DNA of 64,000 nt, from contig NZ_FOMI01000010.1 of assembly GCF_900112595.1 (NCBI RefSeq), forward strand, positions 62,001 through 126,000. Reading direction: 5' to 3'. The notes under the pieces were generated by a model. It was not told the origin of the DNA. It was given only the letters and a program-made list of their open reading frames with translations, and did not search any database. The position numbers and the translations under genes were made by a program. Position 1 is the stretch's first letter. Every line of letters begins with the position of its first letter. Source of the stretch: Algibacter pectinivorans (GTDB taxonomy: Bacteria; Bacteroidota; Bacteroidia; Flavobacteriales; Flavobacteriaceae). Shown here one piece after another: positions 1-64,000 of this stretch.

Positions 1-139
1 ATTTTTTAATGTATTGCACTCCCTAGGACCATTAATTAAACTATTAATTCCCTTAGAAGTTGATAAGTAAAATTTGATTGTTTTATTTTAATTATAGTTT
101 GTGTAGTAGTCTCATAAAAATGAATTACAAACTAATATA

Positions 140-607
140 CTAAGCACATTGTGGTGGTTCTATTAAACCATTAACATAGCCTTTAAGAACTTTTTGTTTA
201 TTGAAATTAAATGCAGATTGCCCTTTTAAAGACCAATCTAAATTTTGAATTTGGTAATCTTTATTTGTCTCTAAATGTTTATCTAATTTGAAATTTACTA
301 TTTCAAGTTTTTTTGAATCGCTTTCTGAATTTGAACTTTCTAAAACGGTATCAATAACCTCTAAAATTTCATGGCTATGCGTTTTCGTTACCGCATATTC
401 TGTTTGAGTATGTTGGTGGTCGTGATGATGATGCTCATGACTATGACCCCCCGAAAATACAGTAGAAGCTTCAATACTATGAGATATGGTGTGTAGTAAT
501 TGACTAACCACATAATGTGAAGGTCCAAACACATAATATAAACTCATAGCTATTACGGCTATCTTTATAAAAAAAGAGTTTAATATGTTATGCGTAGTAT
601 TATCCAT
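140..607 (-). CDS. Histidine-rich small membrane or secreted protein, unknown function
   Basis: I do not recognise this 155-residue protein. Residues about 11-28 are hydrophobic and could be a membrane anchor or uncleaved signal. Residues 53-66 form a dense histidine tract (GGHSHEHHHHDHQH) and another HSH lies at 77-79; such tracts usually bind Zn, Ni, Co or Cu. The rest is polar and charged, with one cysteine near the C-terminus (QCA). No enzyme motif is visible. The gene follows the PorP/SprF gene on the same strand after a 184-bp gap that holds no other gene, so it may be transcribed separately. Metal binding or metal sensing at the cell envelope is inferred from composition alone. The first 139 bases of the window, downstream of this gene, show nothing I can name. 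Confidence 0.6.
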   Translation of the reverse strand: MDNTTHNILNSFFIKIAVIAMSLYYVFGPSHYVVSQLLHTISHSIEASTVFSGGHSHEHHHHDHQHTQTEYAVTKTHSHEILEVIDTVLESSNSESDSKKLEIVNFKLDKHLETNKDYQIQNLDWSLKGQSAFNFNKQKVLKGYVNGLIEPPQCA

Positions 608-791
608 TTTAAACGTTGGCTGTCATTTTTTCCACGGCATTTTCAATTGAAAATACTTTAAATTTTATACGACTTTGTAATACTAACGAAAAAAAAAGAA
701 TCTCGGTTTTAAAAAACTCTAAAAAAAAACTTAAAATTATATTTAAATAACTGTTTGCTCTTTTAAAAACCTCAGCGTTTTAAAAGCTAAT

Positions 792-1775
792 CTACTTTCT
801 AATGGCACTTTGGGTACATGGACAATTACTAATATTTTGTAAGAAGTTTAACCCAATAGTTACCACATGTGTACCAGAATTATAAGCAGACAACTCGTTT
901 GTAGTCACTTGGTAAGCATAACCAAAGTAAAATATTGATTTTTGAAAACCTACCATAGGTCCAATATTTAAAGGTTTAAAAAACTGATCGTTTAAGAATC
1001 GATAAGAAATTCCAGCCCAATAGTAATCGTAGTTTCTGTTATATTTTCTAAACTTAAAATTTAAATCTGTACTAGAACGCCTATCGCTACTAAACATTTG
1101 GTAATAGATTGATGGCTCGTACTCCAAACCACTTTTTTTAGGACCTTTAAAAATATACCCCGAATATACTTGGTAATTTAATAACAAGTTAGGTTCTGCA
1201 ATCCTTATGTTTTCATCTATTTTTTTCTCTAAAATGTTATTGGCATTAATACTTAAAAATGCGCCTTTATACCTCAGCAAAGCTCCAACATCAAAATTAC
1301 TGTTAGATGTTCGTCTGTCGTCTGTAACAAAAGGATCTATAATAGGGTTTTCGTAAGTAGTATTAAAATTATCAATATCAATACGAAAATTATTAACGTT
1401 ATATGAAATACCAAAAGACAGGTATAATTTTTCGTAATAATCCAATATTAAATGGTGTGCAAACGAAATTTTACCACCAGTTTGTATAGTATTTCCGTTT
1501 CTATCATTATAAAAAGTAAACCCAAGACCAGAACGATCTGCTATTCTAACATCGGCGTAAATAGATTGGTTATCGGGTGCATTTTTTATGCCTACCCATT
1601 GTGTTAAACCGTTTGCTCTAATTTTTAAATTATCGCCAATACCAGCGTAGGTAGGCGAAACAACAAAATCATTATCGGCTAAATATTGTGTAAATACCGG
1701 CAAATTTAACTCTTGGCTATAACTGTTAGCGATAACCATGAGAAGCAGAATTGTATATAATTTTCTTAGTTTCAT
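792..1775 (-). CDS. sprF: PorP/SprF family type IX secretion partner, outer membrane beta-barrel
   Basis: A 327-residue protein with a signal peptide (residues about 1-20, ending SYSQ) followed by a PorP/SprF-type barrel. It has the family's early LPVFTQYLADNDFVVSPTYAG region and alternating aromatic strands ending in a VVTIGLNF strand. Members assist surface delivery of one adhesin through the type IX secretion system; F. johnsoniae SprF is needed to put SprB on the cell surface. The gene starts 3 bp after the giant adhesin gene upstream, so the two are almost certainly co-transcribed and this is its dedicated partner. The symbol rests on family plus gene order, since genomes of this group carry many PorP/SprF paralogues. 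Confidence 0.88.
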   Translation of the reverse strand: MKLRKLYTILLLMVIANSYSQELNLPVFTQYLADNDFVVSPTYAGIGDNLKIRANGLTQWVGIKNAPDNQSIYADVRIADRSGLGFTFYNDRNGNTIQTGGKISFAHHLILDYYEKLYLSFGISYNVNNFRIDIDNFNTTYENPIIDPFVTDDRRTSNSNFDVGALLRYKGAFLSINANNILEKKIDENIRIAEPNLLLNYQVYSGYIFKGPKKSGLEYEPSIYYQMFSSDRRSSTDLNFKFRKYNRNYDYYWAGISYRFLNDQFFKPLNIGPMVGFQKSIFYFGYAYQVTTNELSAYNSGTHVVTIGLNFLQNISNCPCTQSAIRK

Positions 1776-1778
1776 AAT

Positions 1779-4700
1779 TTATCTATACAGTGTAAAATGT
1801 CCAACAAATTCACGTTTATTTCTAGGTTCGTTTAGCTTAACTAAATACCAGTAATCGCCAGAAGGTAATTCGATACCACCGTATTTACCATCCCACTTTT
1901 CGCCTATCCTTAAGGTCGCTATTTTTCGTCCATATCTATCAAAAATATCGAAGGTTAAATTTCTATATTGACTAGAACAACCAGGACCCCAAGTATCTAA
2001 ATTACCATCGCCATTAGGTGTAAAGTAATTTGGAATACAAACATCAATAAATTCGAAAAATCGTGTTGCTGATACTTCGCAACCATTAGCATCAATTACA
2101 GTAACGGTATAATCTCCAGATTCGTAAATAAGGAAAGTATTTTCAGAGCCATTTGACTGTCCGTTAAATATATATTCATAAGGTGGTTCTCCTCCAGATG
2201 CTACTGCAACAATTTCGTTTAAACCGCCATCTTCAAGCACGAGTGCTAATGGCTGAAAAGTTTCAATTTCGAAAGGTATATTGTTATTTGTAATTTTAAC
2301 ACAACCATTAGGATGGCGTACAGAAATACTATGGTTTCCCGTACTTAAGTTTTCGAAAACACCAGTTCCGGTAGCAAAAGCTCCACCATCTAAAGCGTAT
2401 TCTAATACAGAAGTATCTGTAATACTATCATCTACGGTTACAGTTACAGTATTGGTTACTCTATTGGTTCCTGCTGCATCGTTAATACATCCGTACTCAA
2501 TTTCGGCTTGCGGATCTAAATTAACAGGGTCTGCCAACGGAATTGAAAACGGACTATCGCCACCACAATTTCCACTGTCTAAAATATACACCATTTTCTC
2601 TCCGCCTTCCAAGTCTTCAAACGTATACGTGTTTTGTCCCATTGGTAGTGGTATATATGTAATATCGTCTAAACTTACGCTAAATGGAGGATCTCCACCT
2701 AAAATTTCTACGGTAAACTCGCCCGTTTCATCACCTAAACAAGGTGCTTCGCTATCAATAGTATATCTAAATCCTAAAGGATCTGGTTGATCGATATCAA
2801 AATTATAAGTTACATAACACCCTAATTCATCTTGTACCACTATATCATAATTTCCTGGTGCTAAATCTTCAACAGTTTCAACATTAAAAAACTGATCTAA
2901 TTGTGGAGATATGGCGTATTTAATGGTTCCTGTACCGCCAGTGGTTGTAATTTCTAACATACCGTCATTCTCACCGTTACACGTAACGTCTATTGGGTTA
3001 AACACGACTTCTAGCAATGTTCCTGCATTAGTTATTGGTGCATTTGATGATACTTCTAAACAATCACCACTTTCAACTTGAACGCGGTAATTTCCAACCG
3101 GAAGATTCGTAAATACTCCTGGACTATCTTGTGTAGCTCCAGTAATATCTGTTCCTGATGCATCCTGTAACGTGTAGATGTAGCTACCTAGGCCACCTTC
3201 CGCGGAAGCGATAATAACACCATTATCATCTCCTGCACAATTAATTGTGGCGTTTGTAGTATCTAAATTAACTATTAGCGTTGGCAGTGGATCTATAGTA
3301 ATTTCGTTCGATACATTTGCCGAACAATTATTAGCATCGCGCACGTAATACATAAAGGTTCCTGTTGAAACTGGAATAGTAATAGAACTTGCAAAAGTAC
3401 CTAGAGTACTTGTAAACGATGCTGTATCGCTATACTCGTAACTACCTGTTCCGCCAGAAGCGCTAAGCGTTAAAGTACTTTGTGTGGTACAGGTTTGAGA
3501 GGTTGTTTTAACCAAACTCGCTTCTATTTCTGTAGGCTGCGTAATCACAACATTTGTAGATGTAAACTCGCAGTTATAGCCATCGGTTATTACCACATTA
3601 TATGTACCAACACTTAAATTATTAAAAACTGGTGAGGTTTGAGGTCCTGAAGTACTTACCGTTGGCGTTAGTTTATTAAGTGTATACGTGTAATTACTAC
3701 CTTGGCCACCAGTAACACCACTTACAGTAATAGTTGCGTTGGCATCGCCATAACAAGCCAACATACTTGGAGTTGCTGTAATTGTAGCATCTATATCTGC
3801 TGGAAAATCTAAAACAATAACTTCCGAATCTATACATCCACCTGCATCTCTTACATTAACGGTATAAGATCCTGCAGATAAGTTAGAAAATGTACCGTTT
3901 GGAGAATAAGCAACCGATGCTGCTCCTGTTAACTCATATTCTAGGGTTCCCCAACCACCTGTTGCTGTTGCAGAAATGGTTCCTTGACCATCATCGCAAG
4001 TTACATTAGATGTTTCTAGGGCTATTAAATTAAGACCTTGAGTTGGCGATGAAATTATAACTGTACTATCTGCGGAACAAAAAGGACTCGCCGATTCTGT
4101 AATAACTACAGAATAGGTACCCGCTACTAGGCCATTAACCATTTCTGGATTGGTTGATGTATTAGCGCTAACTACGCCTAAAACTGAAGTAGACGAACTA
4201 TCGAAAACCTCATAAGTATAAGCTCCAGAATACCCACTTACATTTAGTTCTAATGAACCAGAATTGCTTCCAAAACAGGTTACCGCTGTTGGTGTAGTTG
4301 TTATACTAGGTTGCGTAGCTTCTGGCATTACTATGGTGACATCTTCAACACATCCCGAAATATTATCGGTTACAGTTACAGTAAAGGTTCCTGAAGGCAC
4401 TCCAGAAAACACATTACCTAATAATGAAATTGAAGATGGATTTGGTGCAATAGTATAGGAATATGCCCCCGAACCTCCGGCATCGTTCATTATTATTTGT
4501 CCGTCGTCATTATTACATGTTGAAAACACAGTAATATCTGGTAATACATTTAAAGGCGCTTGAATATCTACTGAAACCGTATTACCACAACCATTTGCAT
4601 CTTGCACCTCAACAGTATGTGTTCCTGAAGGCAAATTTGAAATTGTAAAAGGAGCCGTTTTAGTTTGAAAAGCACCACCATTAACGCTATAACTATAAGG

Positions 4701-7700
4701 TGGTATACCCGACGTTGATAAATTCACATCGATTTCGAATTGACCATCGACTGCTGTACATTCGTTAGTTGCTAACGCTGTAATAATAGGTTCTGGGTCT
4801 GCATCTAATACAATAACTGGTGTTGTTTGTATACAACCATAAGCATCTATAGCATGAACGTAATAACTATTTGCATTGGCGTTAAACGAACTTACAACGT
4901 CCCATAAAGGATCTGAAGCTGCAGGTGGTGTTGCCGAAGTAGTTAATTGATACGCATAAGGTGCAGTTCCATTTGAAGCTATAGCACTAATAATTCCCGA
5001 ATTAGGCGTACAATTAGCATTTTTATCTACCGAAGCTGTTAGTGATAATGCAACTGCCGATTCCCTTATTTCAAAAATAGTAGAAGCCGATTCGCAACCA
5101 TCAAAAGTACCAGTACCATTTTCTGTAAAACGGATATAATATTCACCTACCGATAAGGTTCCTGGTGATGGTGTTGTTATGGTTGTTGGACTACCAAAAG
5201 TTACACCTACATTAATAGGGCCTTCTATTAAAACATTAGTATAAGCCCTGTATATTTCGTAATCTACAGAAGTTGTTGTGCTGTCAAAATTATCGATAGT
5301 AAACGTTACACTACCATTATCTTCACCTTGACACCTTACGTTATTAGGCACTACAGTAGAGGTTAATGATGATGCTGGTGCAATAGCGGCATCTGCAGAT
5401 TTCACGTAATAGCAGTCGGTTACCAAATCGTGAACTACAAAAGTATATACAACACCTGGTGTTAAATTAGTAAAAGTTCTTTGGTTAGGAAAACCTATAT
5501 CTGCTGGTAAATAACTTGATGTATATGGCGCCGAATTAAATTCTAAAATACCAAACTCGTAGCTTCCACTTCCAACCGCTGAAATAGCTTCAACAACTGC
5601 AGTTCCTCCTGTTGTACAATCTGGAACAACAGTAGTTACATCAATTAACAAATCGGAAGGCGGCGAAGCCATAACAACCTGTCTTGTAAAGCTACAGCCA
5701 TTAGCATCGATAGCATTTACTGTATATGTTCCGAAATTAATAATACTAAATGTGTGATTTTCGTTTGTAACGGCAACATACGGGTTTCCAGAAATAGCAT
5801 CGCCAAAATTATTGGTAATGTAATAGGTAAATGGTGCTGTACCTCCTGTAACGTTTTCTACGGTAATTGAACCTAAACTAGAACCTCCTGGATTATTACA
5901 CGTTATATCAACCTTATCAATATCAAAATCTATAGCATCTGGTTCTAGTATTGGTAAGCTTTCGGTATCTATACAAGAATTACCGTCCGTTAAGGTTATG
6001 GTATAGACACCCGCTGGTAAACTTGTTGTTTGTGTACCGTAATCTGTTCCCGTAGTTTCATTATATACGCTTATAGTAAAAGGCGCTGTACCAACCGAAT
6101 TGTTTATTGTAATATCTATGGCAGCGTTGCTATCATCATGACACAAAATAGGTTCAGTTTGTACTACTGAAATGATTTCAGGTAATGAAATAGCATTTAT
6201 TGTTTCTACTGAAGACTCTGCCATACAGCCATTAGCATCGGTAATTTGAAATTGATACGTACCATCGGTAGCTACCGCATAAGTAAAAGCATTACCCGTA
6301 ACTGAATTAGAACCACTAAAAGCCCCACCATTAAAAGAAACAGCATAAGTAAACGGTGCTACACCATCTGTAATTGTTCCTGTTATACTACCATCGGGAG
6401 ATGCAGTACAATCTAAACCTTTTGTAATTACAGTTTCTATAAGTACAGGATCTAAGGGTGCAATACTATATGTTTCGCTATAGGTACAACCATTAGCATC
6501 TCTTACTTGCAAGGTGTAAGCTCCAGAAACTAACCCGTTAAAAACGTTTGAAGTTTGGTATGGCGTAGCCATTGCTGTTGGTGCGATAATCTGATATTCT
6601 AAAGTTGGTGTTCCTCCCGTTGTTGAAGTAATGGTTACGTTTGATGTTAATGCTGGACAACTTAAAGCTGTAGCACTAAAATCCATATCTGTTGGTGGAT
6701 CTAAAGCTTGAATATTAATTGGAGCTGCAATAAATACACAGCCACTAGAATCTCTAATAGTTACTGTGTAAGTTCCTTCGGTTAAGCCTGTAAATGTAGT
6801 ACCGTTTTGGAATGTTACACCATTTAGGCTATATGAATACGGCGCTGTTCCTCCTGAAACTCCTAAAACCGTAATTACGCCATCTGAAAAACAACTATAA
6901 GGTGTGGTTAAATCAACTGTTCCTATAACTGTAGCAAGCGTATCTATAGTTATGGTTTGAGCACTAGTTGTACAAACCTCGGAACCTACAGTATATTGAA
7001 CTATAGCTTCGTAAGTCCCTTCTGCCAAACCTGTAAATGTATTAGAGTTTGAGTAGGTAAAGCCATTATCAATACTATAGGCTAAAGTATTACCATTGGC
7101 ATTGGTAACGTTAAAGGTTATACTTCCTACATCTCCTGAATCTGAACATGCAATATCATTAGCATTAACTGTAAATTCTGGTGGAAGAATAGCCTCGACC
7201 TCAATAGATGTTTCAGCTATACAGTTATTAGAATCAACAACACGAATATTAAATACTCCCGAAGCTGTAACGGGTATTGTTGGCACCGTTTGAAAATCGG
7301 CCGCTCCATTTACAAAATAAAAATATGGCGCTGTTCCTCCTGTTGGGTAAACGGTAATTTCGCCATCGGTACACGTTAACGGCGTTGTAAGTGCCGAAGT
7401 TGCTTCTAAAAGATCGGGTTCAATAATTTCGATATCTTCCGTGTAAGTACAACCATCTTCAGTAGAGACTTCTACAGTATATACACCAGGATTTAAATTA
7501 GAAAACTCATAATTATTTGGTGTAATAGGCCCTACGCTATTTACTAAAGTTCCACCACTTGAAATAGAAAAATAATATTGCGGTCGCACATCATTGGCCG
7601 CTAAAGACATACTTCCTAAATCGCCATTACATAAAGGTTGGTTAATAACGGTTGAAACTGTAAAATCTGTTTGGCGTATCTGCACATCTGGAACCGTAAA

Positions 7701-10025
7701 TACACATGGATTTGGGTCTACTCCTATTTGTTTAATGTATACGGTATAAATGCCCGCTGTGTTTACTGAAAATGTATTATTTGATTGGTAATTTACATTA
7801 TCAATACTAAACTCGTAACCACTAGGCACACTCCCAACAACAATCTGCCCTGGAGTTGTACAATAAATATCTCTAGACGTTACTGTAGGCTCTAGTAAAT
7901 TACTGTAAACATTAAAATAAAACTGGTTAAAACAACCTCCATCATAATTTAAGGTTAATCTAAATTGACCTGCTGTATCTGCTAAAAAATTAGGACCAGT
8001 TTCTACCTGAGTCCATGTACAAGCTGCATCTTCGTTAGCACAGTTTGGGTTAACTTCGGCAGTACAACTACTTTCATCTAATTGTTCCCAAATAATTGAC
8101 GTGGTATCTGTAATATTGGTTTCTATATTTCTTGGCCCATTTACACCACATAAGAATATATTTGGTAATTCTTTTCCATCATTAGGACAGATAACAACTT
8201 CGTCGGCAAAAGGTATTACCGGATTGGTAACATCTGCTCCAAATGTAATAACCTCAAATTCTTGTTCTGTTGATTGGCAAGGCGCTACAGCTGTATTGCT
8301 TACATAGTAGGTTCCTGTTTCGGTTACTGTAATAGATTGTGTTGTGCCTATTACTGGTGTTCCTGACGGACTCGTAGACCATGAATATGAATCGTAACCA
8401 CTACCCGACGTTAAAACCGTACTAGCTCCACATAAAATAACTTCTTCTTCAAAAACGCAATCTATATCTGCTAAAAAGTTAGTTGCTCCCGGTATAAGTA
8501 AACACCCTGTATTAGTATTAAAACTAGGATCGTCTGATATTGTAAACGTAGGGTTTAATGTTCCGTTATAGGTAGAATATGCTTGATTACTAATAACATT
8601 CGAGCAGGCATCATTTAATAAACTACAGCTTGAAACCACGGTAACTTTAAATCGGATTTCTTGAATAGGGTCATTTTCTTCTACCACAGAATTATCTACA
8701 CTAAAAACTAATTCTCTAGTAGATGCATCATAGCTTTGTACGGAAACACCCGTTGGTAACAGCCCAATATCACTAGGATAATTAAAAACCACATTGGTAG
8801 GAAGGATGTCTCTAATTATAAGATTTGTTGCATCATCATTACCGGTATTTTGGAAGCCTAAAACATAATTTAATTCGTCTCCTAAATTAACTAGCATGCC
8901 TCCAATATCATTACCAGCAGCATCTTCAACAATTTTGGTTAAAACAATATTGGGTTCTATAATATCGACGGCTAAAGAGAAAAAATAAGGAAAAAAAGTA
9001 TCTCCACTTGTTTCTAAGCGCACTGTTGCCGAAGTGGCATTATTTGCTATTACTGAATTTGACGGATTAGGTACAACAATGACTCCAGTATCAAACCCTA
9101 GTGTGTTCGTACTATTAGGGTTTCTATTAGTAACAGGTAAAGCGCTTAATTGCGTCACCGAACTATTAAAGAAGTTTGTTTGAGGGCGATCTGCGGTAGA
9201 TAAGTTCAATCCATTTAAAAGTAATTGATCGCCAACAATTGGACTATCACCTTCTAAAGTCGCAAATGCAAAATTTGCTCTTACCGGTGATGGTGCAGGA
9301 ACAGTTCGAAAACCAGAAACAGGAACATCTAGCGTTGCATTACCACCCGCAATACTTATAGCACTAAAGCCGTCAAAACTAGTAATGGATTTACCCGGTA
9401 ATGTAGGGTCTTCGTAAACAATATAAAGCGACCAACCAGCCGAATTTCCTGTACCATTTCTTGGTATAAAATTTGCTGTTTCTCCCTGTAAAGACGAAAC
9501 GTTGGCCATTGTGTATGTACCCAAATCGGTTGCCAGTGAAGTTACTATAGCGGTTACATCTGCAAAACAAGCATATGGAAAACTATCTCCATTATCTACC
9601 GAGGTACCATTGGCATTAAAAATAACTGTTCCCGTTACATCGTGGTAGCCTCCCGTAGGCCCTTTAAATTTAACCTCTGTAATGGGTTCGTTTCCGCTAG
9701 TAACGGCTCCCCAGTATAAACCTGCATGAATGATTCTATAACATCCTGGATTAGGAATTGTTAAATCTGCACTAGATGAACTGAATGTTGAAGGATCTCC
9801 ATCGATATCAATATATACCATATTAACATCATGATTGTAAATGCCTGTGTTATTAAACGCATCGTTACCTGGTCCTAAAATATTATTACCAATTAATTGG
9901 ATGTCTCCTTTTAAATCTTGATTAAATCTAGGCGCGAAAGGCACAAAGTTTTGGGCGTAAAGCGGTATACTCACAGCGAGTAAAACTAAAAAAAGTCCAA
10001 TGTTTTTAATTGTAGTTTTTTTCAT
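1779..10025 (-). CDS. sprB: Giant SprB-repeat gliding-type adhesin with type B T9SS sorting domain
   Basis: A 2748-residue secreted protein. A signal peptide (residues 1-25) is followed by a beta-rich N-terminal region (about 28-350), a DUF11-type domain (about 352-475), an Ig-like segment with CGASTVLTSGSGYDSYSWS, and then a long array of about twenty SprB-type repeats. The repeat signature is GGTAPYTY...FTGLxxGTYTVxVxDxNGC. Residues about 2660-2748 are the gliding-motility C-terminal domain (NYFTPNGDGNLDTW, DRYGRKI, PSGDYWY), the signal for type B export by the type IX system. Such adhesins are carried along the cell surface by the gliding motors and grip the substrate. F. johnsoniae SprB is much longer (about 6500 residues), so this is a shorter relative; the symbol rests on architecture and on the neighbours. 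Confidence 0.88.
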   Translation of the reverse strand: MKKTTIKNIGLFLVLLAVSIPLYAQNFVPFAPRFNQDLKGDIQLIGNNILGPGNDAFNNTGIYNHDVNMVYIDIDGDPSTFSSSSADLTIPNPGCYRIIHAGLYWGAVTSGNEPITEVKFKGPTGGYHDVTGTVIFNANGTSVDNGDSFPYACFADVTAIVTSLATDLGTYTMANVSSLQGETANFIPRNGTGNSAGWSLYIVYEDPTLPGKSITSFDGFSAISIAGGNATLDVPVSGFRTVPAPSPVRANFAFATLEGDSPIVGDQLLLNGLNLSTADRPQTNFFNSSVTQLSALPVTNRNPNSTNTLGFDTGVIVVPNPSNSVIANNATSATVRLETSGDTFFPYFFSLAVDIIEPNIVLTKIVEDAAGNDIGGMLVNLGDELNYVLGFQNTGNDDATNLIIRDILPTNVVFNYPSDIGLLPTGVSVQSYDASTRELVFSVDNSVVEENDPIQEIRFKVTVVSSCSLLNDACSNVISNQAYSTYNGTLNPTFTISDDPSFNTNTGCLLIPGATNFLADIDCVFEEEVILCGASTVLTSGSGYDSYSWSTSPSGTPVIGTTQSITVTETGTYYVSNTAVAPCQSTEQEFEVITFGADVTNPVIPFADEVVICPNDGKELPNIFLCGVNGPRNIETNITDTTSIIWEQLDESSCTAEVNPNCANEDAACTWTQVETGPNFLADTAGQFRLTLNYDGGCFNQFYFNVYSNLLEPTVTSRDIYCTTPGQIVVGSVPSGYEFSIDNVNYQSNNTFSVNTAGIYTVYIKQIGVDPNPCVFTVPDVQIRQTDFTVSTVINQPLCNGDLGSMSLAANDVRPQYYFSISSGGTLVNSVGPITPNNYEFSNLNPGVYTVEVSTEDGCTYTEDIEIIEPDLLEATSALTTPLTCTDGEITVYPTGGTAPYFYFVNGAADFQTVPTIPVTASGVFNIRVVDSNNCIAETSIEVEAILPPEFTVNANDIACSDSGDVGSITFNVTNANGNTLAYSIDNGFTYSNSNTFTGLAEGTYEAIVQYTVGSEVCTTSAQTITIDTLATVIGTVDLTTPYSCFSDGVITVLGVSGGTAPYSYSLNGVTFQNGTTFTGLTEGTYTVTIRDSSGCVFIAAPINIQALDPPTDMDFSATALSCPALTSNVTITSTTGGTPTLEYQIIAPTAMATPYQTSNVFNGLVSGAYTLQVRDANGCTYSETYSIAPLDPVLIETVITKGLDCTASPDGSITGTITDGVAPFTYAVSFNGGAFSGSNSVTGNAFTYAVATDGTYQFQITDANGCMAESSVETINAISLPEIISVVQTEPILCHDDSNAAIDITINNSVGTAPFTISVYNETTGTDYGTQTTSLPAGVYTITLTDGNSCIDTESLPILEPDAIDFDIDKVDITCNNPGGSSLGSITVENVTGGTAPFTYYITNNFGDAISGNPYVAVTNENHTFSIINFGTYTVNAIDANGCSFTRQVVMASPPSDLLIDVTTVVPDCTTGGTAVVEAISAVGSGSYEFGILEFNSAPYTSSYLPADIGFPNQRTFTNLTPGVVYTFVVHDLVTDCYYVKSADAAIAPASSLTSTVVPNNVRCQGEDNGSVTFTIDNFDSTTTSVDYEIYRAYTNVLIEGPINVGVTFGSPTTITTPSPGTLSVGEYYIRFTENGTGTFDGCESASTIFEIRESAVALSLTASVDKNANCTPNSGIISAIASNGTAPYAYQLTTSATPPAASDPLWDVVSSFNANANSYYVHAIDAYGCIQTTPVIVLDADPEPIITALATNECTAVDGQFEIDVNLSTSGIPPYSYSVNGGAFQTKTAPFTISNLPSGTHTVEVQDANGCGNTVSVDIQAPLNVLPDITVFSTCNNDDGQIIMNDAGGSGAYSYTIAPNPSSISLLGNVFSGVPSGTFTVTVTDNISGCVEDVTIVMPEATQPSITTTPTAVTCFGSNSGSLELNVSGYSGAYTYEVFDSSSTSVLGVVSANTSTNPEMVNGLVAGTYSVVITESASPFCSADSTVIISSPTQGLNLIALETSNVTCDDGQGTISATATGGWGTLEYELTGAASVAYSPNGTFSNLSAGSYTVNVRDAGGCIDSEVIVLDFPADIDATITATPSMLACYGDANATITVSGVTGGQGSNYTYTLNKLTPTVSTSGPQTSPVFNNLSVGTYNVVITDGYNCEFTSTNVVITQPTEIEASLVKTTSQTCTTQSTLTLSASGGTGSYEYSDTASFTSTLGTFASSITIPVSTGTFMYYVRDANNCSANVSNEITIDPLPTLIVNLDTTNATINCAGDDNGVIIASAEGGLGSYIYTLQDASGTDITGATQDSPGVFTNLPVGNYRVQVESGDCLEVSSNAPITNAGTLLEVVFNPIDVTCNGENDGMLEITTTGGTGTIKYAISPQLDQFFNVETVEDLAPGNYDIVVQDELGCYVTYNFDIDQPDPLGFRYTIDSEAPCLGDETGEFTVEILGGDPPFSVSLDDITYIPLPMGQNTYTFEDLEGGEKMVYILDSGNCGGDSPFSIPLADPVNLDPQAEIEYGCINDAAGTNRVTNTVTVTVDDSITDTSVLEYALDGGAFATGTGVFENLSTGNHSISVRHPNGCVKITNNNIPFEIETFQPLALVLEDGGLNEIVAVASGGEPPYEYIFNGQSNGSENTFLIYESGDYTVTVIDANGCEVSATRFFEFIDVCIPNYFTPNGDGNLDTWGPGCSSQYRNLTFDIFDRYGRKIATLRIGEKWDGKYGGIELPSGDYWYLVKLNEPRNKREFVGHFTLYR

Positions 10026-10105
10026 GTTGCCTATATTATTTTCAACTTATAAGTTAAACTATCCAAATTCAACAAAAAGCACCATAATGTTATATTTAAA
10101 ATCAT

Positions 10106-12643
10106 TTAGTTCTGTATTTTAACCATAGACATTTTACTGTTTAATGGTTTACTTCCTTTACTTTTATCTAGCGCAACTTTAGCTTGACTTATACTACTAT
10201 ACTTTTCGCTATAAATGTAATATTTACTACTATTTATATCATAGAAGAAGTCCACATTATTTTCCCCAGACTGAATAGCTTTCTTTAAAAACTCATCTCT
10301 TTTAGCTACATCTTTATGTACGGCAATTACTAAATAATAGCCTTCATCAACGTTATTAATACCATTTACTATTTGAATGTTGCTAAGTGGCTCTCCAAAA
10401 TCAAAATCTTCTGTTGTTAATACTTTTGCACTTGGTTCTGTAAATTTCTTTATGCGCTCTAAGGCTGATCTATCTTTATTATATCTATCCTCTTCATTAT
10501 CATAATCGGCACGTTTTATTCGTCGTCTTCTTTCAAAATCGGTTGCTAACTTAATATCTGTTAAGGCCAAAATTAATTTCTGTTTCTTTTGTTGTGCTTT
10601 TGAAATGTCGGTTTTCAATGCTTCTATAGTATTTACATATTCAATATTTACAGCATCATTTTTATCTTTTACTTTTTTAAGTCTTTCCTCATATAGAGCT
10701 TCTATTTCTGTAATTTTAGCTTTACCAAAACTTATTGAATTATCAATTTTAAGTTTTAAGCTTTCTATTTCGGCATTTTCTGCTGAAACACTTTTAAATA
10801 CTTTTGGCTGACTAACAATGCCTTTTTCACTTAAATCGTTTTCTTCTTTTAAGTTATCTAAATCCTCTTGCTTACTGTCTACTTTTTCATTTAACTGATT
10901 AAATAGTAGCGCTTGAGATTTTAATGCATCATCTCTAGACTTTTTAAACTCAATTAAAACTTCATCTAAAAGAACTTCTTCTATTTGTTCCTCGCTCTCT
11001 TCTTTCGCATTAGCTTCTGCTGCTGCTTGAACTCTTGCTTGTTCTGCTATTCTGGCTTGTTCTAGCTCTTCTGCTTCTAATCTTGCTGCTTCTATTTCCT
11101 TAGCCTTAGCTGCTGCTGCTTGAACTTTTTCTTGTTCCGCTATTCGTGCTTGTTCTTGCTCTTCTGCTTGAACTCTTTCTGCTTCTTCTTCCTTAGCTTT
11201 AGTTTCTGCTGCTGCTTGAACTCTTGCTTGTTCCGCTATTCGTGCTTGTTCTTGCTCTTCTGCTTGAACTCTTTCTGCTTCTTCTTCCTTAGCTTTAGCT
11301 TCTGCTGCTGCTTGAACTCTTGCTTGTTCGGCTATTCGTGCTTGCTCTAGCTCTTCTGTTTCTAATCTTGCTGATTCTATTTCCTTAGCTTTAGCTTCTG
11401 CTGCGGCTTGAACTTTTGCTTGTTCTGCTATTTTGGCTTGCTCTAGCTCTTCTGCTTCTAATCTTGCTGCTTCTATTTCCTTTGCTTTAGCTGCTTCTGC
11501 TGCTTGAACTTTTGCTTGTTCCGCTATTCGTGCTTGCTCTTGCTCTTCTGCTTCTAATCTTGCTGCTGCTTCCTTTGCCTTAGCTTCTGCTGCAACAACT
11601 TTAGGCGTTTTAGATTTTGGTGTATTAGTCGTTTTCTTTTTTGATGGCTTTTTGCGCGCTTTAAATGTTCTACGTTTTTTGTTAGATGACATTAGCAAAC
11701 CATCCTCATCATCATCACCGCTATAATCGTATCTATAGTTATTATTGAATTTATAAGCAATTGTAATATCATGAGAATTTCCGAAGGCTGAAAATCCTCC
11801 TGCACCTTTTTCATAGTTATATTCAACAGCAATTTGGTTAGTAACATTTAAACCTATTCCCGCAGAAATTGCATATAAACTGTTATAGCCCGCTTGCGCC
11901 CAAATACCTTTTGGTACCATAAGCATTACCATACCTGAAATAACTGTATTGTCTTTTTTAAAGTCTGAACTAATTAAACCTGTAAACTTACTTTCATCAA
12001 AAAAACCACGCGTATTTACATAACCCGTATACAACAAATGCGCCTGAAGGCTTTGCTCTGGATTATCTTCAATCATTTTTGAGTTAGTAAAATTATAGGC
12101 TACTAAATTGTTAACCGAAACCCCAAAATCGAAAAAATCGAGACCATAATTTATACCCGGGTTAATAGTTATTACCGAACTTGAAGGGTAGTTATCTATA
12201 GAAGCATCGGTTACATTGGTAACCACAGCACCTTGATTTATACCACTTTTATAAAAACCTAGATTAAGCCCAAAAGTTAAATTGCTGTACCTATCAACTA
12301 CGGCATTGTATGCAAAATTGGCAACTCCACCAAAGGTATTAAGTATCCCATAATTTTGTTGAAACAGACTTAAACCAGCCCCAACATTTTCTCGAAACCT
12401 ACCGGAATAACTAAACAAATAAGTTTCTGGAGCATTATCAAATTGTGCCCATTGCCGATTATTATTAATGCTTATATATTTATTTTGCTCTCTTACAAAA
12501 CTAAAGGTTGGGTTAATAAATTGTTTATTGAATTTTAATGAATTTCGGGCAGGTATATTAAACGCCACAACTCCATCCGCTTGAGAATAGAGTTGCTGTA
12601 TAATACAGAAAAATAGAACTATATGACATAGATATTTTTTCAT
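10106..12643 (-). CDS. PorP/SprF-like barrel fused to repetitive coiled coil (SprD-like position)
   Basis: An 845-residue protein in three parts. After a signal peptide (1-21), residues about 25-305 are a PorP/SprF-type barrel (NPTFSFVREQNKYISINNNR, GAGLSLFQQNYG). A lysine/arginine-rich linker (about 310-345) leads to six and a half near-identical 32-residue repeats (about 350-550, consensus AKAKEIEAARLEAEELEQ plus ARIAEQARVQAAA) and further coiled coil to about 735. The last 80 residues (YYLVIAVHKD...YYIYSEKYSSISQAKVAL) resemble a SPOR-like fold, which may bind peptidoglycan. The gene starts 1 bp after the upstream sorting-domain gene and lies 80 bp before the giant adhesin, the place sprD holds in the F. 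johnsoniae sprC-sprD-sprB-sprF operon. It may tie the outer-membrane partner to the cell wall; that role is inference. Confidence 0.8.
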   Translation of the reverse strand: MKKYLCHIVLFFCIIQQLYSQADGVVAFNIPARNSLKFNKQFINPTFSFVREQNKYISINNNRQWAQFDNAPETYLFSYSGRFRENVGAGLSLFQQNYGILNTFGGVANFAYNAVVDRYSNLTFGLNLGFYKSGINQGAVVTNVTDASIDNYPSSSVITINPGINYGLDFFDFGVSVNNLVAYNFTNSKMIEDNPEQSLQAHLLYTGYVNTRGFFDESKFTGLISSDFKKDNTVISGMVMLMVPKGIWAQAGYNSLYAISAGIGLNVTNQIAVEYNYEKGAGGFSAFGNSHDITIAYKFNNNYRYDYSGDDDEDGLLMSSNKKRRTFKARKKPSKKKTTNTPKSKTPKVVAAEAKAKEAAARLEAEEQEQARIAEQAKVQAAEAAKAKEIEAARLEAEELEQAKIAEQAKVQAAAEAKAKEIESARLETEELEQARIAEQARVQAAAEAKAKEEEAERVQAEEQEQARIAEQARVQAAAETKAKEEEAERVQAEEQEQARIAEQEKVQAAAAKAKEIEAARLEAEELEQARIAEQARVQAAAEANAKEESEEQIEEVLLDEVLIEFKKSRDDALKSQALLFNQLNEKVDSKQEDLDNLKEENDLSEKGIVSQPKVFKSVSAENAEIESLKLKIDNSISFGKAKITEIEALYEERLKKVKDKNDAVNIEYVNTIEALKTDISKAQQKKQKLILALTDIKLATDFERRRRIKRADYDNEEDRYNKDRSALERIKKFTEPSAKVLTTEDFDFGEPLSNIQIVNGINNVDEGYYLVIAVHKDVAKRDEFLKKAIQSGENNVDFFYDINSSKYYIYSEKYSSISQAKVALDKSKGSKPLNSKMSMVKIQN
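10990..11592 (-). repeat. 96-bp coding tandem repeats, six and a half units
   Basis: Six 32-codon units plus a partial seventh inside the barrel/coiled-coil gene. Units 4 and 5 differ at only a few codons and keep near-identical DNA, which suggests recent unit duplication by slippage or recombination. Units are rich in Glu, Ala, Gln and Arg/Lys with heptad-like spacing, so they should form a long alpha-helical rod whose length varies with copy number. Confidence 0.85.
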
Positions 12644-12644
12644 G

Positions 12645-14084
12645 CTACCTTAATACGGTTATTGAACCTTTTTTTGTTTTACCATTAGCTGTGGTTATTA
12701 TATAATAGTATAGTGGATTTATATCTTTAAAATCGATTTGTTTTTCTGGCCAATTGTTTTGATAATTCTTGGTTTGTAAAACAATATTGCCTTGGGCGTT
12801 TATAATTACTACTTCGGTATTAGTCCCATTTGCATAAGCTTTAGGTATTATCCATGTATCATTTGCTCCGTCGCCATTTGGACTAATTACATTCGGAATT
12901 TTTTCGACGCTAGGAAATGTGGATTGCGCAGTAAAATTATATGTTGTTGATGATTTGCAACCTACCGTTTGCGTAACAGTAACTTTATATGCACCAACTT
13001 CTGAAACTTCGTAGCTATTTGTAGTTGCGTTTTCAATTAAAACATCATTAAAAAACCACGAAAACTCATAATCATTAGTCATAGTTGAAACGGTGGCTAA
13101 AAAAGATTCATTTTCATCTAACTCATTAACATCCTCTAGATTTATGGAACTAGAAAATTGAGAAGCATCTAAATTTATAGTCGCACTCGTCATACAACTT
13201 CCTAAATCGATGTTTACCGTGTATTCGGCAGTTTCATTGGTTTCTAGCATTTGCTTTGTAGCGCCTTCAATTGCTTCACCATTTTTAAACCATTGGTATC
13301 CATTGGCGTTAATAGCACTTAATACGGTTGGACCATCGGTTGAGCAATATGGGTTTCCTAAACTAGAACTAATATTACTTTTGGAGTCTGAAGCCGCCTC
13401 ACTTATAGTTACACGATTAGAAAATGAATTTGATGTGCATGTTCCATAATTAGTTTCGGCAAAAAAGGTTCCTGGTTCGCTAACAGATAAGGTATTACCT
13501 TCTGAAATAAATACCGATGTTGTTGGACTAGTTTCTTTATACCAATTAAAGGTTAAAGAACTGTATTGTAATGGCGAATCATTTTCTGACCTGCCAGGGT
13601 TATCTATAGTTAAAAGGTAGCTTCCTCCAGAGCAATACACCCCAGAAGCTAACAAATTATTTATTGAGAAGGGCGTGTCTTGTAATTTAAAATAGGCAGG
13701 AAATGCATTAGAGCTTAAACTTGTTGATGTAGGTGCCGTACTTTTAATTCGGATTCTATAGGCTTCACCTGATGTTGTAGTAGGTACTGAAAAACTAAAA
13801 GTTACTGGCGATGTTGTAACAACTCCTGCATTAGAAATATAGACTTGCGTAGCATTAGAAAAACTACCTAATCCATCAGATAATTCTACAATAAATTGGT
13901 TTGAAGCTTCCAATTCAGATTCTGGTGAAAATGAAAAAGAAACATTATAAGTGTTAAAAGAAGGACTAGCACAGGCCTGCGTAAACTCTAAGTTTGGCTT
14001 ACTAATTACGATTTGGGAGTACATTACATCGTTAAAATAAAAAACGAATAAAACCGGAATGTAAAATAAAGTAAATTTCCTCAT
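12645..14084 (-). CDS. Type B T9SS sorting-domain surface protein (SprC-like position)
   Basis: A 479-residue secreted protein. A signal peptide (about 1-24) precedes beta-sandwich segments with paired cysteines and Ig/PKD-like motifs (YQWFKNGEAIEGAT, FSWFFNDVLIENAT, each followed by a YTVN or YKVTVTQT strand). Residues about 395-479 are a gliding-motility C-terminal domain (IPNVISPNGDGANDTW, then VVIINAQGNIVLQT), marking export by the type IX system and cell-surface anchoring. It is the first gene of the four-gene adhesin set and ends 1 bp before the next start. The position matches sprC of F. johnsoniae, but sequence identity was not tested. A 122-bp gap separates it from the beta-helix gene upstream. 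Confidence 0.82.
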   Translation of the reverse strand: MRKFTLFYIPVLFVFYFNDVMYSQIVISKPNLEFTQACASPSFNTYNVSFSFSPESELEASNQFIVELSDGLGSFSNATQVYISNAGVVTTSPVTFSFSVPTTTSGEAYRIRIKSTAPTSTSLSSNAFPAYFKLQDTPFSINNLLASGVYCSGGSYLLTIDNPGRSENDSPLQYSSLTFNWYKETSPTTSVFISEGNTLSVSEPGTFFAETNYGTCTSNSFSNRVTISEAASDSKSNISSSLGNPYCSTDGPTVLSAINANGYQWFKNGEAIEGATKQMLETNETAEYTVNIDLGSCMTSATINLDASQFSSSINLEDVNELDENESFLATVSTMTNDYEFSWFFNDVLIENATTNSYEVSEVGAYKVTVTQTVGCKSSTTYNFTAQSTFPSVEKIPNVISPNGDGANDTWIIPKAYANGTNTEVVIINAQGNIVLQTKNYQNNWPEKQIDFKDINPLYYYIITTANGKTKKGSITVLR

Positions 14085-14206
14085 GCCATTTTATTTTTTT
14101 AATAAAACATCTAGAAACTAATAGCCTATATAATAGTAGCATAATTAAAAATTTTCAAGATTTATGAGAGGGTAAATAGGAAAATATTGATACTAGGGTC
14201 TTAATT

Positions 14207-15532
14207 TCAATCCATTCTTAAATCTGGATCCACTTCGTTTGATGCTATAATTTTATTGATTCGTAATCTGTAATCTGGTCGTTTAGCACTTCTGGTATCT
14301 ATAAAAGTTTCAAAATTATCACCTTTGGAATACACATTAAAAAATGCACTGTTACCGTACCAGTTTTCTAAGTCTTCATTATTAGAATTATATTCCACAA
14401 ATATGTTTCCATTACAATTATTAAATAGCATAGCTGTAAAGTTTATTTTCTCTAAATTTTCTTGATTAATTGCTATTTTTTCATCTAAAATAACCGCTGG
14501 GTTAAATCCAGAAATAACACTCTTATTCATATTAAGCGCAGCATCCTTACCAATAAAAACAGCTTCTTGAACTAAATTCATTTTAATATCTGTCCCTAAA
14601 TCTTTGCTATCATTTAAAAAGGTTAAATTTTTAGCATCCACACGTGTTCCGATTTTTGTAAAATCTACCTCATCTTTCTTACTATAGGATAACACTTGTA
14701 GGCATCTTGAACCTTCATTGCTAGAAACATAAGGGGAGCGAATAGCTATAGAATTAAGTATTTGGCATTGCGCTCCGTAATTAAATTTATAATCGTTGCT
14801 ATTGGCTTTGTAAGATACCATATTATACATACTAAGGTTTCCTCCTAAAACTTCAACGGCATTACCAGCAGCATAGCTTACCATAATATTTTCTACTACA
14901 GTTTCATTACCCACACCTGCTAATAATAAACCACTAAAATAGTTACCACTAGCCACTCTTTTGCCGGCAAATTCAACTCTAACATAACTTAGTACCCCAG
15001 AACTATCCTCATTATTTTCGCCACCATAATTCACAGAAGAATAAGATTCTGAATTTAAATTGCTATGAAATGATGCTATTGAACCGTTACCAAATTTATT
15101 AGAAGGCGCATCTCCTAGTATGGTTATCCCACCCCAATCACCTGCTTTTTTAACGCTACGGTTAGATGTAAAAACAATTGGGTCTGTTGGAAGACCTTTT
15201 GCCATAATAGTAGCACCTTTAGCAATTGTAAGAGAACCAATAGAACTATAATCGCCTATAATTACTGTTCCTGGTTCGATTGTAAGTGTTACATTTTTAG
15301 AAACAAATACACTTCCTAGCAGTAAATACACCTCTTTTTTATAAAGCGTGGTATTTTCACTTATGCTACCTGTTAATATTTTTGTAGGCTCTAAGCTTTC
15401 ATTTTGGTTTGGCCTAAAATCTGTCCAATTATTTAGCCAGTTCTCTTCGCCTACTATTCCCTTTTCTTGTTGAGCATAACTATTTACAGATATAACCAAT
15501 AAAATGAATATATAATGGGTGAAATTTTTCAT
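14207..15532 (-). CDS. Secreted beta-helix-like protein, unknown function
   Basis: A 441-residue protein with a signal peptide (1-20, ending NSYAQ). Residues about 60-330 read like a right-handed parallel beta-helix: short strands and turns such as LTIEPGTVIIGDYSSIGSL, ITILGDAPSN, SYVRVEFAGKR, VVENIMVSYAAGNAVEVLGG. The DWGGITILG motif is common in Bacteroidota surface proteins of this size whose function is unknown to me. No type IX sorting domain is visible at the C-terminus (ends DPDLRMD) and there is no lipobox. It lies upstream of the adhesin operon on the same strand behind a good promoter match at 15582-15612, so it may lead that operon. No catalytic residues could be assigned. Confidence 0.7.
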   Translation of the reverse strand: MKNFTHYIFILLVISVNSYAQQEKGIVGEENWLNNWTDFRPNQNESLEPTKILTGSISENTTLYKKEVYLLLGSVFVSKNVTLTIEPGTVIIGDYSSIGSLTIAKGATIMAKGLPTDPIVFTSNRSVKKAGDWGGITILGDAPSNKFGNGSIASFHSNLNSESYSSVNYGGENNEDSSGVLSYVRVEFAGKRVASGNYFSGLLLAGVGNETVVENIMVSYAAGNAVEVLGGNLSMYNMVSYKANSNDYKFNYGAQCQILNSIAIRSPYVSSNEGSRCLQVLSYSKKDEVDFTKIGTRVDAKNLTFLNDSKDLGTDIKMNLVQEAVFIGKDAALNMNKSVISGFNPAVILDEKIAINQENLEKINFTAMLFNNCNGNIFVEYNSNNEDLENWYGNSAFFNVYSKGDNFETFIDTRSAKRPDYRLRINKIIASNEVDPDLRMD

Positions 15533-15581
15533 AATATTTTTTATTTAAAACTAAAGTTATTTGCTAATTTTAGATGACATT

Positions 15582-15612
15582 CAAAATTAGACAAAAATCC
15601 ATGAAATACCAA
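15582..15612 (-). promoter_or_regulatory. Bacteroidetes-type promoter for the beta-helix/adhesin locus
   Basis: On the minus strand TTG (15612-15610) and TAATTTTG (15589-15582) are 20 bp apart, matching the Bacteroidetes -33 TTTG and -7 TAnnTTTG boxes at the accepted spacing. Transcription would start about 45 nt before the beta-helix start codon. It may also serve the four adhesin genes downstream if there is no stop in the 122-bp gap. Confidence 0.5.
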
Positions 15613-15757
15613 TTTTTTCGTTATATAACATACTTATAATGATTTTTACGCACAAGAAATCGATTAAATACCATTATAACCGTTAAAAACAAAGCATAAT
15701 ACTAACTACAAGCAACTATTCCTTACTTAAAACACTAAAAAGATAGATTATAAAAAT

Positions 15758-16204
15758 TTAATGAAAATCGTTATATTGATGCAATGATTTCATTATGTCC
15801 TCGTAAAACAAAATACCAGAAATTAAACTACCAGTATCTGCATAGGGAAGATATTCCACTAGAAATGTGTTAGATTCTTCCATAAACGTATCGGTAGAAT
15901 CAAACTGACTATCCAACGCCTTTTTATTATCGTTGTTAGTTGGAATACCTAAGGTAGCCATTGTAATACCAGGTTTTGTTGCAAAAGCAATATATGGCAA
16001 TGTCTTAATTAAAACCTCTATACGCTCTGTATATAAGGTTATTAACTGTCCCTTGTGCATACGTTCTAGCTCACCTTTGTTATGGTATTTACTAATTGTT
16101 ACTTTCTCACTAATAAAACTTTTAGGAGCTTTCTTTTTTTGTGCATAACTCATGCCTGTAAAGAATAAAAGGCCTAAACTTATTACTATAACCTTTATGT
16201 TCAT
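15758..16204 (-). CDS. Small secreted protein, unknown function
   Basis: A 148-residue protein with a clean signal peptide (1-21, ending MSYAQ). The mature part starts with a basic KKKAPKS stretch and is otherwise mixed alpha/beta with no cysteine, so it is neither a lipoprotein nor disulphide-bonded. I recognise no family. It is preceded by a strong promoter match at 16230-16259 whose start site would lie about 20 nt before the ATG, so it is probably its own transcription unit. It lies 225 bp upstream of the beta-helix gene in a region of surface proteins; no function is proposed. Confidence 0.65.
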   Translation of the reverse strand: MNIKVIVISLGLLFFTGMSYAQKKKAPKSFISEKVTISKYHNKGELERMHKGQLITLYTERIEVLIKTLPYIAFATKPGITMATLGIPTNNDNKKALDSQFDSTDTFMEESNTFLVEYLPYADTGSLISGILFYEDIMKSLHQYNDFH

Positions 16205-16229
16205 GTTGTAGATTTTTGGGATTCTTAAA

Positions 16230-16259
16230 CAAATTTATGTAATTAATCGTTAAAAACAA
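16230..16259 (-). promoter_or_regulatory. Bacteroidetes-type promoter for the small secreted protein
   Basis: Minus-strand TTG (16259-16257) and TAAATTTG (16237-16230) are 19 bp apart and fit both consensus boxes. The ATG is at 16204-16202, giving a short leader of about 20 nt. Confidence 0.55.
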
Positions 16260-16288
16260 CCTCTTTATCGATTTATTTTTAATTTTTT

Positions 16289-16334
16289 TTAAACACAAAC
16301 AGTTTTTACCTACAAACAAAGCACTTGTGTTTAA
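16289..16334. repeat. Inverted repeat, 10-bp arms
   Basis: TTAAACACAA at 16289-16298 and its exact reverse complement TTGTGTTTAA at 16325-16334 are separated by 26 bp, just after the stop codon of the FN3 lipoprotein gene. There is no T-tract after the arm on either strand, so a classic terminator is unlikely. It could be a protein-binding site or mRNA 3' structure. Confidence 0.45.
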
Positions 16335-16341
16335 GTTAAAT

Positions 16342-18414
16342 CTATTTAATACGCTCGATAAAAATATCAGCTTTATCATTTATATTATCAGTTAACCTTT
16401 CTTTTTTTAAACCACTGGAAATGCCCATTACATCGCCTTTGTAGTTTTCAAAAACAACTAAAGGATAACCAATTGTTGGGGTTTTGGTTACTAATTGCGT
16501 ATTTCTATTAAATTGTAAGGCTTCTTTTTTATGAATACTTTCTGAGTTGACTTGCCAATTAGGATCGTTATTGGTTCCGAAAATAGTTGTTCCATCAATG
16601 CTTAAACCTGAACTAAAATAAGGTTCTTCGAAAGATTCTAGTAAGGCAAAAGAACTTGTTGAATATAATCTGTTTTCTTTAAAATTGATTATGTATTGGC
16701 CTGCAGCGTTATATTCGCTTTTTGATTCCCAATTATTCAAAATTGGTATTGGCACAATTTGATTAAAGGATAATACGCCATTTACATCTATATCAAACAC
16801 ATAACTATTCACTTCATTATTATGACCAACAATTATTTTGTTATTATTTAAACCAAAACATTTATAATAAAAACTACCCTGATGGTTTGTAAAATGTGGC
16901 TTAGAATCTACTAAGGTTAAATTGGCATTATCTCTAGTAAATGTATAAACCTCATTATTAGTTATAAATAACCAATAGCCATTATTGGTGTATATAAAAT
17001 CATGAACTCCTAATATATTGGGTTTTAATGCATATTTATATTCCAGGGTAGCCGCATCATAAACATATAACTCTGATGCTTGCTCTATAAAAAGTTCTTT
17101 ACCATAGTTTGTACTTAATGTTTTTATAGGTATTCCTGTTGAAAAATTTGGGGTATAATTGGAAACAGCTTCGGTTTGCTTAGTTTCATAATTAAAACGA
17201 TGAATGTTATAAATTGTTTCTTGCCCACGCTCTTTACCATAAAAATAAACCATAGGCTCGTTGCTATCTATGACATAACTCTCTATAGCTTTTATATCTA
17301 TAATTTCTTGTCGTTTATAGTTTACCTCCCAAAACGTAGTAACATCATAATTAACAAAACTGGTTTTATTACCAAAAATATTATGCACATAAAGCACGTA
17401 AAATGGATTTTCTAGGTAAGGCGGATTTTCATCAACAAAAGACGTAGCTTCTATATCATTTAAGATCGCAACGGTATATTCCTGTTGACTAGAACCAGTA
17501 CCTCCACCATAATTTGAAAACGCTAATTCGTAATGTGAAAAGTACGGATCTTCACTTTTATTCCAATTAAAAGAAATTTGATTGGCGTTTACAGTAGGCT
17601 CGTAAAGGTTTACTGGCGACGGCCTAATATATTCTGTAGTAAAATCATTAAGATAACTTTCTCCTAATAAACCTTTATTGGTATAAACTTTAAGAAAATA
17701 ACAAAGTCTTTTTGCGGATTTTGACGGATTTAAGTCTGTAAATTCAGTTTCATTTACCTCTGTTATCGTTTTAATAAGTGTGGCATTTCCTTTAGAACAA
17801 TTATCGCCTTCACTTCTATAAATCTCGTAACGATCAAATTCATTAAACCCTGCATAAGCATCCCAATTATAACTTATTAAGTTTTCAAACCCAGGCTCAT
17901 TATTTCTATTAAAGGTATTCGAAATTACATCAATTTCGTTTGGTTTATAAGGTTTAGCGTAAATTGTTATAACATCTAACTCGCCATCCTCATCAATATC
18001 AAACCTACTTTTAAATACTAATTGATTCTTGTCTAATTTAGTAACAACAAGCTCATCATTTTGATTAAAATTATTTGATAAATTAATTATACCATTTTCT
18101 AACTCCCAATTAAGCACATTAAAAAAATAGTCGCATCCACTACTTTCAAATACATATTCGGTATATGTTTTATTCTCTGAAAAAATAAAGAAATCTCTAC
18201 CGCACTCTTGGTAGTTAAGAGGTACATCTGCAACAACGCCTTGGTATTCAACATTAAAAATAGCCCAAATACCATACAAATCTGTTTCTGAAGCCGATTT
18301 GAAGGTATTACTATAAAAACTATTAACACCTTGATTTTCTTGTAAATCGTCATCGCTACCACAAGACATAGCTAACAGAAATATTACAACTAAAGAAAAG
18401 AGTCTTAACACCAT
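16342..18414 (-). CDS. FN3-containing lipoprotein with beta-propeller-like C-terminal half
   Basis: A 690-residue lipoprotein: the lipobox LAMSC puts the lipidated cysteine at residue 18, followed by GSDDD, typical of Bacteroidota surface-exposed lipoproteins. Residues about 25-150 look like a lipocalin-type domain (LYGIWAIFNVEYQG, CGRDFFIFSENKTY). Two fibronectin type III-like domains follow (NWDAYAGFNEFDRYEIYRS at about 180-260, then FNWNKSEDPYFSHYELAFS). From about 370 on, repeated strands (ELYVYDAATLEYKY, GYWLFITNNEVYTF) suggest a beta-propeller. No enzyme motif was found. It probably displays a binding surface. A lone TACTTTTG box at 18506-18499 on the coding strand lies about 85 nt upstream, without a clear -33 partner. 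Confidence 0.72.
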   Translation of the reverse strand: MVLRLFSLVVIFLLAMSCGSDDDLQENQGVNSFYSNTFKSASETDLYGIWAIFNVEYQGVVADVPLNYQECGRDFFIFSENKTYTEYVFESSGCDYFFNVLNWELENGIINLSNNFNQNDELVVTKLDKNQLVFKSRFDIDEDGELDVITIYAKPYKPNEIDVISNTFNRNNEPGFENLISYNWDAYAGFNEFDRYEIYRSEGDNCSKGNATLIKTITEVNETEFTDLNPSKSAKRLCYFLKVYTNKGLLGESYLNDFTTEYIRPSPVNLYEPTVNANQISFNWNKSEDPYFSHYELAFSNYGGGTGSSQQEYTVAILNDIEATSFVDENPPYLENPFYVLYVHNIFGNKTSFVNYDVTTFWEVNYKRQEIIDIKAIESYVIDSNEPMVYFYGKERGQETIYNIHRFNYETKQTEAVSNYTPNFSTGIPIKTLSTNYGKELFIEQASELYVYDAATLEYKYALKPNILGVHDFIYTNNGYWLFITNNEVYTFTRDNANLTLVDSKPHFTNHQGSFYYKCFGLNNNKIIVGHNNEVNSYVFDIDVNGVLSFNQIVPIPILNNWESKSEYNAAGQYIINFKENRLYSTSSFALLESFEEPYFSSGLSIDGTTIFGTNNDPNWQVNSESIHKKEALQFNRNTQLVTKTPTIGYPLVVFENYKGDVMGISSGLKKERLTDNINDKADIFIERIK

Positions 18415-18540
18415 ATTACATTTATTTACAGAAGGTGTACGTCTCCAAATAAATGGCTAATTTATTTTTCAAATAAGAATTACAACTTCTAACTTTAACA
18501 AAAGTAGTTTAAGTTTTATAAAAATTTACTTACTTGTTAA

Positions 18541-18570
18541 TAAAAACAGCCTTTTGTTAACCAAAAAGCT
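18541..18570 (-). terminator. Intrinsic terminator of the sugar transporter gene
   Basis: On the minus strand a 9-bp stem (AGCTTTTTG with CAAAAGGCT, one G-U pair) closes a GTTAA loop and runs into GTTTTTA. It begins 7 nt after the transporter stop codon, so it should end that transcript. Confidence 0.7.
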
Positions 18571-18576
18571 AGAGTA

Positions 18577-19911
18577 TTAATTCTCTTTTTTCAATCCTAA
18601 TTTATGGCCCGAAATAGCATAATATAAAATTATAGCATAGCAGGGTAACAAAATCCAGTAGCCCTTTGTAGATGCCGTTGCAGTAGCTAAAGCCTCGTTC
18701 ATGCCTTCGGCTAAATATGCTGCTTTATTACCATCTACAAGTTGCCCATACAGAGGCGGAATTATAGCCCCCCCAGAAATAGCCATAATTAATAGTGCCG
18801 ATGCCGTTTTAGTAAATTTACCAAGACCATTTAATGTTAAAGGCCATACTGCTGGCCAAACTAAAGCGTTGGCAATACCTAAGGCTGCTACAAATAAAAC
18901 AGAGGTAAAACCTGTTGTAAAAACAATGCACAATGAAAATATTATACCTATTAGCGCACTTAATTTTAAGGCCTTAGTTTGAGTTATATATTTTGGTATT
19001 AAAATAGCACCAAGCGCATAGGTTGCCACCATAGCCATTAATGTAAAGGTTGTAAAAAATTTGGCGTCTGCTGCAGGAATTCCTAAAGAAATACCATAAG
19101 CTATAATAGTATCGCCTGCAATAACCTCGACACCTACATACATAAATAAGGTTAACACGCCTAACCATAAATGCGGAAACTGAAAAATACTAGTTTTTGT
19201 AGTTGTTCCATTTTCTGGTTCTTCTATTGGCTCCGGCTCAACGTGTGGTAATGGTGCTTTTAAAATTAATAAGCCTAATACAAATAAAACAATAGCCATA
19301 GTTATGTAAGGCATTACCACGCTATCTGCCATAGTATCTAACAACTGCGCTTTTTCGGTACTCGAAACGGTTTTTAACTGCTCATTAATCTCGTCGATTC
19401 CCGATAGTAAAAGCGCTCCAAAAATAAGCGATCCTAATGCACCAGCTACCTTGTTGGCTATTCCCATAATTGAAATACGTTTTGCTGCACTTTCTATAGG
19501 GCCTAAAATAGTAATATAAGGGTTGGATGCTGTTTGTAAAAGGGTCATTCCTGCACCTTGTATAAAAATACCTCCTAAAAACATCCAGTAGGTTCTCGCC
19601 CCGGCAGCAGGTATAAACACTAATGCTCCTAAGCCCATAATAAATAGTCCTAAAGACATGCCTTTTCTATAACCTGTTTTTTCTAAAATATAAGATGCAG
19701 GCAACGCCATAACTACAAATGAAATATAAGAAGCCGATGCCACTAAAAGGGATTGCGCCGATGTTAACTCGCTTATCGTTTTCATAAACGGAATTAAAGC
19801 TCCATTTATCCAGGTTACAAAACCGAAAATAAAAAATAGACCTGCTATAATTAAAATTGGGACTAAAGTTTTATTTCTTGGTTCGGATATAGGTTGGTTA
19901 CTAGGATTCAT
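18577..19911 (-). CDS. Sugar MFS transporter, FucP/GluP type
   Basis: A 444-residue major facilitator with about twelve membrane helices. The first helix block (LVPILIIAGLFFIFGFVTWINGALIP) and the GIFIQGAGMTLLQTASNPYITILGP region are hallmarks of the FucP/GluP group, which imports L-fucose, glucose or galactose with protons. The loop ILEKTGYRKGMSLGL follows helix 2 and a conserved AIANALVWP-like segment lies in the C-terminal half (GIANALVWPAVWPLTLNGLG). Substrate cannot be told from sequence. It has its own terminator (18541-18570) and a 270-bp upstream region with no gene, so it is probably monocistronic. No sugar-catabolic enzyme lies next to it here. Confidence 0.87.
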   Translation of the reverse strand: MNPSNQPISEPRNKTLVPILIIAGLFFIFGFVTWINGALIPFMKTISELTSAQSLLVASASYISFVVMALPASYILEKTGYRKGMSLGLFIMGLGALVFIPAAGARTYWMFLGGIFIQGAGMTLLQTASNPYITILGPIESAAKRISIMGIANKVAGALGSLIFGALLLSGIDEINEQLKTVSSTEKAQLLDTMADSVVMPYITMAIVLFVLGLLILKAPLPHVEPEPIEEPENGTTTKTSIFQFPHLWLGVLTLFMYVGVEVIAGDTIIAYGISLGIPAADAKFFTTFTLMAMVATYALGAILIPKYITQTKALKLSALIGIIFSLCIVFTTGFTSVLFVAALGIANALVWPAVWPLTLNGLGKFTKTASALLIMAISGGAIIPPLYGQLVDGNKAAYLAEGMNEALATATASTKGYWILLPCYAIILYYAISGHKLGLKKEN

Positions 19912-20102
19912 AATTTACTATTTTATAGATTGGTTATTTTGTAGCATATCTCTTTAGACCTGCTCAATATAGTAATTTGAAATTTTATTTCCTTTGTACA
20001 ATAGGCTATATTTTTAATATTAAAACAACCTTTAATAACTTATTTTTTTAAGCCTTCGGTTTTTATTGGGGCTATTAAATCGAATGCTCCAAAAATCCAA
20101 TC

Positions 20103-20130
20103 AAAATAAAACTTAGTCTTAAACTAAAGT
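20103..20130 (-). terminator. Probable terminator after the HExxH lipoprotein gene
   Basis: Minus strand: ACTTTAGT and ACTAAGT pair over 7 bp with one bulged T around a TTAAG loop, followed by TTTATTTTG. It lies about 50 nt after the stop codon at 20182 and would end the symporter/lipoprotein transcript. Confidence 0.45.
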
Positions 20131-20181
20131 ATCTTATTCTAAATTGGCATTTTTTTTCTATGAATGCTTTGCCTTCTTTTT

Positions 20182-21018
20182 TTATTTAAAAATAGTTTTA
20201 AAAAAAGCAAGACGATTTGGATTGTTTGTTTCTACCCAATCCTCGATTTCAGATGATAAACGGTTTGGGTGCACTATCATTGTATAAGCAAACAGGGCAA
20301 ACTCTGCCAAGTCTTCTCTATTCGGGTTGTTTTTAGCATATACCGTTATAAAATTGTTATTATCGTTAGTTTGTAATTGTTTCCAAGTATTACCACTTTT
20401 AACATAAGGAATATCAAAACTTACATGTGCAGATTCATGAAACACTGTTTCTTCTAAATCATTGTTAACAATTCTTGTATCTATTTTGTCTGAATATAAA
20501 ATAATAAATCCACCTTCATCCTCGGAACTATTTGTTCCGTCTCCTTTAAGTAGTACTATATGATTTATTTTTGTTCGCATTAAGTTAGGAAGTTTTCCAA
20601 GTGGTCCTGCAACTTTACTAGCATATTGCTGCGCTACACTTGTACTCGCAAATGAGCTATGAACCCAAATTTCAATTTTTATATTATCTGTAAAAATTGC
20701 CTCAAACACATACGTATTCTGGTCGAACAATTGGTTACTTCTGCTATCTGGCATTTCTTTTTTTTCTTGTCCTTTATAGGAAAGATTTAAAAAAGCATCA
20801 GGATCACTTGACTTTATAAAATCTATTTTTGTTGATACAATTGAATTATTAAAAAGAGGCGCTATGGAAGATTTACTTTCAGGTTTAGTTACTGAACCAT
20901 CATTTTTATTTCCACAAGACATGAAAATTATACAAGCCATAGTTATTACAAGTATAAGCTTTTTTAATGAGAAACGGTCATTATTAAAGTTTGTACCCAA
21001 TGTATTGTTATATTTCAT
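20182..21018 (-). CDS. Lipoprotein with HExxH motif, putative zinc peptidase
   Basis: A 278-residue protein. A long basic leader precedes the lipobox IFMSC (cysteine near residue 35), so it is an exported lipoprotein; a shorter start at residue 27 is possible. FHESAHVSFD near residue 190 is a metallopeptidase-like HExxH, and EDLAEFALFAY about 40 residues later could supply a third ligand, as in gluzincins. The known families next door (M1 and M43) have different downstream motifs, so this would be another type. I do not recognise the family and activity is unproven. The gene starts 34 bp after the symporter gene and is probably co-transcribed with it, which places it in the peptide and amino acid use cluster. 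Confidence 0.62.
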   Translation of the reverse strand: MKYNNTLGTNFNNDRFSLKKLILVITMACIIFMSCGNKNDGSVTKPESKSSIAPLFNNSIVSTKIDFIKSSDPDAFLNLSYKGQEKKEMPDSRSNQLFDQNTYVFEAIFTDNIKIEIWVHSSFASTSVAQQYASKVAGPLGKLPNLMRTKINHIVLLKGDGTNSSEDEGGFIILYSDKIDTRIVNNDLEETVFHESAHVSFDIPYVKSGNTWKQLQTNDNNNFITVYAKNNPNREDLAEFALFAYTMIVHPNRLSSEIEDWVETNNPNRLAFFKTIFK

Positions 21019-21052
21019 AGAAATTAGTTTTTTAAAATTTTAGTTTAATAAT

Positions 21053-22372
21053 TTACTTCTTTAAGTCGCCACACCAATTTTTAATTTTGCACTTACCTAA
21101 TTTTCCAACAGATTTGGCTACCAACATAGATACCGTTGCGTCTCCTGTTACATTAACTACGGTACGACACATATCTAATGGACGATCTACAGCAAATATT
21201 AGAGCCAAACCAATAGCCAACTTATCCGAAGGGAAACCAATAGCTTCTAGAACTATAACCAACATAACCATACCTGCTCCTGGAACAGCAGCAGAACCTA
21301 TCGAAGCTAATAAAGCAGTAAATACTATAGTTAACTGATCTGCAAAGGTTAAATCGAAGCTTAGTGCTTGAGAGATAAATACTGCTGCTACACCTTGATA
21401 TAAACTAGTGCCATCCATATTAACTGTAGCACCAACCGGTAAGACAAAACTTGTAATTTCCGAGTCTACTCCAATATGTTCTTCAACACGTTCCATAGTA
21501 ACAGGAAGTGTTGCTGCGCTAGAACTTGTTGAAAAAGCTAATAATTGGGCTGGACTTAATTTGCTTAAAAAATTTAAGGGTCTATAACCTGTAAATAAAT
21601 AGATTACAATACAATAAAAAATTAACATTAAAGAAAGCCCCAAAACAACTACTCCTGCATATTTTAATAATGCTAATAATAAATCTGGATTACTAGAAGA
21701 TACCACAACACTTGCTAACAAAGCAAATACCGCTACAGGTGCCGTTAACATAATTAAATCTACCATCTTTAAAACGGCTTCATTCAAAGAGTCAAAAAAG
21801 TTTTTTAATGGTTTTCCTTTTTCTTCCCCTATTAATAAAATGGAAATACCTAAGAATATTGTAAAAAAGATAACCTGCAACATCAGACCATTATCACTCA
21901 TTGCAAAAAAAGCATTATCGGGTACAATTTCTTCTAAAAACTGTAATGGCCCTCTTTCTTTATGTAAAGAAGCTTCTTGTAATTTAGAAGTTACTGCGCT
22001 ATCTTTAGAGTACGTATCTATAAGTTTTTCTATAACTCCTGCGGGAATTCCCTTTCCTGGCTGAACTATATTAACCAATAATAAACCAATTGTTATTGCA
22101 ACCAATGTAGTTACCATATAAATAATTACAGTACGAAAACCTATACTTTTAAATTTAGAAATATCTTTTAAATCGGAAACACCCTTTACCAAAGATGCTA
22201 ATATTAAAGGGATCGCTATTAATTTTAAAAGTTTTACAAAAATATTTCCAATAGGCTGTATCCAATTTGCAACAAATTGTTTACCACAATCTACTTGAGT
22301 TAATGCTAAACCAACTAAAATACCGGCAGTCATTCCAATCATTATTTGCCAATGCAACTCAAGTTTTCTCAT
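21053..22372 (-). CDS. Dicarboxylate/amino acid:cation symporter (DAACS/GltP family)
   Basis: A 439-residue symporter of the glutamate/aspartate/C4-dicarboxylate family. It starts with the typical MRKLELHWQIMIGMTAGILVG helix. The first re-entrant loop has the serine-rich STSSSAATLPVTM (residue about 280), and helix 7 has NMDGTSLY (about 318) in place of the usual NMDGTALY. The C-terminal PLDMCRTVVNVTGDA motif holds the aspartate and arginine that select amino acid side chains, pointing to acidic amino acids. Family members import their substrate with Na+ or H+. It lies 112 bp after the M1 peptidase and 34 bp before the HExxH lipoprotein, so it fits uptake of amino acids released by the peptidases encoded upstream. 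Confidence 0.9.
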   Translation of the reverse strand: MRKLELHWQIMIGMTAGILVGLALTQVDCGKQFVANWIQPIGNIFVKLLKLIAIPLILASLVKGVSDLKDISKFKSIGFRTVIIYMVTTLVAITIGLLLVNIVQPGKGIPAGVIEKLIDTYSKDSAVTSKLQEASLHKERGPLQFLEEIVPDNAFFAMSDNGLMLQVIFFTIFLGISILLIGEEKGKPLKNFFDSLNEAVLKMVDLIMLTAPVAVFALLASVVVSSSNPDLLLALLKYAGVVVLGLSLMLIFYCIVIYLFTGYRPLNFLSKLSPAQLLAFSTSSSAATLPVTMERVEEHIGVDSEITSFVLPVGATVNMDGTSLYQGVAAVFISQALSFDLTFADQLTIVFTALLASIGSAAVPGAGMVMLVIVLEAIGFPSDKLAIGLALIFAVDRPLDMCRTVVNVTGDATVSMLVAKSVGKLGKCKIKNWCGDLKK

Positions 22373-22484
22373 TTCTAATTTTAAAGTATTTTTAACGCCT
22401 TATTACTTAAAAACATCGTACTAGCGAAATCGGCTTTTTGCGAACTTATATGAGATAGATAAACAATATAACAGCACAATTAAT

Positions 22485-24425
22485 CTATTCTATATAAACC
22501 TCTAATAAATTATTTGTAGAGTTTACATCTGGAAACGCACTAGTAATTAACTCTACCGATACTAAATCCTCTTCATTTACAATTTCTATTAACGCTTTAG
22601 ACTTTCCTGACAACCAAATTTCTGGTGTTTTATTTATAACGGATGTTTTATTATCGCTGTAAGTAAGTTTTAAAGACACTGGCACAGGTAGACCTCCTAT
22701 ATTTTCTAAAACTACTTTTGATCCTTCTATTTTAATTAAAGCCAAATCGGCATAACCATATTCAAAAACCCACTTTTCCCAAAACCAATTTAAGTCTTTC
22801 CCACTTACGTTATTAAAAGTAAACATAAAATCAAAAGGTGATGGATGTTTACCTTTCCATCTATTTAAGTACGTTTTTAAGCACGTTTTAAATAGTTTTT
22901 CTCCTAATAAATATTCTAAAGCCAAGTACATAAATGCTGGTTTTCGATATGATTGTTGAAAATGCATATTTCTAACCACCATATAATTGGACGGACTAAA
23001 TAAAGGAGTTTCCCATTGTTTGCCTGCACTTTTATTATAACTTCTTATAGCTCGTTTTAATTCATAATTTTCAAATTTGGTACCTCTATAAAAGTCTTGA
23101 CAAAATTTAATGGTTAAAAATGTTGCCCACCCCTCTTCCATCCAAGAATATTTAACCTCGTTTACACCCACCCAATGAGGTAAATAAGTATGTGCTATCT
23201 CATGGAACGTCATAAGATTATTACTTACTTGGTTATTTGAAAAGCCATTATTTGCCATCATTGGAAATTCCATACCATCAAATTCTGGCACACCAATAAA
23301 TGATGTAAAACTATTATATGGATAGGCTACACCAGGTAACTCATTCGATAAATATTGAATGCTTTTGTTTTGTGTATCTAAAAGATCTCTAAGGTTTTTT
23401 TCGTCTTTTTGGCTGTAAATAATATTGGACGAAACAGCTTTATTTTTAAGGGTAGTAGTATTTGCTACCCAATTAAAATTGTTAGTTACACCAAAACCAA
23501 AATCCCTTACATTTTTAGCTTTAAACTGCCAAATAGATGGTGAACCAACAGTATTATTTTTCTTTGCTTTATGGTTTAAAATATTAAGATCTTCTAGGTT
23601 TCTTTTTGATAAATTGTAAACCGAATATTCGGTTGTACTTAGCACCTCTTTAGGATTTAATAAATCTCCAGTGGCAAATACGTAATTCCCTTTAGGCACT
23701 TTAATTTTAACATTAAAATCTGCGAAATCTGTATAGCATTCTTGAGCACCTGTATATTCATTTTTATCCCATCCATCAATATCATCATAGACTGCTATTT
23801 GAGGATACCAGTAGCCCATATAAGCACTTTGGCTATCGTAGGCACCTATTTTATTAACATAAATTAAAGGCATCTCTGTTTCCCAATCCATAGAAAATGT
23901 TGTAGTTGAGTTAGGAGGTATAAGTTTTTTATTGAATTCTAATGTTAAAAAGGTTGAATTATAACTAACAGATATATTATTATTTGTATTCTTTTCTTTA
24001 ACGGCATGGGCTAAATTACTTATCGATGCGTCCATACTTAAACTAACAGTTTCACCATTTACCTTTAAATTTGAGATATCCATACCATCTGTTAAGTTTT
24101 TAAGAGGGATTTTATTAGCACGTACTCCTCCTTTTTTATAGTGATTTGGATACATTTTAATAACAATTTCCGACAAACTATCTGGGCTATTATTAGTATA
24201 TAGTATTGTTTGTTTTCCTAAAATTCTCCAACCATCAGGAATTATCTCAGCCTCAATATTATAGACTCCAAAATTCTGCCAATAGTGCTCCCCAGGATTT
24301 CCATTATAGTCGCGAGTCTTTCTTTTATAGGCTTCTTTAAACTCCCTAGGCACATATAAAGACTCTTGGCTATATACTGCCATAGTTAAAAAAATAAAAA
24401 TTATACTGCTAAATAGTATTTTCAT
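22485..24425 (-). CDS. M1 family metallopeptidase
   Basis: A 646-residue exported aminopeptidase-like protein with a signal peptide (1-19). The zinc site HEIAH (residue about 403) is followed 18 residues later by the third ligand in WMEEGWATF, the exact M1 spacing. Upstream, GMEFPMM replaces the classical GxMEN exopeptidase loop, a variant seen in the Bacteroidota group of this family. The N-terminal beta domain includes YPNHYKKGG and DWETEMPLIYV. The C-terminus is a short beta domain rather than the long helical domain of aminopeptidase N. It should trim peptides in the periplasm or outside. It follows the M43 gene by 57 bp in the same SusC/SusD operon. Confidence 0.9.
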   Translation of the reverse strand: MKILFSSIIFIFLTMAVYSQESLYVPREFKEAYKRKTRDYNGNPGEHYWQNFGVYNIEAEIIPDGWRILGKQTILYTNNSPDSLSEIVIKMYPNHYKKGGVRANKIPLKNLTDGMDISNLKVNGETVSLSMDASISNLAHAVKEKNTNNNISVSYNSTFLTLEFNKKLIPPNSTTTFSMDWETEMPLIYVNKIGAYDSQSAYMGYWYPQIAVYDDIDGWDKNEYTGAQECYTDFADFNVKIKVPKGNYVFATGDLLNPKEVLSTTEYSVYNLSKRNLEDLNILNHKAKKNNTVGSPSIWQFKAKNVRDFGFGVTNNFNWVANTTTLKNKAVSSNIIYSQKDEKNLRDLLDTQNKSIQYLSNELPGVAYPYNSFTSFIGVPEFDGMEFPMMANNGFSNNQVSNNLMTFHEIAHTYLPHWVGVNEVKYSWMEEGWATFLTIKFCQDFYRGTKFENYELKRAIRSYNKSAGKQWETPLFSPSNYMVVRNMHFQQSYRKPAFMYLALEYLLGEKLFKTCLKTYLNRWKGKHPSPFDFMFTFNNVSGKDLNWFWEKWVFEYGYADLALIKIEGSKVVLENIGGLPVPVSLKLTYSDNKTSVINKTPEIWLSGKSKALIEIVNEEDLVSVELITSAFPDVNSTNNLLEVYIE

Positions 24426-24482
24426 GTAGTTATAAATATGGTTATGAGTGTTTAGTAAACTACGTATTGTTTAAAAATGTTA

Positions 24483-25382
24483 TTATTCTCTAGTTATTAA
24501 ATAAGCTCTTTCATTATTTAGTACTGATGTCATTTTTTCTATTTGGCCCTGGCTAAAGTGTCTTCTGCATAAAGTTCCATCTGTATCTGTACCCGACCAA
24601 GTAATCATAAAATTTTGAGTATCTGGGCTGTAGGGCATGCCTGCCGGATCTCTTTCTGTACCAATATAGTTACAAGATGGCTCGTCAATATTGCTATCAT
24701 TAAGGTCTGGCGAAGCTGGTGTGTCGCAAATTTTATCACCCGCTTCGGTACAATTAGACCCATCAACCAACTCAATTCTTCCTTGGCTATCCTTAAAATC
24801 GTCATCGGTATGATAAAGCCCTAAATAATGGCCTATTTCGTGTGTTGCCGTTGCCGTATTTTGAATTTCTACTGACGAGGCACTGAGTTTTAAATTATTA
24901 CCTTGATTTGGAAATAGTGCAGTTGCTCCTAGCTCTCCGGTAATTTCTCCATTACGCCTATTTAATAGTTTTATAAAATAGAATATGTTTAAAGCTTTGT
25001 CATCCTCAAATGAACTTAGAACCTTACTTTCGGTAAAATCATCTTGTTTTACAAAAGAAGTGTTCCATGTTGTATTATTTATAAAATTTATGGATTTAGT
25101 AAAAAATTGAATTTTTCCAGATTTAAAATTTTTATTTATGTCTCCCATTATTTTATTTATTCTTTCCTCTGTAACCGCTGCATTAGTACCGGCATTATTT
25201 CTAGAGATGTGATGAACAACAGGTATTCTTAAGGTATCTCTTGAAATAGTGTTTACGGGTTGGTTAGTATTATCCCCCCCAAAATCTCTAATAACAGGAT
25301 CGCTGTTATTGTCGCAGTTAAAAGCTAAAAAGCTTATTAAAACTGTAAGTATAAAAGTCATTTTTTTTTCTATTTTTAACAT
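24483..25382 (-). CDS. M43 (pappalysin/cytophagalysin) family metalloprotease lipoprotein
   Basis: A 299-residue protein with a signal ending in a lipobox-like FLAFNC (cysteine near residue 23). THEIGHYLGLYH (residue about 180-191) is the HExxHxxGxxH zinc site of metzincins. CTEAGDKICDTP and PSCNY carry the disulphide cysteines typical of M43, and QNFMITWSG supplies the Met-turn, followed by LCRRHFSQGQIEKM. M43 enzymes cleave proteins outside the cell; short bacterial members of about 300 residues hold only the catalytic domain, as here. It lies between a TSP3 lipoprotein and the M1 peptidase, so endopeptidase then aminopeptidase order fits stepwise protein breakdown next to a SusC/SusD importer. 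Confidence 0.9.
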   Translation of the reverse strand: MLKIEKKMTFILTVLISFLAFNCDNNSDPVIRDFGGDNTNQPVNTISRDTLRIPVVHHISRNNAGTNAAVTEERINKIMGDINKNFKSGKIQFFTKSINFINNTTWNTSFVKQDDFTESKVLSSFEDDKALNIFYFIKLLNRRNGEITGELGATALFPNQGNNLKLSASSVEIQNTATATHEIGHYLGLYHTDDDFKDSQGRIELVDGSNCTEAGDKICDTPASPDLNDSNIDEPSCNYIGTERDPAGMPYSPDTQNFMITWSGTDTDGTLCRRHFSQGQIEKMTSVLNNERAYLITRE

Positions 25383-25439
25383 AATATGATAGTTAATTAT
25401 ATATAAACAAGTTTATTTTTTGCGTTGCCATAAAACTTA

Positions 25440-26711
25440 TTATAAGGCTTCAAAAAATATAGTTCCACTAGTTTCGGAGCCATTGGAAGTTATTAAGGTA
25501 AACTCCGATAATTCTATAAAACCTTCTGAGGTTGAATAACTTCCAAAACCTCTAAAAGTATATTCTGTAGTACCTGAATCTGTTTCGCAAGAAAATGTGG
25601 TTTCGCTTATAATAACTTCAGAACCACCTTCTTCTTCTCCTAAAAACACACCTAATTCTAAATTATTATTACAACCTTGATTCAAGAAGTCCCCCCCAAG
25701 AATATATTCATTACAATTTTCTGGATTTTGTGTTAAGATAGCGCTACCAAAAATTTCGTTTCCATCAATATTTACTATACTATTATACTCACCTTCAAAA
25801 CTACATCTATCTTTTTCGTTTCCACCGCCATCTGAAATTTGTTCTATAAATAAGTTTCCTGTAATGGTTTCTCCGCCACCTGTTAAAGTATAGCCAAAAA
25901 ACTCCATAAACCCATCGCTACCGCTAAAGAAACCATTTGCATTAAATGTATATTCTACAGTTTCTCCTGCTTCATTAGTACAATTAAAAGTAGCGTTTTC
26001 AACGATGGCATTCCCTTCATTTCCTCCTTCTACAAAAGGATCTAAAAAAAGTAAAAATTCAATATTACTATTAATACAACCTAAGTTTAAAAAATCTCCG
26101 CTTATTGATATTTCGTTACAACTCGTTAGTAAAGAAGCTACTACAATATTATCTCCATTATTAGAGTCTCTTACCTGCAGTTCACCTTCAAAATTACTAA
26201 AATCGAAATCTAAGTTACAGCCTTTGTAAGGGTCTGTTCCATTAATAAACTCGTCTATATTAGATACTCCGTCATTATCACAATCTGAGCTACCCCAAAC
26301 ACCGTTATTTGAATCAAAACCAATATAGCCCTCACTTTGTTCTGGCACACAGGGGTTTTGTGGTGCTGGATCTAAAAAATCTGGCACGCCATCGCCGTCG
26401 GTGTCTGCCTCTTCATTGACATAAGGGTTACGACTTGGATCTTCAAACTCTTCTGCGTTTAATATACCATCACCATCACAATCTGCATTTTGCCAAATAA
26501 GACTAAAAACATTGAAACTAGTATATGTGCTTTCTTGAATAGGTAAACATGGATCGTCGGGAAATTGGTCTAAGCTGTTAAGCACGCCATCTCCATCATT
26601 ATCAGACGCTTCACTAACAAATTCTTCATTATTATCGATACATGAATAATTAAAAATTAATGTAAAAATTGCTAACAAAAAAGGCCCTTTTATACTTATT
26701 TTATATTTCAT
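25440..26711 (-). CDS. Lipoprotein with TSP type-3 calcium repeats and two copies of an unnamed domain
   Basis: A 423-residue lipoprotein (lipobox near FNYSC, residue about 24). Residues about 35-165 carry calcium-binding thrombospondin type-3-like repeats (DNDGDGVLNSLDQFPDDPC, DTDGDGVPDFLDPAPQNPC, CDNDGVSNIDEF). Two copies of a beta-rich domain of about 125 residues follow: the first has ISGDFLNLGCINSN and TLTGGGETITG, the second LGGDFLNQGCNNN and SETSGTIFF. A single copy occurs in the next gene upstream. I know no name for the domain. It lies downstream of SusD where SusE/SusF-like surface glycan- or peptide-binding lipoproteins are usual, so a substrate-binding role is likely but inferred. 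The TSP3 part probably acts as a rigid calcium-dependent spacer. Confidence 0.75.
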   Translation of the reverse strand: MKYKISIKGPFLLAIFTLIFNYSCIDNNEEFVSEASDNDGDGVLNSLDQFPDDPCLPIQESTYTSFNVFSLIWQNADCDGDGILNAEEFEDPSRNPYVNEEADTDGDGVPDFLDPAPQNPCVPEQSEGYIGFDSNNGVWGSSDCDNDGVSNIDEFINGTDPYKGCNLDFDFSNFEGELQVRDSNNGDNIVVASLLTSCNEISISGDFLNLGCINSNIEFLLFLDPFVEGGNEGNAIVENATFNCTNEAGETVEYTFNANGFFSGSDGFMEFFGYTLTGGGETITGNLFIEQISDGGGNEKDRCSFEGEYNSIVNIDGNEIFGSAILTQNPENCNEYILGGDFLNQGCNNNLELGVFLGEEEGGSEVIISETTFSCETDSGTTEYTFRGFGSYSTSEGFIELSEFTLITSNGSETSGTIFFEAL

Positions 26712-26761
26712 AATTCTTGTTTTAATAAATTTATACTTTGTAAAACCTTTTAATTTTACTA

Positions 26762-27952
26762 CTACAATGGCCTGATTAATAATGTTCCTGTAGTTACTCT
26801 TTCATCATCAGGAATGTCTTCTCCTAGTTGCGTAATAATATAGGTTAACTCTATCGTGCTAGAAGCACCTGTATAGGTTCCTAGGCCTTCTACAGTAAAC
26901 GATCTACTAGAAACTCTATCTTCGGACAAACATGAATACTCTGTTAGCTCTACAAATACCCTCCCATTTGATGAGGTTTGATCTGCCGGTTCAAAAAAGA
27001 ATGGTACACTCACATCTTCATTAAAACACCCTTGATTAAATATACTTCCTCCTGTGAATAGGATAGTGCCACAATTACCTCCAATAACACCTATGGTTAC
27101 GCCTTCTCCATTGTTAGAGTCTACGGTTCTTAATTCTCTGGCATAATTTTCTAATTCGAAATTAAATATCTCGTTACATGTTAAATTTGGAAAAGGATAT
27201 GGCGATCTTCCTTGGGCGAATTCCTCTCCATTAGATACACCATTACCATTGCAATCTGCAGCTGCCCATACTGCATTATCTGAATCAAATTCTTGATAAC
27301 CTATAAATCGCTCTGGCAAACATGGATCATTAGGATTTGGGTCGACATCATCACGAAGACCGTCTCCATCTGTATCTCCTATTGAAGATTCATCAAAATA
27401 AGGATTAGTACCACTATTTAGCTCTTCTATATTAGAAATACCATCTTGATCACAATCGGCCTCGCGCCAAATACTATTATAAGAATTATACCCTGTATAA
27501 ATTACATCTTGTACTGGTAGGCATGGGTTATTGGGGTCGCTATCTATACTGTTTTCTACCCCATCTCCGTCTGGGTCGTTTAAATTTCTACGAATGGTTA
27601 CGTTGGATATTTTAGTTTCTTGTCCTTTTTTAACTTCTATAACTAGAATTACTTCGTCTGTAATGTTAGAATTAAAAAACTCTGGACTCTCGACAATTAT
27701 TTCTCCATATCGTAGTCCTAGTACTACACTGTTTTCTGGTGCTTGAGAAATTAAAGAGAACGTTACTTCTCCTTTATTAGAACTTCCTTTTAGAAATCCT
27801 AGTGTATCTAGTTTTTTTACTACAAGTGGTGCATTAATTGTAAAATCTTCGGTGTTTATTGATATCCCAGATGTGTTCTCTGTAGACTCGTCGCAGGAAA
27901 AGTATATAGAAAATAGAAATACACCTATAATACATTTAAAAATTGTTTTCAT
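26762..27952 (-). CDS. Lipoprotein with TSP type-3 calcium repeats and one copy of the unnamed domain
   Basis: A 396-residue lipoprotein (lipobox IYFSC, residue about 20). Residues about 30-125 look like a cadherin-like or Ig-like domain (SINTEDFTINAPLVVKKLDT). Thrombospondin type-3-like repeats follow (DPDGDGVENSIDSDPNNPC, DTDGDGLRDDVDPNPNDPC, CNGNGVSNGEEF). The last 130 residues share the C-terminal domain of the downstream gene: RTVDSNNGEGV, FTGGSIFNQGCFNED, TVEGLGTYTGASSTIEL. The two genes are thus paralogues at their C-terminal ends, separated by 50 bp, and lie 24 bp after susD. A surface-exposed ligand-binding role beside the SusC/SusD complex is inferred. Confidence 0.75.
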   Translation of the reverse strand: MKTIFKCIIGVFLFSIYFSCDESTENTSGISINTEDFTINAPLVVKKLDTLGFLKGSSNKGEVTFSLISQAPENSVVLGLRYGEIIVESPEFFNSNITDEVILVIEVKKGQETKISNVTIRRNLNDPDGDGVENSIDSDPNNPCLPVQDVIYTGYNSYNSIWREADCDQDGISNIEELNSGTNPYFDESSIGDTDGDGLRDDVDPNPNDPCLPERFIGYQEFDSDNAVWAAADCNGNGVSNGEEFAQGRSPYPFPNLTCNEIFNFELENYARELRTVDSNNGEGVTIGVIGGNCGTILFTGGSIFNQGCFNEDVSVPFFFEPADQTSSNGRVFVELTEYSCLSEDRVSSRSFTVEGLGTYTGASSTIELTYIITQLGEDIPDDERVTTGTLLIRPL

Positions 27953-27976
27953 AATTATATATTTTATATTGGAGAC

Positions 27977-29392
27977 TTACTCTCTTGGATTTTGTTCTAT
28001 TTCGGGGTTTGCATCAATGTAATTAGTTGCAATTGGCAGTGCCCAATTGAGACTATTTGGAGTTAATGATGCTGTTTCTCCATTAAAACTATGTGTAACG
28101 GTTATGTTGGCATTATCAAATCTATTATAACGTTTAATATCAAAAATTCTTAATGTACTCATAGCTTTTTCTCTTCTAATTTCATCCTTTACAAAAGCAA
28201 TTAAATCATCTTGATCTGTAATATTAACAGGTACATAGGTATCTGTTTTAAAACGTTTAACCCGTAGTTCGTTTAAATCGTTATTAGCTAATTCTATATT
28301 ACCTAATCTTGCGTGACACTCTGCTCGCATTAAGTAAAGATCTGCTGTTGTTAAAGACACATTTGTATTATTATTAGCTCTATGGGCAACAAAAACAGGG
28401 TTTTCAATCTCTGCAAAGAAATAGGTTCTTGCATCTGCAAACCATTTTTTTCTTTGATCGTTATCGTTATATAAACTATAAAATTCTGGTGAGGTAACTA
28501 TGGTAAATCCTCCAGAATCTTTATACCAAATTAATTGCTCATCTTGAACAGCCAAAGGGTATGCCAAAACATTAGCATCTCTAGGGTCTGCAGTATCATT
28601 ATTAATATCTCTTAAATTACTTTTTAATGCTAAGCCCTTGTTTATAACATTTAGAGCTTCTTGGTATTTAGATTGATATATTAAAACACGTGCTAAAAAA
28701 GTATAGGCTCCAGCTTTAGATGGCCTAAAGCTTAAGTTTGCTGGTTGTAAATCTGGTAAAGCATCTATATTGTTTTCAATATCACTAAGAATAAGGTTAT
28801 AGACCTGGGCAACCGACGCTCTTGTAAAATCTGCACCCTCTAACTCTATACCGTCTCTTATAGGCACTCCTAAATCTGTTTCGGCTGTTTCTGGGCTATA
28901 ATGTACGCTGTAAATATTCACTAAATTAAAATAGGCAAATGCTCTTTGTAAAGAGGCATCAGCTCTAATTTCTGCGATAGCTTCTGGCGTACCGTCTTCT
29001 ACTGTTTTTAATCCTTCAAGTACTACATTTGCAACGTAAATTTGATTGTAATATCTAATCCAATTATTATCGTCGCCATTTTCTGTAGAAATCTGTTCTT
29101 TGAAAAGGTATAAATTTATCTCTTCTGGACTTATACCAAAACTAGCTCGAACTTGTTCTGTAAGCACGTAATTATCGCTAGCTATAATGGTAAAATCATG
29201 GTGTGTACCAAAACCTTGAGTAAAGTTTACATTAGGGTCTGGTTCCACTTGATCTAGTAATGCTCTAAACTCTTCTACCTTAGATGGAATAACTTGCCCC
29301 TTTGGTTGAAAATCTAAGAAGTTGTCTCGGGTACATCCGGTTAATACGAACGACACTAATATAATAATAGTAATATATTTTGAAGTTTTCAT
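27977..29392 (-). CDS. SusD/RagB family nutrient-binding outer membrane lipoprotein
   Basis: A 471-residue SusD homologue. The lipobox VLTGC puts the lipid at residue about 20, followed by TRDNFLDFQPKGQVIPS, the usual RagB start. TPR-like helices (AYFNLVNIYSVHYSPETAETDLGVPIR, SKAGAYTFLARVLIYQSKYQEAL) and the C-terminal segment LYLMRAECHARLGNIELANNDLNELRVKR with REKAMSTLRIFDIKRYNRF are signature regions. SusD acts as the lid over the SusC channel and captures the oligomer to be imported. The gene starts 11 bp after the susC stop. The peptidases downstream suggest that its ligand is a peptide rather than a glycan. Confidence 0.93.
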   Translation of the reverse strand: MKTSKYITIIILVSFVLTGCTRDNFLDFQPKGQVIPSKVEEFRALLDQVEPDPNVNFTQGFGTHHDFTIIASDNYVLTEQVRASFGISPEEINLYLFKEQISTENGDDNNWIRYYNQIYVANVVLEGLKTVEDGTPEAIAEIRADASLQRAFAYFNLVNIYSVHYSPETAETDLGVPIRDGIELEGADFTRASVAQVYNLILSDIENNIDALPDLQPANLSFRPSKAGAYTFLARVLIYQSKYQEALNVINKGLALKSNLRDINNDTADPRDANVLAYPLAVQDEQLIWYKDSGGFTIVTSPEFYSLYNDNDQRKKWFADARTYFFAEIENPVFVAHRANNNTNVSLTTADLYLMRAECHARLGNIELANNDLNELRVKRFKTDTYVPVNITDQDDLIAFVKDEIRREKAMSTLRIFDIKRYNRFDNANITVTHSFNGETASLTPNSLNWALPIATNYIDANPEIEQNPRE

Positions 29393-29403
29393 AAATCTAG
29401 ATA

Positions 29404-32400
29404 TTAAAACGTTGTGGTTAAGTTAAGTGTAAAAGTTGGAGGGATTGGTATTGTACGACTTACAGGATCGACATCCCATTTGTTAAAATTCCAAACTTTT
29501 AAGTTATCTGCCTGCAAGCTTACCGTAAAGCTATTCATTGATAATTTTTTAGTTAAATTTTGTGGAAACTTATATGATAGATTAACTTGAGCTAAGCGAA
29601 CATATGAAGCGTCATCGGTATTTCTATCCGATTCGTCTAAATATAAATACAGTGGGGTTTGTGTTTCGTTTGGTGACGAAAGTCTTGGCACATCTGTAAG
29701 AAGTTCGTCTCCTGGCTGCTGCCACCTACTTACATAGTCACTAAATACGTTAGTTCTAAAAAACCTAGGATCATAATTTCTTTCGAATCTAAACCTATTT
29801 CCACCAGAATACACTGTAAGAACGCGTAGTGATAAATTTTTATAGGTAACCGTATTAGTTAAAGACCCTGTGCGCGTTGGAGACCTAGAGCCCTCGCTTT
29901 TTAAAGCCTCAATAGCTCCAATATCTCCACCTACTTCTATTATATCATTATTTTCATTAAAAAAAGATGGATTTCCTTGTTGATCTAATCCTGCATATCT
30001 AAAACTGTAAAAATTATCAATAGGATCTCCAACTACAAAAGAATTAGCATCGTATTGCGTGAAAAGGAAAATTTCACCTGGATTACTTTCATCTATACTT
30101 GTTATTTTATTTTCATTTTGGCTATAAAGTATTCTAGTGTCAAATTTAAAATCTTTAGTATCTATAATTCTTAAACCTAAATCTATATCAACACCCTTAT
30201 TATATAATTCTGCTACATTGAGAAATGACGAAGACAATCCATAAGTTGGGCTTATATTGCGCCTTGCAAGTAAATCTTCACTAGTTCTGTTATAGTATTC
30301 TACACTTCCATAAATTCTGTTTTTGGCCATAGAAAAATCTACTCCTAAATTAAGTGTCTTAGTTTTCTCTAATCGCAATGTAGGATTAGGAGGGTTCGAG
30401 ATAGTAAGATAATTATTTAAAAAGCTTCCTTGGTCTCTACCCTGTCTAGCAACTAAAAACGGCGATGTATTTCTATCTACATTTCCACCGGATCCATAAG
30501 TTGCTCTTACATTTAGATTATTAAAAAATACCGAGTTAAAGAAATTTTCTTTTGTTACATTCCATTTTAAACCTACAGAAAATAAAGGAATATTTCTAAA
30601 CTCATCTGATGCTCCAAATAGGTTAGTATCATCTAACCTCATACTTCCTGAAATGGTATAACGTTTATTGAAATTATAAGCGCCATTAACGTAGTACGAA
30701 AGAAACCTATTTTCATTAAATGTTAATCTAGAATTTGAATTAATTAATCTTTGTCCTCCAAAAATTGGACTAGGATAAAGAGTATTAAAATTAGGTTGTG
30801 TAAAAATTAAAGATTGGTCGTTATAACCAAATTTTCTATCTCTATTAAACTCTGTAATTTGTTTACGCACCTCATAACCCGCAATGGCATCAATACTATG
30901 AATCCCATCTTTAAAACTTGTTGAATAGTTTAACTGTCCTCTAAAAGTATTATCTGTAGTGCTTCGTGTAGATATATCTAATAAAGAGCCTGCCGGAACC
31001 GGAGTTTCTATAACCTCACCATTTTCATCTACTTGAGCGAACGAGTTTACTAAGTTTCTAGTAGTAAACCTATTTTCGTTAAGTAGATTTCTACCAAAAA
31101 ATGACGACCATAAATACTGGTAACTTAGGTCTATTTTTAAGCCCTTTGCTACTTCGTAATTTAGCCCTGTTTGAATACGAATATCTGTTGATGTCGACGT
31201 ATTATCGACATTATCTGATTCTTGTTTAAGATTAAAGGTCCAAGGGTACGGATAACCTTGTCTTTGTGCTAGTTGAGAACTTTCTACATTTACACCACCT
31301 TGCATAGGGAGGTAATTACCATTATCATCCAAAATACGTTCAAATATGGGATAATTTATTAAATAATCAACAGGTCCTGTTCCAATACCATTTTCATTTT
31401 TAGTTTGCGATATGTTACTAGAAAATCTAGCTTTTAGTTTACTGGTTAACTTATAGTTACCTATAACATTTAAAATAAATTGATCTGATTTATCTTTTAC
31501 TATTGCCCCTTTATTTTGATTATAAACTAGTGAAGAGTTAAAATTATACTTTTCGCCCCCCCCAGATATACTCAGGTTATATTGATTCCATAATCGTTGT
31601 CTTAAAAACAGCTTTGAATATTCTTCTCTTCCATCATTATTTCTAAGTGCGTTTATTCTGCTATCTGCAGTAGCAATATCAATATCTCCTCTTTGAAGCC
31701 TAAGTAAAGTTTCTCTAACCGAGTTGGTTTGAAATAGTGAGAATTCATTTAAAGTACCATCAAACAAGTTTCGAGATTGCGAATATTGTTCAAAATTAAA
31801 TAAACCAATTTGATAATCTACTTGAGTATTAGGGTCTGCGTAGGGTGCTTTAAAAACATTTTGTTTTAGAGTAACTGATGAATTTAAAGAAAGATTTATT
31901 GAGAGTTTTCTGTTATTTTCACCTTTTTTGGTGGTTATTACTATAACACCATTGGCAGCCCTAATTCCCCAAATAGATGTTGCTGCAGCATCTTTTAATA
32001 TGGTTATAGTTTCTACATCATTAGGATTTATAGTGCTAAAACCTCCTGGTATAGCAAACCCATCAACTACAACCAAAGGCTCGGTAGTAGCGTTAATTGA
32101 ACTTCTACCACGAATTACTAGACCTATATTATTTTTTTCTTGAATAAATGGATCAAATTGAACGCCTGGTGCTTCACCTGCAATTTTTCCAATAATACTT
32201 TGATCAATTTTTCGTTCTAAAACCTTGGTGTCAATTTTTGAAAAAGAACCAGTGGCTCTTTCCTTACTAACATTTTGATATCCAGTAGAAAATATTTCTA
32301 CACCTTCAAGCTCCTCGGCGGAAGAATTCATTTTTATATCATAAAACGTTCGACTATCTATTATTAAATTTACATCACCAAAACCTAAATAAGAAAGCAA

Positions 32401-32706
32401 TAATACATCTCCTACTTTAGCATTAATACTAAATTTACCATCAAAATCGGTAGTAGTACCTTTAGCTGTTCCTTTTATAATAATGGAAACACCTATTAAT
32501 GGGGTGTTATTATGGTCTGTAATGACTCCTTCAATACTCTGTTGAAGAAATTTTACATTTGACTCTTTCCATTTTTTTTCAAAGAAATTAATGTCTATAT
32601 CATTTGCGTGCTTAACATATTTAAGACCGTAACTTTGAGAAAATGTTAAAAACAAACTCATAATAAACAATGTTTTCTTTAAAAGATACTGAAACTTAGT
32701 TTTCAT
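29404..32706 (-). CDS. SusC/RagA family TonB-linked outer membrane importer
   Basis: An 1100-residue TonB-dependent transporter. After a signal region (ending about residue 27) a carboxypeptidase-regulatory-like beta domain (about 58-140, GVITDHNNTPLIGVSIIIKG) precedes the plug, with GLVIRGRSSINATTEPLVVVDG and LKDAAATSIWGIRAANGVIVITT; most relatives have IYG or IWG at that point. The barrel ends in an aromatic strand (FTLNLTTTF). There is no STN domain, so it is not wired to a FecR anti-sigma factor. It imports whatever the downstream SusD lid captures. It is the first gene of an operon of about 10 kb ending in peptidases and perhaps the symporter. Confidence 0.93.
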   Translation of the reverse strand: MKTKFQYLLKKTLFIMSLFLTFSQSYGLKYVKHANDIDINFFEKKWKESNVKFLQQSIEGVITDHNNTPLIGVSIIIKGTAKGTTTDFDGKFSINAKVGDVLLLSYLGFGDVNLIIDSRTFYDIKMNSSAEELEGVEIFSTGYQNVSKERATGSFSKIDTKVLERKIDQSIIGKIAGEAPGVQFDPFIQEKNNIGLVIRGRSSINATTEPLVVVDGFAIPGGFSTINPNDVETITILKDAAATSIWGIRAANGVIVITTKKGENNRKLSINLSLNSSVTLKQNVFKAPYADPNTQVDYQIGLFNFEQYSQSRNLFDGTLNEFSLFQTNSVRETLLRLQRGDIDIATADSRINALRNNDGREEYSKLFLRQRLWNQYNLSISGGGEKYNFNSSLVYNQNKGAIVKDKSDQFILNVIGNYKLTSKLKARFSSNISQTKNENGIGTGPVDYLINYPIFERILDDNGNYLPMQGGVNVESSQLAQRQGYPYPWTFNLKQESDNVDNTSTSTDIRIQTGLNYEVAKGLKIDLSYQYLWSSFFGRNLLNENRFTTRNLVNSFAQVDENGEVIETPVPAGSLLDISTRSTTDNTFRGQLNYSTSFKDGIHSIDAIAGYEVRKQITEFNRDRKFGYNDQSLIFTQPNFNTLYPSPIFGGQRLINSNSRLTFNENRFLSYYVNGAYNFNKRYTISGSMRLDDTNLFGASDEFRNIPLFSVGLKWNVTKENFFNSVFFNNLNVRATYGSGGNVDRNTSPFLVARQGRDQGSFLNNYLTISNPPNPTLRLEKTKTLNLGVDFSMAKNRIYGSVEYYNRTSEDLLARRNISPTYGLSSSFLNVAELYNKGVDIDLGLRIIDTKDFKFDTRILYSQNENKITSIDESNPGEIFLFTQYDANSFVVGDPIDNFYSFRYAGLDQQGNPSFFNENNDIIEVGGDIGAIEALKSEGSRSPTRTGSLTNTVTYKNLSLRVLTVYSGGNRFRFERNYDPRFFRTNVFSDYVSRWQQPGDELLTDVPRLSSPNETQTPLYLYLDESDRNTDDASYVRLAQVNLSYKFPQNLTKKLSMNSFTVSLQADNLKVWNFNKWDVDPVSRTIPIPPTFTLNLTTTF

Positions 32707-33030
32707 AGTTGATGCTTTTTTTTGATGAATTGAACAAATATCAATTTTTATTAATTATCAATAATTCAACACTTATTACTATATAGTGATTTTAATTTAA
32801 CATTATTGGAATTAACAAAAGAATTTAACACCGTAAAGATATATTTATTAAAAATAATTTAAAAGTTGATTTTTAGGTAAAGCTTGTTTTTTTTCATTGA
32901 AACAACTTTTTTAGACTTTAATAGAAAGGATTCAATGTTTATTTAACGATTTATTAATTTTATTTTAATCATACCAATAAACAACTTAAAAATCTATAAT
33001 AACAACTAACAAATTAATACTAAGAAACAC
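32707..33030. other. Intergenic region between the RidA gene and the first susC
   Basis: No gene in 324 bp. Most of it should be the promoter and leader of the SusC/SusD operon. A minus-strand TATCTTTA at 32841-32834 is one base away from the -7 consensus TAnnTTTG, without a convincing -33 box. No terminator hairpin was found after the RidA gene. Confidence 0.4.
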
Positions 33031-33459
33031 TTAATTAACACAGCAAACTAATACTATTTCTACAGTAGCATTAGAAGGTAAAGACGCTACACCTACTGCT
33101 ACCCGACTACCAATACTTTTAATTCCCAAAACATTTATAATGGTCTCGGATGCAAAATCTGCTATTTTTGAATGCTGTGTAAACCCATGTTCGGTATTTA
33201 AAAAAACATGCATTTGTAAAACCGTAGAAATTTTTTCATTCATTTCTAAACAGTTAAGTACAGAACCTATGGCATTTAGTGTTGCTAACTCAACACCTTC
33301 CTTATATACCTCAATAGGAACAGACACCTTTATTTTACCAGAATGAAGTAATACGCCATCTTTTCTAGGTGTCATACCAGAAGTATATATAATATTGGCG
33401 TGCCTTACAGCTGAAATATATTTACCTTGTGGTATTGGGTTTTTGGTTACTTTTTTCAT
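33031..33459 (-). CDS. RidA/YjgF/UK114 family enamine/imine deaminase
   Basis: A 142-residue RidA-family protein, normal length. HANIIYTSGMTPRKDG matches the N-terminal strand and GSRVAVGVASLPSNATVEIVLV the C-terminal signature, with the arginine that binds the substrate carboxylate in RidA proteins. RidA enzymes hydrolyse reactive enamines and imines released by PLP enzymes. Its start overlaps the stop of the aminotransferase gene by 4 bp (ATGA), so translation is coupled. That pairing suggests it clears imine intermediates made by that PLP enzyme. It is of the broader YjgF group rather than strict E. coli RidA, so the substrate is open. Confidence 0.85.
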   Translation of the reverse strand: MKKVTKNPIPQGKYISAVRHANIIYTSGMTPRKDGVLLHSGKIKVSVPIEVYKEGVELATLNAIGSVLNCLEMNEKISTVLQMHVFLNTEHGFTQHSKIADFASETIINVLGIKSIGSRVAVGVASLPSNATVEIVLVCCVN

Positions 33460-34688
33460 AAAGCATAAATTTTAACCATTTTTACAATACGTTTTGCTGC
33501 TTCAATAGCTGCCTTATGATCTTGAGAAAAATTAAGCCTAATACTATCGTTTAAATGAGGTGCAAACTCTGATGCTGGCGTTACGATTACATTAGCTTGA
33601 TACCTTAATAGCCTAACAAATGTATTTAAATCTACACTTAATGCTGGTAATTTAGGAAACAAGTAACTTCCTGCTTGAGGGGTTGCTGTTTGAAGGTTAG
33701 CATCTCTAAATACTTTAAGCAAATCGTCTCGTATAGCTTCATGTTTAATAATTCTATCTTCTAGCCAACCTTTTGGTTCGTTAAACCAAGTCTTAAAAAC
33801 AGCTTGATTATAGCCTGATGCCCTTAAAGAAACTATGGCTTGAAGGCGCTCCATTCTATCTATTATACTTGCGGTTCCAAATGCTGCTCCAAGTCTATAG
33901 CCACTTAAAGATTCTGTTTTAGATGGCCCCATTATAGTAATTAAGTTTTCTAGTTGGACCTTACAAGAACGTAAATGGGTAAATTCCTCTCCACTATAGA
34001 GCATTCTTGAATATAACTGATCTACAATTACAGTAACTTTATAATTATTAGCTAAAACAGCAATTTTATCTATTACTTCTTTAGAATAGACTAAACCTGT
34101 AGGGTTATTAGGTGTAGAAAAAACTAACACTTTAGTTCCATTCTTAAAAGCTATTTCTAGTTGGTTTAGGTCTAGTCCATTTTTGGAAGACGACTGTAAA
34201 TAATGCAAAGCAATAGGTACCACGATACCTCCAAAAAATTTAACTAATTTTCTATTAGCAAAATAGTCGGGCTCAACAACCGCTACTTTAGTTCCTGTTG
34301 CCACAGTAGCACCAAGAGCTAAAAATAATGCACCTTGGGTTCCTGGTGTTAAAATTAACTCCTTATCAGCTAATATTGGCTTTTTTGTAAAAAGGCTTAG
34401 GTCTTTTGCTAATGTTGTTCTAATATTAAAAGCACCTCTATATTCCGTATAAGCTTGAGAACCACCTTGTTTAAACCCTTTTAGCCAATAACTTTCAGAA
34501 TCTGGAGTTGGAGGAAAAGCATCTACATCTCCATGAGAAAAATCTACGGGATAACCGTCTATTTTGTCCCCCTTCATTAAATGGTCTAGTAAACTTAAGT
34601 CTTGCCTTACTTCTTGACCAGGAGCATTGCCTGCCTCTAGTGCATTAAACTTTTCGTCTAGTAATTCTGTTTTCAAATTCTTAATCAT
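33456..34688 (-). CDS. PLP-dependent aminotransferase class I/II
   Basis: A 410-residue fold type I aminotransferase. STPNNPTGLVYS is the conserved NPTG loop, DQLYSRMLYSG contains the aspartate/tyrosine pair that binds the PLP ring, and MGPSKTESLSGYRLG holds the catalytic lysine in the SK motif followed by the phosphate-binding arginine. The C-terminal IRLNFSQD carries the arginine that binds the substrate carboxylate. Amino-donor choice cannot be told. It is translationally coupled to RidA and divergent from an Lrp/AsnC regulator 189 bp away. This is a usual arrangement for an amino acid catabolic pair controlled by its substrate. Confidence 0.87.
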   Translation of the reverse strand: MIKNLKTELLDEKFNALEAGNAPGQEVRQDLSLLDHLMKGDKIDGYPVDFSHGDVDAFPPTPDSESYWLKGFKQGGSQAYTEYRGAFNIRTTLAKDLSLFTKKPILADKELILTPGTQGALFLALGATVATGTKVAVVEPDYFANRKLVKFFGGIVVPIALHYLQSSSKNGLDLNQLEIAFKNGTKVLVFSTPNNPTGLVYSKEVIDKIAVLANNYKVTVIVDQLYSRMLYSGEEFTHLRSCKVQLENLITIMGPSKTESLSGYRLGAAFGTASIIDRMERLQAIVSLRASGYNQAVFKTWFNEPKGWLEDRIIKHEAIRDDLLKVFRDANLQTATPQAGSYLFPKLPALSVDLNTFVRLLRYQANVIVTPASEFAPHLNDSIRLNFSQDHKAAIEAAKRIVKMVKIYAL

Positions 34689-34736
34689 AATTAATAATTT
34701 AACTTATAATTCGTATAGTTTTAACCGTTTTGTTGG

Positions 34737-34753
34737 TTAATATTTAATATTAA
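34737..34753. promoter_or_regulatory. Candidate Lrp/AsnC operator, 8+1+8 palindrome
   Basis: TTAATATT and AATATTAA flank a single central base, within GG...CC ends (34735-34756). It lies in the divergent gap, downstream of the -7 box of the aminotransferase promoter. A bound regulator would block or tune that transcript. AT-only palindromes are common by chance in this genome, so this is a candidate only. Confidence 0.35.
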
Positions 34754-34775
34754 ACCTATAACACCAACAATAGTT

Positions 34776-34783
34776 CAAAATTA
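34776..34783 (-). promoter_or_regulatory. -7 promoter box for the aminotransferase/RidA pair
   Basis: Minus-strand TAATTTTG fits TAnnTTTG exactly, about 88 nt before the start codon. The -33 box is weak (TTTT at 34807-34804, 20 bp upstream). Confidence 0.35.
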
Positions 34784-34807
34784 CAACCTATTACTTGTGC
34801 ATTAAAA

Positions 34808-34836
34808 TTGAATAATTGTTATTTTTAATATATTTA
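34808..34836 (+). promoter_or_regulatory. Possible promoter of the Lrp/AsnC regulator
   Basis: Plus-strand TTG (34808-34810) and TATATTTA (34829-34836) are 18 bp apart. The -7 box is one base from consensus and the spacing one short. It would give a leader of about 35 nt. Confidence 0.28.
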
Positions 34837-34877
34837 CCACTTAAAACTTATATAAACTCACAAAAACTAACGATTCA

Positions 34878-35294
34878 ATGGTAGACAACACAGATAAAAA
34901 ATTATTAGAGATTTTAAAAGATAATTCTCGTTTATCGTTTGCAGACCTCGGAAGAAAAATAAATTTATCTCCATCTTCAGTAAGAGAACGTGTGCAAAAA
35001 TTAGAAGAAGAAGGGGTAATTAAAAAATATAGTATTGAAATAAACAATAAATTGATAGGTTACGATTTAGAAGCCTTTATTTTATTAAAAGTTTTTCCTG
35101 GTAAACTAAAATATGTAATAGACAAGGTTATTGAATTCCCGGAAATAACAGTAGCTCATCGTATTACTGGAAATCAAAATATTCATTTAAAAGTTGTTGT
35201 TAAAAACCAATTATGCCTGCAAAAATTACTAGACAAATTAATGCAGTTTGGAGACACAAATACGTTCTTGATTTTGTCTGAAATATCTAAATAA
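34878..35294 (+). CDS. Lrp/AsnC family transcriptional regulator
   Basis: A 138-residue feast/famine regulator. The N-terminal winged helix-turn-helix is clear (DKKLLEILKDNSRLSFADLGRKI, then LSPSSVRERVQKLEEEGVIKKY at about 25-50). The RAM ligand-binding domain follows (FILLKVFPGKLKYVIDKVIEFPEITVAHRITGNQNIHLKVVV), with the glycine-asparagine turn that usually lies at the amino acid site. It is slightly shorter than E. coli Lrp. It is the only clear plus-strand protein gene here and faces the aminotransferase/RidA pair, so it most likely controls that pair in response to an amino acid and may regulate itself from the shared gap. Confidence 0.92.
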   Translation: MVDNTDKKLLEILKDNSRLSFADLGRKINLSPSSVRERVQKLEEEGVIKKYSIEINNKLIGYDLEAFILLKVFPGKLKYVIDKVIEFPEITVAHRITGNQNIHLKVVVKNQLCLQKLLDKLMQFGDTNTFLILSEISK

Positions 35295-35316
35295 CTATTA
35301 ATAAAAAAATGTAGCA

Positions 35317-35337
35317 TTATAAAAACACTTTTTATAA
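35317..35337 (+). terminator. Possible terminator of the Lrp/AsnC gene
   Basis: A perfect 9-bp stem, TTATAAAAA with TTTTTATAA around a CAC loop, 23 bp after the stop codon. The stem is all A/T and the T-run lies inside it, so it is weak. Confidence 0.33.
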
Positions 35338-35635
35338 ACTTATAAATTATCCAACTCTACTCGTTAGATATTGATTTTGTTGCTTTTAATTGCTTCTTTT
35401 TGCGTTTTAAAAAATAGATTTTGAATAAATAATACTGTTAAGTTCTACTTCCTTTTTGTTAATTACTAACACTATAACAATATGCTTTTACAGCTGAATT
35501 TCATCATCTAACAATGACGTATAATTGTTATTTTAAAGTCTTTCTACAAGTATCTATCGAAATAAACGGAATAACGGAACAAAACAAAAGGCAGAGGATT
35601 TTGAGGCACGAAAAAACAGGTTTGTGAGTTATGGA
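35338..35635. other. Convergent intergenic region, no gene recognised
   Basis: With the flanking hairpins this forms a 400-bp gap between the Lrp/AsnC gene and the copper operon. The only long open frames have no family signature and no supporting promoter match. Nothing else stood out. Confidence 0.4.
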
Positions 35636-35668
35636 AATTAAAAAGAGCCTTTCGAAAAAGACTCTTAA
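35636..35668 (-). terminator. Intrinsic terminator of the copper efflux operon
   Basis: Minus strand: AAGAG pairs with CTCTT and, past a mismatch, CTTT pairs with AAAG around the loop; CTCTT runs into TTTTAATT. It starts about 29 nt after the stop of the HMA lipoprotein gene, the last gene of the operon. Confidence 0.68.
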
Positions 35669-35694
35669 ATTATTGCTTAATGGTCGTGATTTGA

Positions 35695-36171
35695 TTAATT
35701 TTCCGATTCCATTACACCTAACTGATTCATCATCATTTCGCGGTTGTATTGACAACAACTAGGTAAACCGCTATAAGCTTCTTCACTTCCTGCCACTTTT
35801 TCCGTATCGTAACCTGATGCTGCTATTGCCTTATGAATTGCCATTGCATCCGTTTTGGTATCGTTAAACGAGACATCAATTTTCTTTTTATCGACATCCC
35901 AATTGACTCTTGCAACACCATCTACACCATTAACCGCTTTTTCAATGGTACTTTTACACATACCACAATTCCCTCTTACTCCAAAAGATAAATCTGTTAT
36001 TGCGATTTCTTTTGGCACTTCTGTTAATGTCGTTTCTTTAACAGTTTTAGTTTCGTTTTTACAACTTGTTAAACCTAATGCTGCTATTACAGCAATACTT
36101 AAAATTACTTTTTTACTCACGTAGTTTACATTTTTGCTTTTGTGTTCGTGATTTTTCTTTGAAAAATTCAT
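35695..36171 (-). CDS. HMA-domain lipoprotein of the copper efflux operon
   Basis: A 158-residue lipoprotein (signal helix then LTSC, cysteine near residue 37). Residues about 60-128 are a heavy-metal-associated domain with GNCGMCKSTIEKAV; the CxxC pair binds Cu(I) or similar ions and the rest of the fold (VNGVDGVARVNWDV, IDVSFNDTKT, IAASGYDTE) is complete. A tail with SGLPSCCQYNREMMM adds two cysteines and methionines, likely further metal ligands. The gene starts 33 bp after cusB and ends the operon before a terminator. It should act as a periplasmic metal carrier or scavenger. It is intact, unlike the HMA remnant upstream of cusB. Confidence 0.85.
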   Translation of the reverse strand: MNFSKKNHEHKSKNVNYVSKKVILSIAVIAALGLTSCKNETKTVKETTLTEVPKEIAITDLSFGVRGNCGMCKSTIEKAVNGVDGVARVNWDVDKKKIDVSFNDTKTDAMAIHKAIAASGYDTEKVAGSEEAYSGLPSCCQYNREMMMNQLGVMESEN

Positions 36172-36204
36172 TTTTAAAATTTAATTGTTATTATTTATAT
36201 TTAA

Positions 36205-37977
36205 TTATTCTATTACATGTTTTATTTCTCCGCAGTTTAGCATGGCGTTGCCAAAATATGGATTGATTACTTTTTCTTCTTTACTCAGCCAATATGCTCC
36301 GTTGTTGTTATCTGCCATCGAACAAAATTCTACATAGACTTTTTCATTTACCCCAAACAACTGTACAGCATTTATTAAGTGTGATGATAAATATTTAAAA
36401 TGGTCTCTTTGTCCTTTTATATCTGACGTTTTATAAATAGCTATTGCAGAAGATTTTATGTTGCCTACTAATGACATCCAATGTGTGTGAGCATTATTGT
36501 CTAATAATAATTTCATATCCACTTTAATTAAATTGTTTAATAAACTTGTTGCATTAACTGAAGTGTTTTTTGAATCTTCTTTAACTAATGCATCTTTTAA
36601 ATTGATATAATCATTGTAAACAACTTTTAATTGTTCTTGAAATTTCTCTGATACTTCCAAGCGTTCATTCATATTGGTGTGGCCGTTCTCTTCTTTTAAT
36701 GCATTATTATCTATTCCTAAATGCCCTTCGTGACTAGTCATTACTTTGCCACCATCTTTATTCATCATTGATTTTTTACCTTGTAATTGAGCTGCTGCAT
36801 CAACCGTAAATGTCCCGTTAGTCACGATTTCATTTCCAATAAACAAACCTTCTAAAACTTCATATTCATTACCAATTTGATTACCTAAAACAACTTCACG
36901 CATTTCAAAAATGGTTTGGTCTGGACTGGTTTTTAAATAGACTACAGAACGTTCACCTGTCCAAAGTACAGCAGATGCTGGGATTGTTAAGACCTCATCA
37001 CTACTACTTGAAACCCGCTCAATATTTGCGGTTACAAACATTCCTGGTTTAAATGCATCATTTTTATTATTAAGCACCACACGTAAGGTTACTGTTCTTG
37101 TTTTGGTATTTAATATTGGTTCAATGAAATCTACTTTCCCTTTAAATTCCTTATTAGTATAAGCGTTTGTAGTCACTAAAACTTCTTGTCCTCTTTTAAA
37201 TAATTCTATCTGGTTTTCGTACACATCAAAGTTTGCCCAAACCGTATTGAGATTTGCAATTTTAAGCAATGGTTGACCTTGTTTAATGTAATCGCCTTGT
37301 TCTACTAATTTTTCGGTTACTGTTCCTGAAACGGTTGCATAAACTGGAAAGTTTTCTTTTACTTTTTGGGTTTCTTCAATTTGATTGATTTGATTTTCAG
37401 AAAGTTTCCACAACTTCAATTTATTACGAACCGCTTTGTATAATGCGGGTTGCGATTCCTTTAAAGATGATGCTGTAATTAATTCTTGTTGTGCCGCATA
37501 CAATTCTGGCGAATAAATAGTTGCTAACAATTGACCTTTACGAACTTCCTCTCCTGTAAAACTAACATTCAATCGTTCTATTCTACCCGAAAAGTAACTA
37601 ACTTGTACTGCATTTGCTTCTTCATTTTCAGCAATTTTACCTGATAATTTAATGGTATTGCCATCAACATTACCTTTGCCGACTATGGTTGTTTGAATAT
37701 TAGCTAATGCTATCGCATTTTCTGTTAACTTGAATTGGTCTACTAACAGGCCATCACTTCCACTTTCGGCAGGAATTAAATCCATGCCACATATAGGACA
37801 ATCACCAGCTTCGGGCTGCATAATTTGCGGATGCATTGAACAGGTCCACATTTGATTGGTTTCTGAAACCTTATTGGGATTATGTTCTGTCTCTTTTTTT
37901 GATGAATCACCAAAAAGCAACCATCCTAACAACAACCCAACTACCAATATTCCGAAGTAAATTATATATTTTTTCAT
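36205..37977 (-). CDS. cusB: CusB-type RND efflux adaptor with heavy-metal-binding and DUF3347 domains
   Basis: A 590-residue periplasmic adaptor. An N-terminal membrane segment (about 4-22) is followed by a heavy-metal-binding domain at about 43-70 (WTCSMHPQIM, GDCPICGMDLIP). The adaptor core has a barrel-sandwich/lipoyl part (GRIERLNVSFTGEEVRKGQLLATIYSPEL) and a beta-barrel (LNTVWANFDVYENQIELF). Residues about 435-590 are a DUF3347-type domain ending with FCSMADNNNGAYW and NPYFGNAMLNCGEI, with cysteine and methionine ligands. Such adaptors join the CusA pump to the CusC channel and deliver Cu(I)/Ag(I). The fused C-terminal domain is common in Bacteroidota. The next gene follows at 33 bp. 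Confidence 0.92.
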   Translation of the reverse strand: MKKYIIYFGILVVGLLLGWLLFGDSSKKETEHNPNKVSETNQMWTCSMHPQIMQPEAGDCPICGMDLIPAESGSDGLLVDQFKLTENAIALANIQTTIVGKGNVDGNTIKLSGKIAENEEANAVQVSYFSGRIERLNVSFTGEEVRKGQLLATIYSPELYAAQQELITASSLKESQPALYKAVRNKLKLWKLSENQINQIEETQKVKENFPVYATVSGTVTEKLVEQGDYIKQGQPLLKIANLNTVWANFDVYENQIELFKRGQEVLVTTNAYTNKEFKGKVDFIEPILNTKTRTVTLRVVLNNKNDAFKPGMFVTANIERVSSSSDEVLTIPASAVLWTGERSVVYLKTSPDQTIFEMREVVLGNQIGNEYEVLEGLFIGNEIVTNGTFTVDAAAQLQGKKSMMNKDGGKVMTSHEGHLGIDNNALKEENGHTNMNERLEVSEKFQEQLKVVYNDYINLKDALVKEDSKNTSVNATSLLNNLIKVDMKLLLDNNAHTHWMSLVGNIKSSAIAIYKTSDIKGQRDHFKYLSSHLINAVQLFGVNEKVYVEFCSMADNNNGAYWLSKEEKVINPYFGNAMLNCGEIKHVIE

Positions 37978-37988
37978 AGTGTTATATT

Positions 37989-38102
37989 TTATTTAATGGT
38001 TAACTCTGCCTTTTCTAAATTAACTATTGCTTTTGAAGCACCTTTTACATAACTACGCCATCCGTTGCTAGTCATGCCATGTGCGTGATATGTATGTTTC
38101 AT
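37989..38102 (-). pseudogene. Decayed HMA metallochaperone mini-gene between cusC and cusB
   Basis: A 37-codon frame beginning MKHTYHAHGMTSNGWRSYV and ending NLEKAELTIK. It aligns by eye with the start and middle of HMA chaperones (KHTYxxxGMTCxxCRxxV ... VNLEKAExTI), but both metal-binding cysteines are gone (Ser and Trp in their place). The stretch between helix 1 and strand 2 is deleted and the C-terminal third is missing. Its ATG overlaps the TGA of the TolC-like gene (ATGA) and its stop is 11 bp before cusB, so the operon layout survives although the protein cannot bind metal through CxxC. A retained short peptide role is possible but less likely than decay. Confidence 0.7.
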
Positions 38103-39334
38103 TGGGTTAAATAATTAATGATAGTACTCTGAACATAGTAGTCCTTAATAAACTCTATTTGGTTCATTTGAAACTTTAGTTGTAGTTCTTGAATATCTAA
38201 AACATCATTAAAATCAATCGTTCCTGTTTCGTAGCTTTTGATTAAGATGACTTCTGCATCTTTGGCTTGTTTTAAGTTCTTGGTTTGCATGGCATAACTT
38301 ATTCTTGCAGAAATACGTTCATTAATAGCCTTACTTAAAAGTGTTTTCAAAGTGTTTAAGCGTTCTTGTTTTTGAGCTGTTATTTCCTGCTGTTGTAACT
38401 CATTTTGCACGGTTTTAGATTTATATTTTTTATTGAAAATTGGGATTGATAACGAAACCATGGGCATTACAATATCTTTTCCGTTATCCGAGAAATTCAT
38501 ATCTGGTCTTTCAGAAACATTGATATAGTCTAATCCAAAACCAATCATAGGACTCCTTTCTTTTTGGTTTATTAATTCTGACTGTTCTATGGATTTAAAT
38601 AGTTTATCATACTTCAACAATTCGGGATGTAATGCTAAATTTTTAGTAGTAATTTCAAAGTCTTCTAAAGGCATCATTAAACTATCTACCACACTAACAG
38701 CAGTATCATTTTTCCTATTCAAAAGATTATTCAAATTTGTTTGTTCTACTAAAAACTGCTGACTTAAAACATCTTTTAGTTGTTGCGTTTCATTTTGACG
38801 TATTTGCAATCGCAACACATCTACAGCTGATGCTTTACCAACTTCAACCGATGTTAGTGCTAATGTTTCATAGGTTTCCAATAGTTTAATATTCTCGCTT
38901 AAAACTTCTTGTTTTGCTTTATTAGCGTAAAGATTATAATAGGATTGTGATACAGAAGCCATCAATTTACGCTTTGTAATAACGATGTCTTCATATTTTG
39001 CATCGGCTAGCGAACTCACATAATTTTCTCTTGATGTAATTGTACCAAACCACGGTAACATTTGTTTAGCCGATACTTTAAAGCGTTGTGCTCCTGTTCT
39101 CGTTTCTGGTTCGCTCACAAAGTAACCTACACGAAATTCGGTATTAGGAATGGTATTGATTTCATTTACTTTTTCAGAAGCTCTTTTGTATTGCAATTCA
39201 AATTTTTGAATTGCAGGATTGTTATTTAATGCAACATCAATAAGCGTTTCTAACTCTTGACTTTGAGCAGAAAGCACGAAGCATAAAGCACAGAGAACAA
39301 AGACTGTTTTTATATTGATTTTTATATAATTCAT
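38099..39334 (-). CDS. cusC: TolC family outer membrane efflux channel (CusC-type)
   Basis: A 411-residue TolC-family protein with a signal peptide (about 1-26). Two halves of long helices are visible: one with ETLIDVALNNNPAIQKFELQYKRASEKV and one with IDFNDVLDIQELQLKFQMNQIEFIKDYY, the typical C-terminal helix before the last strand. TGAQRFKVSAKQMLPWFG matches the Bacteroidota CusC group. It should form the outer-membrane exit duct for the CusA/CusB complex. Its start overlaps the cusA stop by 4 bp and its stop overlaps the HMA remnant start by 4 bp, so the operon is tightly coupled. Confidence 0.88.
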   Translation of the reverse strand: MNYIKINIKTVFVLCALCFVLSAQSQELETLIDVALNNNPAIQKFELQYKRASEKVNEINTIPNTEFRVGYFVSEPETRTGAQRFKVSAKQMLPWFGTITSRENYVSSLADAKYEDIVITKRKLMASVSQSYYNLYANKAKQEVLSENIKLLETYETLALTSVEVGKASAVDVLRLQIRQNETQQLKDVLSQQFLVEQTNLNNLLNRKNDTAVSVVDSLMMPLEDFEITTKNLALHPELLKYDKLFKSIEQSELINQKERSPMIGFGLDYINVSERPDMNFSDNGKDIVMPMVSLSIPIFNKKYKSKTVQNELQQQEITAQKQERLNTLKTLLSKAINERISARISYAMQTKNLKQAKDAEVILIKSYETGTIDFNDVLDIQELQLKFQMNQIEFIKDYYVQSTIINYLTQ

Positions 39335-42300
39335 TTTTTTGCTCTTTTAAGTTGAATTTCAGATTTCCAGCTATATAATACAGGAACTACAAATAGGGTT
39401 ATTAAGGCTATAAGCATTCCTCCAAAGCTTGGTATTGCCATTGGAATCATAATATCGCTTCCTCGTCCTGTAGAGGTTAATACTGGCAATAATGCTAGAA
39501 TGGTTGTAGCTGTAGTCATTAAACAAGGCCTGATTCGTTTTTCTCCAGCTTCTACTATGGACGTTCTAATTTCCTTTTTATTTTCTGGTGTATTTCTATT
39601 AAAAGTTTGTGTTAAATACGTTGCCATTACTACACCATCATCTGTTGCAATACCAAAGAGAGCAATAAACCCAACCCAAACCGCTACACTTAAATTAATG
39701 GGGTGCATTTGGAATAAATCACGCAGATTTTCGCCAGCGACATTGAAGTTTAAAAACCAATCTTGACCATAGAGCCATATCATTACAAATCCACCTGCGA
39801 ACGCTACTGCGATACCTGTAAACACCATTAATGATGTGCCAACAGAACGGAATTGGAAATACAGTATTAAAAAGATAATTGCCAATGCTAACGGTACAAC
39901 AACAGATAGCGTTTGTTCTGCTCGTAACTGATTTTCATACGTTCCTGTGAATGCATAGTTGATTCCTTTTGGAACTATTAATTCGCCTGAATCTATCTTT
40001 TCTTGAATCAATGCTTGTGCATTTTCAACAACGCTTACTTCTGCAAAACCATCTAATTTATCAAACAAGACATAACCTACTAAAAAGGTGTCTTCACTTT
40101 TAATGACTTGTGGCCCTTGTTCGTAACGAATGGTTGCTAATTCGCTTAATGGAACAGGACTGCCTTTTTCAACTGGCACATAAATCTGTTGTAAGTCTGT
40201 TGGATTTGCTCGTAATTCTCTTGGGTATCGCACACGAACACCATATCGCTCACGCCCCTCGACTGTTTGGGTTAAAACCATACCACCAACAGCTACTTTT
40301 AATACGTTTTGCACCTCTTCAATACTTACACCATAACGTGCTATTTTTTCTCTATCAATATCAATTAATAAATAGGGTTTACCAACGATACGGTCTGCAA
40401 AAACAGCTTCCTTTTTAATGCCTTCGGCTTCCTTGATAATGTTTTCTAATTGCACTCCAAACGCTTCAATTTGCTTTAAGTCTTGACCTTTAACTTTAAT
40501 TCCCATAGGTGCTCGCATTCCTGTTTGAAGCATTACCAATCGGGTTTCAATAGGTTGTAGCTTTGGTGCTGAAGTAACACCTGGCAATTTGGTGACTCTT
40601 ACAATTTCATTCCAAATATCGTCTGGTGATTCAATTTCTGGTCGCCAATTACGGTAGTATTCGCCATCATCATTTTCGATTAGTTGAGAACTTTGGATAT
40701 TTAATAAAGTTGATTTGATTATCGCTTTATTCTCTACCGATCTTGTGCTTAGCGTAGTCGAAATGCTCGAACTGACCTCTATATTTTCGTTATGAATTAA
40801 TCGACCATCTTTTAATTCAAACAAACCATCCTCATTTACTTTGTAACGTTGCCTTTCTCCATGTGCATTCAACATATATTCTGATTTATACTGAATAATG
40901 TTCTCGTACATTGATAAAGGTGCTGGGTCTAAAGCTGATTCTGTTCTACCTGCCTTACCGACTACCGTTTTAATTTCTGGAATACTGGCTACTGCCATAT
41001 CTAATTGCTGTAAAACTCGTTTATTTTCTTCTACGCCAGAATGCGGCATTGAGGTTGGCATTAGCAGAAATGAGCCTTCATTTAATGATGGCATAAACTC
41101 CTTGCCAGTATTCTTCATAATGAAAAAACCTGCAATTACAATAGCTGTTGGTACAGATAAAAACAATAATTTATTATCTAAACACCACCTTAAAATACGT
41201 GTGTAGTATTTGATGAATAGCGAAAAACCCCCTAATAAACCAAAGCATATAACACTTACAAAAATGAGATTCCAGAAAATACTTTTATCAACGCCTAATG
41301 GTCTCCAATATTCGGCTAGCAGGAATATGATTGCTGATGCTGAAATAATAATATTGATAAAATTAGTTTGTTTGTCTGTTACCTTATTTTGAAGATTGAG
41401 AAGTGCTGGAATTCCAAAAGCTATCAAAATCAATCCCAACCAACACCCATATACTATTGTTATGATTCCTAATGCTATTAAAACACCGTTTAAGGCATAT
41501 TTAAAATGTTTTTGAATACTCTTTTTTCGGAATAAAAAGGCCGCAAATGGCGGTATTAAAAATAAAGCGACAATAATAGATGCCGTTAACGCAAAGGTTT
41601 TTGTGAAGGCTAATGGTCTAAACAATTTTCCTTCTGCACCAATCATAGTAAATACAGGAATGAAACTGATTATGGTTGTCATTACTGCGGTAACGATTGC
41701 ACCAGATACTTCTGCTGTGGAGTTATAAACTACTGTATTAATGGATTGTGTTCCATCATCTTCATCCAAATGCCTAATAATGTTTTCTGAAAGTATGACA
41801 CCAACATCAACCATGGTACCAATAGCAATTGCAATACCAGATAATGCGACAATGTTTGCATCTACACCAAAGAACTTCATAGCTATAAACACCATTAAAA
41901 CCGCAACTGGTAGTAGTCCAGATATAAGTACCGATGCCCGAAGATTAAATACCATAATGATAATGACCAAAATGGTAATTAGTATCTCTAATGTTAAGGC
42001 TTCATTAAGTGTACCTAACGTTTCTTTAATTAATTCTGTTCTATCATAAAATGGCACTATGGTTACTTGTGATGTTCTTCCATCGTCTAATACTTTGGAA
42101 GGTAATCCTGCGCTTAATTCGTTAATTTTCTCTTTTACGTTATTGATAACTTCCATAGGGTTTGCTCCGTAACGAGCTACCACAACAGCACCTACAACTT
42201 CTGCACCTTCTTTATCTAATAAGCCACGTCGTGTTGCTGGACCTAAAGAGACTTTTCCAATATCTTTGATTCGTATTACTGTATAATCTTCGGAAGTTAC

Positions 42301-43095
42301 GACTGCGTTCTCTATGTCAGATATAGACTTGACATACCCTAAACCACGCACTAAATATTCTGCATTATTGATTTCAATAGTTTGTGCGCCAATGTCTTTG
42401 TTACTTTCTTTAACTGCTTTCACTACATGATGCAATTCAATATTATATTGACGCATCAATTCTGGATTAACATCAACTTGGTATTCCTGAACATAACCAC
42501 CAATAGAAGCGACTTCAGAAACGCCACTTGCAGACGATAAAGCGTATTTAACATAATAGTCTTGTATACTTCGTAATTCATGTAAATCCCAACCACCAGT
42601 AACGTTTCCGTTTTCATCACGTCCTTCAAGTGTGTACCAGAATATTTGTCCTAATCCTGTGGCATCTGGACCCAAAGCAGGATTAACACCTTCAGGTAAT
42701 AATCCACTTGGTAATGAGTTTAGTTTTTCCAGAATACGACTACGACTCCAATAGAATTCTACATCTTCTTCCAAAATGATATAGATACTTGAAAAGCCAA
42801 ACATAGACGAACTACGAATGGTTTTTACTCCAGGTATACCGAGTAAAGATGTCGTTAATGGATAAGTAATTTGGTCTTCGATATCTTGTGGCGAACGACC
42901 ACCCCACTTTGTAAATACAATTTGTTGGTTTTCACCTATATCGGGTATGGCATCTACAGCTACAGGATTGCTTGGTAAAAATCCTGAATCCCAATTGAAA
43001 GGTGCATTTACCGTTCCCCATCCTACGAAAAGGACGAGTAGTAGTACCGCAACGAGTTTATTCTCGATAAGAAATTTGATTGCTTTATTAAGCAT
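39331..43095 (-). CDS. cusA: CusA/CzcA family heavy-metal efflux RND transporter
   Basis: A 1254-residue inner-membrane pump, longer than E. coli CusA (about 1050). The first membrane helix is at residues 9-27. The porter domain has KWGGRSPQDIEDQITYPL and IRSSSMFGFSSIYIILEE, typical of the HME group. IAIAIGTMVDVGVILSENIIRHL carries the helix-4 aspartate of the proton relay. The extra length comes mainly from a membrane-rich insert (about 520-640) and a loop rich in charged residues (about 735-830), which are usual in the Bacteroidota version. It exports Cu(I)/Ag(I) or another divalent metal with CusB and CusC; metal choice is inferred from the companion genes. Confidence 0.93.
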   Translation of the reverse strand: MLNKAIKFLIENKLVAVLLLVLFVGWGTVNAPFNWDSGFLPSNPVAVDAIPDIGENQQIVFTKWGGRSPQDIEDQITYPLTTSLLGIPGVKTIRSSSMFGFSSIYIILEEDVEFYWSRSRILEKLNSLPSGLLPEGVNPALGPDATGLGQIFWYTLEGRDENGNVTGGWDLHELRSIQDYYVKYALSSASGVSEVASIGGYVQEYQVDVNPELMRQYNIELHHVVKAVKESNKDIGAQTIEINNAEYLVRGLGYVKSISDIENAVVTSEDYTVIRIKDIGKVSLGPATRRGLLDKEGAEVVGAVVVARYGANPMEVINNVKEKINELSAGLPSKVLDDGRTSQVTIVPFYDRTELIKETLGTLNEALTLEILITILVIIIMVFNLRASVLISGLLPVAVLMVFIAMKFFGVDANIVALSGIAIAIGTMVDVGVILSENIIRHLDEDDGTQSINTVVYNSTAEVSGAIVTAVMTTIISFIPVFTMIGAEGKLFRPLAFTKTFALTASIIVALFLIPPFAAFLFRKKSIQKHFKYALNGVLIALGIITIVYGCWLGLILIAFGIPALLNLQNKVTDKQTNFINIIISASAIIFLLAEYWRPLGVDKSIFWNLIFVSVICFGLLGGFSLFIKYYTRILRWCLDNKLLFLSVPTAIVIAGFFIMKNTGKEFMPSLNEGSFLLMPTSMPHSGVEENKRVLQQLDMAVASIPEIKTVVGKAGRTESALDPAPLSMYENIIQYKSEYMLNAHGERQRYKVNEDGLFELKDGRLIHNENIEVSSSISTTLSTRSVENKAIIKSTLLNIQSSQLIENDDGEYYRNWRPEIESPDDIWNEIVRVTKLPGVTSAPKLQPIETRLVMLQTGMRAPMGIKVKGQDLKQIEAFGVQLENIIKEAEGIKKEAVFADRIVGKPYLLIDIDREKIARYGVSIEEVQNVLKVAVGGMVLTQTVEGRERYGVRVRYPRELRANPTDLQQIYVPVEKGSPVPLSELATIRYEQGPQVIKSEDTFLVGYVLFDKLDGFAEVSVVENAQALIQEKIDSGELIVPKGINYAFTGTYENQLRAEQTLSVVVPLALAIIFLILYFQFRSVGTSLMVFTGIAVAFAGGFVMIWLYGQDWFLNFNVAGENLRDLFQMHPINLSVAVWVGFIALFGIATDDGVVMATYLTQTFNRNTPENKKEIRTSIVEAGEKRIRPCLMTTATTILALLPVLTSTGRGSDIMIPMAIPSFGGMLIALITLFVVPVLYSWKSEIQLKRAKK

Positions 43096-43155
43096 ATAGT
43101 TTGATTATTAAACGGTTAGACATTGGCATTTAAAAAATACCGCATACTAGAAATT

Positions 43156-43174
43156 ACCCTTAGGGTACAAACCC
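43156..43174. promoter_or_regulatory. Overlapping palindromes upstream of cusA
   Basis: ACCCTTAGGGT (43156-43166) is a 5+1+5 palindrome and GGGTACAAACCC (43163-43174) a 4+4+4 one; the two share GGGT. They sit in the 108-bp gap between the HYC_CC_PP gene and cusA and stand out as G/C-rich in AT-rich DNA. They could be a metal-regulator site or alternative RNA hairpins; no regulator gene is adjacent. Confidence 0.35.
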
Positions 43175-43203
43175 ATAGGATAAAACAGTCTATTGTTTAA
43201 AAA

Positions 43204-43617
43204 TCAAATTAAATAAGTCTCGCCTATTTTGTAGAGTTGCCTAATAACGAGTGGCGGTTTGTACTCTTCGTAAGAAGATACTTTTTTTTCTAAACCTTCA
43301 AAAAGGTTGATATATGTGTAAACAAATGAAGCAATGAATATCTGTTGTTCAAATGAATTTTTGTCAACTTGTAATTGTAGTTCGTCTTGACCATCAATAA
43401 CTAATTGTTCTTCATCGCAACAATTTTTCTTGGTAATTGAGCAACCATCAGCAGAAGGTATTTCCTTTTCCATACCACAACCTCTAGCTTTATTAAAAAT
43501 AGCAGTTTCTACTAAAGTATCTCCACAATAATGCATATTAAAAGTAAATGACATTGTAGAGAATAACACTACAAAAGCCATTAAGAAAGACATTATTTTA
43601 TGGAATACTTGTTTCAT
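43204..43617 (-). CDS. HYC_CC_PP family small exported protein
   Basis: A 137-residue protein with an N-terminal membrane or signal helix (about 8-27). It carries the three motifs that name the family, in order: NMHYCGD (HYC, residue about 30), KNCCDEE (CC, about 66) and EYKPPLV (PP, about 118), plus a further pair of cysteines (GCGME, DGCSI). The family is common in Bacteroidota next to Cus-type pumps. Cysteine and histidine positions suggest copper or other soft-metal binding in the periplasm. It lies 108 bp upstream of cusA on the same strand and is probably the first gene of this efflux locus. Confidence 0.82.
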   Translation of the reverse strand: MKQVFHKIMSFLMAFVVLFSTMSFTFNMHYCGDTLVETAIFNKARGCGMEKEIPSADGCSITKKNCCDEEQLVIDGQDELQLQVDKNSFEQQIFIASFVYTYINLFEGLEKKVSSYEEYKPPLVIRQLYKIGETYLI

Positions 43618-43746
43618 TAGATATTACAAATTCACTAATTTTTAACTAATATAGGCATAATTAACAGAAAGGATAACAAGTGCTTTTTAGCGCGCATTAT
43701 AGAGTTTAATATAAGGATATTTATCTTGATATATTAAGTTTATAAG

Positions 43747-43773
43747 CAAAAATGCGTAGAGAGAGCGTTTTTG
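43747..43773 (+). terminator. Hairpin with T-run, function unclear
   Basis: Plus strand CAAAAATGC pairs with GCGTTTTTG (9 bp, one G-U pair) around a GTAGAGAGA loop. It resembles a terminator on the plus strand, but no plus-strand gene precedes it. On the minus strand one pair is lost. It could be part of a leader or insulator. Confidence 0.3.
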
Positions 43774-43840
43774 TAAAAGATACGCAACATGCGGTTACTA
43801 ATATTATAAACATATCTCCAACGTTTGTTAAAAACCTACC

Positions 43841-43874
43841 TCAAATAAAACCGACGACCAAAATGCCGCCGGTT
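43841..43874 (-). terminator. Intrinsic terminator of the sigma-linked SusC/SusD operon
   Basis: Minus strand: AACCGGCGGC pairs with GTCGTCGGTT over 10 bp (two G-U pairs) around an ATTTTG loop, then TTATTTGA. It begins about 50 nt after the stop of the DUF3347 gene and is unusually G/C-rich for the region. Confidence 0.62.
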
Positions 43875-43926
43875 AAAAAGACTAATTCACTTTTATAATT
43901 TATTTGACAACTATTTTACTAAACTA

Positions 43927-44448
43927 TTATATACTTGCCTTGACTTTCCCGCAAGCCAGCATATTTTTGGGGTAGTATGGATTTTTTATTTCTTTACTGT
44001 TGCTTACCCAAGTAGCGCCAGTCATTGGACATATTTGTTGATGTAATACAACATTAGCTGCTTTTAGTTTTTCTGCAATTTCCCAAAATTTTATAGAAAG
44101 GTTTTTAAAAAACTTACGCTGATTATTTATGTTTGTAGTTTTAGCTAACTGAGACGCTAATCCAATAAGTTCTGTTCTTGTTTTTGTAGCTTGATTCATT
44201 TGATCTAAAGTTAACTTTTTGAATTTAAACAGACTTAGAGCTTTTTTAAATTCTATAGAATGAGATATTGCTCCTTTACTATCGGACCTTAATAGATCTT
44301 CCTTTATTTTCAAATAATTATCTGTAATTTCCTGTTTAAGTATTTCTCTTTTTTCCGCCAAATCCTTAGAAACTTCCTGACTTGAAGATAATTGAGCCTG
44401 TGAGTAACTGCATATACCTAAAGCAAAGGCTATTAGTAAATTTTTCAT
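43927..44448 (-). CDS. Free-standing DUF3347-type secreted protein, probable copper binder
   Basis: A 173-residue protein with a signal peptide (1-18, ending YSQAQ). The C-terminal third (HQQICPMTGATWVSNSKEI, then NPYYPKNMLACGKV) matches the end of the CusB protein encoded 6 kb away (FCSMADNNNGAYW, NPYFGNAMLNCGEI), so it is a stand-alone copy of that domain. The helical first part agrees with the DUF3347 fold. The conserved cysteine-proline-methionine and methionine-leucine-x-cysteine motifs are plausible Cu(I) ligands. Its start overlaps the zincin stop by 4 bp (ATGA), making it the last gene of a SusC/SusD operon. That links this uptake operon to metal handling; the partner is not known. 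Confidence 0.75.
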   Translation of the reverse strand: MKNLLIAFALGICSYSQAQLSSSQEVSKDLAEKREILKQEITDNYLKIKEDLLRSDSKGAISHSIEFKKALSLFKFKKLTLDQMNQATKTRTELIGLASQLAKTTNINNQRKFFKNLSIKFWEIAEKLKAANVVLHQQICPMTGATWVSNSKEIKNPYYPKNMLACGKVKASI

Positions 44449-46874
44449 ATTGTTTTATTGATTGTTTTATTAATTTTTTCAATTTCTATTAAAATAAGCT
44501 CTAAATGAGATTTATTGATACCCTTCTCTCCTTTTATTAAGCTATTAACTGATTTTTTAAGTTCCAAAAGGTGTTCTCTTCCATATAAAACAACATCACT
44601 TCGCTGGGCTGCTGTTAATAATTTCCCTGGGGTTGGCACGAGTAATGTTTCCATTTTTTCAATATAGCTGTTCTGAAGGCTTCGTCGGTAATAATCAGAT
44701 TTTTCATCACCATTAAATTTTGCCCATACTGTTTCTTGTAAATCATTTAAAAACTCTGGAACAGTATAAGCTTCATCGTATTGAATCGATTTCTGACTTA
44801 AATTATAAAGCATACCTGGGCTCAATAACATTAATAGAACCTGATTTTGTTCTGCTGAGATTTGCTCACTTGTTTTTAAAGGAATTAATTGATCTATTTC
44901 CTTTGGATACATCCACAAAGGTGCCTCAAATAACTGTCTTCCTAAGTAATCAATGACTTTTTTAACCTTTTCCTTGGGTATGCCTTGATATACCGCTCCG
45001 CTTTGATCTACTGTTTTCTTTGTTATGTAATCGTTTCCAATGTATTTTAAAACATGATACAAATATGTTCGATATTGTTTTACTACTACTTTGTGCATAT
45101 CGGACAGGTTATTATATGCATCGTTTGGTTCGTAGGTCCAATCTATTAAATTCTCTACAACCCGCTTAAGGTTTTTAATCCCATAATCACTGGCCAATAC
45201 CGCGTCATCGCCAAGGTCTTCCTTTTGGCTTAGCGGATTTCTATCTTTTCCTTCGCCTGCGAACCATAATTTAGGATTGTTAGTTAAAGCTTCTGTAGTC
45301 ATTTTTAACAACATGTCTTCTTCCTGAAACTCATCTTTAGCGTTTGGATAGAAGCCATATCCCCATTTAATAGCCCATTTATCGTAAATACCTATTCTAG
45401 GATATATCCCTATAGGGCTAATACTATCTTCAGGTTGAGCCACGTAATTAAAGCGCGCATAATCCATTATTGAAACGGTATGCCCATTAGCTTCAACCCA
45501 TTCCTTGTCCCTAAGCTTTTCTACTGGTGTTGCAATACTAGCCCCCATGTTATGGCGTAAACCAATAGTATGACCTATTTCATGCGAAGACACAAATCGA
45601 ATTAATTGCCCCATAACCTCATCATCTAAATGCATTTTTCTTGCTCTAGGATCGATAGGTCCAGCTTGTACCATATACCACTGCTGAACGAGTTTCATTA
45701 CATTGTGATACCAACCTACATGACTTTCAATAATTTCTCCACTTCGAGGGTCACTTATTCTTGGCCCATAAGCATTAGGAGTTTCGGATGAGTAATACCT
45801 AACTACCGAATAGCGCGCATCTTCTAGACTCATTGTAGGATCGTCTTCTGGCCACTCTTTTCCTATAATAGCATTTTTAAACCCAGCAGCTTCAAAAGCT
45901 ATCTGCCAATCATTAATCCCCGCTATTAAATAAGGCCTCCACTTTTTTGGTGTTGCAGGATCTATATAATATACTATTTGTTTCTTTGGCTCTACTAGCT
46001 CGCCTCTAAGATACTTTTCTATATCTTCTTCCTTAGGCTCTAAACGGTAACGCTGAACAATATGTTTTGATTCAACTCGCTGCTGTTCATCGGAAAACAG
46101 CACATATTTATTAGCAAAATACCCAACACGCTCATCAAAAAACCGTTTGCGCATAGGAACTTTTGGTAACAACACGATAGATGTATTCATTCTAAGCGTA
46201 ATACTTCCTACCGAAGACAAGGATTTTTTAAAGGTTTTAATGGTTTTAACCTCAATATTAATAGCATAAACTTTTATATCTTCAATAAAAGACCTATCGT
46301 TTGCCAGCGATGATAATTTATTATCTGTCTTCTCTTTGTTTGATAATGAAAATACAGGGTTATCTTTTTTAAAGGCATTAGTTACCTCAATAACAATATT
46401 ACCTGTTAACGGATTGATTGACTTTATTGGGAAGGATTCAATTATTGGATTTTCGTTGCTTACTGCCAATGCTTTAGCTAACATGGCATCTTTAGAACGT
46501 ACATCCTGCTTATACTGTAAAGCTCTTAAAAAAACATTGTTATTATTCCCTTTTTCGAAATAAATAGTTTGTTCATTAGCCTTTTCTCCTCCAAAACGCC
46601 CCATACCTACTGGGGTTGATAGATATCTTGTTACCACCAACATATATCGATTAAATAAACTATCTGGTATTTGAAAGTACAACTTCTCGTCAACCTTACT
46701 AACAGAAAACAAACCAGCTTTAGTCAAGGAATCGTTACTTATTAATTTACTGTAAGATTCAATACCTTTTTGTTGCGTGGTATCGATCTTTTTGTTTTGG
46801 TCTGTTTGTGCCGTTAGGCACTGTTGTCCTGAAATAACCAGGATTAGTAATATATATACTAACTTGTTACTCAT
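44445..46874 (-). CDS. Large secreted zinc-dependent metalloprotease, DUF5117/DUF4953 type
   Basis: An 809-residue exported protease with a signal peptide (about 1-23). The N-terminus has a DUF5118-like segment (SLTKAGLFSVSKVDEKLYFQIP) and a DUF5117-like region (about 100-290, YFEKGNNNNVFLRALQY, RYRLEPKEEDIEKYLRGE). HEIGHTIGLRHNMG (residue about 430) is the HExxHxxGxxH zinc site, and SIMDYARFNYVAQP provides the Met-turn. The C-terminal helical part matches DUF4953. Substrates of this group are not established. The gene begins 2 bp after susD, so it is an integral operon member, and its export predicts cleavage of a peptide or protein at the surface or in the periplasm. Confidence 0.85.
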   Translation of the reverse strand: MSNKLVYILLILVISGQQCLTAQTDQNKKIDTTQQKGIESYSKLISNDSLTKAGLFSVSKVDEKLYFQIPDSLFNRYMLVVTRYLSTPVGMGRFGGEKANEQTIYFEKGNNNNVFLRALQYKQDVRSKDAMLAKALAVSNENPIIESFPIKSINPLTGNIVIEVTNAFKKDNPVFSLSNKEKTDNKLSSLANDRSFIEDIKVYAINIEVKTIKTFKKSLSSVGSITLRMNTSIVLLPKVPMRKRFFDERVGYFANKYVLFSDEQQRVESKHIVQRYRLEPKEEDIEKYLRGELVEPKKQIVYYIDPATPKKWRPYLIAGINDWQIAFEAAGFKNAIIGKEWPEDDPTMSLEDARYSVVRYYSSETPNAYGPRISDPRSGEIIESHVGWYHNVMKLVQQWYMVQAGPIDPRARKMHLDDEVMGQLIRFVSSHEIGHTIGLRHNMGASIATPVEKLRDKEWVEANGHTVSIMDYARFNYVAQPEDSISPIGIYPRIGIYDKWAIKWGYGFYPNAKDEFQEEDMLLKMTTEALTNNPKLWFAGEGKDRNPLSQKEDLGDDAVLASDYGIKNLKRVVENLIDWTYEPNDAYNNLSDMHKVVVKQYRTYLYHVLKYIGNDYITKKTVDQSGAVYQGIPKEKVKKVIDYLGRQLFEAPLWMYPKEIDQLIPLKTSEQISAEQNQVLLMLLSPGMLYNLSQKSIQYDEAYTVPEFLNDLQETVWAKFNGDEKSDYYRRSLQNSYIEKMETLLVPTPGKLLTAAQRSDVVLYGREHLLELKKSVNSLIKGEKGINKSHLELILIEIEKINKTINKTI

Positions 46875-46876
46875 AA

Positions 46877-48301
46877 TTAAAATGGTACTTTTTCGTTTGT
46901 ATTTAAAGTAAGATTTGGGTTTTTAGTTAACGCAGCTAAAGGGAATGGAATAATATATAATCTAGAATCTGGTTTTAAAACGTAGGTTTCCTGCGGAACG
47001 GTTTGATTCACAATAGGAAATACACGGGCTATGGTTTTAGCATACTCGGGTTCGTTGTTAAATCGTTTAAGATCGAAAAAACGATGAAACCCAAAAAGCA
47101 ACTCTTTTCTACGTTCGTTTATAATGAGCTCCATGGTCTCTTTTCTTGTTGAAGGCACTTGCAAATCTGTTGTTTCTGAGAGTATTCGTTTGGCTCTCAA
47201 AGTGTTCAATATATCAATAGCATCACTCAATTTATTTTCTCTAGCATAACACTCTGCAAGCATTAAATATACTTCGGTAGTTTTCATGCCTACCGTGGGG
47301 TTGAAGTATTTATTGTAGCGTACATTCCAATATGCAGTATTAGATCCTTGATCTAAAAATGAAGTTGATGTTGAATTAAAAAACAAATTAAAGCGAGCAT
47401 CGTCATCTCCAAAAAGGTTAACTAACTCGGGGCTAATAATAGAAATGAACGCAAAATTCATCTCGGTATATCCAGACATGTACATATAGCTTAATACTTC
47501 TACATTATCTTCTGCAGGCACGGAAACCTCATTTGGACCTCCCTGTTCATGATAAGCTACTAAATCAAATATTTGATTGTTATAGCTAAGCGACTCTTCA
47601 GCAGCTTGTTTTGCTTCTGTTACCTCTCTTTTAAACAAATGCACCTTAGCTTTAAATGCATAGGCCAAAGCTAAAGACGGATGATAAACATCTAGCGGAA
47701 CTTCTTCTAAGTATGGTAGAGCTTCTTCAATATCTCTTTGTATAAAATCATAAACCTCTGCTACAGTTGATTTTTTAGGTTGTGCTTCCAAATCAAATTT
47801 ATCCATAATACAGATCCCTCCATCTGTTGCGGCCGTATTTGGGTCATAGGCTTTAGCATAAGTGTTTACCAATAGAAAATGGTCGAAGGCTCGGTAAATT
47901 TTAGCTTCGGCTTTTGCTAATTGTTTGGTGTAGCCATCTCCTTCACTTTCATCTACTAAAGAAATAATTGTATTCCATCTATTGATATATGAGTATGCTT
48001 GATTATAAAAACTTGAATTTTTAAGTAAAGACACTCTATCCGTAGTTTCGTCAAAAGTAAAATTAATGATATCAATGTTTGGTGTTTGCCCTATTACATT
48101 TGACTCTCTCATCCATTGATCATCTGATAGGTATTGAAAATTATTTACTGGATATGCTCTATTTGGTAGAGATACCATTTTATGAAAATCTGAAGCAGTT
48201 TCTATTACTAACGCTCCTTTTGGCGTAATATCTGTATAATCTTCACAGGAAGATATTGCTAATAATAATATCGAAAAAATAAATTTATATATAGGTTTCA
48301 T
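46877..48301 (-). CDS. SusD/RagB family outer membrane lipoprotein
   Basis: A 474-residue SusD homologue. The lipobox AISSC puts the lipid at about residue 19, followed by EDYTDITPKGALVIETASDF, a normal RagB start. TPR-type helices (KQLAKAEAKIYRAFDHFLLVNTYAKAYDP) and the C-terminal VYLMLAECYARENKLSDAIDILNTLRAKR and ERRKELLFGFHRFFDLKRF segments are signature regions. It begins 5 bp after susC. It should form the lid of the SusC channel and bind the ligand made or released by the co-encoded zincin. Sequence does not tell the ligand. Confidence 0.92.
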   Translation of the reverse strand: MKPIYKFIFSILLLAISSCEDYTDITPKGALVIETASDFHKMVSLPNRAYPVNNFQYLSDDQWMRESNVIGQTPNIDIINFTFDETTDRVSLLKNSSFYNQAYSYINRWNTIISLVDESEGDGYTKQLAKAEAKIYRAFDHFLLVNTYAKAYDPNTAATDGGICIMDKFDLEAQPKKSTVAEVYDFIQRDIEEALPYLEEVPLDVYHPSLALAYAFKAKVHLFKREVTEAKQAAEESLSYNNQIFDLVAYHEQGGPNEVSVPAEDNVEVLSYMYMSGYTEMNFAFISIISPELVNLFGDDDARFNLFFNSTSTSFLDQGSNTAYWNVRYNKYFNPTVGMKTTEVYLMLAECYARENKLSDAIDILNTLRAKRILSETTDLQVPSTRKETMELIINERRKELLFGFHRFFDLKRFNNEPEYAKTIARVFPIVNQTVPQETYVLKPDSRLYIIPFPLAALTKNPNLTLNTNEKVPF

Positions 48302-48306
48302 AGCTA

Positions 48307-51300
48307 TTAAATATTAAGGTTAAGACCGAATAAAAAAGTTTTAGGCAATGGTATACTTCGTGTACCGGTATTGAACGAGTATGCCTCTGGATCAATACCA
48401 TTTCCTGCCGCACTCCAATTCCAAAGGTTATTAATTTGAAATGTCATTTTAGCAGCTGACAACTTAATTTTTTTTGTAATATCTTCTGGAAGATTATAAG
48501 CTAATGAAATGTTTCTTAGTTTTACATAATCACCTTTAATCACATTTACATCAGAATTTATCCATTGGTTACTAATAGTACTTGCATTATTTCTTATGCT
48601 TTCATCAAAATCTACGAATAAACGTGTATTGTTGTTTCTTTGAGAATCAGTATAGCGATCCACTATTCTCTTGTCATTAAGGTCATCAGAGTTTAAGGCT
48701 AAAACATCACTTCGCATAACATTACCTCCAGAGAAAACAAACAAAAAATTTAAATCTAATTGTTTATATGAAAATCTTTGTGAAAAGGAACCTGTATATT
48801 TTGGTAGTAAGCTCCCCATATTTACAAGTGCTTCTGGGTTTGTTATTGTTTTAATACTATCAGGCAAAGGATTTCCTTCATCATCAAAAGTTATTGACGG
48901 TTCTCCATTTTCATCTAGAGCATAAGGATATCCATTAGTAACTCCTCCATGTTTATAAGCATACAAACTGTTATAGGTTTCTCCCTCTATAAAATAATCT
49001 AAAGGAGAACCTACATAAACAAACGCATCAGATGGTTCTCTAGTAACCTTATCTACAGTTGTTTCGTTAAAACTAAATACTAAGTTAGACCCCATTTTAA
49101 AATCTCCTTTACTGTACCAATCAGAACCAATACTTAACTCTATTCCTTTGTTAAGCAGTGCACCTGCATTGATTCTTCTTGTTAAAGCTCCAACAGTAGG
49201 GTCTAAATCAGTGGTTGTTAACAAGTCTGAACTATACTTACGATAAACATCTATACTTCCTCGTAATTTACTTTGCAGCACGCTAAAATCTAACCCCAAA
49301 TTTGTAGTTTCAGTTTTCTCCCATCTTAACTTTGGGTTTGGTTGGGTAGTAATATCAATATATTCTAATGATCTATATAGTCTATCATTTCTCCACCTAG
49401 CGATAATATTTGGAGTTGTAGACTGGTCTACCACCCCTGTATAACCATGAGTCGCTCTTAGTTTTAGAGAATTAACCCAACTCATCTTTTCCATAAAATT
49501 CTCGTTAGTAATATTCCAACCTACACCAACAGACCACAATGGACGATTTTTATATTTTGAATCTACCCCAAATAAATCGGCTCTATCAACTCGGTAACTA
49601 CCCGTTAAATTATATTTAGACAACAAGGTATAGTTAACGGAACTGTAAACTGAAAAATAGCGATGTAATATTTCCTGTTGCACAGTAGAAAGCGCGGACA
49701 ATGTTTTGTTACGCCCATAAATGTAACTTGGAACACCTGTTTCACTAAGGTCTTGTGTATTTAATGTATTATACGTTAATGTTACGGGATTATATCCATA
49801 ATTTAAGCTTTCAACACTTCTTGGAACAAAAGTTTCACGCATTTCAAAACCAGCTATAGCGCTAACAAAATGCTTGCCTTCACCAAATTCTTGACTAAAA
49901 TCTAGTTGATTCCTAAAAGAATGGTTCCTTGCTTGCCTTGTAGATTGCCTATAACGCCCGCCTTCAGAAAAACCATCTAAATAACTGTAAACATCATTAT
50001 TGGGGTTATACTCTGTTAAAGTATTTATAGCATAACGCATTTTATAGGAATCCTGCTCATAATATTGATCGGTATCTGTTCTCACAGCTTCATGTTGAAA
50101 TTGAGAGCTAAGGCTAAGTCCTTTCCTTAATTTCAATCTTAGTTTAGCAAATGCTCTTAAGTTTAATGATTTCCTTTGTGTTATCCCTTCTTGAAGGGCT
50201 TGTAAAACATTAAATGTTACTGGGTTAAAACCACTTAAACCAGCTATTTGAGAGGCAACAATTGGGTTAATTTCACTGCTTGAAGTAAAACCGTCACTAA
50301 TACCTACAAATGGAGACATAACAAGATTGCCATTTTCATCTGTAATTCGTTCATATCGTTTTTGGATATTAAAATCCCCAAAACTTGAATCTGTAATGTC
50401 TGCATTTCTAATAGTTCCATTAACCCCAACGGTAACATCTAAATTATTGTTTACTTTATAACTGCTTTTTGCATAAAGATTAAAGGATTGATTGGAATTA
50501 TACTTTATTCGATTGTCAGTATGGTCATAATTGAACGAAACATAGGTGTTTTGCCTACTAGAACCTCCCGAAAAAGAGATGTTGTAACGTTTTCTGAATT
50601 CATCTTTCCAAACGTTATCTCTATAATCTTTTATGTAATCATTATTTCTCCATTGTGAGGTCGTATTATCATAATCTGATTGAGATATGTTACCTTCTTC
50701 TAAATCTCTGTTTAATTGATATAAAGGGCTGTAATATAGTATTCTACTGCTGCCTATTTCTCCATAATTATCAAACATCGTGGCAATATCACCAAACCTA
50801 TTGCGCTCTCTACTGTAAACAGCTTGTTCAAAATCAATTATATCACTTGTAGAAGCATAATTTAAATCTTTAAGATTAGGTTTTGTTGAAACAAAATAAT
50901 CTGCATTAATACTAACTTTTAACTTCCCACGACCCTTTTTGGTTGTTAATACAATAATACCATTTGCAGCTCTTGAGCCGTAAATAGATGCGGCTGCAGC
51001 ATCTTTAAGAACGTTTACACTCTCTATGTCATAAGGATTAATTTGATCTAGGGTTAGCTCTGTGGGCAAACCATCAATTACAATTAGAGGACTATACCCA
51101 ACCTCAACTGAAGAAAATGTTCCAATACCACGCAAAATAGGTTTATCGGCAGATGCTCCAAATGGGTTTTTTTGATATAATAATCCTGCAACACGGCCTT
51201 CAATGGCTGTTAATAGATCTGAGTTAACACTTTGATTTAAAGTTTTTTGATCTACTTTAGAAACTGCTCCCGTTAAATGCTTTCTGCTTATTGTTTTATA

Positions 51301-51945
51301 CCCTGTTACTACAACTTCATCCATCTCTGTTATTTTCTCCTGAACAACAAGCGTTAGTTGAGTTTTTCCTTTTATTGGAAAATATTCTTTAGCTACAGTT
51401 AAACCTGAACATTCAATTACTCCATTGGAAGGCACATTTTCCATTAAAAAATTACCATCGAAATCGCTTGTACTAAACTTATTTGTCTCTAAAACGTGAA
51501 TAGTAACCCCCGGGAAGGGCTCATTATTAGTGTTTAAAATTTTACCTGTTACATTAATTAATTGAGCAGATAAATTTTCTGTTTTAGATGAAGTAACAAC
51601 AATTGTTGTATTGGTAAGTGTGTATTTTAAATTTTGATTTTTAAAGACTTCATTTAAAGCCTCTTTTAAGCCGACATTTTTAAGATTAATAGTTACTTTT
51701 TTTGATACTTTAAGCAATTTTTGAGTGTACAAAACTTCATAATCAGCTTGTCTTGCTAATTCTTTTAAAGCTTTTTCTAGAGTAACCTCATTAAAATTAA
51801 CTGTTACATTTTGAGCTTGAACTAAAACGCAAAAAAACAGCATAAAAGAAAAGGTAAAACCTTTTAAGTACCGAGATTCAATTATCCTAGAAATTTTCTT
51901 TCCAGGATTTAATTTAGGTATTTTACATTCTGAATTAATTTCCAT
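48307..51945 (-). CDS. SusC/RagA TonB-linked importer with STN signalling domain
   Basis: A TonB-dependent transporter of about 1212 residues. I place the start at 51945 (MEINSECKIPKL) because the signal helix (FSFMLFFCVLVQAQ) then sits at a normal distance; the longer frame from 52053 would add 36 cysteine-rich residues unlike a signal peptide. Mature residues begin with an STN domain (VNFNEVTLEKALKELARQADYEV), then a carboxypeptidase-regulatory-like domain (NVTGKILNTNNEPFPGVTI), the plug (ILRGIGTFSSVEVGYSPLIVIDG, LKDAAAASIYGSRAANGI) and the barrel. STN domains contact FecR anti-sigma proteins. The sigma/FecR pair just upstream therefore probably senses transport by this receptor and induces its operon. 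Confidence 0.91.
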   Translation of the reverse strand: MEINSECKIPKLNPGKKISRIIESRYLKGFTFSFMLFFCVLVQAQNVTVNFNEVTLEKALKELARQADYEVLYTQKLLKVSKKVTINLKNVGLKEALNEVFKNQNLKYTLTNTTIVVTSSKTENLSAQLINVTGKILNTNNEPFPGVTIHVLETNKFSTSDFDGNFLMENVPSNGVIECSGLTVAKEYFPIKGKTQLTLVVQEKITEMDEVVVTGYKTISRKHLTGAVSKVDQKTLNQSVNSDLLTAIEGRVAGLLYQKNPFGASADKPILRGIGTFSSVEVGYSPLIVIDGLPTELTLDQINPYDIESVNVLKDAAAASIYGSRAANGIIVLTTKKGRGKLKVSINADYFVSTKPNLKDLNYASTSDIIDFEQAVYSRERNRFGDIATMFDNYGEIGSSRILYYSPLYQLNRDLEEGNISQSDYDNTTSQWRNNDYIKDYRDNVWKDEFRKRYNISFSGGSSRQNTYVSFNYDHTDNRIKYNSNQSFNLYAKSSYKVNNNLDVTVGVNGTIRNADITDSSFGDFNIQKRYERITDENGNLVMSPFVGISDGFTSSSEINPIVASQIAGLSGFNPVTFNVLQALQEGITQRKSLNLRAFAKLRLKLRKGLSLSSQFQHEAVRTDTDQYYEQDSYKMRYAINTLTEYNPNNDVYSYLDGFSEGGRYRQSTRQARNHSFRNQLDFSQEFGEGKHFVSAIAGFEMRETFVPRSVESLNYGYNPVTLTYNTLNTQDLSETGVPSYIYGRNKTLSALSTVQQEILHRYFSVYSSVNYTLLSKYNLTGSYRVDRADLFGVDSKYKNRPLWSVGVGWNITNENFMEKMSWVNSLKLRATHGYTGVVDQSTTPNIIARWRNDRLYRSLEYIDITTQPNPKLRWEKTETTNLGLDFSVLQSKLRGSIDVYRKYSSDLLTTTDLDPTVGALTRRINAGALLNKGIELSIGSDWYSKGDFKMGSNLVFSFNETTVDKVTREPSDAFVYVGSPLDYFIEGETYNSLYAYKHGGVTNGYPYALDENGEPSITFDDEGNPLPDSIKTITNPEALVNMGSLLPKYTGSFSQRFSYKQLDLNFLFVFSGGNVMRSDVLALNSDDLNDKRIVDRYTDSQRNNNTRLFVDFDESIRNNASTISNQWINSDVNVIKGDYVKLRNISLAYNLPEDITKKIKLSAAKMTFQINNLWNWSAAGNGIDPEAYSFNTGTRSIPLPKTFLFGLNLNI

Positions 51946-52007
51946 ACATTTACTTGTGTTTTTAGTTAGACATTTGTGAAAAAATATACTAGCGACACAC
52001 CTATAAC

Positions 52008-52040
52008 AACCAGAGGCAATGCAACTGCTTCTGGTTTTTT
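52008..52040. promoter_or_regulatory. Hairpin in the susC leader
   Basis: AACCAGAGGCA and TGCTTCTGGTT pair over 11 bp (one G-U pair) around a 7-nt loop. Plus-strand T-run follows at 52037-52040; on the susC (minus) strand the hairpin is preceded by A-rich sequence and followed by GTTGTTATAGG. It lies 60-90 nt upstream of the susC start, between fecR and susC, so it may pause or stop part of the fecR transcript or act in the leader. Confidence 0.45.
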
Positions 52041-52076
52041 CATTGTGAGGCAATATAAACTAGCAAACTTCAGATT

Positions 52077-53216
52077 TTAAGGATACACAATAAGAGTATT
52101 CTTTTTAATCTCAAATTTTATATTATTAAGCTCAAGTACTTTTAATACTTCAGTTAAATTTTTATTCATAAAAGTTCCGCCATTAAATTTCAAATCAGGT
52201 ATATCTCCTTTATATTCCACCTGAATATCGTACCATCTTTCTAATTGTTTCATTACCATTTTTAAATCAGCATTATCAAACTTAAATCTTCCGTCTTTCC
52301 AAGCCATAGCAGATGCCGCATCGACATTGCTAACCAAAATAGAACTTGAGTTTTCGCTTACTTCAGCCTGTTGTCCTGGTCTTAAAATGGTTTTTTTATC
52401 TTTATAAGAAACGGCAACACTTCCTTCTAATAAGGTTGTTTTAGTAAAAGATTCATTGTTATAAGCATGCACATTAAAATGCGTTCCTAAAACTTCAATG
52501 ATTTGGTTTCTAAATTTCACAAAAAATGGTTTACTCTTATCTTTTGCTACTTCAAAATAAGCTTCTCCCTCCAGCTCAACTACTCTTTTATTTCCCTTAA
52601 AATGTGTTGGGTATTTTAATGTAGACATAGCATTTAAATACACTTTAGTACTGTCTGAAAGTATAACATTATACTGTCCTCCAACTGGAGTTGATAAGGT
52701 ATTAAAAGTATTTAAACCTCTATTATCTGTATAAGTATTAGGATTTACTACATACGAAACAAGTCCGTTAGAATTCATTTTAATGGTTACCCTTTCTTTC
52801 TCTCCTTCACTAATAATTGTATCTTTACCTACTATATTGGTTAAAACAATTTGCTTTCCATTAGATAGTGTTAATACGCCTTTGGTTCCTCCTGGGCGAA
52901 TTTCTTTTATTTCTTTTGCTAGCTCAACTCGAGAATCTACTGTTCTTGTAAAATAATATAATCCAGAAGCCAACATTAAAGCAACGGATGCTGCTACATA
53001 CAAACGTTTCCTTAAATTAACCACCTTAGTTTCTTGCTTAACAGGAACCTTATATTTTATATAATTAAAACTACTGTCTAACTGGTCTTTATTTAACCTC
53101 TTTTTGCTATTTGAAGCTTCAAATAAATACCACGCCTCTAGCTTATCTTTTTCATCATCAGATAAGGTTCCGCTCCTGTAATTCTTTAGTAAGGTTAAAA
53201 TTTCTAATTCTGTCAT
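52077..53216 (-). CDS. FecR family anti-sigma factor
   Basis: A 379-residue membrane anti-sigma factor. The N-terminal cytoplasmic part (about 1-68, EILTLLKNYRSGTLSDDEKDKLEAWY) binds the sigma factor; a single membrane helix (about 69-88, LYVAASVALMLASGLYYF) leads to the periplasmic FecR domain (about 105-290, FNTLSTPVGGQYNVILSDSTKVYLNA, VVELEGEAYFEVAKDKSKPF). The C-terminal DUF4974 domain (KFDNADLKMVMKQLERWYDIQV) resembles the STN fold and should receive the signal from the receptor. It lies 171 bp after the sigma gene and about 130 bp before susC, the standard cell-surface-signalling order. Confidence 0.92.
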   Translation of the reverse strand: MTELEILTLLKNYRSGTLSDDEKDKLEAWYLFEASNSKKRLNKDQLDSSFNYIKYKVPVKQETKVVNLRKRLYVAASVALMLASGLYYFTRTVDSRVELAKEIKEIRPGGTKGVLTLSNGKQIVLTNIVGKDTIISEGEKERVTIKMNSNGLVSYVVNPNTYTDNRGLNTFNTLSTPVGGQYNVILSDSTKVYLNAMSTLKYPTHFKGNKRVVELEGEAYFEVAKDKSKPFFVKFRNQIIEVLGTHFNVHAYNNESFTKTTLLEGSVAVSYKDKKTILRPGQQAEVSENSSSILVSNVDAASAMAWKDGRFKFDNADLKMVMKQLERWYDIQVEYKGDIPDLKFNGGTFMNKNLTEVLKVLELNNIKFEIKKNTLIVYP

Positions 53217-53387
53217 AATAAAAAAACAGTTTTATCCCTGTTTATATAAGTAAGACAGATAAAACCATGATTTGTCATAGACGAAATCAAAAAAAAGTTA
53301 AAAAATTATTACCTTTTTGTTAAATACTATTTTTTATATTGAAGATTAAACAAGTAATAAAACAATAAACGACACATAATGAGCAAA

Positions 53388-53963
53388 TTAAAACCTAAAC
53401 ATTAAAACAATTAAAAACGGATTTATTTTAGCCCTTATTTTTTTTAACGCATTATATACTTGTTGTTTGGCTGTTTTATCAGAAATATTTAATTGATTAG
53501 CTATTTCATCATAAGAAAAATGATCTATTTTTCTCAAAACGAAAATTTCCCGCATTTTATCAGGAAGAGATTCTATTTCTTTGGCAATCATAAGGCTTAA
53601 CTCCTCTTCTCTTTGATTAGCATCCGCAAAGGCGTAATTATTTTCTGTAAAATTTGAAATTGACTCCGCGTAACGAGAAACAACCTTTTCATGTGCGATA
53701 TGATTTAGTATTCTGTTTTTAGTTGCCTTATACAAATATGAAGATAGAGAGCCTTTAATATTTAATTCATTTCGTTTGTTCCATATAGCCAAAAAAACCT
53801 CCTGAACAATATCGTTTGCTTCATCCTGATTCTGCAAAATTTTATAGGCATGGTTTATTAAAAGTTTACAATACCTATTAAAAATTACAGTATAAGCCTG
53901 CTGATCATCCTCTTTAAGTAAATCTAATAGTAGCTTGTCTGGATATTTTTTATAAATAGGCAA
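53388..53963 (-). CDS. ECF RNA polymerase sigma factor, FecI/Bacteroidetes type
   Basis: A 191-residue ECF sigma-70 factor. Region 2 is clear (YTVIFNRYCKLLINHAYKILQNQDEANDIVQEVFLAIWNKR) and region 4 has LPDKMREIFVLRKIDHFSYDEIANQLNISDKTAKQQVYNALKKI, including its helix-turn-helix. The short hydrophobic tail (FLIVLMFRF) is common in this group. It should be held by the FecR protein encoded next and released when the STN-type SusC imports its ligand. Upstream lies a region of about 0.95 kb with no intact gene; a TAATTTTG box at 54051-54044 on the coding strand lies about 80 nt before the ATG but lacks a -33 partner. Confidence 0.93.
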   Translation of the reverse strand: MPIYKKYPDKLLLDLLKEDDQQAYTVIFNRYCKLLINHAYKILQNQDEANDIVQEVFLAIWNKRNELNIKGSLSSYLYKATKNRILNHIAHEKVVSRYAESISNFTENNYAFADANQREEELSLMIAKEIESLPDKMREIFVLRKIDHFSYDEIANQLNISDKTAKQQVYNALKKIRAKINPFLIVLMFRF

Positions 53964-54909
53964 AAAAAAGAAATAATTTTAGCCGTGTAATTTAAGAAAT
54001 AATTGTTTTAATCAAAACAAAAATCCGTATTTCAGGATTATTTCAAAATTAAAAGTTCATCGAAATACCCCGTTTATAGAGATTTGTTGAATAGACACTT
54101 TAGTCTAAAAAAAATTAATTAAAGTTTGCATATTTAGTATTGCCTTTATATTTTAAAAAAAAGTTAACTGTTACACGTTCCTTTATTGATCTATATAACA
54201 GACTCAATCTGTATTGAAATCTTTGAAGGCTATACATTCATATCACTGCACCTATATCTAAACAGTTTTGTTTTATCCAAAATAGCCTTTACAAACCCTT
54301 TACTATCTATTATCCTAAAGTCTTTCATCTTTTAGAATTCCCCAACAATGGTATAAAACTTATTGTTCAGAATCCTATCAAACAAGCCATTAATTCTCGG
54401 CATAATAAATTCTGTATTATTTTTTTTACTGTATTTTATAGAAAACTCAATTTCTACCTGTAAAACAGGTAATTCATTTGAATATACTTTTTTATAGAAC
54501 CCAAAAGGCTTTTCAATTCAATTATATAAGTTTTTAAAACGTAGCATTAGTAGTATTAAATTTTCCTTTGTCTTCAATTTAAAAGGGTTACTATCTATAA
54601 TGATAAAATCTATTACAAAAGGGTTATCGTTTCTATTAATGCTTCGTTAAATTTAAGAAACAAAGGACAACTGACTACAAAAAAGAGATAATAAAAACTT
54701 GTAAAACCAATAATAACAAGTAGTTATAAAACAAAAGAAAGATAATTACTTCCCAATACAATATGTAATCATTCCTTTAAACACTATGTCTGACAAGTTA
54801 TAAGGTGTAAATTAGGTGTAGTATTTTGTTTGTTATTGGTTGATTTACGTACTAATATCTAACTATTAGACTTGGTAAATACCATTAATTTTTTTTTAAA
54901 GAAAGAATA
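53964..54909. other. Long intergenic region between the sigma gene and the defence island
   Basis: About 950 bp without an intact gene. It contains a coding-like but broken reading frame at 54230-54646 and a short direct repeat, AAGGTGTA (54802-54809) and TAGGTGTA (54813-54820), 11 bp apart. It marks the boundary where the antitoxin/type I restriction genes begin, and could hold the scar of an insertion. No tRNA or integrase was seen. Confidence 0.5.
54230..54646 (-). pseudogene. Broken reading frame, unknown family
   Basis: One frame reads through 139 codons with only two in-frame stops, far fewer than noncoding AT-rich DNA usually gives. It contains protein-like stretches: RNDNPFVIDFIIIDSNPFKLK, then after a TGA LPVLQVEIEFSIKYSKKN and PRINGLFDRILNNKFYTIVG, and after a TAA MKDFRIIDSKGFVKAIL. 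I recognise no family. It may be the decayed remains of one gene, or the last part may be a tiny separate ORF. No start or promoter was assigned. Confidence 0.42.
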
Positions 54910-55560
54910 TCATAAAAATTCTTTATACTTCAGAATAATTTCTTGAAAATCATCCTTTATAAATTCCCAATGTTTGCCATTAAGGCAAATAGGATTAAAG
55001 TCTTCATCAGCTTGGTCAAAGGACGTGAAATTTTGGATAATTAAATCTCTATCGTGTGCATAAGGATATCTTTGCTTATGTAAATCGAACATTTGGCTAA
55101 TACCATAAGATTTATGCAAATCGTGTAAATCCCAAAAATCCTTTTTTCTTCCACCTCTTTGTACTACATCAACTTTCATTGCTATAATTTCCTCAATAGT
55201 TGCCATTCTTATATTATCAACTATAATATAGGGTTGAATGAAAGTGTCTGTGTAATATAAGTCAAGCTTTATTGTATGGTCTTTGTCCTCTCCAACAAAA
55301 TAGCTTTTTCCCATTGCTGGGCTTATATTTAAAAAATCTACATATTGAAAACTTTCTGTTAGATGTTTTTCAATGGCATCAAAATCTAATGTTCCATATT
55401 GCAAATCACTAAACAAGTCAATATCAATGGACTCTCTATGCCCAATTTGTAAACTCAATGCTGTACCACCTACCAATCTAAAATCATTAAACACATCGGA
55501 TTGCATTAATTTTAGTAAGCTATTTTTCAATAGTTCATTAACCGTATTATAATATAGCAT
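54910..55560 (-). CDS. AbiEii/AbiGii-type nucleotidyltransferase toxin
   Basis: A 216-residue nucleotidyltransferase of the AbiEii/AbiGii (DUF1814) family. RLVGGTALSLQIGHRESIDIDLF (residues 28-50) holds the GG[TS]AL..Q motif and the catalytic DxD pair that binds metal and NTP. A later KLDLY supplies another acidic residue and MKVDVVQRGGRKKDFWDLHDL is the family's third motif. Family toxins transfer nucleotides, with tRNA as target in the MenT relatives, and act in abortive phage defence. The gene's start shares one base with the stop of the HTH gene (TAATG), so the two form a toxin-antitoxin pair. Length is at the short end of the family. Confidence 0.88.
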   Translation of the reverse strand: MLYYNTVNELLKNSLLKLMQSDVFNDFRLVGGTALSLQIGHRESIDIDLFSDLQYGTLDFDAIEKHLTESFQYVDFLNISPAMGKSYFVGEDKDHTIKLDLYYTDTFIQPYIIVDNIRMATIEEIIAMKVDVVQRGGRKKDFWDLHDLHKSYGISQMFDLHKQRYPYAHDRDLIIQNFTSFDQADEDFNPICLNGKHWEFIKDDFQEIILKYKEFL

Positions 55561-56057
55561 TATACCTTTTCTTTGTTTCTATATATAGTGTAGGGTTTAC
55601 GAATACCTTGTGCAAGTGCTTCTTCAATTTTTTCATTGCTGTAAAAACGTTTAATTTCTTCTTTTTCAATGTCGTTTCCACGCTCAAATACACGTTTAAT
55701 AACTGCGACACTTTGCTTTTGCCAATCTATTTTAGAAATATCTGTATCCCAAAACAATGACCTTCTTAAAAGATTTAAGTTTGGGGTATTTTTTTCTAGT
55801 TTATTTTTTTCTTCCTTAATATCAAAATAGGTTTGTAGTAAGGCAAGTGTTCCCTCTTCTAGATTTAGTCTTTTTTCAATCTTTAAAGCTAGAGGCGTAT
55901 TCAGTTTTCGTTTGCCTTTGGAAATGGCATTAATTGTTTGAGGATATTCATCAATAGACAATGCAAAAGGGCGTTGAGAAATGCCTTTTTTATTTAGCAA
56001 GCGTTCCAAAATTATGCCTGGATGAATGCCTTTGTATTTGTCGATTAATGTGTTCAT
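55560..56057 (-). CDS. HTH antitoxin partner of the AbiEii-type toxin
   Basis: A 165-residue protein. Residues about 10-75 are a HigA-like helix-turn-helix (IHPGIILERLLNKKGISQRPFAL, EYPQTINAISKGKRKLNTPLALKIEKRL). The C-terminal half (LRRSLFWDTDISKIDWQKQSVAVIKRVFERGNDIEKEEI) looks like the DUF6922 type region often joined to AbiEii toxins in Bacteroidota. It probably neutralises the toxin and represses its own promoter; two palindromes overlap the promoter region. An exact -7 box only 5 bp before the ATG suggests a leaderless or very short-leader mRNA. It follows the type I restriction gene hsdR by 83 bp. Confidence 0.8.
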   Translation of the reverse strand: MNTLIDKYKGIHPGIILERLLNKKGISQRPFALSIDEYPQTINAISKGKRKLNTPLALKIEKRLNLEEGTLALLQTYFDIKEEKNKLEKNTPNLNLLRRSLFWDTDISKIDWQKQSVAVIKRVFERGNDIEKEEIKRFYSNEKIEEALAQGIRKPYTIYRNKEKV

Positions 56058-56058
56058 A

Positions 56059-56082
56059 TTACAAATGTAAACAATTTTGTTT
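56059..56082. promoter_or_regulatory. Palindromes and -7 box upstream of the antitoxin gene
   Basis: TTACAAATGTAA (56059-56070, 5+2+5) and AAACAATTTTGTTT (56069-56082, 6+2+6) abut, directly before the start codon. The minus-strand -7 match TACATTTG is at 56069-56062. Such paired sites fit repression by the HTH antitoxin. Confidence 0.45.
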
Positions 56083-56140
56083 ATATCATCACATTGTAAA
56101 TTTATTTAGGATTTGTATTTTCTTTATTTTAAGTTCAAAA

Positions 56141-59100
56141 TTACTTTACAGTCTTTTCGAAATCATCACACAATTGGTTTACGATATCTTCGGTTTCTTT
56201 AATAAAGAATTGACCTAATGTTTTACGGTTTCTTCTTATGTATTTTTTATAAATGATTTCGAAGTCTTTGTAAATTTCATCTTCATCAAAAGCAGTTTTA
56301 GTACTTTTCATTTTAGCGATTACTCTTGTACCTTCTTTATTTACATACTCGAAAAAGGCTTCTATCTTATGTTGAAAATCTAATATTAAAGCTTCAATTT
56401 CTTCTTCCTCTTCATTACGCTTTTCTATTATAGCTAAAATATCAAACTTGTACTGTTTACTGTATTTTGAGTTTGGCTCATTAACTTCAGATTTCTTTTT
56501 ACCCTTACCTTCATCTACTTCAGGTGGCGCTACTATTCCTATTCTATTATCAAAATACACCTCTACATCATCTATCAATTCTGATGTGCCGGTTAATGAA
56601 TTATATAAAACACTAAATCTATACCAAAATTCTGTAAAGTGTTCTTCACTATATTTCTCATCTATTTCTATAACAAATGCAATTAAGTTTAAAATTCTAA
56701 AATACTTATTGATACTTTGTTTTAGTTTTTTAGCTTCTTCTGGTTGTTTTCTTACTAATTCTGCTACTGCACTTTCAAAATTAAGAATTGGTGTTATATC
56801 TTTTTTATCGCCTAATTGATATGCTTTAAAAAGATTAAAATGTGTTTTGAAAATATTCTCTTGTTTTACATTCTCGTAAATCTCTTGTAATAATTGCTCT
56901 TGTCCTAGTGGGTCGAAATCACTAACTACTACATTACTAAAATGCTCGAATGCTTGTTTTATATTATTAACGTTTACATTCTTGTAAGACAAGTCAATAA
57001 TTTTACAGTCCTTTTTATATTTTCCTGCTGTACGGTTTACTCTTGAAATGGTTTGTATTGCGTTTATACCTCTAATCTCTTTATCTAAAAATAAGGTATG
57101 TAATTTAGGTTCATCAAAACCTGTTTGTAATTTATCTACTACTATTACTAAACCATTTCTGGCAATTTTCGTAAAATTCTGTAATACTTTGGCTTCTGAT
57201 AAACCTCCATTTAAGGTTGTTGCGCTTTCGTACTTCTGACCATCTGAACTATAAACAATATAGATAGGTGCATCTTTAAAACGTTCGTGTTTCTTTTCTG
57301 AAACTAATTCGTTATAATATTGCTGTATGTATTTACGATATTTAATTGCTGCTTTAATAGAAGATGCTGCAAACATTGCTTTAGCTGTTCCTCTAATATT
57401 ATGATATACTGCCGACACTAATCGTTTTGCGACAAACTTTGAAATCGCTTCTATACGCTCTTCGTTTTCGTAAATATTCTTTTTGCTTATTCTGTATTTT
57501 TTACCATCTGCATCTACACCTGCATCTGGATTATTTGGCAATTCTTGATAATATCCGTTATCTTCTTCAAAACCTTCTGTTGCATCTTCTGGTTTTTCAA
57601 AATACATTTTAGCAGATACAGGAACAATCCCTTTTATTGGATTTAAAATATAGCCATCTTCAATAGCTTCTTTCATTGTATAACTATCAAACGGAACCCA
57701 AATTTTTTCGGCTTCTGCATACTTGTTATACTCACCAAAACGTGCTAATGTTACATCACTTGGTGTTGCTGTAAAACCAATTATTAAGTTTTTCTTATTA
57801 TATGTTTTCTTATATTCTTTATTAGTGTCGAAACTGTTTTGTAATTCGTCAAATAATGACACCATTTCTTCGTGTTGTTGTCCACTATTAGAACGATGTA
57901 TTTCGTCAATTAAAAAAGCAATTCGCATAGCAGATAACTTTTGTACTACCTCATTATCTAAAAACTCTCTTATTGAGTTAAACTTTTGAAGATTGACTAC
58001 TACAATACGTTTGTCTGTGTTTAAAGCCTCTAAAAACGATTTTTTACTATTAGCCTCTATGAACATACTATTTGCAATGTTCATATTATACATTTTACTA
58101 TCTAATTGGTCTCTTAACTGTACTCTATCGACCACTAACATTATTTTATCATAGACAAACTCATCGTTTTTACGTAAATCTTTCAACATTAAAGAAGACC
58201 AACCTATAATATTACTTTTACCAAAACCTGCTGCGTATTGTAATAGTAATGAATAGACGTTTTTATTATTTTGATACTTCTGCCTTTTAGTAATTAATTC
58301 TTCAATTTGAGTAGCCCCTAAGCCTTTTTCAGTTAGTTGTTGACGAAGTTTATTTATGAAATAATCTGGCTCGTCTTCGTGTTCTAAAAATTCATCTATT
58401 TTATTGATGATTTTATCTGCTCCAAATTTTTGTTTTGGTCTGGGTGCAATTAATCTACCATCGTTATGCTTGTATTCTTTTTGCTTTCCTTTTTCTGATT
58501 TTACTAATTCACGTTCAATAAAGTTATAATAAAGTATTTCTCGCTCTATCATTTTTTTACCGTACAAAGCTTTAAAGACTTCTTCAAAACGTTGTTGCTT
58601 TGTTGCTTCTCTATTATTTAATGGATATGGTTTTAGAGCATCTTTTAAGTTTGCTTTGTACTTATCAAAATCGAAACTATTATTTTCTACTTGTGTTTTT
58701 ATTTCATCAAATTGATTTGAAATATTTCTGATGATAAAAGTATCTTGAACATCTGTAGTTGTAATATGTATCGCTTTTTCGAATATCTTTAAAAAGTCTT
58801 TACGGATAGTTTGCGATACATCGTTACCATCTGCAATCTCTAAATAGTTAGTTACTGCTTTTTGATAATCATTTGCAATTTTAATCTTTCCGTCTTTATG
58901 TGCGCTTTGGTTATTGTAATTAGATTTTAATTCTGAATATCCTAAAAATATACCGTTTAAGAAAAAGGTAATATCTGGACGAAAACTAAATTGTGTTTTA
59001 CCTTGATACTTGTATATGTATGGTAACTCTTGTACTACTGAAAATTGATTTTCGTTAAATAATGTATCTCCGTGCGTGATACTACCACTTGGATAAAACA

Positions 59101-59419
59101 AGTTAATTTTAATGCCTTTAAACGTAATAGATTGATTGCTACCAATAAACAACGCCATATTTTTAGACTTACCAATACGCTCATTTAATTCTTCTTGAAA
59201 CTCTTGTAGTAATTGCTTTTCGTTATTATCGAACTTTTTTAAAAGTTTACGATAGGCAGTTTTATTAAGTGTAGTTTCGCTAATAAAGTATTTTAAATCT
59301 TCTACTACAAAATGTAATTTAGAAACTGTATTTGCTTTTACTTCTTTGTATTGTAACCCATCTGCACGATTGGTAAAGAAGTTCATTAAGTATTTGTCTT
59401 GCAGTATTAATTCGTCCAT
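56141..59419 (-). CDS. hsdR: Type I restriction endonuclease subunit R (HsdR)
   Basis: A 1092-residue restriction and translocation subunit. The N-terminal nuclease has RPDITFFLNGIFLGYSELK, the PD...ExK site (residue about 150-175). The SF2 motor follows: Walker A AAGFGKSNIIG (about 396), DEIHRSNSG (about 510), GFTATPSD and the arginine-finger region QTISRVNRTAGKYK. The C-terminal helical part mediates assembly with HsdM and HsdS. The complex cuts unmodified DNA after translocating from the HsdS site. It begins 2 bp after hsdS and is the last gene of the operon. Length is in the usual range. Confidence 0.93.
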   Translation of the reverse strand: MDELILQDKYLMNFFTNRADGLQYKEVKANTVSKLHFVVEDLKYFISETTLNKTAYRKLLKKFDNNEKQLLQEFQEELNERIGKSKNMALFIGSNQSITFKGIKINLFYPSGSITHGDTLFNENQFSVVQELPYIYKYQGKTQFSFRPDITFFLNGIFLGYSELKSNYNNQSAHKDGKIKIANDYQKAVTNYLEIADGNDVSQTIRKDFLKIFEKAIHITTTDVQDTFIIRNISNQFDEIKTQVENNSFDFDKYKANLKDALKPYPLNNREATKQQRFEEVFKALYGKKMIEREILYYNFIERELVKSEKGKQKEYKHNDGRLIAPRPKQKFGADKIINKIDEFLEHEDEPDYFINKLRQQLTEKGLGATQIEELITKRQKYQNNKNVYSLLLQYAAGFGKSNIIGWSSLMLKDLRKNDEFVYDKIMLVVDRVQLRDQLDSKMYNMNIANSMFIEANSKKSFLEALNTDKRIVVVNLQKFNSIREFLDNEVVQKLSAMRIAFLIDEIHRSNSGQQHEEMVSLFDELQNSFDTNKEYKKTYNKKNLIIGFTATPSDVTLARFGEYNKYAEAEKIWVPFDSYTMKEAIEDGYILNPIKGIVPVSAKMYFEKPEDATEGFEEDNGYYQELPNNPDAGVDADGKKYRISKKNIYENEERIEAISKFVAKRLVSAVYHNIRGTAKAMFAASSIKAAIKYRKYIQQYYNELVSEKKHERFKDAPIYIVYSSDGQKYESATTLNGGLSEAKVLQNFTKIARNGLVIVVDKLQTGFDEPKLHTLFLDKEIRGINAIQTISRVNRTAGKYKKDCKIIDLSYKNVNVNNIKQAFEHFSNVVVSDFDPLGQEQLLQEIYENVKQENIFKTHFNLFKAYQLGDKKDITPILNFESAVAELVRKQPEEAKKLKQSINKYFRILNLIAFVIEIDEKYSEEHFTEFWYRFSVLYNSLTGTSELIDDVEVYFDNRIGIVAPPEVDEGKGKKKSEVNEPNSKYSKQYKFDILAIIEKRNEEEEEIEALILDFQHKIEAFFEYVNKEGTRVIAKMKSTKTAFDEDEIYKDFEIIYKKYIRRNRKTLGQFFIKETEDIVNQLCDDFEKTVK

Positions 59420-59421
59420 AA

Positions 59422-60744
59422 TTATGCGCTTACTTTTACTTTACCTGTTACTACTTCGTTTATTAGTGTTTTACGTAACTCTTTTAAAGTAGTAATTTGA
59501 GTTTCTATGTTTTTTACAATTTTATCTATGGTTGCTGTTTTACCATCTAAATAATCTGCTATTTGTTGTTGTTCTTTTTTAGAAGTAAAACAGACTTTGA
59601 AGTATTTAACATCTCCTTGATTAATACCTCCTTGAGCACCACCGGTCATTAATGTCCTGATTTTTTCTTTGGCTGAAATTAAAAAATAAAAATAGTATCT
59701 ATGAGATGTGTATTTTTTATTTGAATCAATTGACACAATTGATTGATTTATAGTTGTATCAAAATTCAAATAACCAATATTAGAACAAGTAGCACCTGTT
59801 AAAGCTATTAATATTGAATCTTTTCTTGCCATTTTAGTAGAAGTTTTCAACAATGCTTCTTCTGAAATATATGACTTAATAACATTATCATTTACCTCTC
59901 CATTTTGAACTGCACCTGATGGAATCCAAGGAATATCTCCTATCCAAAATGATTTTTCTTTTGTTGATGGTGTACCACCTGCAAGTGTATTGAAAATATC
60001 CTTAATTCTTTTGACTTCCCAATGTTCTGGCATTTCTCCTATCCAATCAATACCGCTATCTTTTAGTTTTACTGTTTTATCTAAACCTTTGGTGACAGTT
60101 TCATTAATTAAAGTTTTACGGTAGGCTTTATAGTGTTTTATTTTTTGTTGTAAAAGATTTACTTTTTTATCTATTGCTGTGGTTTTAGCGTCTAAATAAT
60201 TGGCTATTTGGGTCTGTTCTTTTAATTCAGGAAAAGGTAAACCAACATTTAAAATTTGAGACATATTTAAAGCCTCCTTAGAAGTACCAGCTTGAATATT
60301 CATTATATATTCTTGAATAGTATTTGATTTTAAGTAATATGCGAAATAATCAACTTTCTTTTTCTTTACTCTTAAATAAATTATATGTTGATTGATATTT
60401 GCAGTCTTTACTGATTCAGGAAAAATACAAGTTCTACCTATTGAAGCTCCTGTAATATTTATCAAAACATCAAAAGGCTTTAATTGTGAGTTTTTCATTT
60501 TATTATGAACTTCCTCTGTGATAAAAGAAACATTATCTAACCTTAAACCATCATTATAAACATTTTGACTACGAATTAAAGGTATTCCTTCATCTACATA
60601 AGTTTCACTACCTCCTTTTGGCGTCACACCACTTCCTATTTTAGTTATAGCGTCTTTAATTCTTTTAATTTCCCAATGTTCAGGGATCTCACCCAACCAC
60701 TCAATACCAGAATCTTTATACTTACTATATCTTTGCTTTTCCAT
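59422..60744 (-). CDS. hsdS: Type I restriction specificity subunit (HsdS)
   Basis: A specificity subunit of about 440 residues. I place the start at 60744 (MEKQRYSKYKDSG), 5 bp after the upstream stop; the longer frame from 60774 would overlap that gene and add 10 residues. The two-half design is plain: KDSGIEWLGEIPEHWEIKRIK opens half 1 and KDSGIDWIGEMPEHWEVKRIK half 2, each with a target-recognition domain (IPLIRSQNV..., IPWIPSGAV...) and a conserved coiled spacer (IANYLDAKT, IADYLDGKT). Two recognition domains imply a bipartite asymmetric DNA target. It is followed by hsdR after 2 bp. Confidence 0.93.
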   Translation of the reverse strand: MEKQRYSKYKDSGIEWLGEIPEHWEIKRIKDAITKIGSGVTPKGGSETYVDEGIPLIRSQNVYNDGLRLDNVSFITEEVHNKMKNSQLKPFDVLINITGASIGRTCIFPESVKTANINQHIIYLRVKKKKVDYFAYYLKSNTIQEYIMNIQAGTSKEALNMSQILNVGLPFPELKEQTQIANYLDAKTTAIDKKVNLLQQKIKHYKAYRKTLINETVTKGLDKTVKLKDSGIDWIGEMPEHWEVKRIKDIFNTLAGGTPSTKEKSFWIGDIPWIPSGAVQNGEVNDNVIKSYISEEALLKTSTKMARKDSILIALTGATCSNIGYLNFDTTINQSIVSIDSNKKYTSHRYYFYFLISAKEKIRTLMTGGAQGGINQGDVKYFKVCFTSKKEQQQIADYLDGKTATIDKIVKNIETQITTLKELRKTLINEVVTGKVKVSA

Positions 60745-60749
60745 ATTAT

Positions 60750-62555
60750 TTAAGAAATAAAATCTATTGCACATTCCACATCTAAAAAGTCGATTAAAGT
60801 AAATCCTTTATGTTCTATATTCCCCAATTTAAGCTCGTTACCAATAAAATAATCTTCTATTGAGACACTACCATTTGTTGTAGCATTAGAAAGATGGTCT
60901 ATCACCTCATTTAAAATAAAAGTTAGATAGTACCTTAAATTTGAAACTATAAGTTGATTATTGGTGTTTAAAGCTGCATCGTGAATAATTTCATTTCGCA
61001 ACCTATAAATACGTGTAAAATGTATTTCTAAATTTTCCTTATGTCTGTTTAAATAGTTTTTTGCATTTGCAGGTTTAGTTGCAGAAGTATTTTTAAAAAA
61101 CCATTCTTTTAACTTCATTGCTCTGTAAGCTAATAAAGGATAGTCCTCTAAAAGTTCTGTTTCTATATCTTGGTAAAACTGTTTCTCTTTTAAAAAATTA
61201 TCATTCGCAGTAGTATATGTTGTTGCCTTTGCTTTTTGCACATTAGGTAATTGTGCAAAATGCCTTTTAAAACTGGTTATGTTTCTTTTTGTATAGGCTA
61301 TTGCGTGTGCATTTATAAAATGTGTTTTTAAACGTACAATAGTATTATTACTCTCGTAATTGCTAAATAAATATTCTAAACCTATCCAATAATTTATAAA
61401 CTTATGTTCAATCTCAGTAGATTGATTACCTAATCTTAGATAGCGTACCGCAGATTTAATCTTTTCTTTGGTTTCATCAATAATTTTAGAGTTATTAATG
61501 ATAGAAGGTATTTTACTTGTAAAAGTTTGGTAGTGACTTTGTTCCGCTTTGTATTTACCATCAAGTATATTTGCGTTATTTTGAAAATCACCTTTTTCTG
61601 GTGAGCGTTGGTCTATAACTAATACTCGATTATGGATATTTAAAAACTCGCCTGATAGCCCTAAGTTTAGTACATCTAAATATTCTGAAAGTTGTCTTCT
61701 TGCTTTTTTAAGAGCGGATAAGTAGTCAAGTGCTTCTACTGTACACTCTATAAATTTACGTTTATCAAGTTTTACATTAAATACAGCTAATTCTGTAGTT
61801 GCTCTAGTGCCTGTTAAATTAATACTATCTATATCATCTTGAAGTGTTATACCATCAACTGCTATGTGAGACATTGCTGTATAAACTTTATCAGTAGTAT
61901 CTATCCTAAAAACTACTTTATGTTCGCATTTATCTGCTAATATTCTTGTTTTAAAATTGGTAAAATGGTCTTCAAAATTTTTACAGTTTCTAAGAGAATG
62001 AACGAATATCCCATAAAACAACTTATACAAAAAACCTTTAGAAAATTCTTTTTTAATAAGACTACTAAATAATATGTTTAAAGATGTATCTATTTTACAT
62101 AGATTTTCAAAAGAGTTGTCATTAGAAGCTACAAGAGTTGATATACCATCGATAACCTTTTCAACATAATCTTGGTTATCATCGAGTAACATTTTAATAC
62201 TCGGGATTAATTTTTTGTAATTATCTTCTTTTGTTTGACCTAAAAGAACAGTTAAATATTCTAATGAAATAGTATCGTATTTAATATATGAAGGTGCTAC
62301 TGCAAGTAATGTATGTACTTCATCTATTAAAACTTTACCTGATTTAGCAGTACCCTTAATAGTATGAAAATGCTTTATGCGACCTTTATCAAATTCATTA
62401 AGACAATACTTTAACTCTTGTAATATCGTTAAAGGATTATTAAGTTTTATTCTATATGAATCTATACTACCCATATAAAGAAGTTCTATAGATTTTTCTA
62501 TAAAAAACTTTTGACAAATAGTTAATGATGTGTTATTATGGTCTATTATTTGCAT
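60750..62555 (-). CDS. HEPN-motif protein inside the type I restriction operon
   Basis: A 601-residue protein I cannot assign to a named family. Residues about 370-400 (EHKFINYWIGLEYLFSN) and especially 515-526 (RIYRLRNEIIHDA) fit the C-terminal HEPN domain of ApeA-like proteins; R-N-E-I-I-H gives the Rx4-6H RNase motif. The N-terminal part has no nuclease or NTPase motif I can see. HEPN proteins of this sort are RNA-cleaving effectors in many phage-defence systems. The gene sits between hsdM and hsdS, 5 bp before my hsdS start, so it is transcribed and probably regulated with the restriction genes, perhaps as an abortive backup. Its own start is the ATG at 62555. Confidence 0.72.
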   Translation of the reverse strand: MQIIDHNNTSLTICQKFFIEKSIELLYMGSIDSYRIKLNNPLTILQELKYCLNEFDKGRIKHFHTIKGTAKSGKVLIDEVHTLLAVAPSYIKYDTISLEYLTVLLGQTKEDNYKKLIPSIKMLLDDNQDYVEKVIDGISTLVASNDNSFENLCKIDTSLNILFSSLIKKEFSKGFLYKLFYGIFVHSLRNCKNFEDHFTNFKTRILADKCEHKVVFRIDTTDKVYTAMSHIAVDGITLQDDIDSINLTGTRATTELAVFNVKLDKRKFIECTVEALDYLSALKKARRQLSEYLDVLNLGLSGEFLNIHNRVLVIDQRSPEKGDFQNNANILDGKYKAEQSHYQTFTSKIPSIINNSKIIDETKEKIKSAVRYLRLGNQSTEIEHKFINYWIGLEYLFSNYESNNTIVRLKTHFINAHAIAYTKRNITSFKRHFAQLPNVQKAKATTYTTANDNFLKEKQFYQDIETELLEDYPLLAYRAMKLKEWFFKNTSATKPANAKNYLNRHKENLEIHFTRIYRLRNEIIHDAALNTNNQLIVSNLRYYLTFILNEVIDHLSNATTNGSVSIEDYFIGNELKLGNIEHKGFTLIDFLDVECAIDFIS

Positions 62556-62580
62556 TATCTTATATAATTATATACTTTTG
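62549..62580 (+). promoter_or_regulatory. Perfect Bacteroidetes promoter match, antisense to the operon
   Basis: Plus-strand TTTG (62549-62552) and TACTTTTG (62573-62580) are exactly 20 bp apart, matching both boxes of the -33/-7 consensus. The -33 box overlaps the start of the HEPN gene. A short match can arise by chance in AT-rich DNA, but a plus-strand terminator follows 100 bp later. Confidence 0.5.
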
Positions 62581-62586
62581 TACTCT

Positions 62587-62709
62587 AATTAAGATATTAT
62601 AACATCACGATAAAAAAGGAAGATAGGTTTAAATGGTTCTGGATACAATTCCGCATTTTCTCGCTACTTCCTTAGATACAAAGGGAACTTTAAAAGGTTC
62701 CCTTTTTTT
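62587..62709 (+). ncRNA. Candidate small antisense RNA or 26-codon mRNA
   Basis: Inferred transcript of about 120 nt from the promoter at 62549-62580 to the T-run after the hairpin at 62680-62705. It contains an ORF at 62633-62713 (MVLDTIPHFLATSLDTKG... 26 codons, last bases past the terminator T-run) with an AAGGAAG purine tract (62617-62623) 9 nt before the ATG. Opposite it on the minus strand lies the gap between hsdM and the HEPN gene. Start and end are estimates. It could be a regulator of the operon, a tiny toxin, or a chance arrangement. Confidence 0.35.
62680..62709 (+). terminator. Intrinsic terminator with plus-strand polarity
   Basis: AAAGGGAAC pairs with GTTCCCTTT over 9 bp around TTTAAAAG, followed by a continuous T-run to 62709 on the plus strand. 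On the minus strand the same stem lies just after the hsdM stop but its following T-run is only three bases, so it is a better terminator for a plus-strand transcript. Confidence 0.6.
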
Positions 62710-64000
62710 ATAATATATTTTCAAGTTCTTTTAATTTATCTTCTAAACTATTTAAGTTTCTCTTAATTTCACTTAATGGTTTTAATTGTTCTGGTTTATA
62801 GAATACTTTATTAAAGTTAATTTCTACACCAATAGTATTATCTATATATTTAAAAGGCTTTGTAATATATTTAGCCATAAAAGATGCAATGTTTTGCTGA
62901 TTGTCTTCTTCTATTGGTAAATACGGTATTACCTCATAATCCTTTTCGTAATCAGGTGTTAACTCAGTTGAAATTAAGATATAAGCATCTTTAGTTTTTG
63001 TTGCTTTTTTATATGATGCTTTAATTACTATTTTACCACAGCCTAAAGCTGCTTTACTTCCCTTCGTTTCTTCTATGATAGTTTCCTTATCAGAATCAAA
63101 ATAATAACTCGTTTTGGCTGTAGTTACTTTTAAATCTGCCTCTTTATAATCTAAATTGGCTACTAAAGGCTTTACACCTTCAACATAGTATTCCATTAAA
63201 GAATTATATTTTTTAGCATCAAAGGATCTAATTTCAAAATCTACAATTTCTATAGTTTTATCTTCTGTAACTTGTGTTATTTTAGTAGGATTTAGTTTTG
63301 TAGATTTTGCTCTAATTTCTTCTCCTTCTTTATTTTTCTTAACAGGTAATTGGCTTTCAAATGTTTTTCCATCTTCATCAACATTGGTCAACATTATAGC
63401 TTGTTTGTTATAGTAGAAATGCCATTTATCAAATACTTTTGCATAATCTGTATCTTCAAAATTGATTAAAGCATCTACAATAGTTTTTCTGTTATCAAAT
63501 ACCATTTCTTTACGTTTCTTACCTTTACTTTTCTTTAAAGGTTCGTAAAAATCACTTCCATTAATTAAGATTACTTTGTCTTTACGTTCTTGGACTTTAT
63601 TCTTGTTGAAAATCCATAAATAGGTGTAAATACCTGTATTGAAAAATTCATCTGTAGGCATTTGTATAATAGCTTCTACCCAATCGTTATCAAAAAAATA
63701 TTTTCTAATATTACTTTCACCACTTCCTGCATCGCCACTAAATAAGGTAGAACCGTTATGAACTACAACCGATAAGCCTTTAGAATCTAATTGCGATAAA
63801 ATATGTTGTGTAAATAAAAATTGACCATCTGAAATTGATGGTAAAGCGTGAAAACGTTCTGTAGTATCGTTTTCTATATCTTTTTTGTAGCCTTTCCAAT
63901 CTACACCATAAGGCGGATTTGCTACAATAACATCAAACTGTTTTTCTATAAATGAAATATTAGTTAATGTGTTACCATAACGTATATCTGAATCTGTACG
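62708..64000 (-). CDS. hsdM: Type I restriction-modification methyltransferase subunit (HsdM), partial
   Basis: The reading frame is open from the stop at 62708 to the window edge, giving the last 430 residues of the methyltransferase; the N-terminus lies outside. IVANPPYGVDW holds the catalytic NPPY motif of N6-adenine methyltransferases, followed by FTQHILSQLDSKGLSVVVHNGSTLF and SNIRKYFFDNDWVEAIIQMPTDEFFNTGIYTYLWIF, all typical of HsdM. An internal ATG at 63661 would give a shorter frame but cuts the enzyme and is not the start. It methylates adenine in the target chosen by HsdS and forms the core complex with it. The next gene downstream is the HEPN protein, 152 bp away. Confidence 0.93.
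   Translation of the reverse strand, partial: RTDSDIRYGNTLTNISFIEKQFDVIVANPPYGVDWKGYKKDIENDTTERFHALPSISDGQFLFTQHILSQLDSKGLSVVVHNGSTLFSGDAGSGESNIRKYFFDNDWVEAIIQMPTDEFFNTGIYTYLWIFNKNKVQERKDKVILINGSDFYEPLKKSKGKKRKEMVFDNRKTIVDALINFEDTDYAKVFDKWHFYYNKQAIMLTNVDEDGKTFESQLPVKKNKEGEEIRAKSTKLNPTKITQVTEDKTIEIVDFEIRSFDAKKYNSLMEYYVEGVKPLVANLDYKEADLKVTTAKTSYYFDSDKETIIEETKGSKAALGCGKIVIKASYKKATKTKDAYILISTELTPDYEKDYEVIPYLPIEEDNQQNIASFMAKYITKPFKYIDNTIGVEINFNKVFYKPEQLKPLSEIKRNLNSLEDKLKELENIL

Follow-up and report, generated by a model that had tools for sequence, protein, structure and literature searches.

A conserved SusC/SusD operon of Bacteroidota with sigma factor and FecR genes, a met-zincin and a DUF3347 protein

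The window, that is, the whole 64,000-nucleotide stretch of Algibacter pectinivorans DNA analysed here, carries a run of six genes on its minus strand, which code, in this order, for an ECF sigma factor, a FecR protein, an STN-type SusC transporter, a SusD protein, a DUF5118/5117/4953 zincin and a DUF3347 protein (Table 1). The original prediction had described the last four genes as contiguous, and the coordinates, strand and spacings were all confirmed: 5 bp separate susC from susD, 2 bp separate susD from the zincin gene, and the zincin and DUF3347 genes share a 4-bp ATGA overlap. To our knowledge, no function has been assigned to the families DUF3347, DUF5117, DUF5118 and DUF4953. No tRNA, a possible island marker, was found within the window.

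Table 1. Features of the six-gene operon, with positions in the window
Feature	Position	Strand	Basis
ECF sigma-70 factor, 191 aa if TTG is the start, which is uncertain	53388..53963	-	Sigma70_r2, r4_2
Candidate element TTYGTCTATGACAAA between the sigma factor gene and fecR, 54 bp before fecR	53271..53285	-	candidate
FecR anti-sigma regulator	52077..53216	-	FecR and FecR_C (Pfam)
SusC/RagA TonB-dependent transporter with N-terminal STN signalling domain	48307..51945	-	STN, CarbopepD_reg_2, Plug, barrel
SusD/RagB lipoprotein lid	46877..48301	-	SusD_RagB 7.2e-21, SusD-like_3 4.5e-20
DUF5118-DUF5117-DUF4953 met-zincin	44445..46874	-	Pfam; HEIGHTIGLRHN at residues 431-442
DUF3347 protein, 173 aa, helical bundle and Cys/Met tail	43927..44448	-	PF11827 6.9e-12
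C-terminal tail of the DUF3347 protein, residues 140-167	43948..44031	-	conserved residues

The sigma factor scored 141.9 bits with TIGR02985 (cut-off 126.4); the four relatives compared share the position of its start codon, which is TTG in two of them and ATG in the other two. SusC reached 546.3 bits with TIGR04056 (cut-off 368.25) and, judging from the sequence, more likely begins at ATG 51945 than at the listed TTG 52053. It is followed by a SusD lipoprotein (75.5 bits with SusD_RagB, cut-off 23.1), and the two form a SusC/SusD pair; Cys19 of SusD, which reads as the lipid-bearing cysteine, is present in 65/65 rows from DUF3347-bearing operons. The sigma factor, FecR and SusC had been proposed to act as a sensing module, and the expected domains were found by Pfam, with the gene order conserved among loci. 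The window carries the sigma factor, FecR and STN domain expected of a cell-surface-signalling operon, the STN domain having been checked in the window's SusC alone.

The element between the sigma factor gene and fecR is a candidate promoter or operator. Its core, CTATGACAAA, was seen in 13 of 15 aligned Flavobacteriaceae sigma-fecR intergenic regions; the alignments were hand-picked and comprised 15 Flavobacteriaceae rows (14 loci and the window) and 12 Pedobacter/Sphingobacterium rows. An exact 13-mer of the element occurs at 11 of 105 loci, two of which are the same place. The 15-mer with up to three mismatches was found nine times in the window versus 6.6 expected, and so is not rarer than chance; a second copy, with one mismatch, lies within a restriction gene (58145-58159). 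Genome-wide, the 10-mer core occurs five times, versus 18 for a reversed control. Since these window and genome counts are unremarkable, it is solely the conserved place that speaks for the element. The window has CGTC at this place and most relatives lack it (compare psychrophilum, accessible part of PMC9723704).

The zincin scored 353.8 bits with PF16313 (cut-off 24.2) and has both the HExxHxxGxxH motif and a downstream methionine, as expected of a DUF4953 met-zincin. The extended motif, HExxHxxGxxHN, is intact in 80/80 relatives (the best 80 of 340), and the stretch S468-I-M470-D-Y is invariant in the 33 rows of an alignment that contained the window zincin and 32 of these 80 relatives. The zincin N-terminus reads as a signal peptide, and no T9SS C-terminal domain was found among its Pfam matches. 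A lipobox, searched for by regular expression only, was absent from 62/64 zincins, which fits a periplasmic site. The structure model had a mean pLDDT of 73.9, with low values near the active site, and a structure search with it found nothing that reached E 0.001. Searching PDB sequences with the zincin and the DUF3347 protein returned nothing meaningful.

The DUF3347 protein, also with an N-terminus that reads as a signal peptide, scored 46.5 bits with PF11827, above the gathering cut-off of 25.5. A possible lipobox was present in 5/64 DUF3347 proteins, so the site of the protein may vary. In a 47-row alignment, made of the window protein, 42 of its 64 operonic orthologues, two further DUF3347 proteins (L050 and L037) and the CusB proteins of the window and of L026, all 47 members matched PF11827 at E up to 0.01. 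The Pfam match covers residues 41-129, and the Cys/Met tail falls outside it. Within the tail, residues C140, W147, S149, N156, P157, C166 and G167 are present in 65/65 rows, and two methionines are near-invariant (M163 in 64/65 and M142 in 63/65 rows). The original prediction that the protein has C-terminal motifs in common with the CusB encoded next door was borne out: 47 of 157 positions are identical (E 2e-13), and the alignment includes the tail, C.M...W.S...NPY...ML.CG. The two invariant cysteines and the two near-invariant methionines suggest that these may be metal-binding motifs. The 173-aa protein is not itself a CusB-type membrane-fusion protein, as Pfam found DUF3347 only and no HlyD/CusB barrel-sandwich domain. 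The AlphaFold2 model (mean pLDDT 89.7) places strands 136-139 and 168-172 on either side of C140 and C166, which could bring the two cysteines close together. Foldseek found nothing for this model at E 0.001 or better (best E 0.38). VIA-align returned generic helical bundles with Z up to 10.3, among them a cytochrome b562 variant, 5yo3 (Z 10.0, rmsd 2.5, 94 residues aligned), all below the level of about 13 at which caution with helical bundles ends.

To see how the operon is conserved, we took a census of the best 80 of 340 zincin relatives, so that the fractions given for DUF3347 apply to the nearest zincins only; genes were labelled by phmmer with the window's own proteins, which did not recognise the likely sigma factor and FecR of one locus (L069). 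SusC and SusD genes lie upstream of the zincin gene at 71 loci, and a DUF3347 gene directly follows the zincin gene at 64 of these 71, versus none of the nine loci without SusC/SusD. One of those nine (L104) is on a contig that ends 199 bp past the zincin gene, so DUF3347 could be missed there. Sigma factor and FecR genes precede SusC/SusD and the zincin at 69/80 loci; 63 of these full operons have DUF3347 and six lack it. An arrangement in which DUF3347 is the next gene at 64 of 80 zincin loci is far beyond chance. The two genes overlap by 4 bp at 41/64 loci (spacing range -8 to +56 bp), and at the six-gene loci only the named genes lie between the sigma factor and DUF3347. In the zincin tree, from which L102 was left out, DUF3347 presence changes three times, which we interpret as a single gain with two later losses. 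Within the clade that otherwise has DUF3347, the gene is missing from L053, where the sigma factor and FecR were also unrecognised, and from L096/L097, where SusC/SusD were also unrecognised.

Mere co-occurrence in genomes was rejected as evidence: of the 199 family genomes, 141 contain DUF3347 and 156 contain DUF4953, and with both so widespread, adjacency alone is informative. In a phylum sample of 392 genomes, DUF3347 was adjacent in 9/9 genomes whose zincin is 74% or more identical; for less similar zincins, no adjacent DUF3347 was seen among the matches listed, which were read by eye. The only other genome of the genus in the survey (G044) yielded a single, weaker match to the zincin, and the window's DUF3347 has no close orthologue there. 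We conclude that the six-gene operon is real and is kept across several Bacteroidota groups.

A HYC_CC_PP gene and the start of a Cus operon lie downstream, at 309 bp in the window and 202 bp in Algibacter pacificus (L026). These are the only two of 65 operons with a Cus neighbour, and the Cus operon was rejected as a part of the unit. At four Flavobacterium loci of the 65, the neighbours are instead a multicopper oxidase and a further DUF3347 protein. In the remaining 59/65, a search of flanks of 10 kb or less with nine query proteins counted no copper gene, some contigs ending sooner. Left uncounted, because other kinds of RND parts match too, were a frame for an RND pump on the opposite strand in L088 (7.6 kb distant, 290 bits to CusA), fragments resembling CusA at a distance of 9.2-9.6 kb in L043 and L067, and a weak match to an adaptor in L056. 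The copper neighbours at the few loci would suit an operon that senses copper stress or copper-peptides and serves detoxification as the outer arm of the adjoining Cus efflux system. We consider this quite improbable, given the 59 operons with no counted copper neighbour, the lack of a copper regulator among the window's six genes (Pfam) and the oddity of an importer as a tool for detoxification.

SusC/SusD systems are widely known as glycan importers, and several of the nearest structures to the window's SusD are labelled carbohydrate-binding. The solved SusC/SusD nearest to the window's, 8ypt/8ypu, is silent on the substrate. Use of a glycan or glycopeptide in the manner of a standard PUL is nonetheless very doubtful, because none of the window's six genes was assigned by Pfam to a carbohydrate-active enzyme and there is nothing but the named genes from sigma factor to DUF3347 in the six-gene loci. 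That the window's operon has a protease and no glycan-active enzyme points to a peptide as the substrate, not to a glycan. The original preference for a peptide over a glycan stood to this extent. Alternatively, a single dedicated protease and an inducible importer could serve to destroy a harmful polypeptide, such as an antibacterial peptide, and not to feed the cell, and the scattered presence among relatives, as in the same-genus genome, would agree with this; yet none of the six genes looks like an immunity or toxin gene (Pfam), and bringing a toxin into the periplasm by way of TonB would come at a cost, so we hold this reading to be highly unlikely.

The substrate of the operon is probably a peptide-like compound, imported and then trimmed. 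We tentatively favour, short of an even chance, a mechanism in which SusC and its SusD lid would import a peptide-type ligand across the outer membrane with TonB energy, and the loaded SusC would signal through its STN domain and FecR to the ECF sigma factor, inducing the operon; FecIRA-type systems are the model for this step. The zincin would cleave the imported ligand in the periplasm, and the DUF3347 protein, whose gene overlaps that of the zincin, would be its periplasmic partner: the Cys/Met tail of the helical bundle would bind what the cleavage uncovers, for which Cu(I) is the likeliest candidate and a thiol the alternative. In favour of this mechanism stand the constancy of the gene order, the intact catalytic motif and the conserved tail, and for copper the family's link to CusB-sized frames and the copper genes beside six of the 65 operons, in two forms. 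Against it stand the six full operons without DUF3347, the 59 operons with no copper gene counted in the flanks searched, the lack of Met/His/Cys enrichment in SusC/SusD and the disulfide reported for LIC13259.

The SusC/SusD pair may instead import oligopeptides that the zincin trims in the periplasm, with DUF3347 a metal-free helper of the protease (a folding partner, inhibitor or docking factor) and the cysteine pair a structural or exchangeable disulfide. Such plain peptide uptake is possible, if somewhat unlikely. It would account for the six SusC/SusD-zincin operons without DUF3347, and a Flavobacterium SusC/SusD has been proposed as an oligopeptide importer on the precedent of RagAB (accessible part of PMC9723704). 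The two tail cysteines, 26 residues apart and perhaps close together in the model, resemble the C108-C133 pair of LIC13259, with a spacing of 25, which is reported to form a disulfide (accessible part of PMC13344006). Plain uptake leaves unexplained the two near-invariant methionines, and also why the family is linked to CusB-sized frames: among the DUF3347 matches listed for the 199 genomes, at least 84 are in frames of CusB size (at least 500 aa, judged by length only) and at least 66 in shorter ones, at least 44 of which lie within 20 kb of a CusB-sized frame.

The metal reading of the operon is a plausible hypothesis. In its strongest form, copper-bound peptides, which may be the cell's own or foreign copper carriers, would be imported and sensed through STN, FecR and the sigma factor, the zincin would release Cu(I), and DUF3347 would accept it. 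We regard this as unlikely. No enrichment of conserved Met, His or Cys was found in SusC/SusD, and those that are conserved are mostly common to Chitinophaga operons without DUF3347. If copper scavenging were true, this would be the first SusC/SusD-type copper importer, and DUF3347 would have a role in import; we know of no such importer and met none among the papers listed. Nor did any paper listed describe an operon of this composition, and nothing related came up under the names DUF3347, DUF5117, DUF5118 and DUF4953. The conserved tie of a sensed importer, one protease and one DUF3347 protein makes all three functions directly testable. Copper acquisition by bacteria has been called poorly characterised (accessible part of PMC12914433).

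Several known systems resemble the operon in part. FecI-FecR-FecA likewise has an ECF sigma factor, FecR and an STN-domain outer-membrane transporter in the same order, whereas the window's transporter is a SusC with a SusD lid. The TonB-dependent copper importers OprC, CrtA and MbnT would be functional counterparts if the ligand carries copper; the accessible part of PMC12914433 mentions no SusD-type lid or zincin for them, and the window SusC differs in lacking Met/His/Cys enrichment. The LIC13259/LIC11441 family of Leptospira (NF047615) gives a nearly full-length weak match to residues 1-166 of the DUF3347 protein, at 48.6 bits below the curated cut-off of 100, which makes the protein a relative and not a member; all 47 rows of the alignment described above match NF047615 at E up to 0.01. 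The LIC13259 cysteine pair, with nearly the spacing of the window tail, is reported to form a disulfide and to undergo exchange with the thiol of a partner, and the word copper is absent from the accessible part of PMC13344006; setting and biology differ. The Bacteroidota form of CusB, with its C-terminal DUF3347, has the helical domain and the Cys/Met tail in common with the window protein, which in contrast stands alone, has no membrane-fusion domains and is encoded inside an import operon. RagAB, the oligopeptide importer of Porphyromonas gingivalis, is likewise a SusC/SusD pair (RagA E 1.6e-44; RagB weak, 4e-4), but 8ypt/8ypu is closer, and the window's unit adds a zincin, a DUF3347 protein and STN-FecR-sigma sensing of its own.

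The six genes of the operon lie on one strand (see the table), and every junction from susC onwards is tight. The susC and susD genes are separated by 5 bp and susD and the zincin gene by 2 bp, while the zincin and DUF3347 genes share a four-base ATGA overlap, exactly as in the original prediction. For susC, the ATG at 51945 is a better start than the TTG at 52053 that opens the frame. By every domain test made, the predicted products form a SusCD pair with FecIRA-like sensing. A 10.3-kb stretch (43843-54102) is 88% identical at the DNA level to Algibacter pacificus.

Features of the operon and its surroundings in the window
Feature	Positions	Strand	Remarks
ECF sigma gene	53388-53963	minus	first in transcription order; Pfam/NCBIfam support
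TTYGTCTATGACAAA	53271-53285		near-palindromic; 54 bp before fecR; position kept in Flavobacteriaceae operons
fecR	52077-53216	minus	second; Pfam/NCBIfam support
susC	48307-51945	minus	third; Pfam/NCBIfam support
susD	46877-48301	minus	fourth; Pfam/NCBIfam support
Zincin gene	44445-46874	minus	fifth; Pfam support, no NCBIfam model
DUF3347 protein gene	43927-44448	minus	last; Pfam/NCBIfam support
Cus operon	35695-43617	minus	downstream of the DUF3347 gene
Defence genes	54910-63661		upstream of the operon
Second SusC/SusD cluster	22485-32706		no STN match
SprB-repeat region	1779-14084		

The upstream defence genes include an AbiEii nucleotidyltransferase with an HTH/DUF6922 partner, a helicase-type restriction subunit, a Methylase_S and an N6_Mtase protein, likely a type I restriction system adjoining a type IV-like toxin-antitoxin pair. 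The second SusC/SusD pair is followed by further genes, one for an M1 peptidase-like protein, and is possibly another peptide-type uptake cluster. The SprB-repeat region encodes a 2748-aa SprB-repeat protein with a CHU_C T9SS signal, a PorP/SprF protein and another CHU_C protein.

To survey relatives, named genomes were searched with the zincin as query, the best 80 of 340 loci were retained, and their open reading frames were labelled with the window's own proteins. Among these 80 loci, SusC and SusD lie upstream of the zincin in 71, with sigma factor and FecR also recognised in 69 of them. DUF3347 immediately follows the zincin in 64 of the 71 loci with SusCD versus none of the nine without (one of which, L104, ends 199 bp past the zincin). 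Full operons from sigma factor to zincin carry it in 63 of 69 cases; the six exceptions come from Chitinophaga (five loci) and a Chitinophagales MAG (L098). Carriers belong to Algibacter, Aestuariibaculum, Flavobacterium, Pedobacter, Sphingobacterium and one Capnocytophaga MAG; their zincin-DUF3347 junctions range from -8 to +56, and 41 of the 64 show the four-base overlap. Across 392 genomes sampled from the phylum, DUF3347 was adjacent in all nine genomes with a zincin of at least 74% identity. We conclude that the arrangement is real and conserved.

On a tree of 80 zincins (the window and 79 of the 80 loci; quick search, LG+G4), DUF3347 presence switches three times. The pattern is consistent with a single gain once Chitinophaga had branched off, followed by two losses. 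On this view the SusCD-zincin core appears to predate DUF3347, which joined later and was retained while the operon stayed intact. The candidate losses are Chryseobacterium balustinum (L053), where sigma factor and FecR are also not recognised, and Capnocytophaga L096/L097, where the zincin stands without SusCD. L053 retains SusCD with the zincin, and the gene that follows at a distance of 52 bp resembles an AraC-type regulator by reading.

Of 15 aligned Flavobacteriaceae rows, 13 retain the core of TTYGTCTATGACAAA. This element may be the regulated promoter, although its frequency alone does not set it apart. Another conserved block occupies that position in the Pedobacter and Sphingobacterium rows.

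In the DUF3347 protein, the Pfam match (residues 41-129) is a helical bundle, followed by a Cys/Met tail. C140, W147, S149, N156, P157, C166 and G167 are invariant in the 65 operonic proteins, and M163 and M142 are present in 64 and 63, respectively. The neighbouring CusB has the same domain and tail, as had been predicted. The AlphaFold2 model is confident (mean pLDDT 89.7). Foldseek found no significant solved relative for it; VIA-align matched it, with Z up to 10.3, to bundles that include cytochrome b562-like ones, a similarity that among helical bundles may reflect arrangement alone. The protein aligns almost end to end with NF047615, the family model of LIC13259 from Leptospira, but scores 48.6 bits versus a curated cut-off of 100. 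Because of the matched range and a spacing of 26 versus 25, C140/C166 probably correspond to the Cys pair of LIC13259.

The original prediction suggested that the operon handles or senses metal-bound peptides. The 199 family genomes gave 150 listed DUF3347 matches. CusB-sized frames account for 84 of these, and 44 of the other 66, which are shorter, have such a frame within 20 kb, a tie that would count for copper. Copper genes adjoin the operon in two forms. In the window and A. pacificus this is the Cus copper-efflux operon, comprising an HYC_CC_PP family protein (NF047658), a CusA-type RND pump (named from its sequence and CusA label, without a family scan), an OEP outer-membrane protein, CusB with C-terminal DUF3347 and HMBD, and an HMA protein. 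The other form, in four Flavobacterium loci (L037, L050, L052, L077), is a single downstream run encoding a Cys-rich protein (121-122 aa), a second DUF3347 protein and a multicopper oxidase. The second DUF3347 protein has an N-terminal CxxC by reading; Pfam, run on L050, gives DUF3347 alone. Since they occupy two tree parts with one common layout, the four loci count as one or two events only. Against copper, the available flanks of 59 of the 65 operons contain no counted copper gene, SusC/SusD have no enrichment of conserved metal ligands, and the Cys pair of the relative LIC13259 is reported to be an intramolecular disulfide exchanging with a partner's thiol (PMC13344006). We regard the metal reading as a good hypothesis and not a finding.

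On the most likely reading, SusC, with SusD as lid, would import a peptide-type ligand, and the STN domain of ligand-loaded SusC would relay a signal to FecR and the ECF sigma factor. The zincin, which has its catalytic motif and a signal peptide (the lipobox is absent in 62 of 64), would cleave the ligand, presumably in the periplasm. The DUF3347 protein would be its co-produced partner, with a tail that may bind Cu(I) or a thiol.

In the open-licence literature, DUF3347 was mentioned in one paper, which is unrelated, and no mention of DUF5117, DUF4953 or DUF5118 was found. Titles and abstract openings among the matches listed for SusC/SusD or TonB with copper contained no such operon; we met no description of it in these matches. 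In function, it may be likened to a RagAB-like peptide importer, as the protease suggests. Should copper prove to be involved, the system would correspond, among SusCD pairs, to the copper importers OprC, CrtA and MbnT (PMC12914433).
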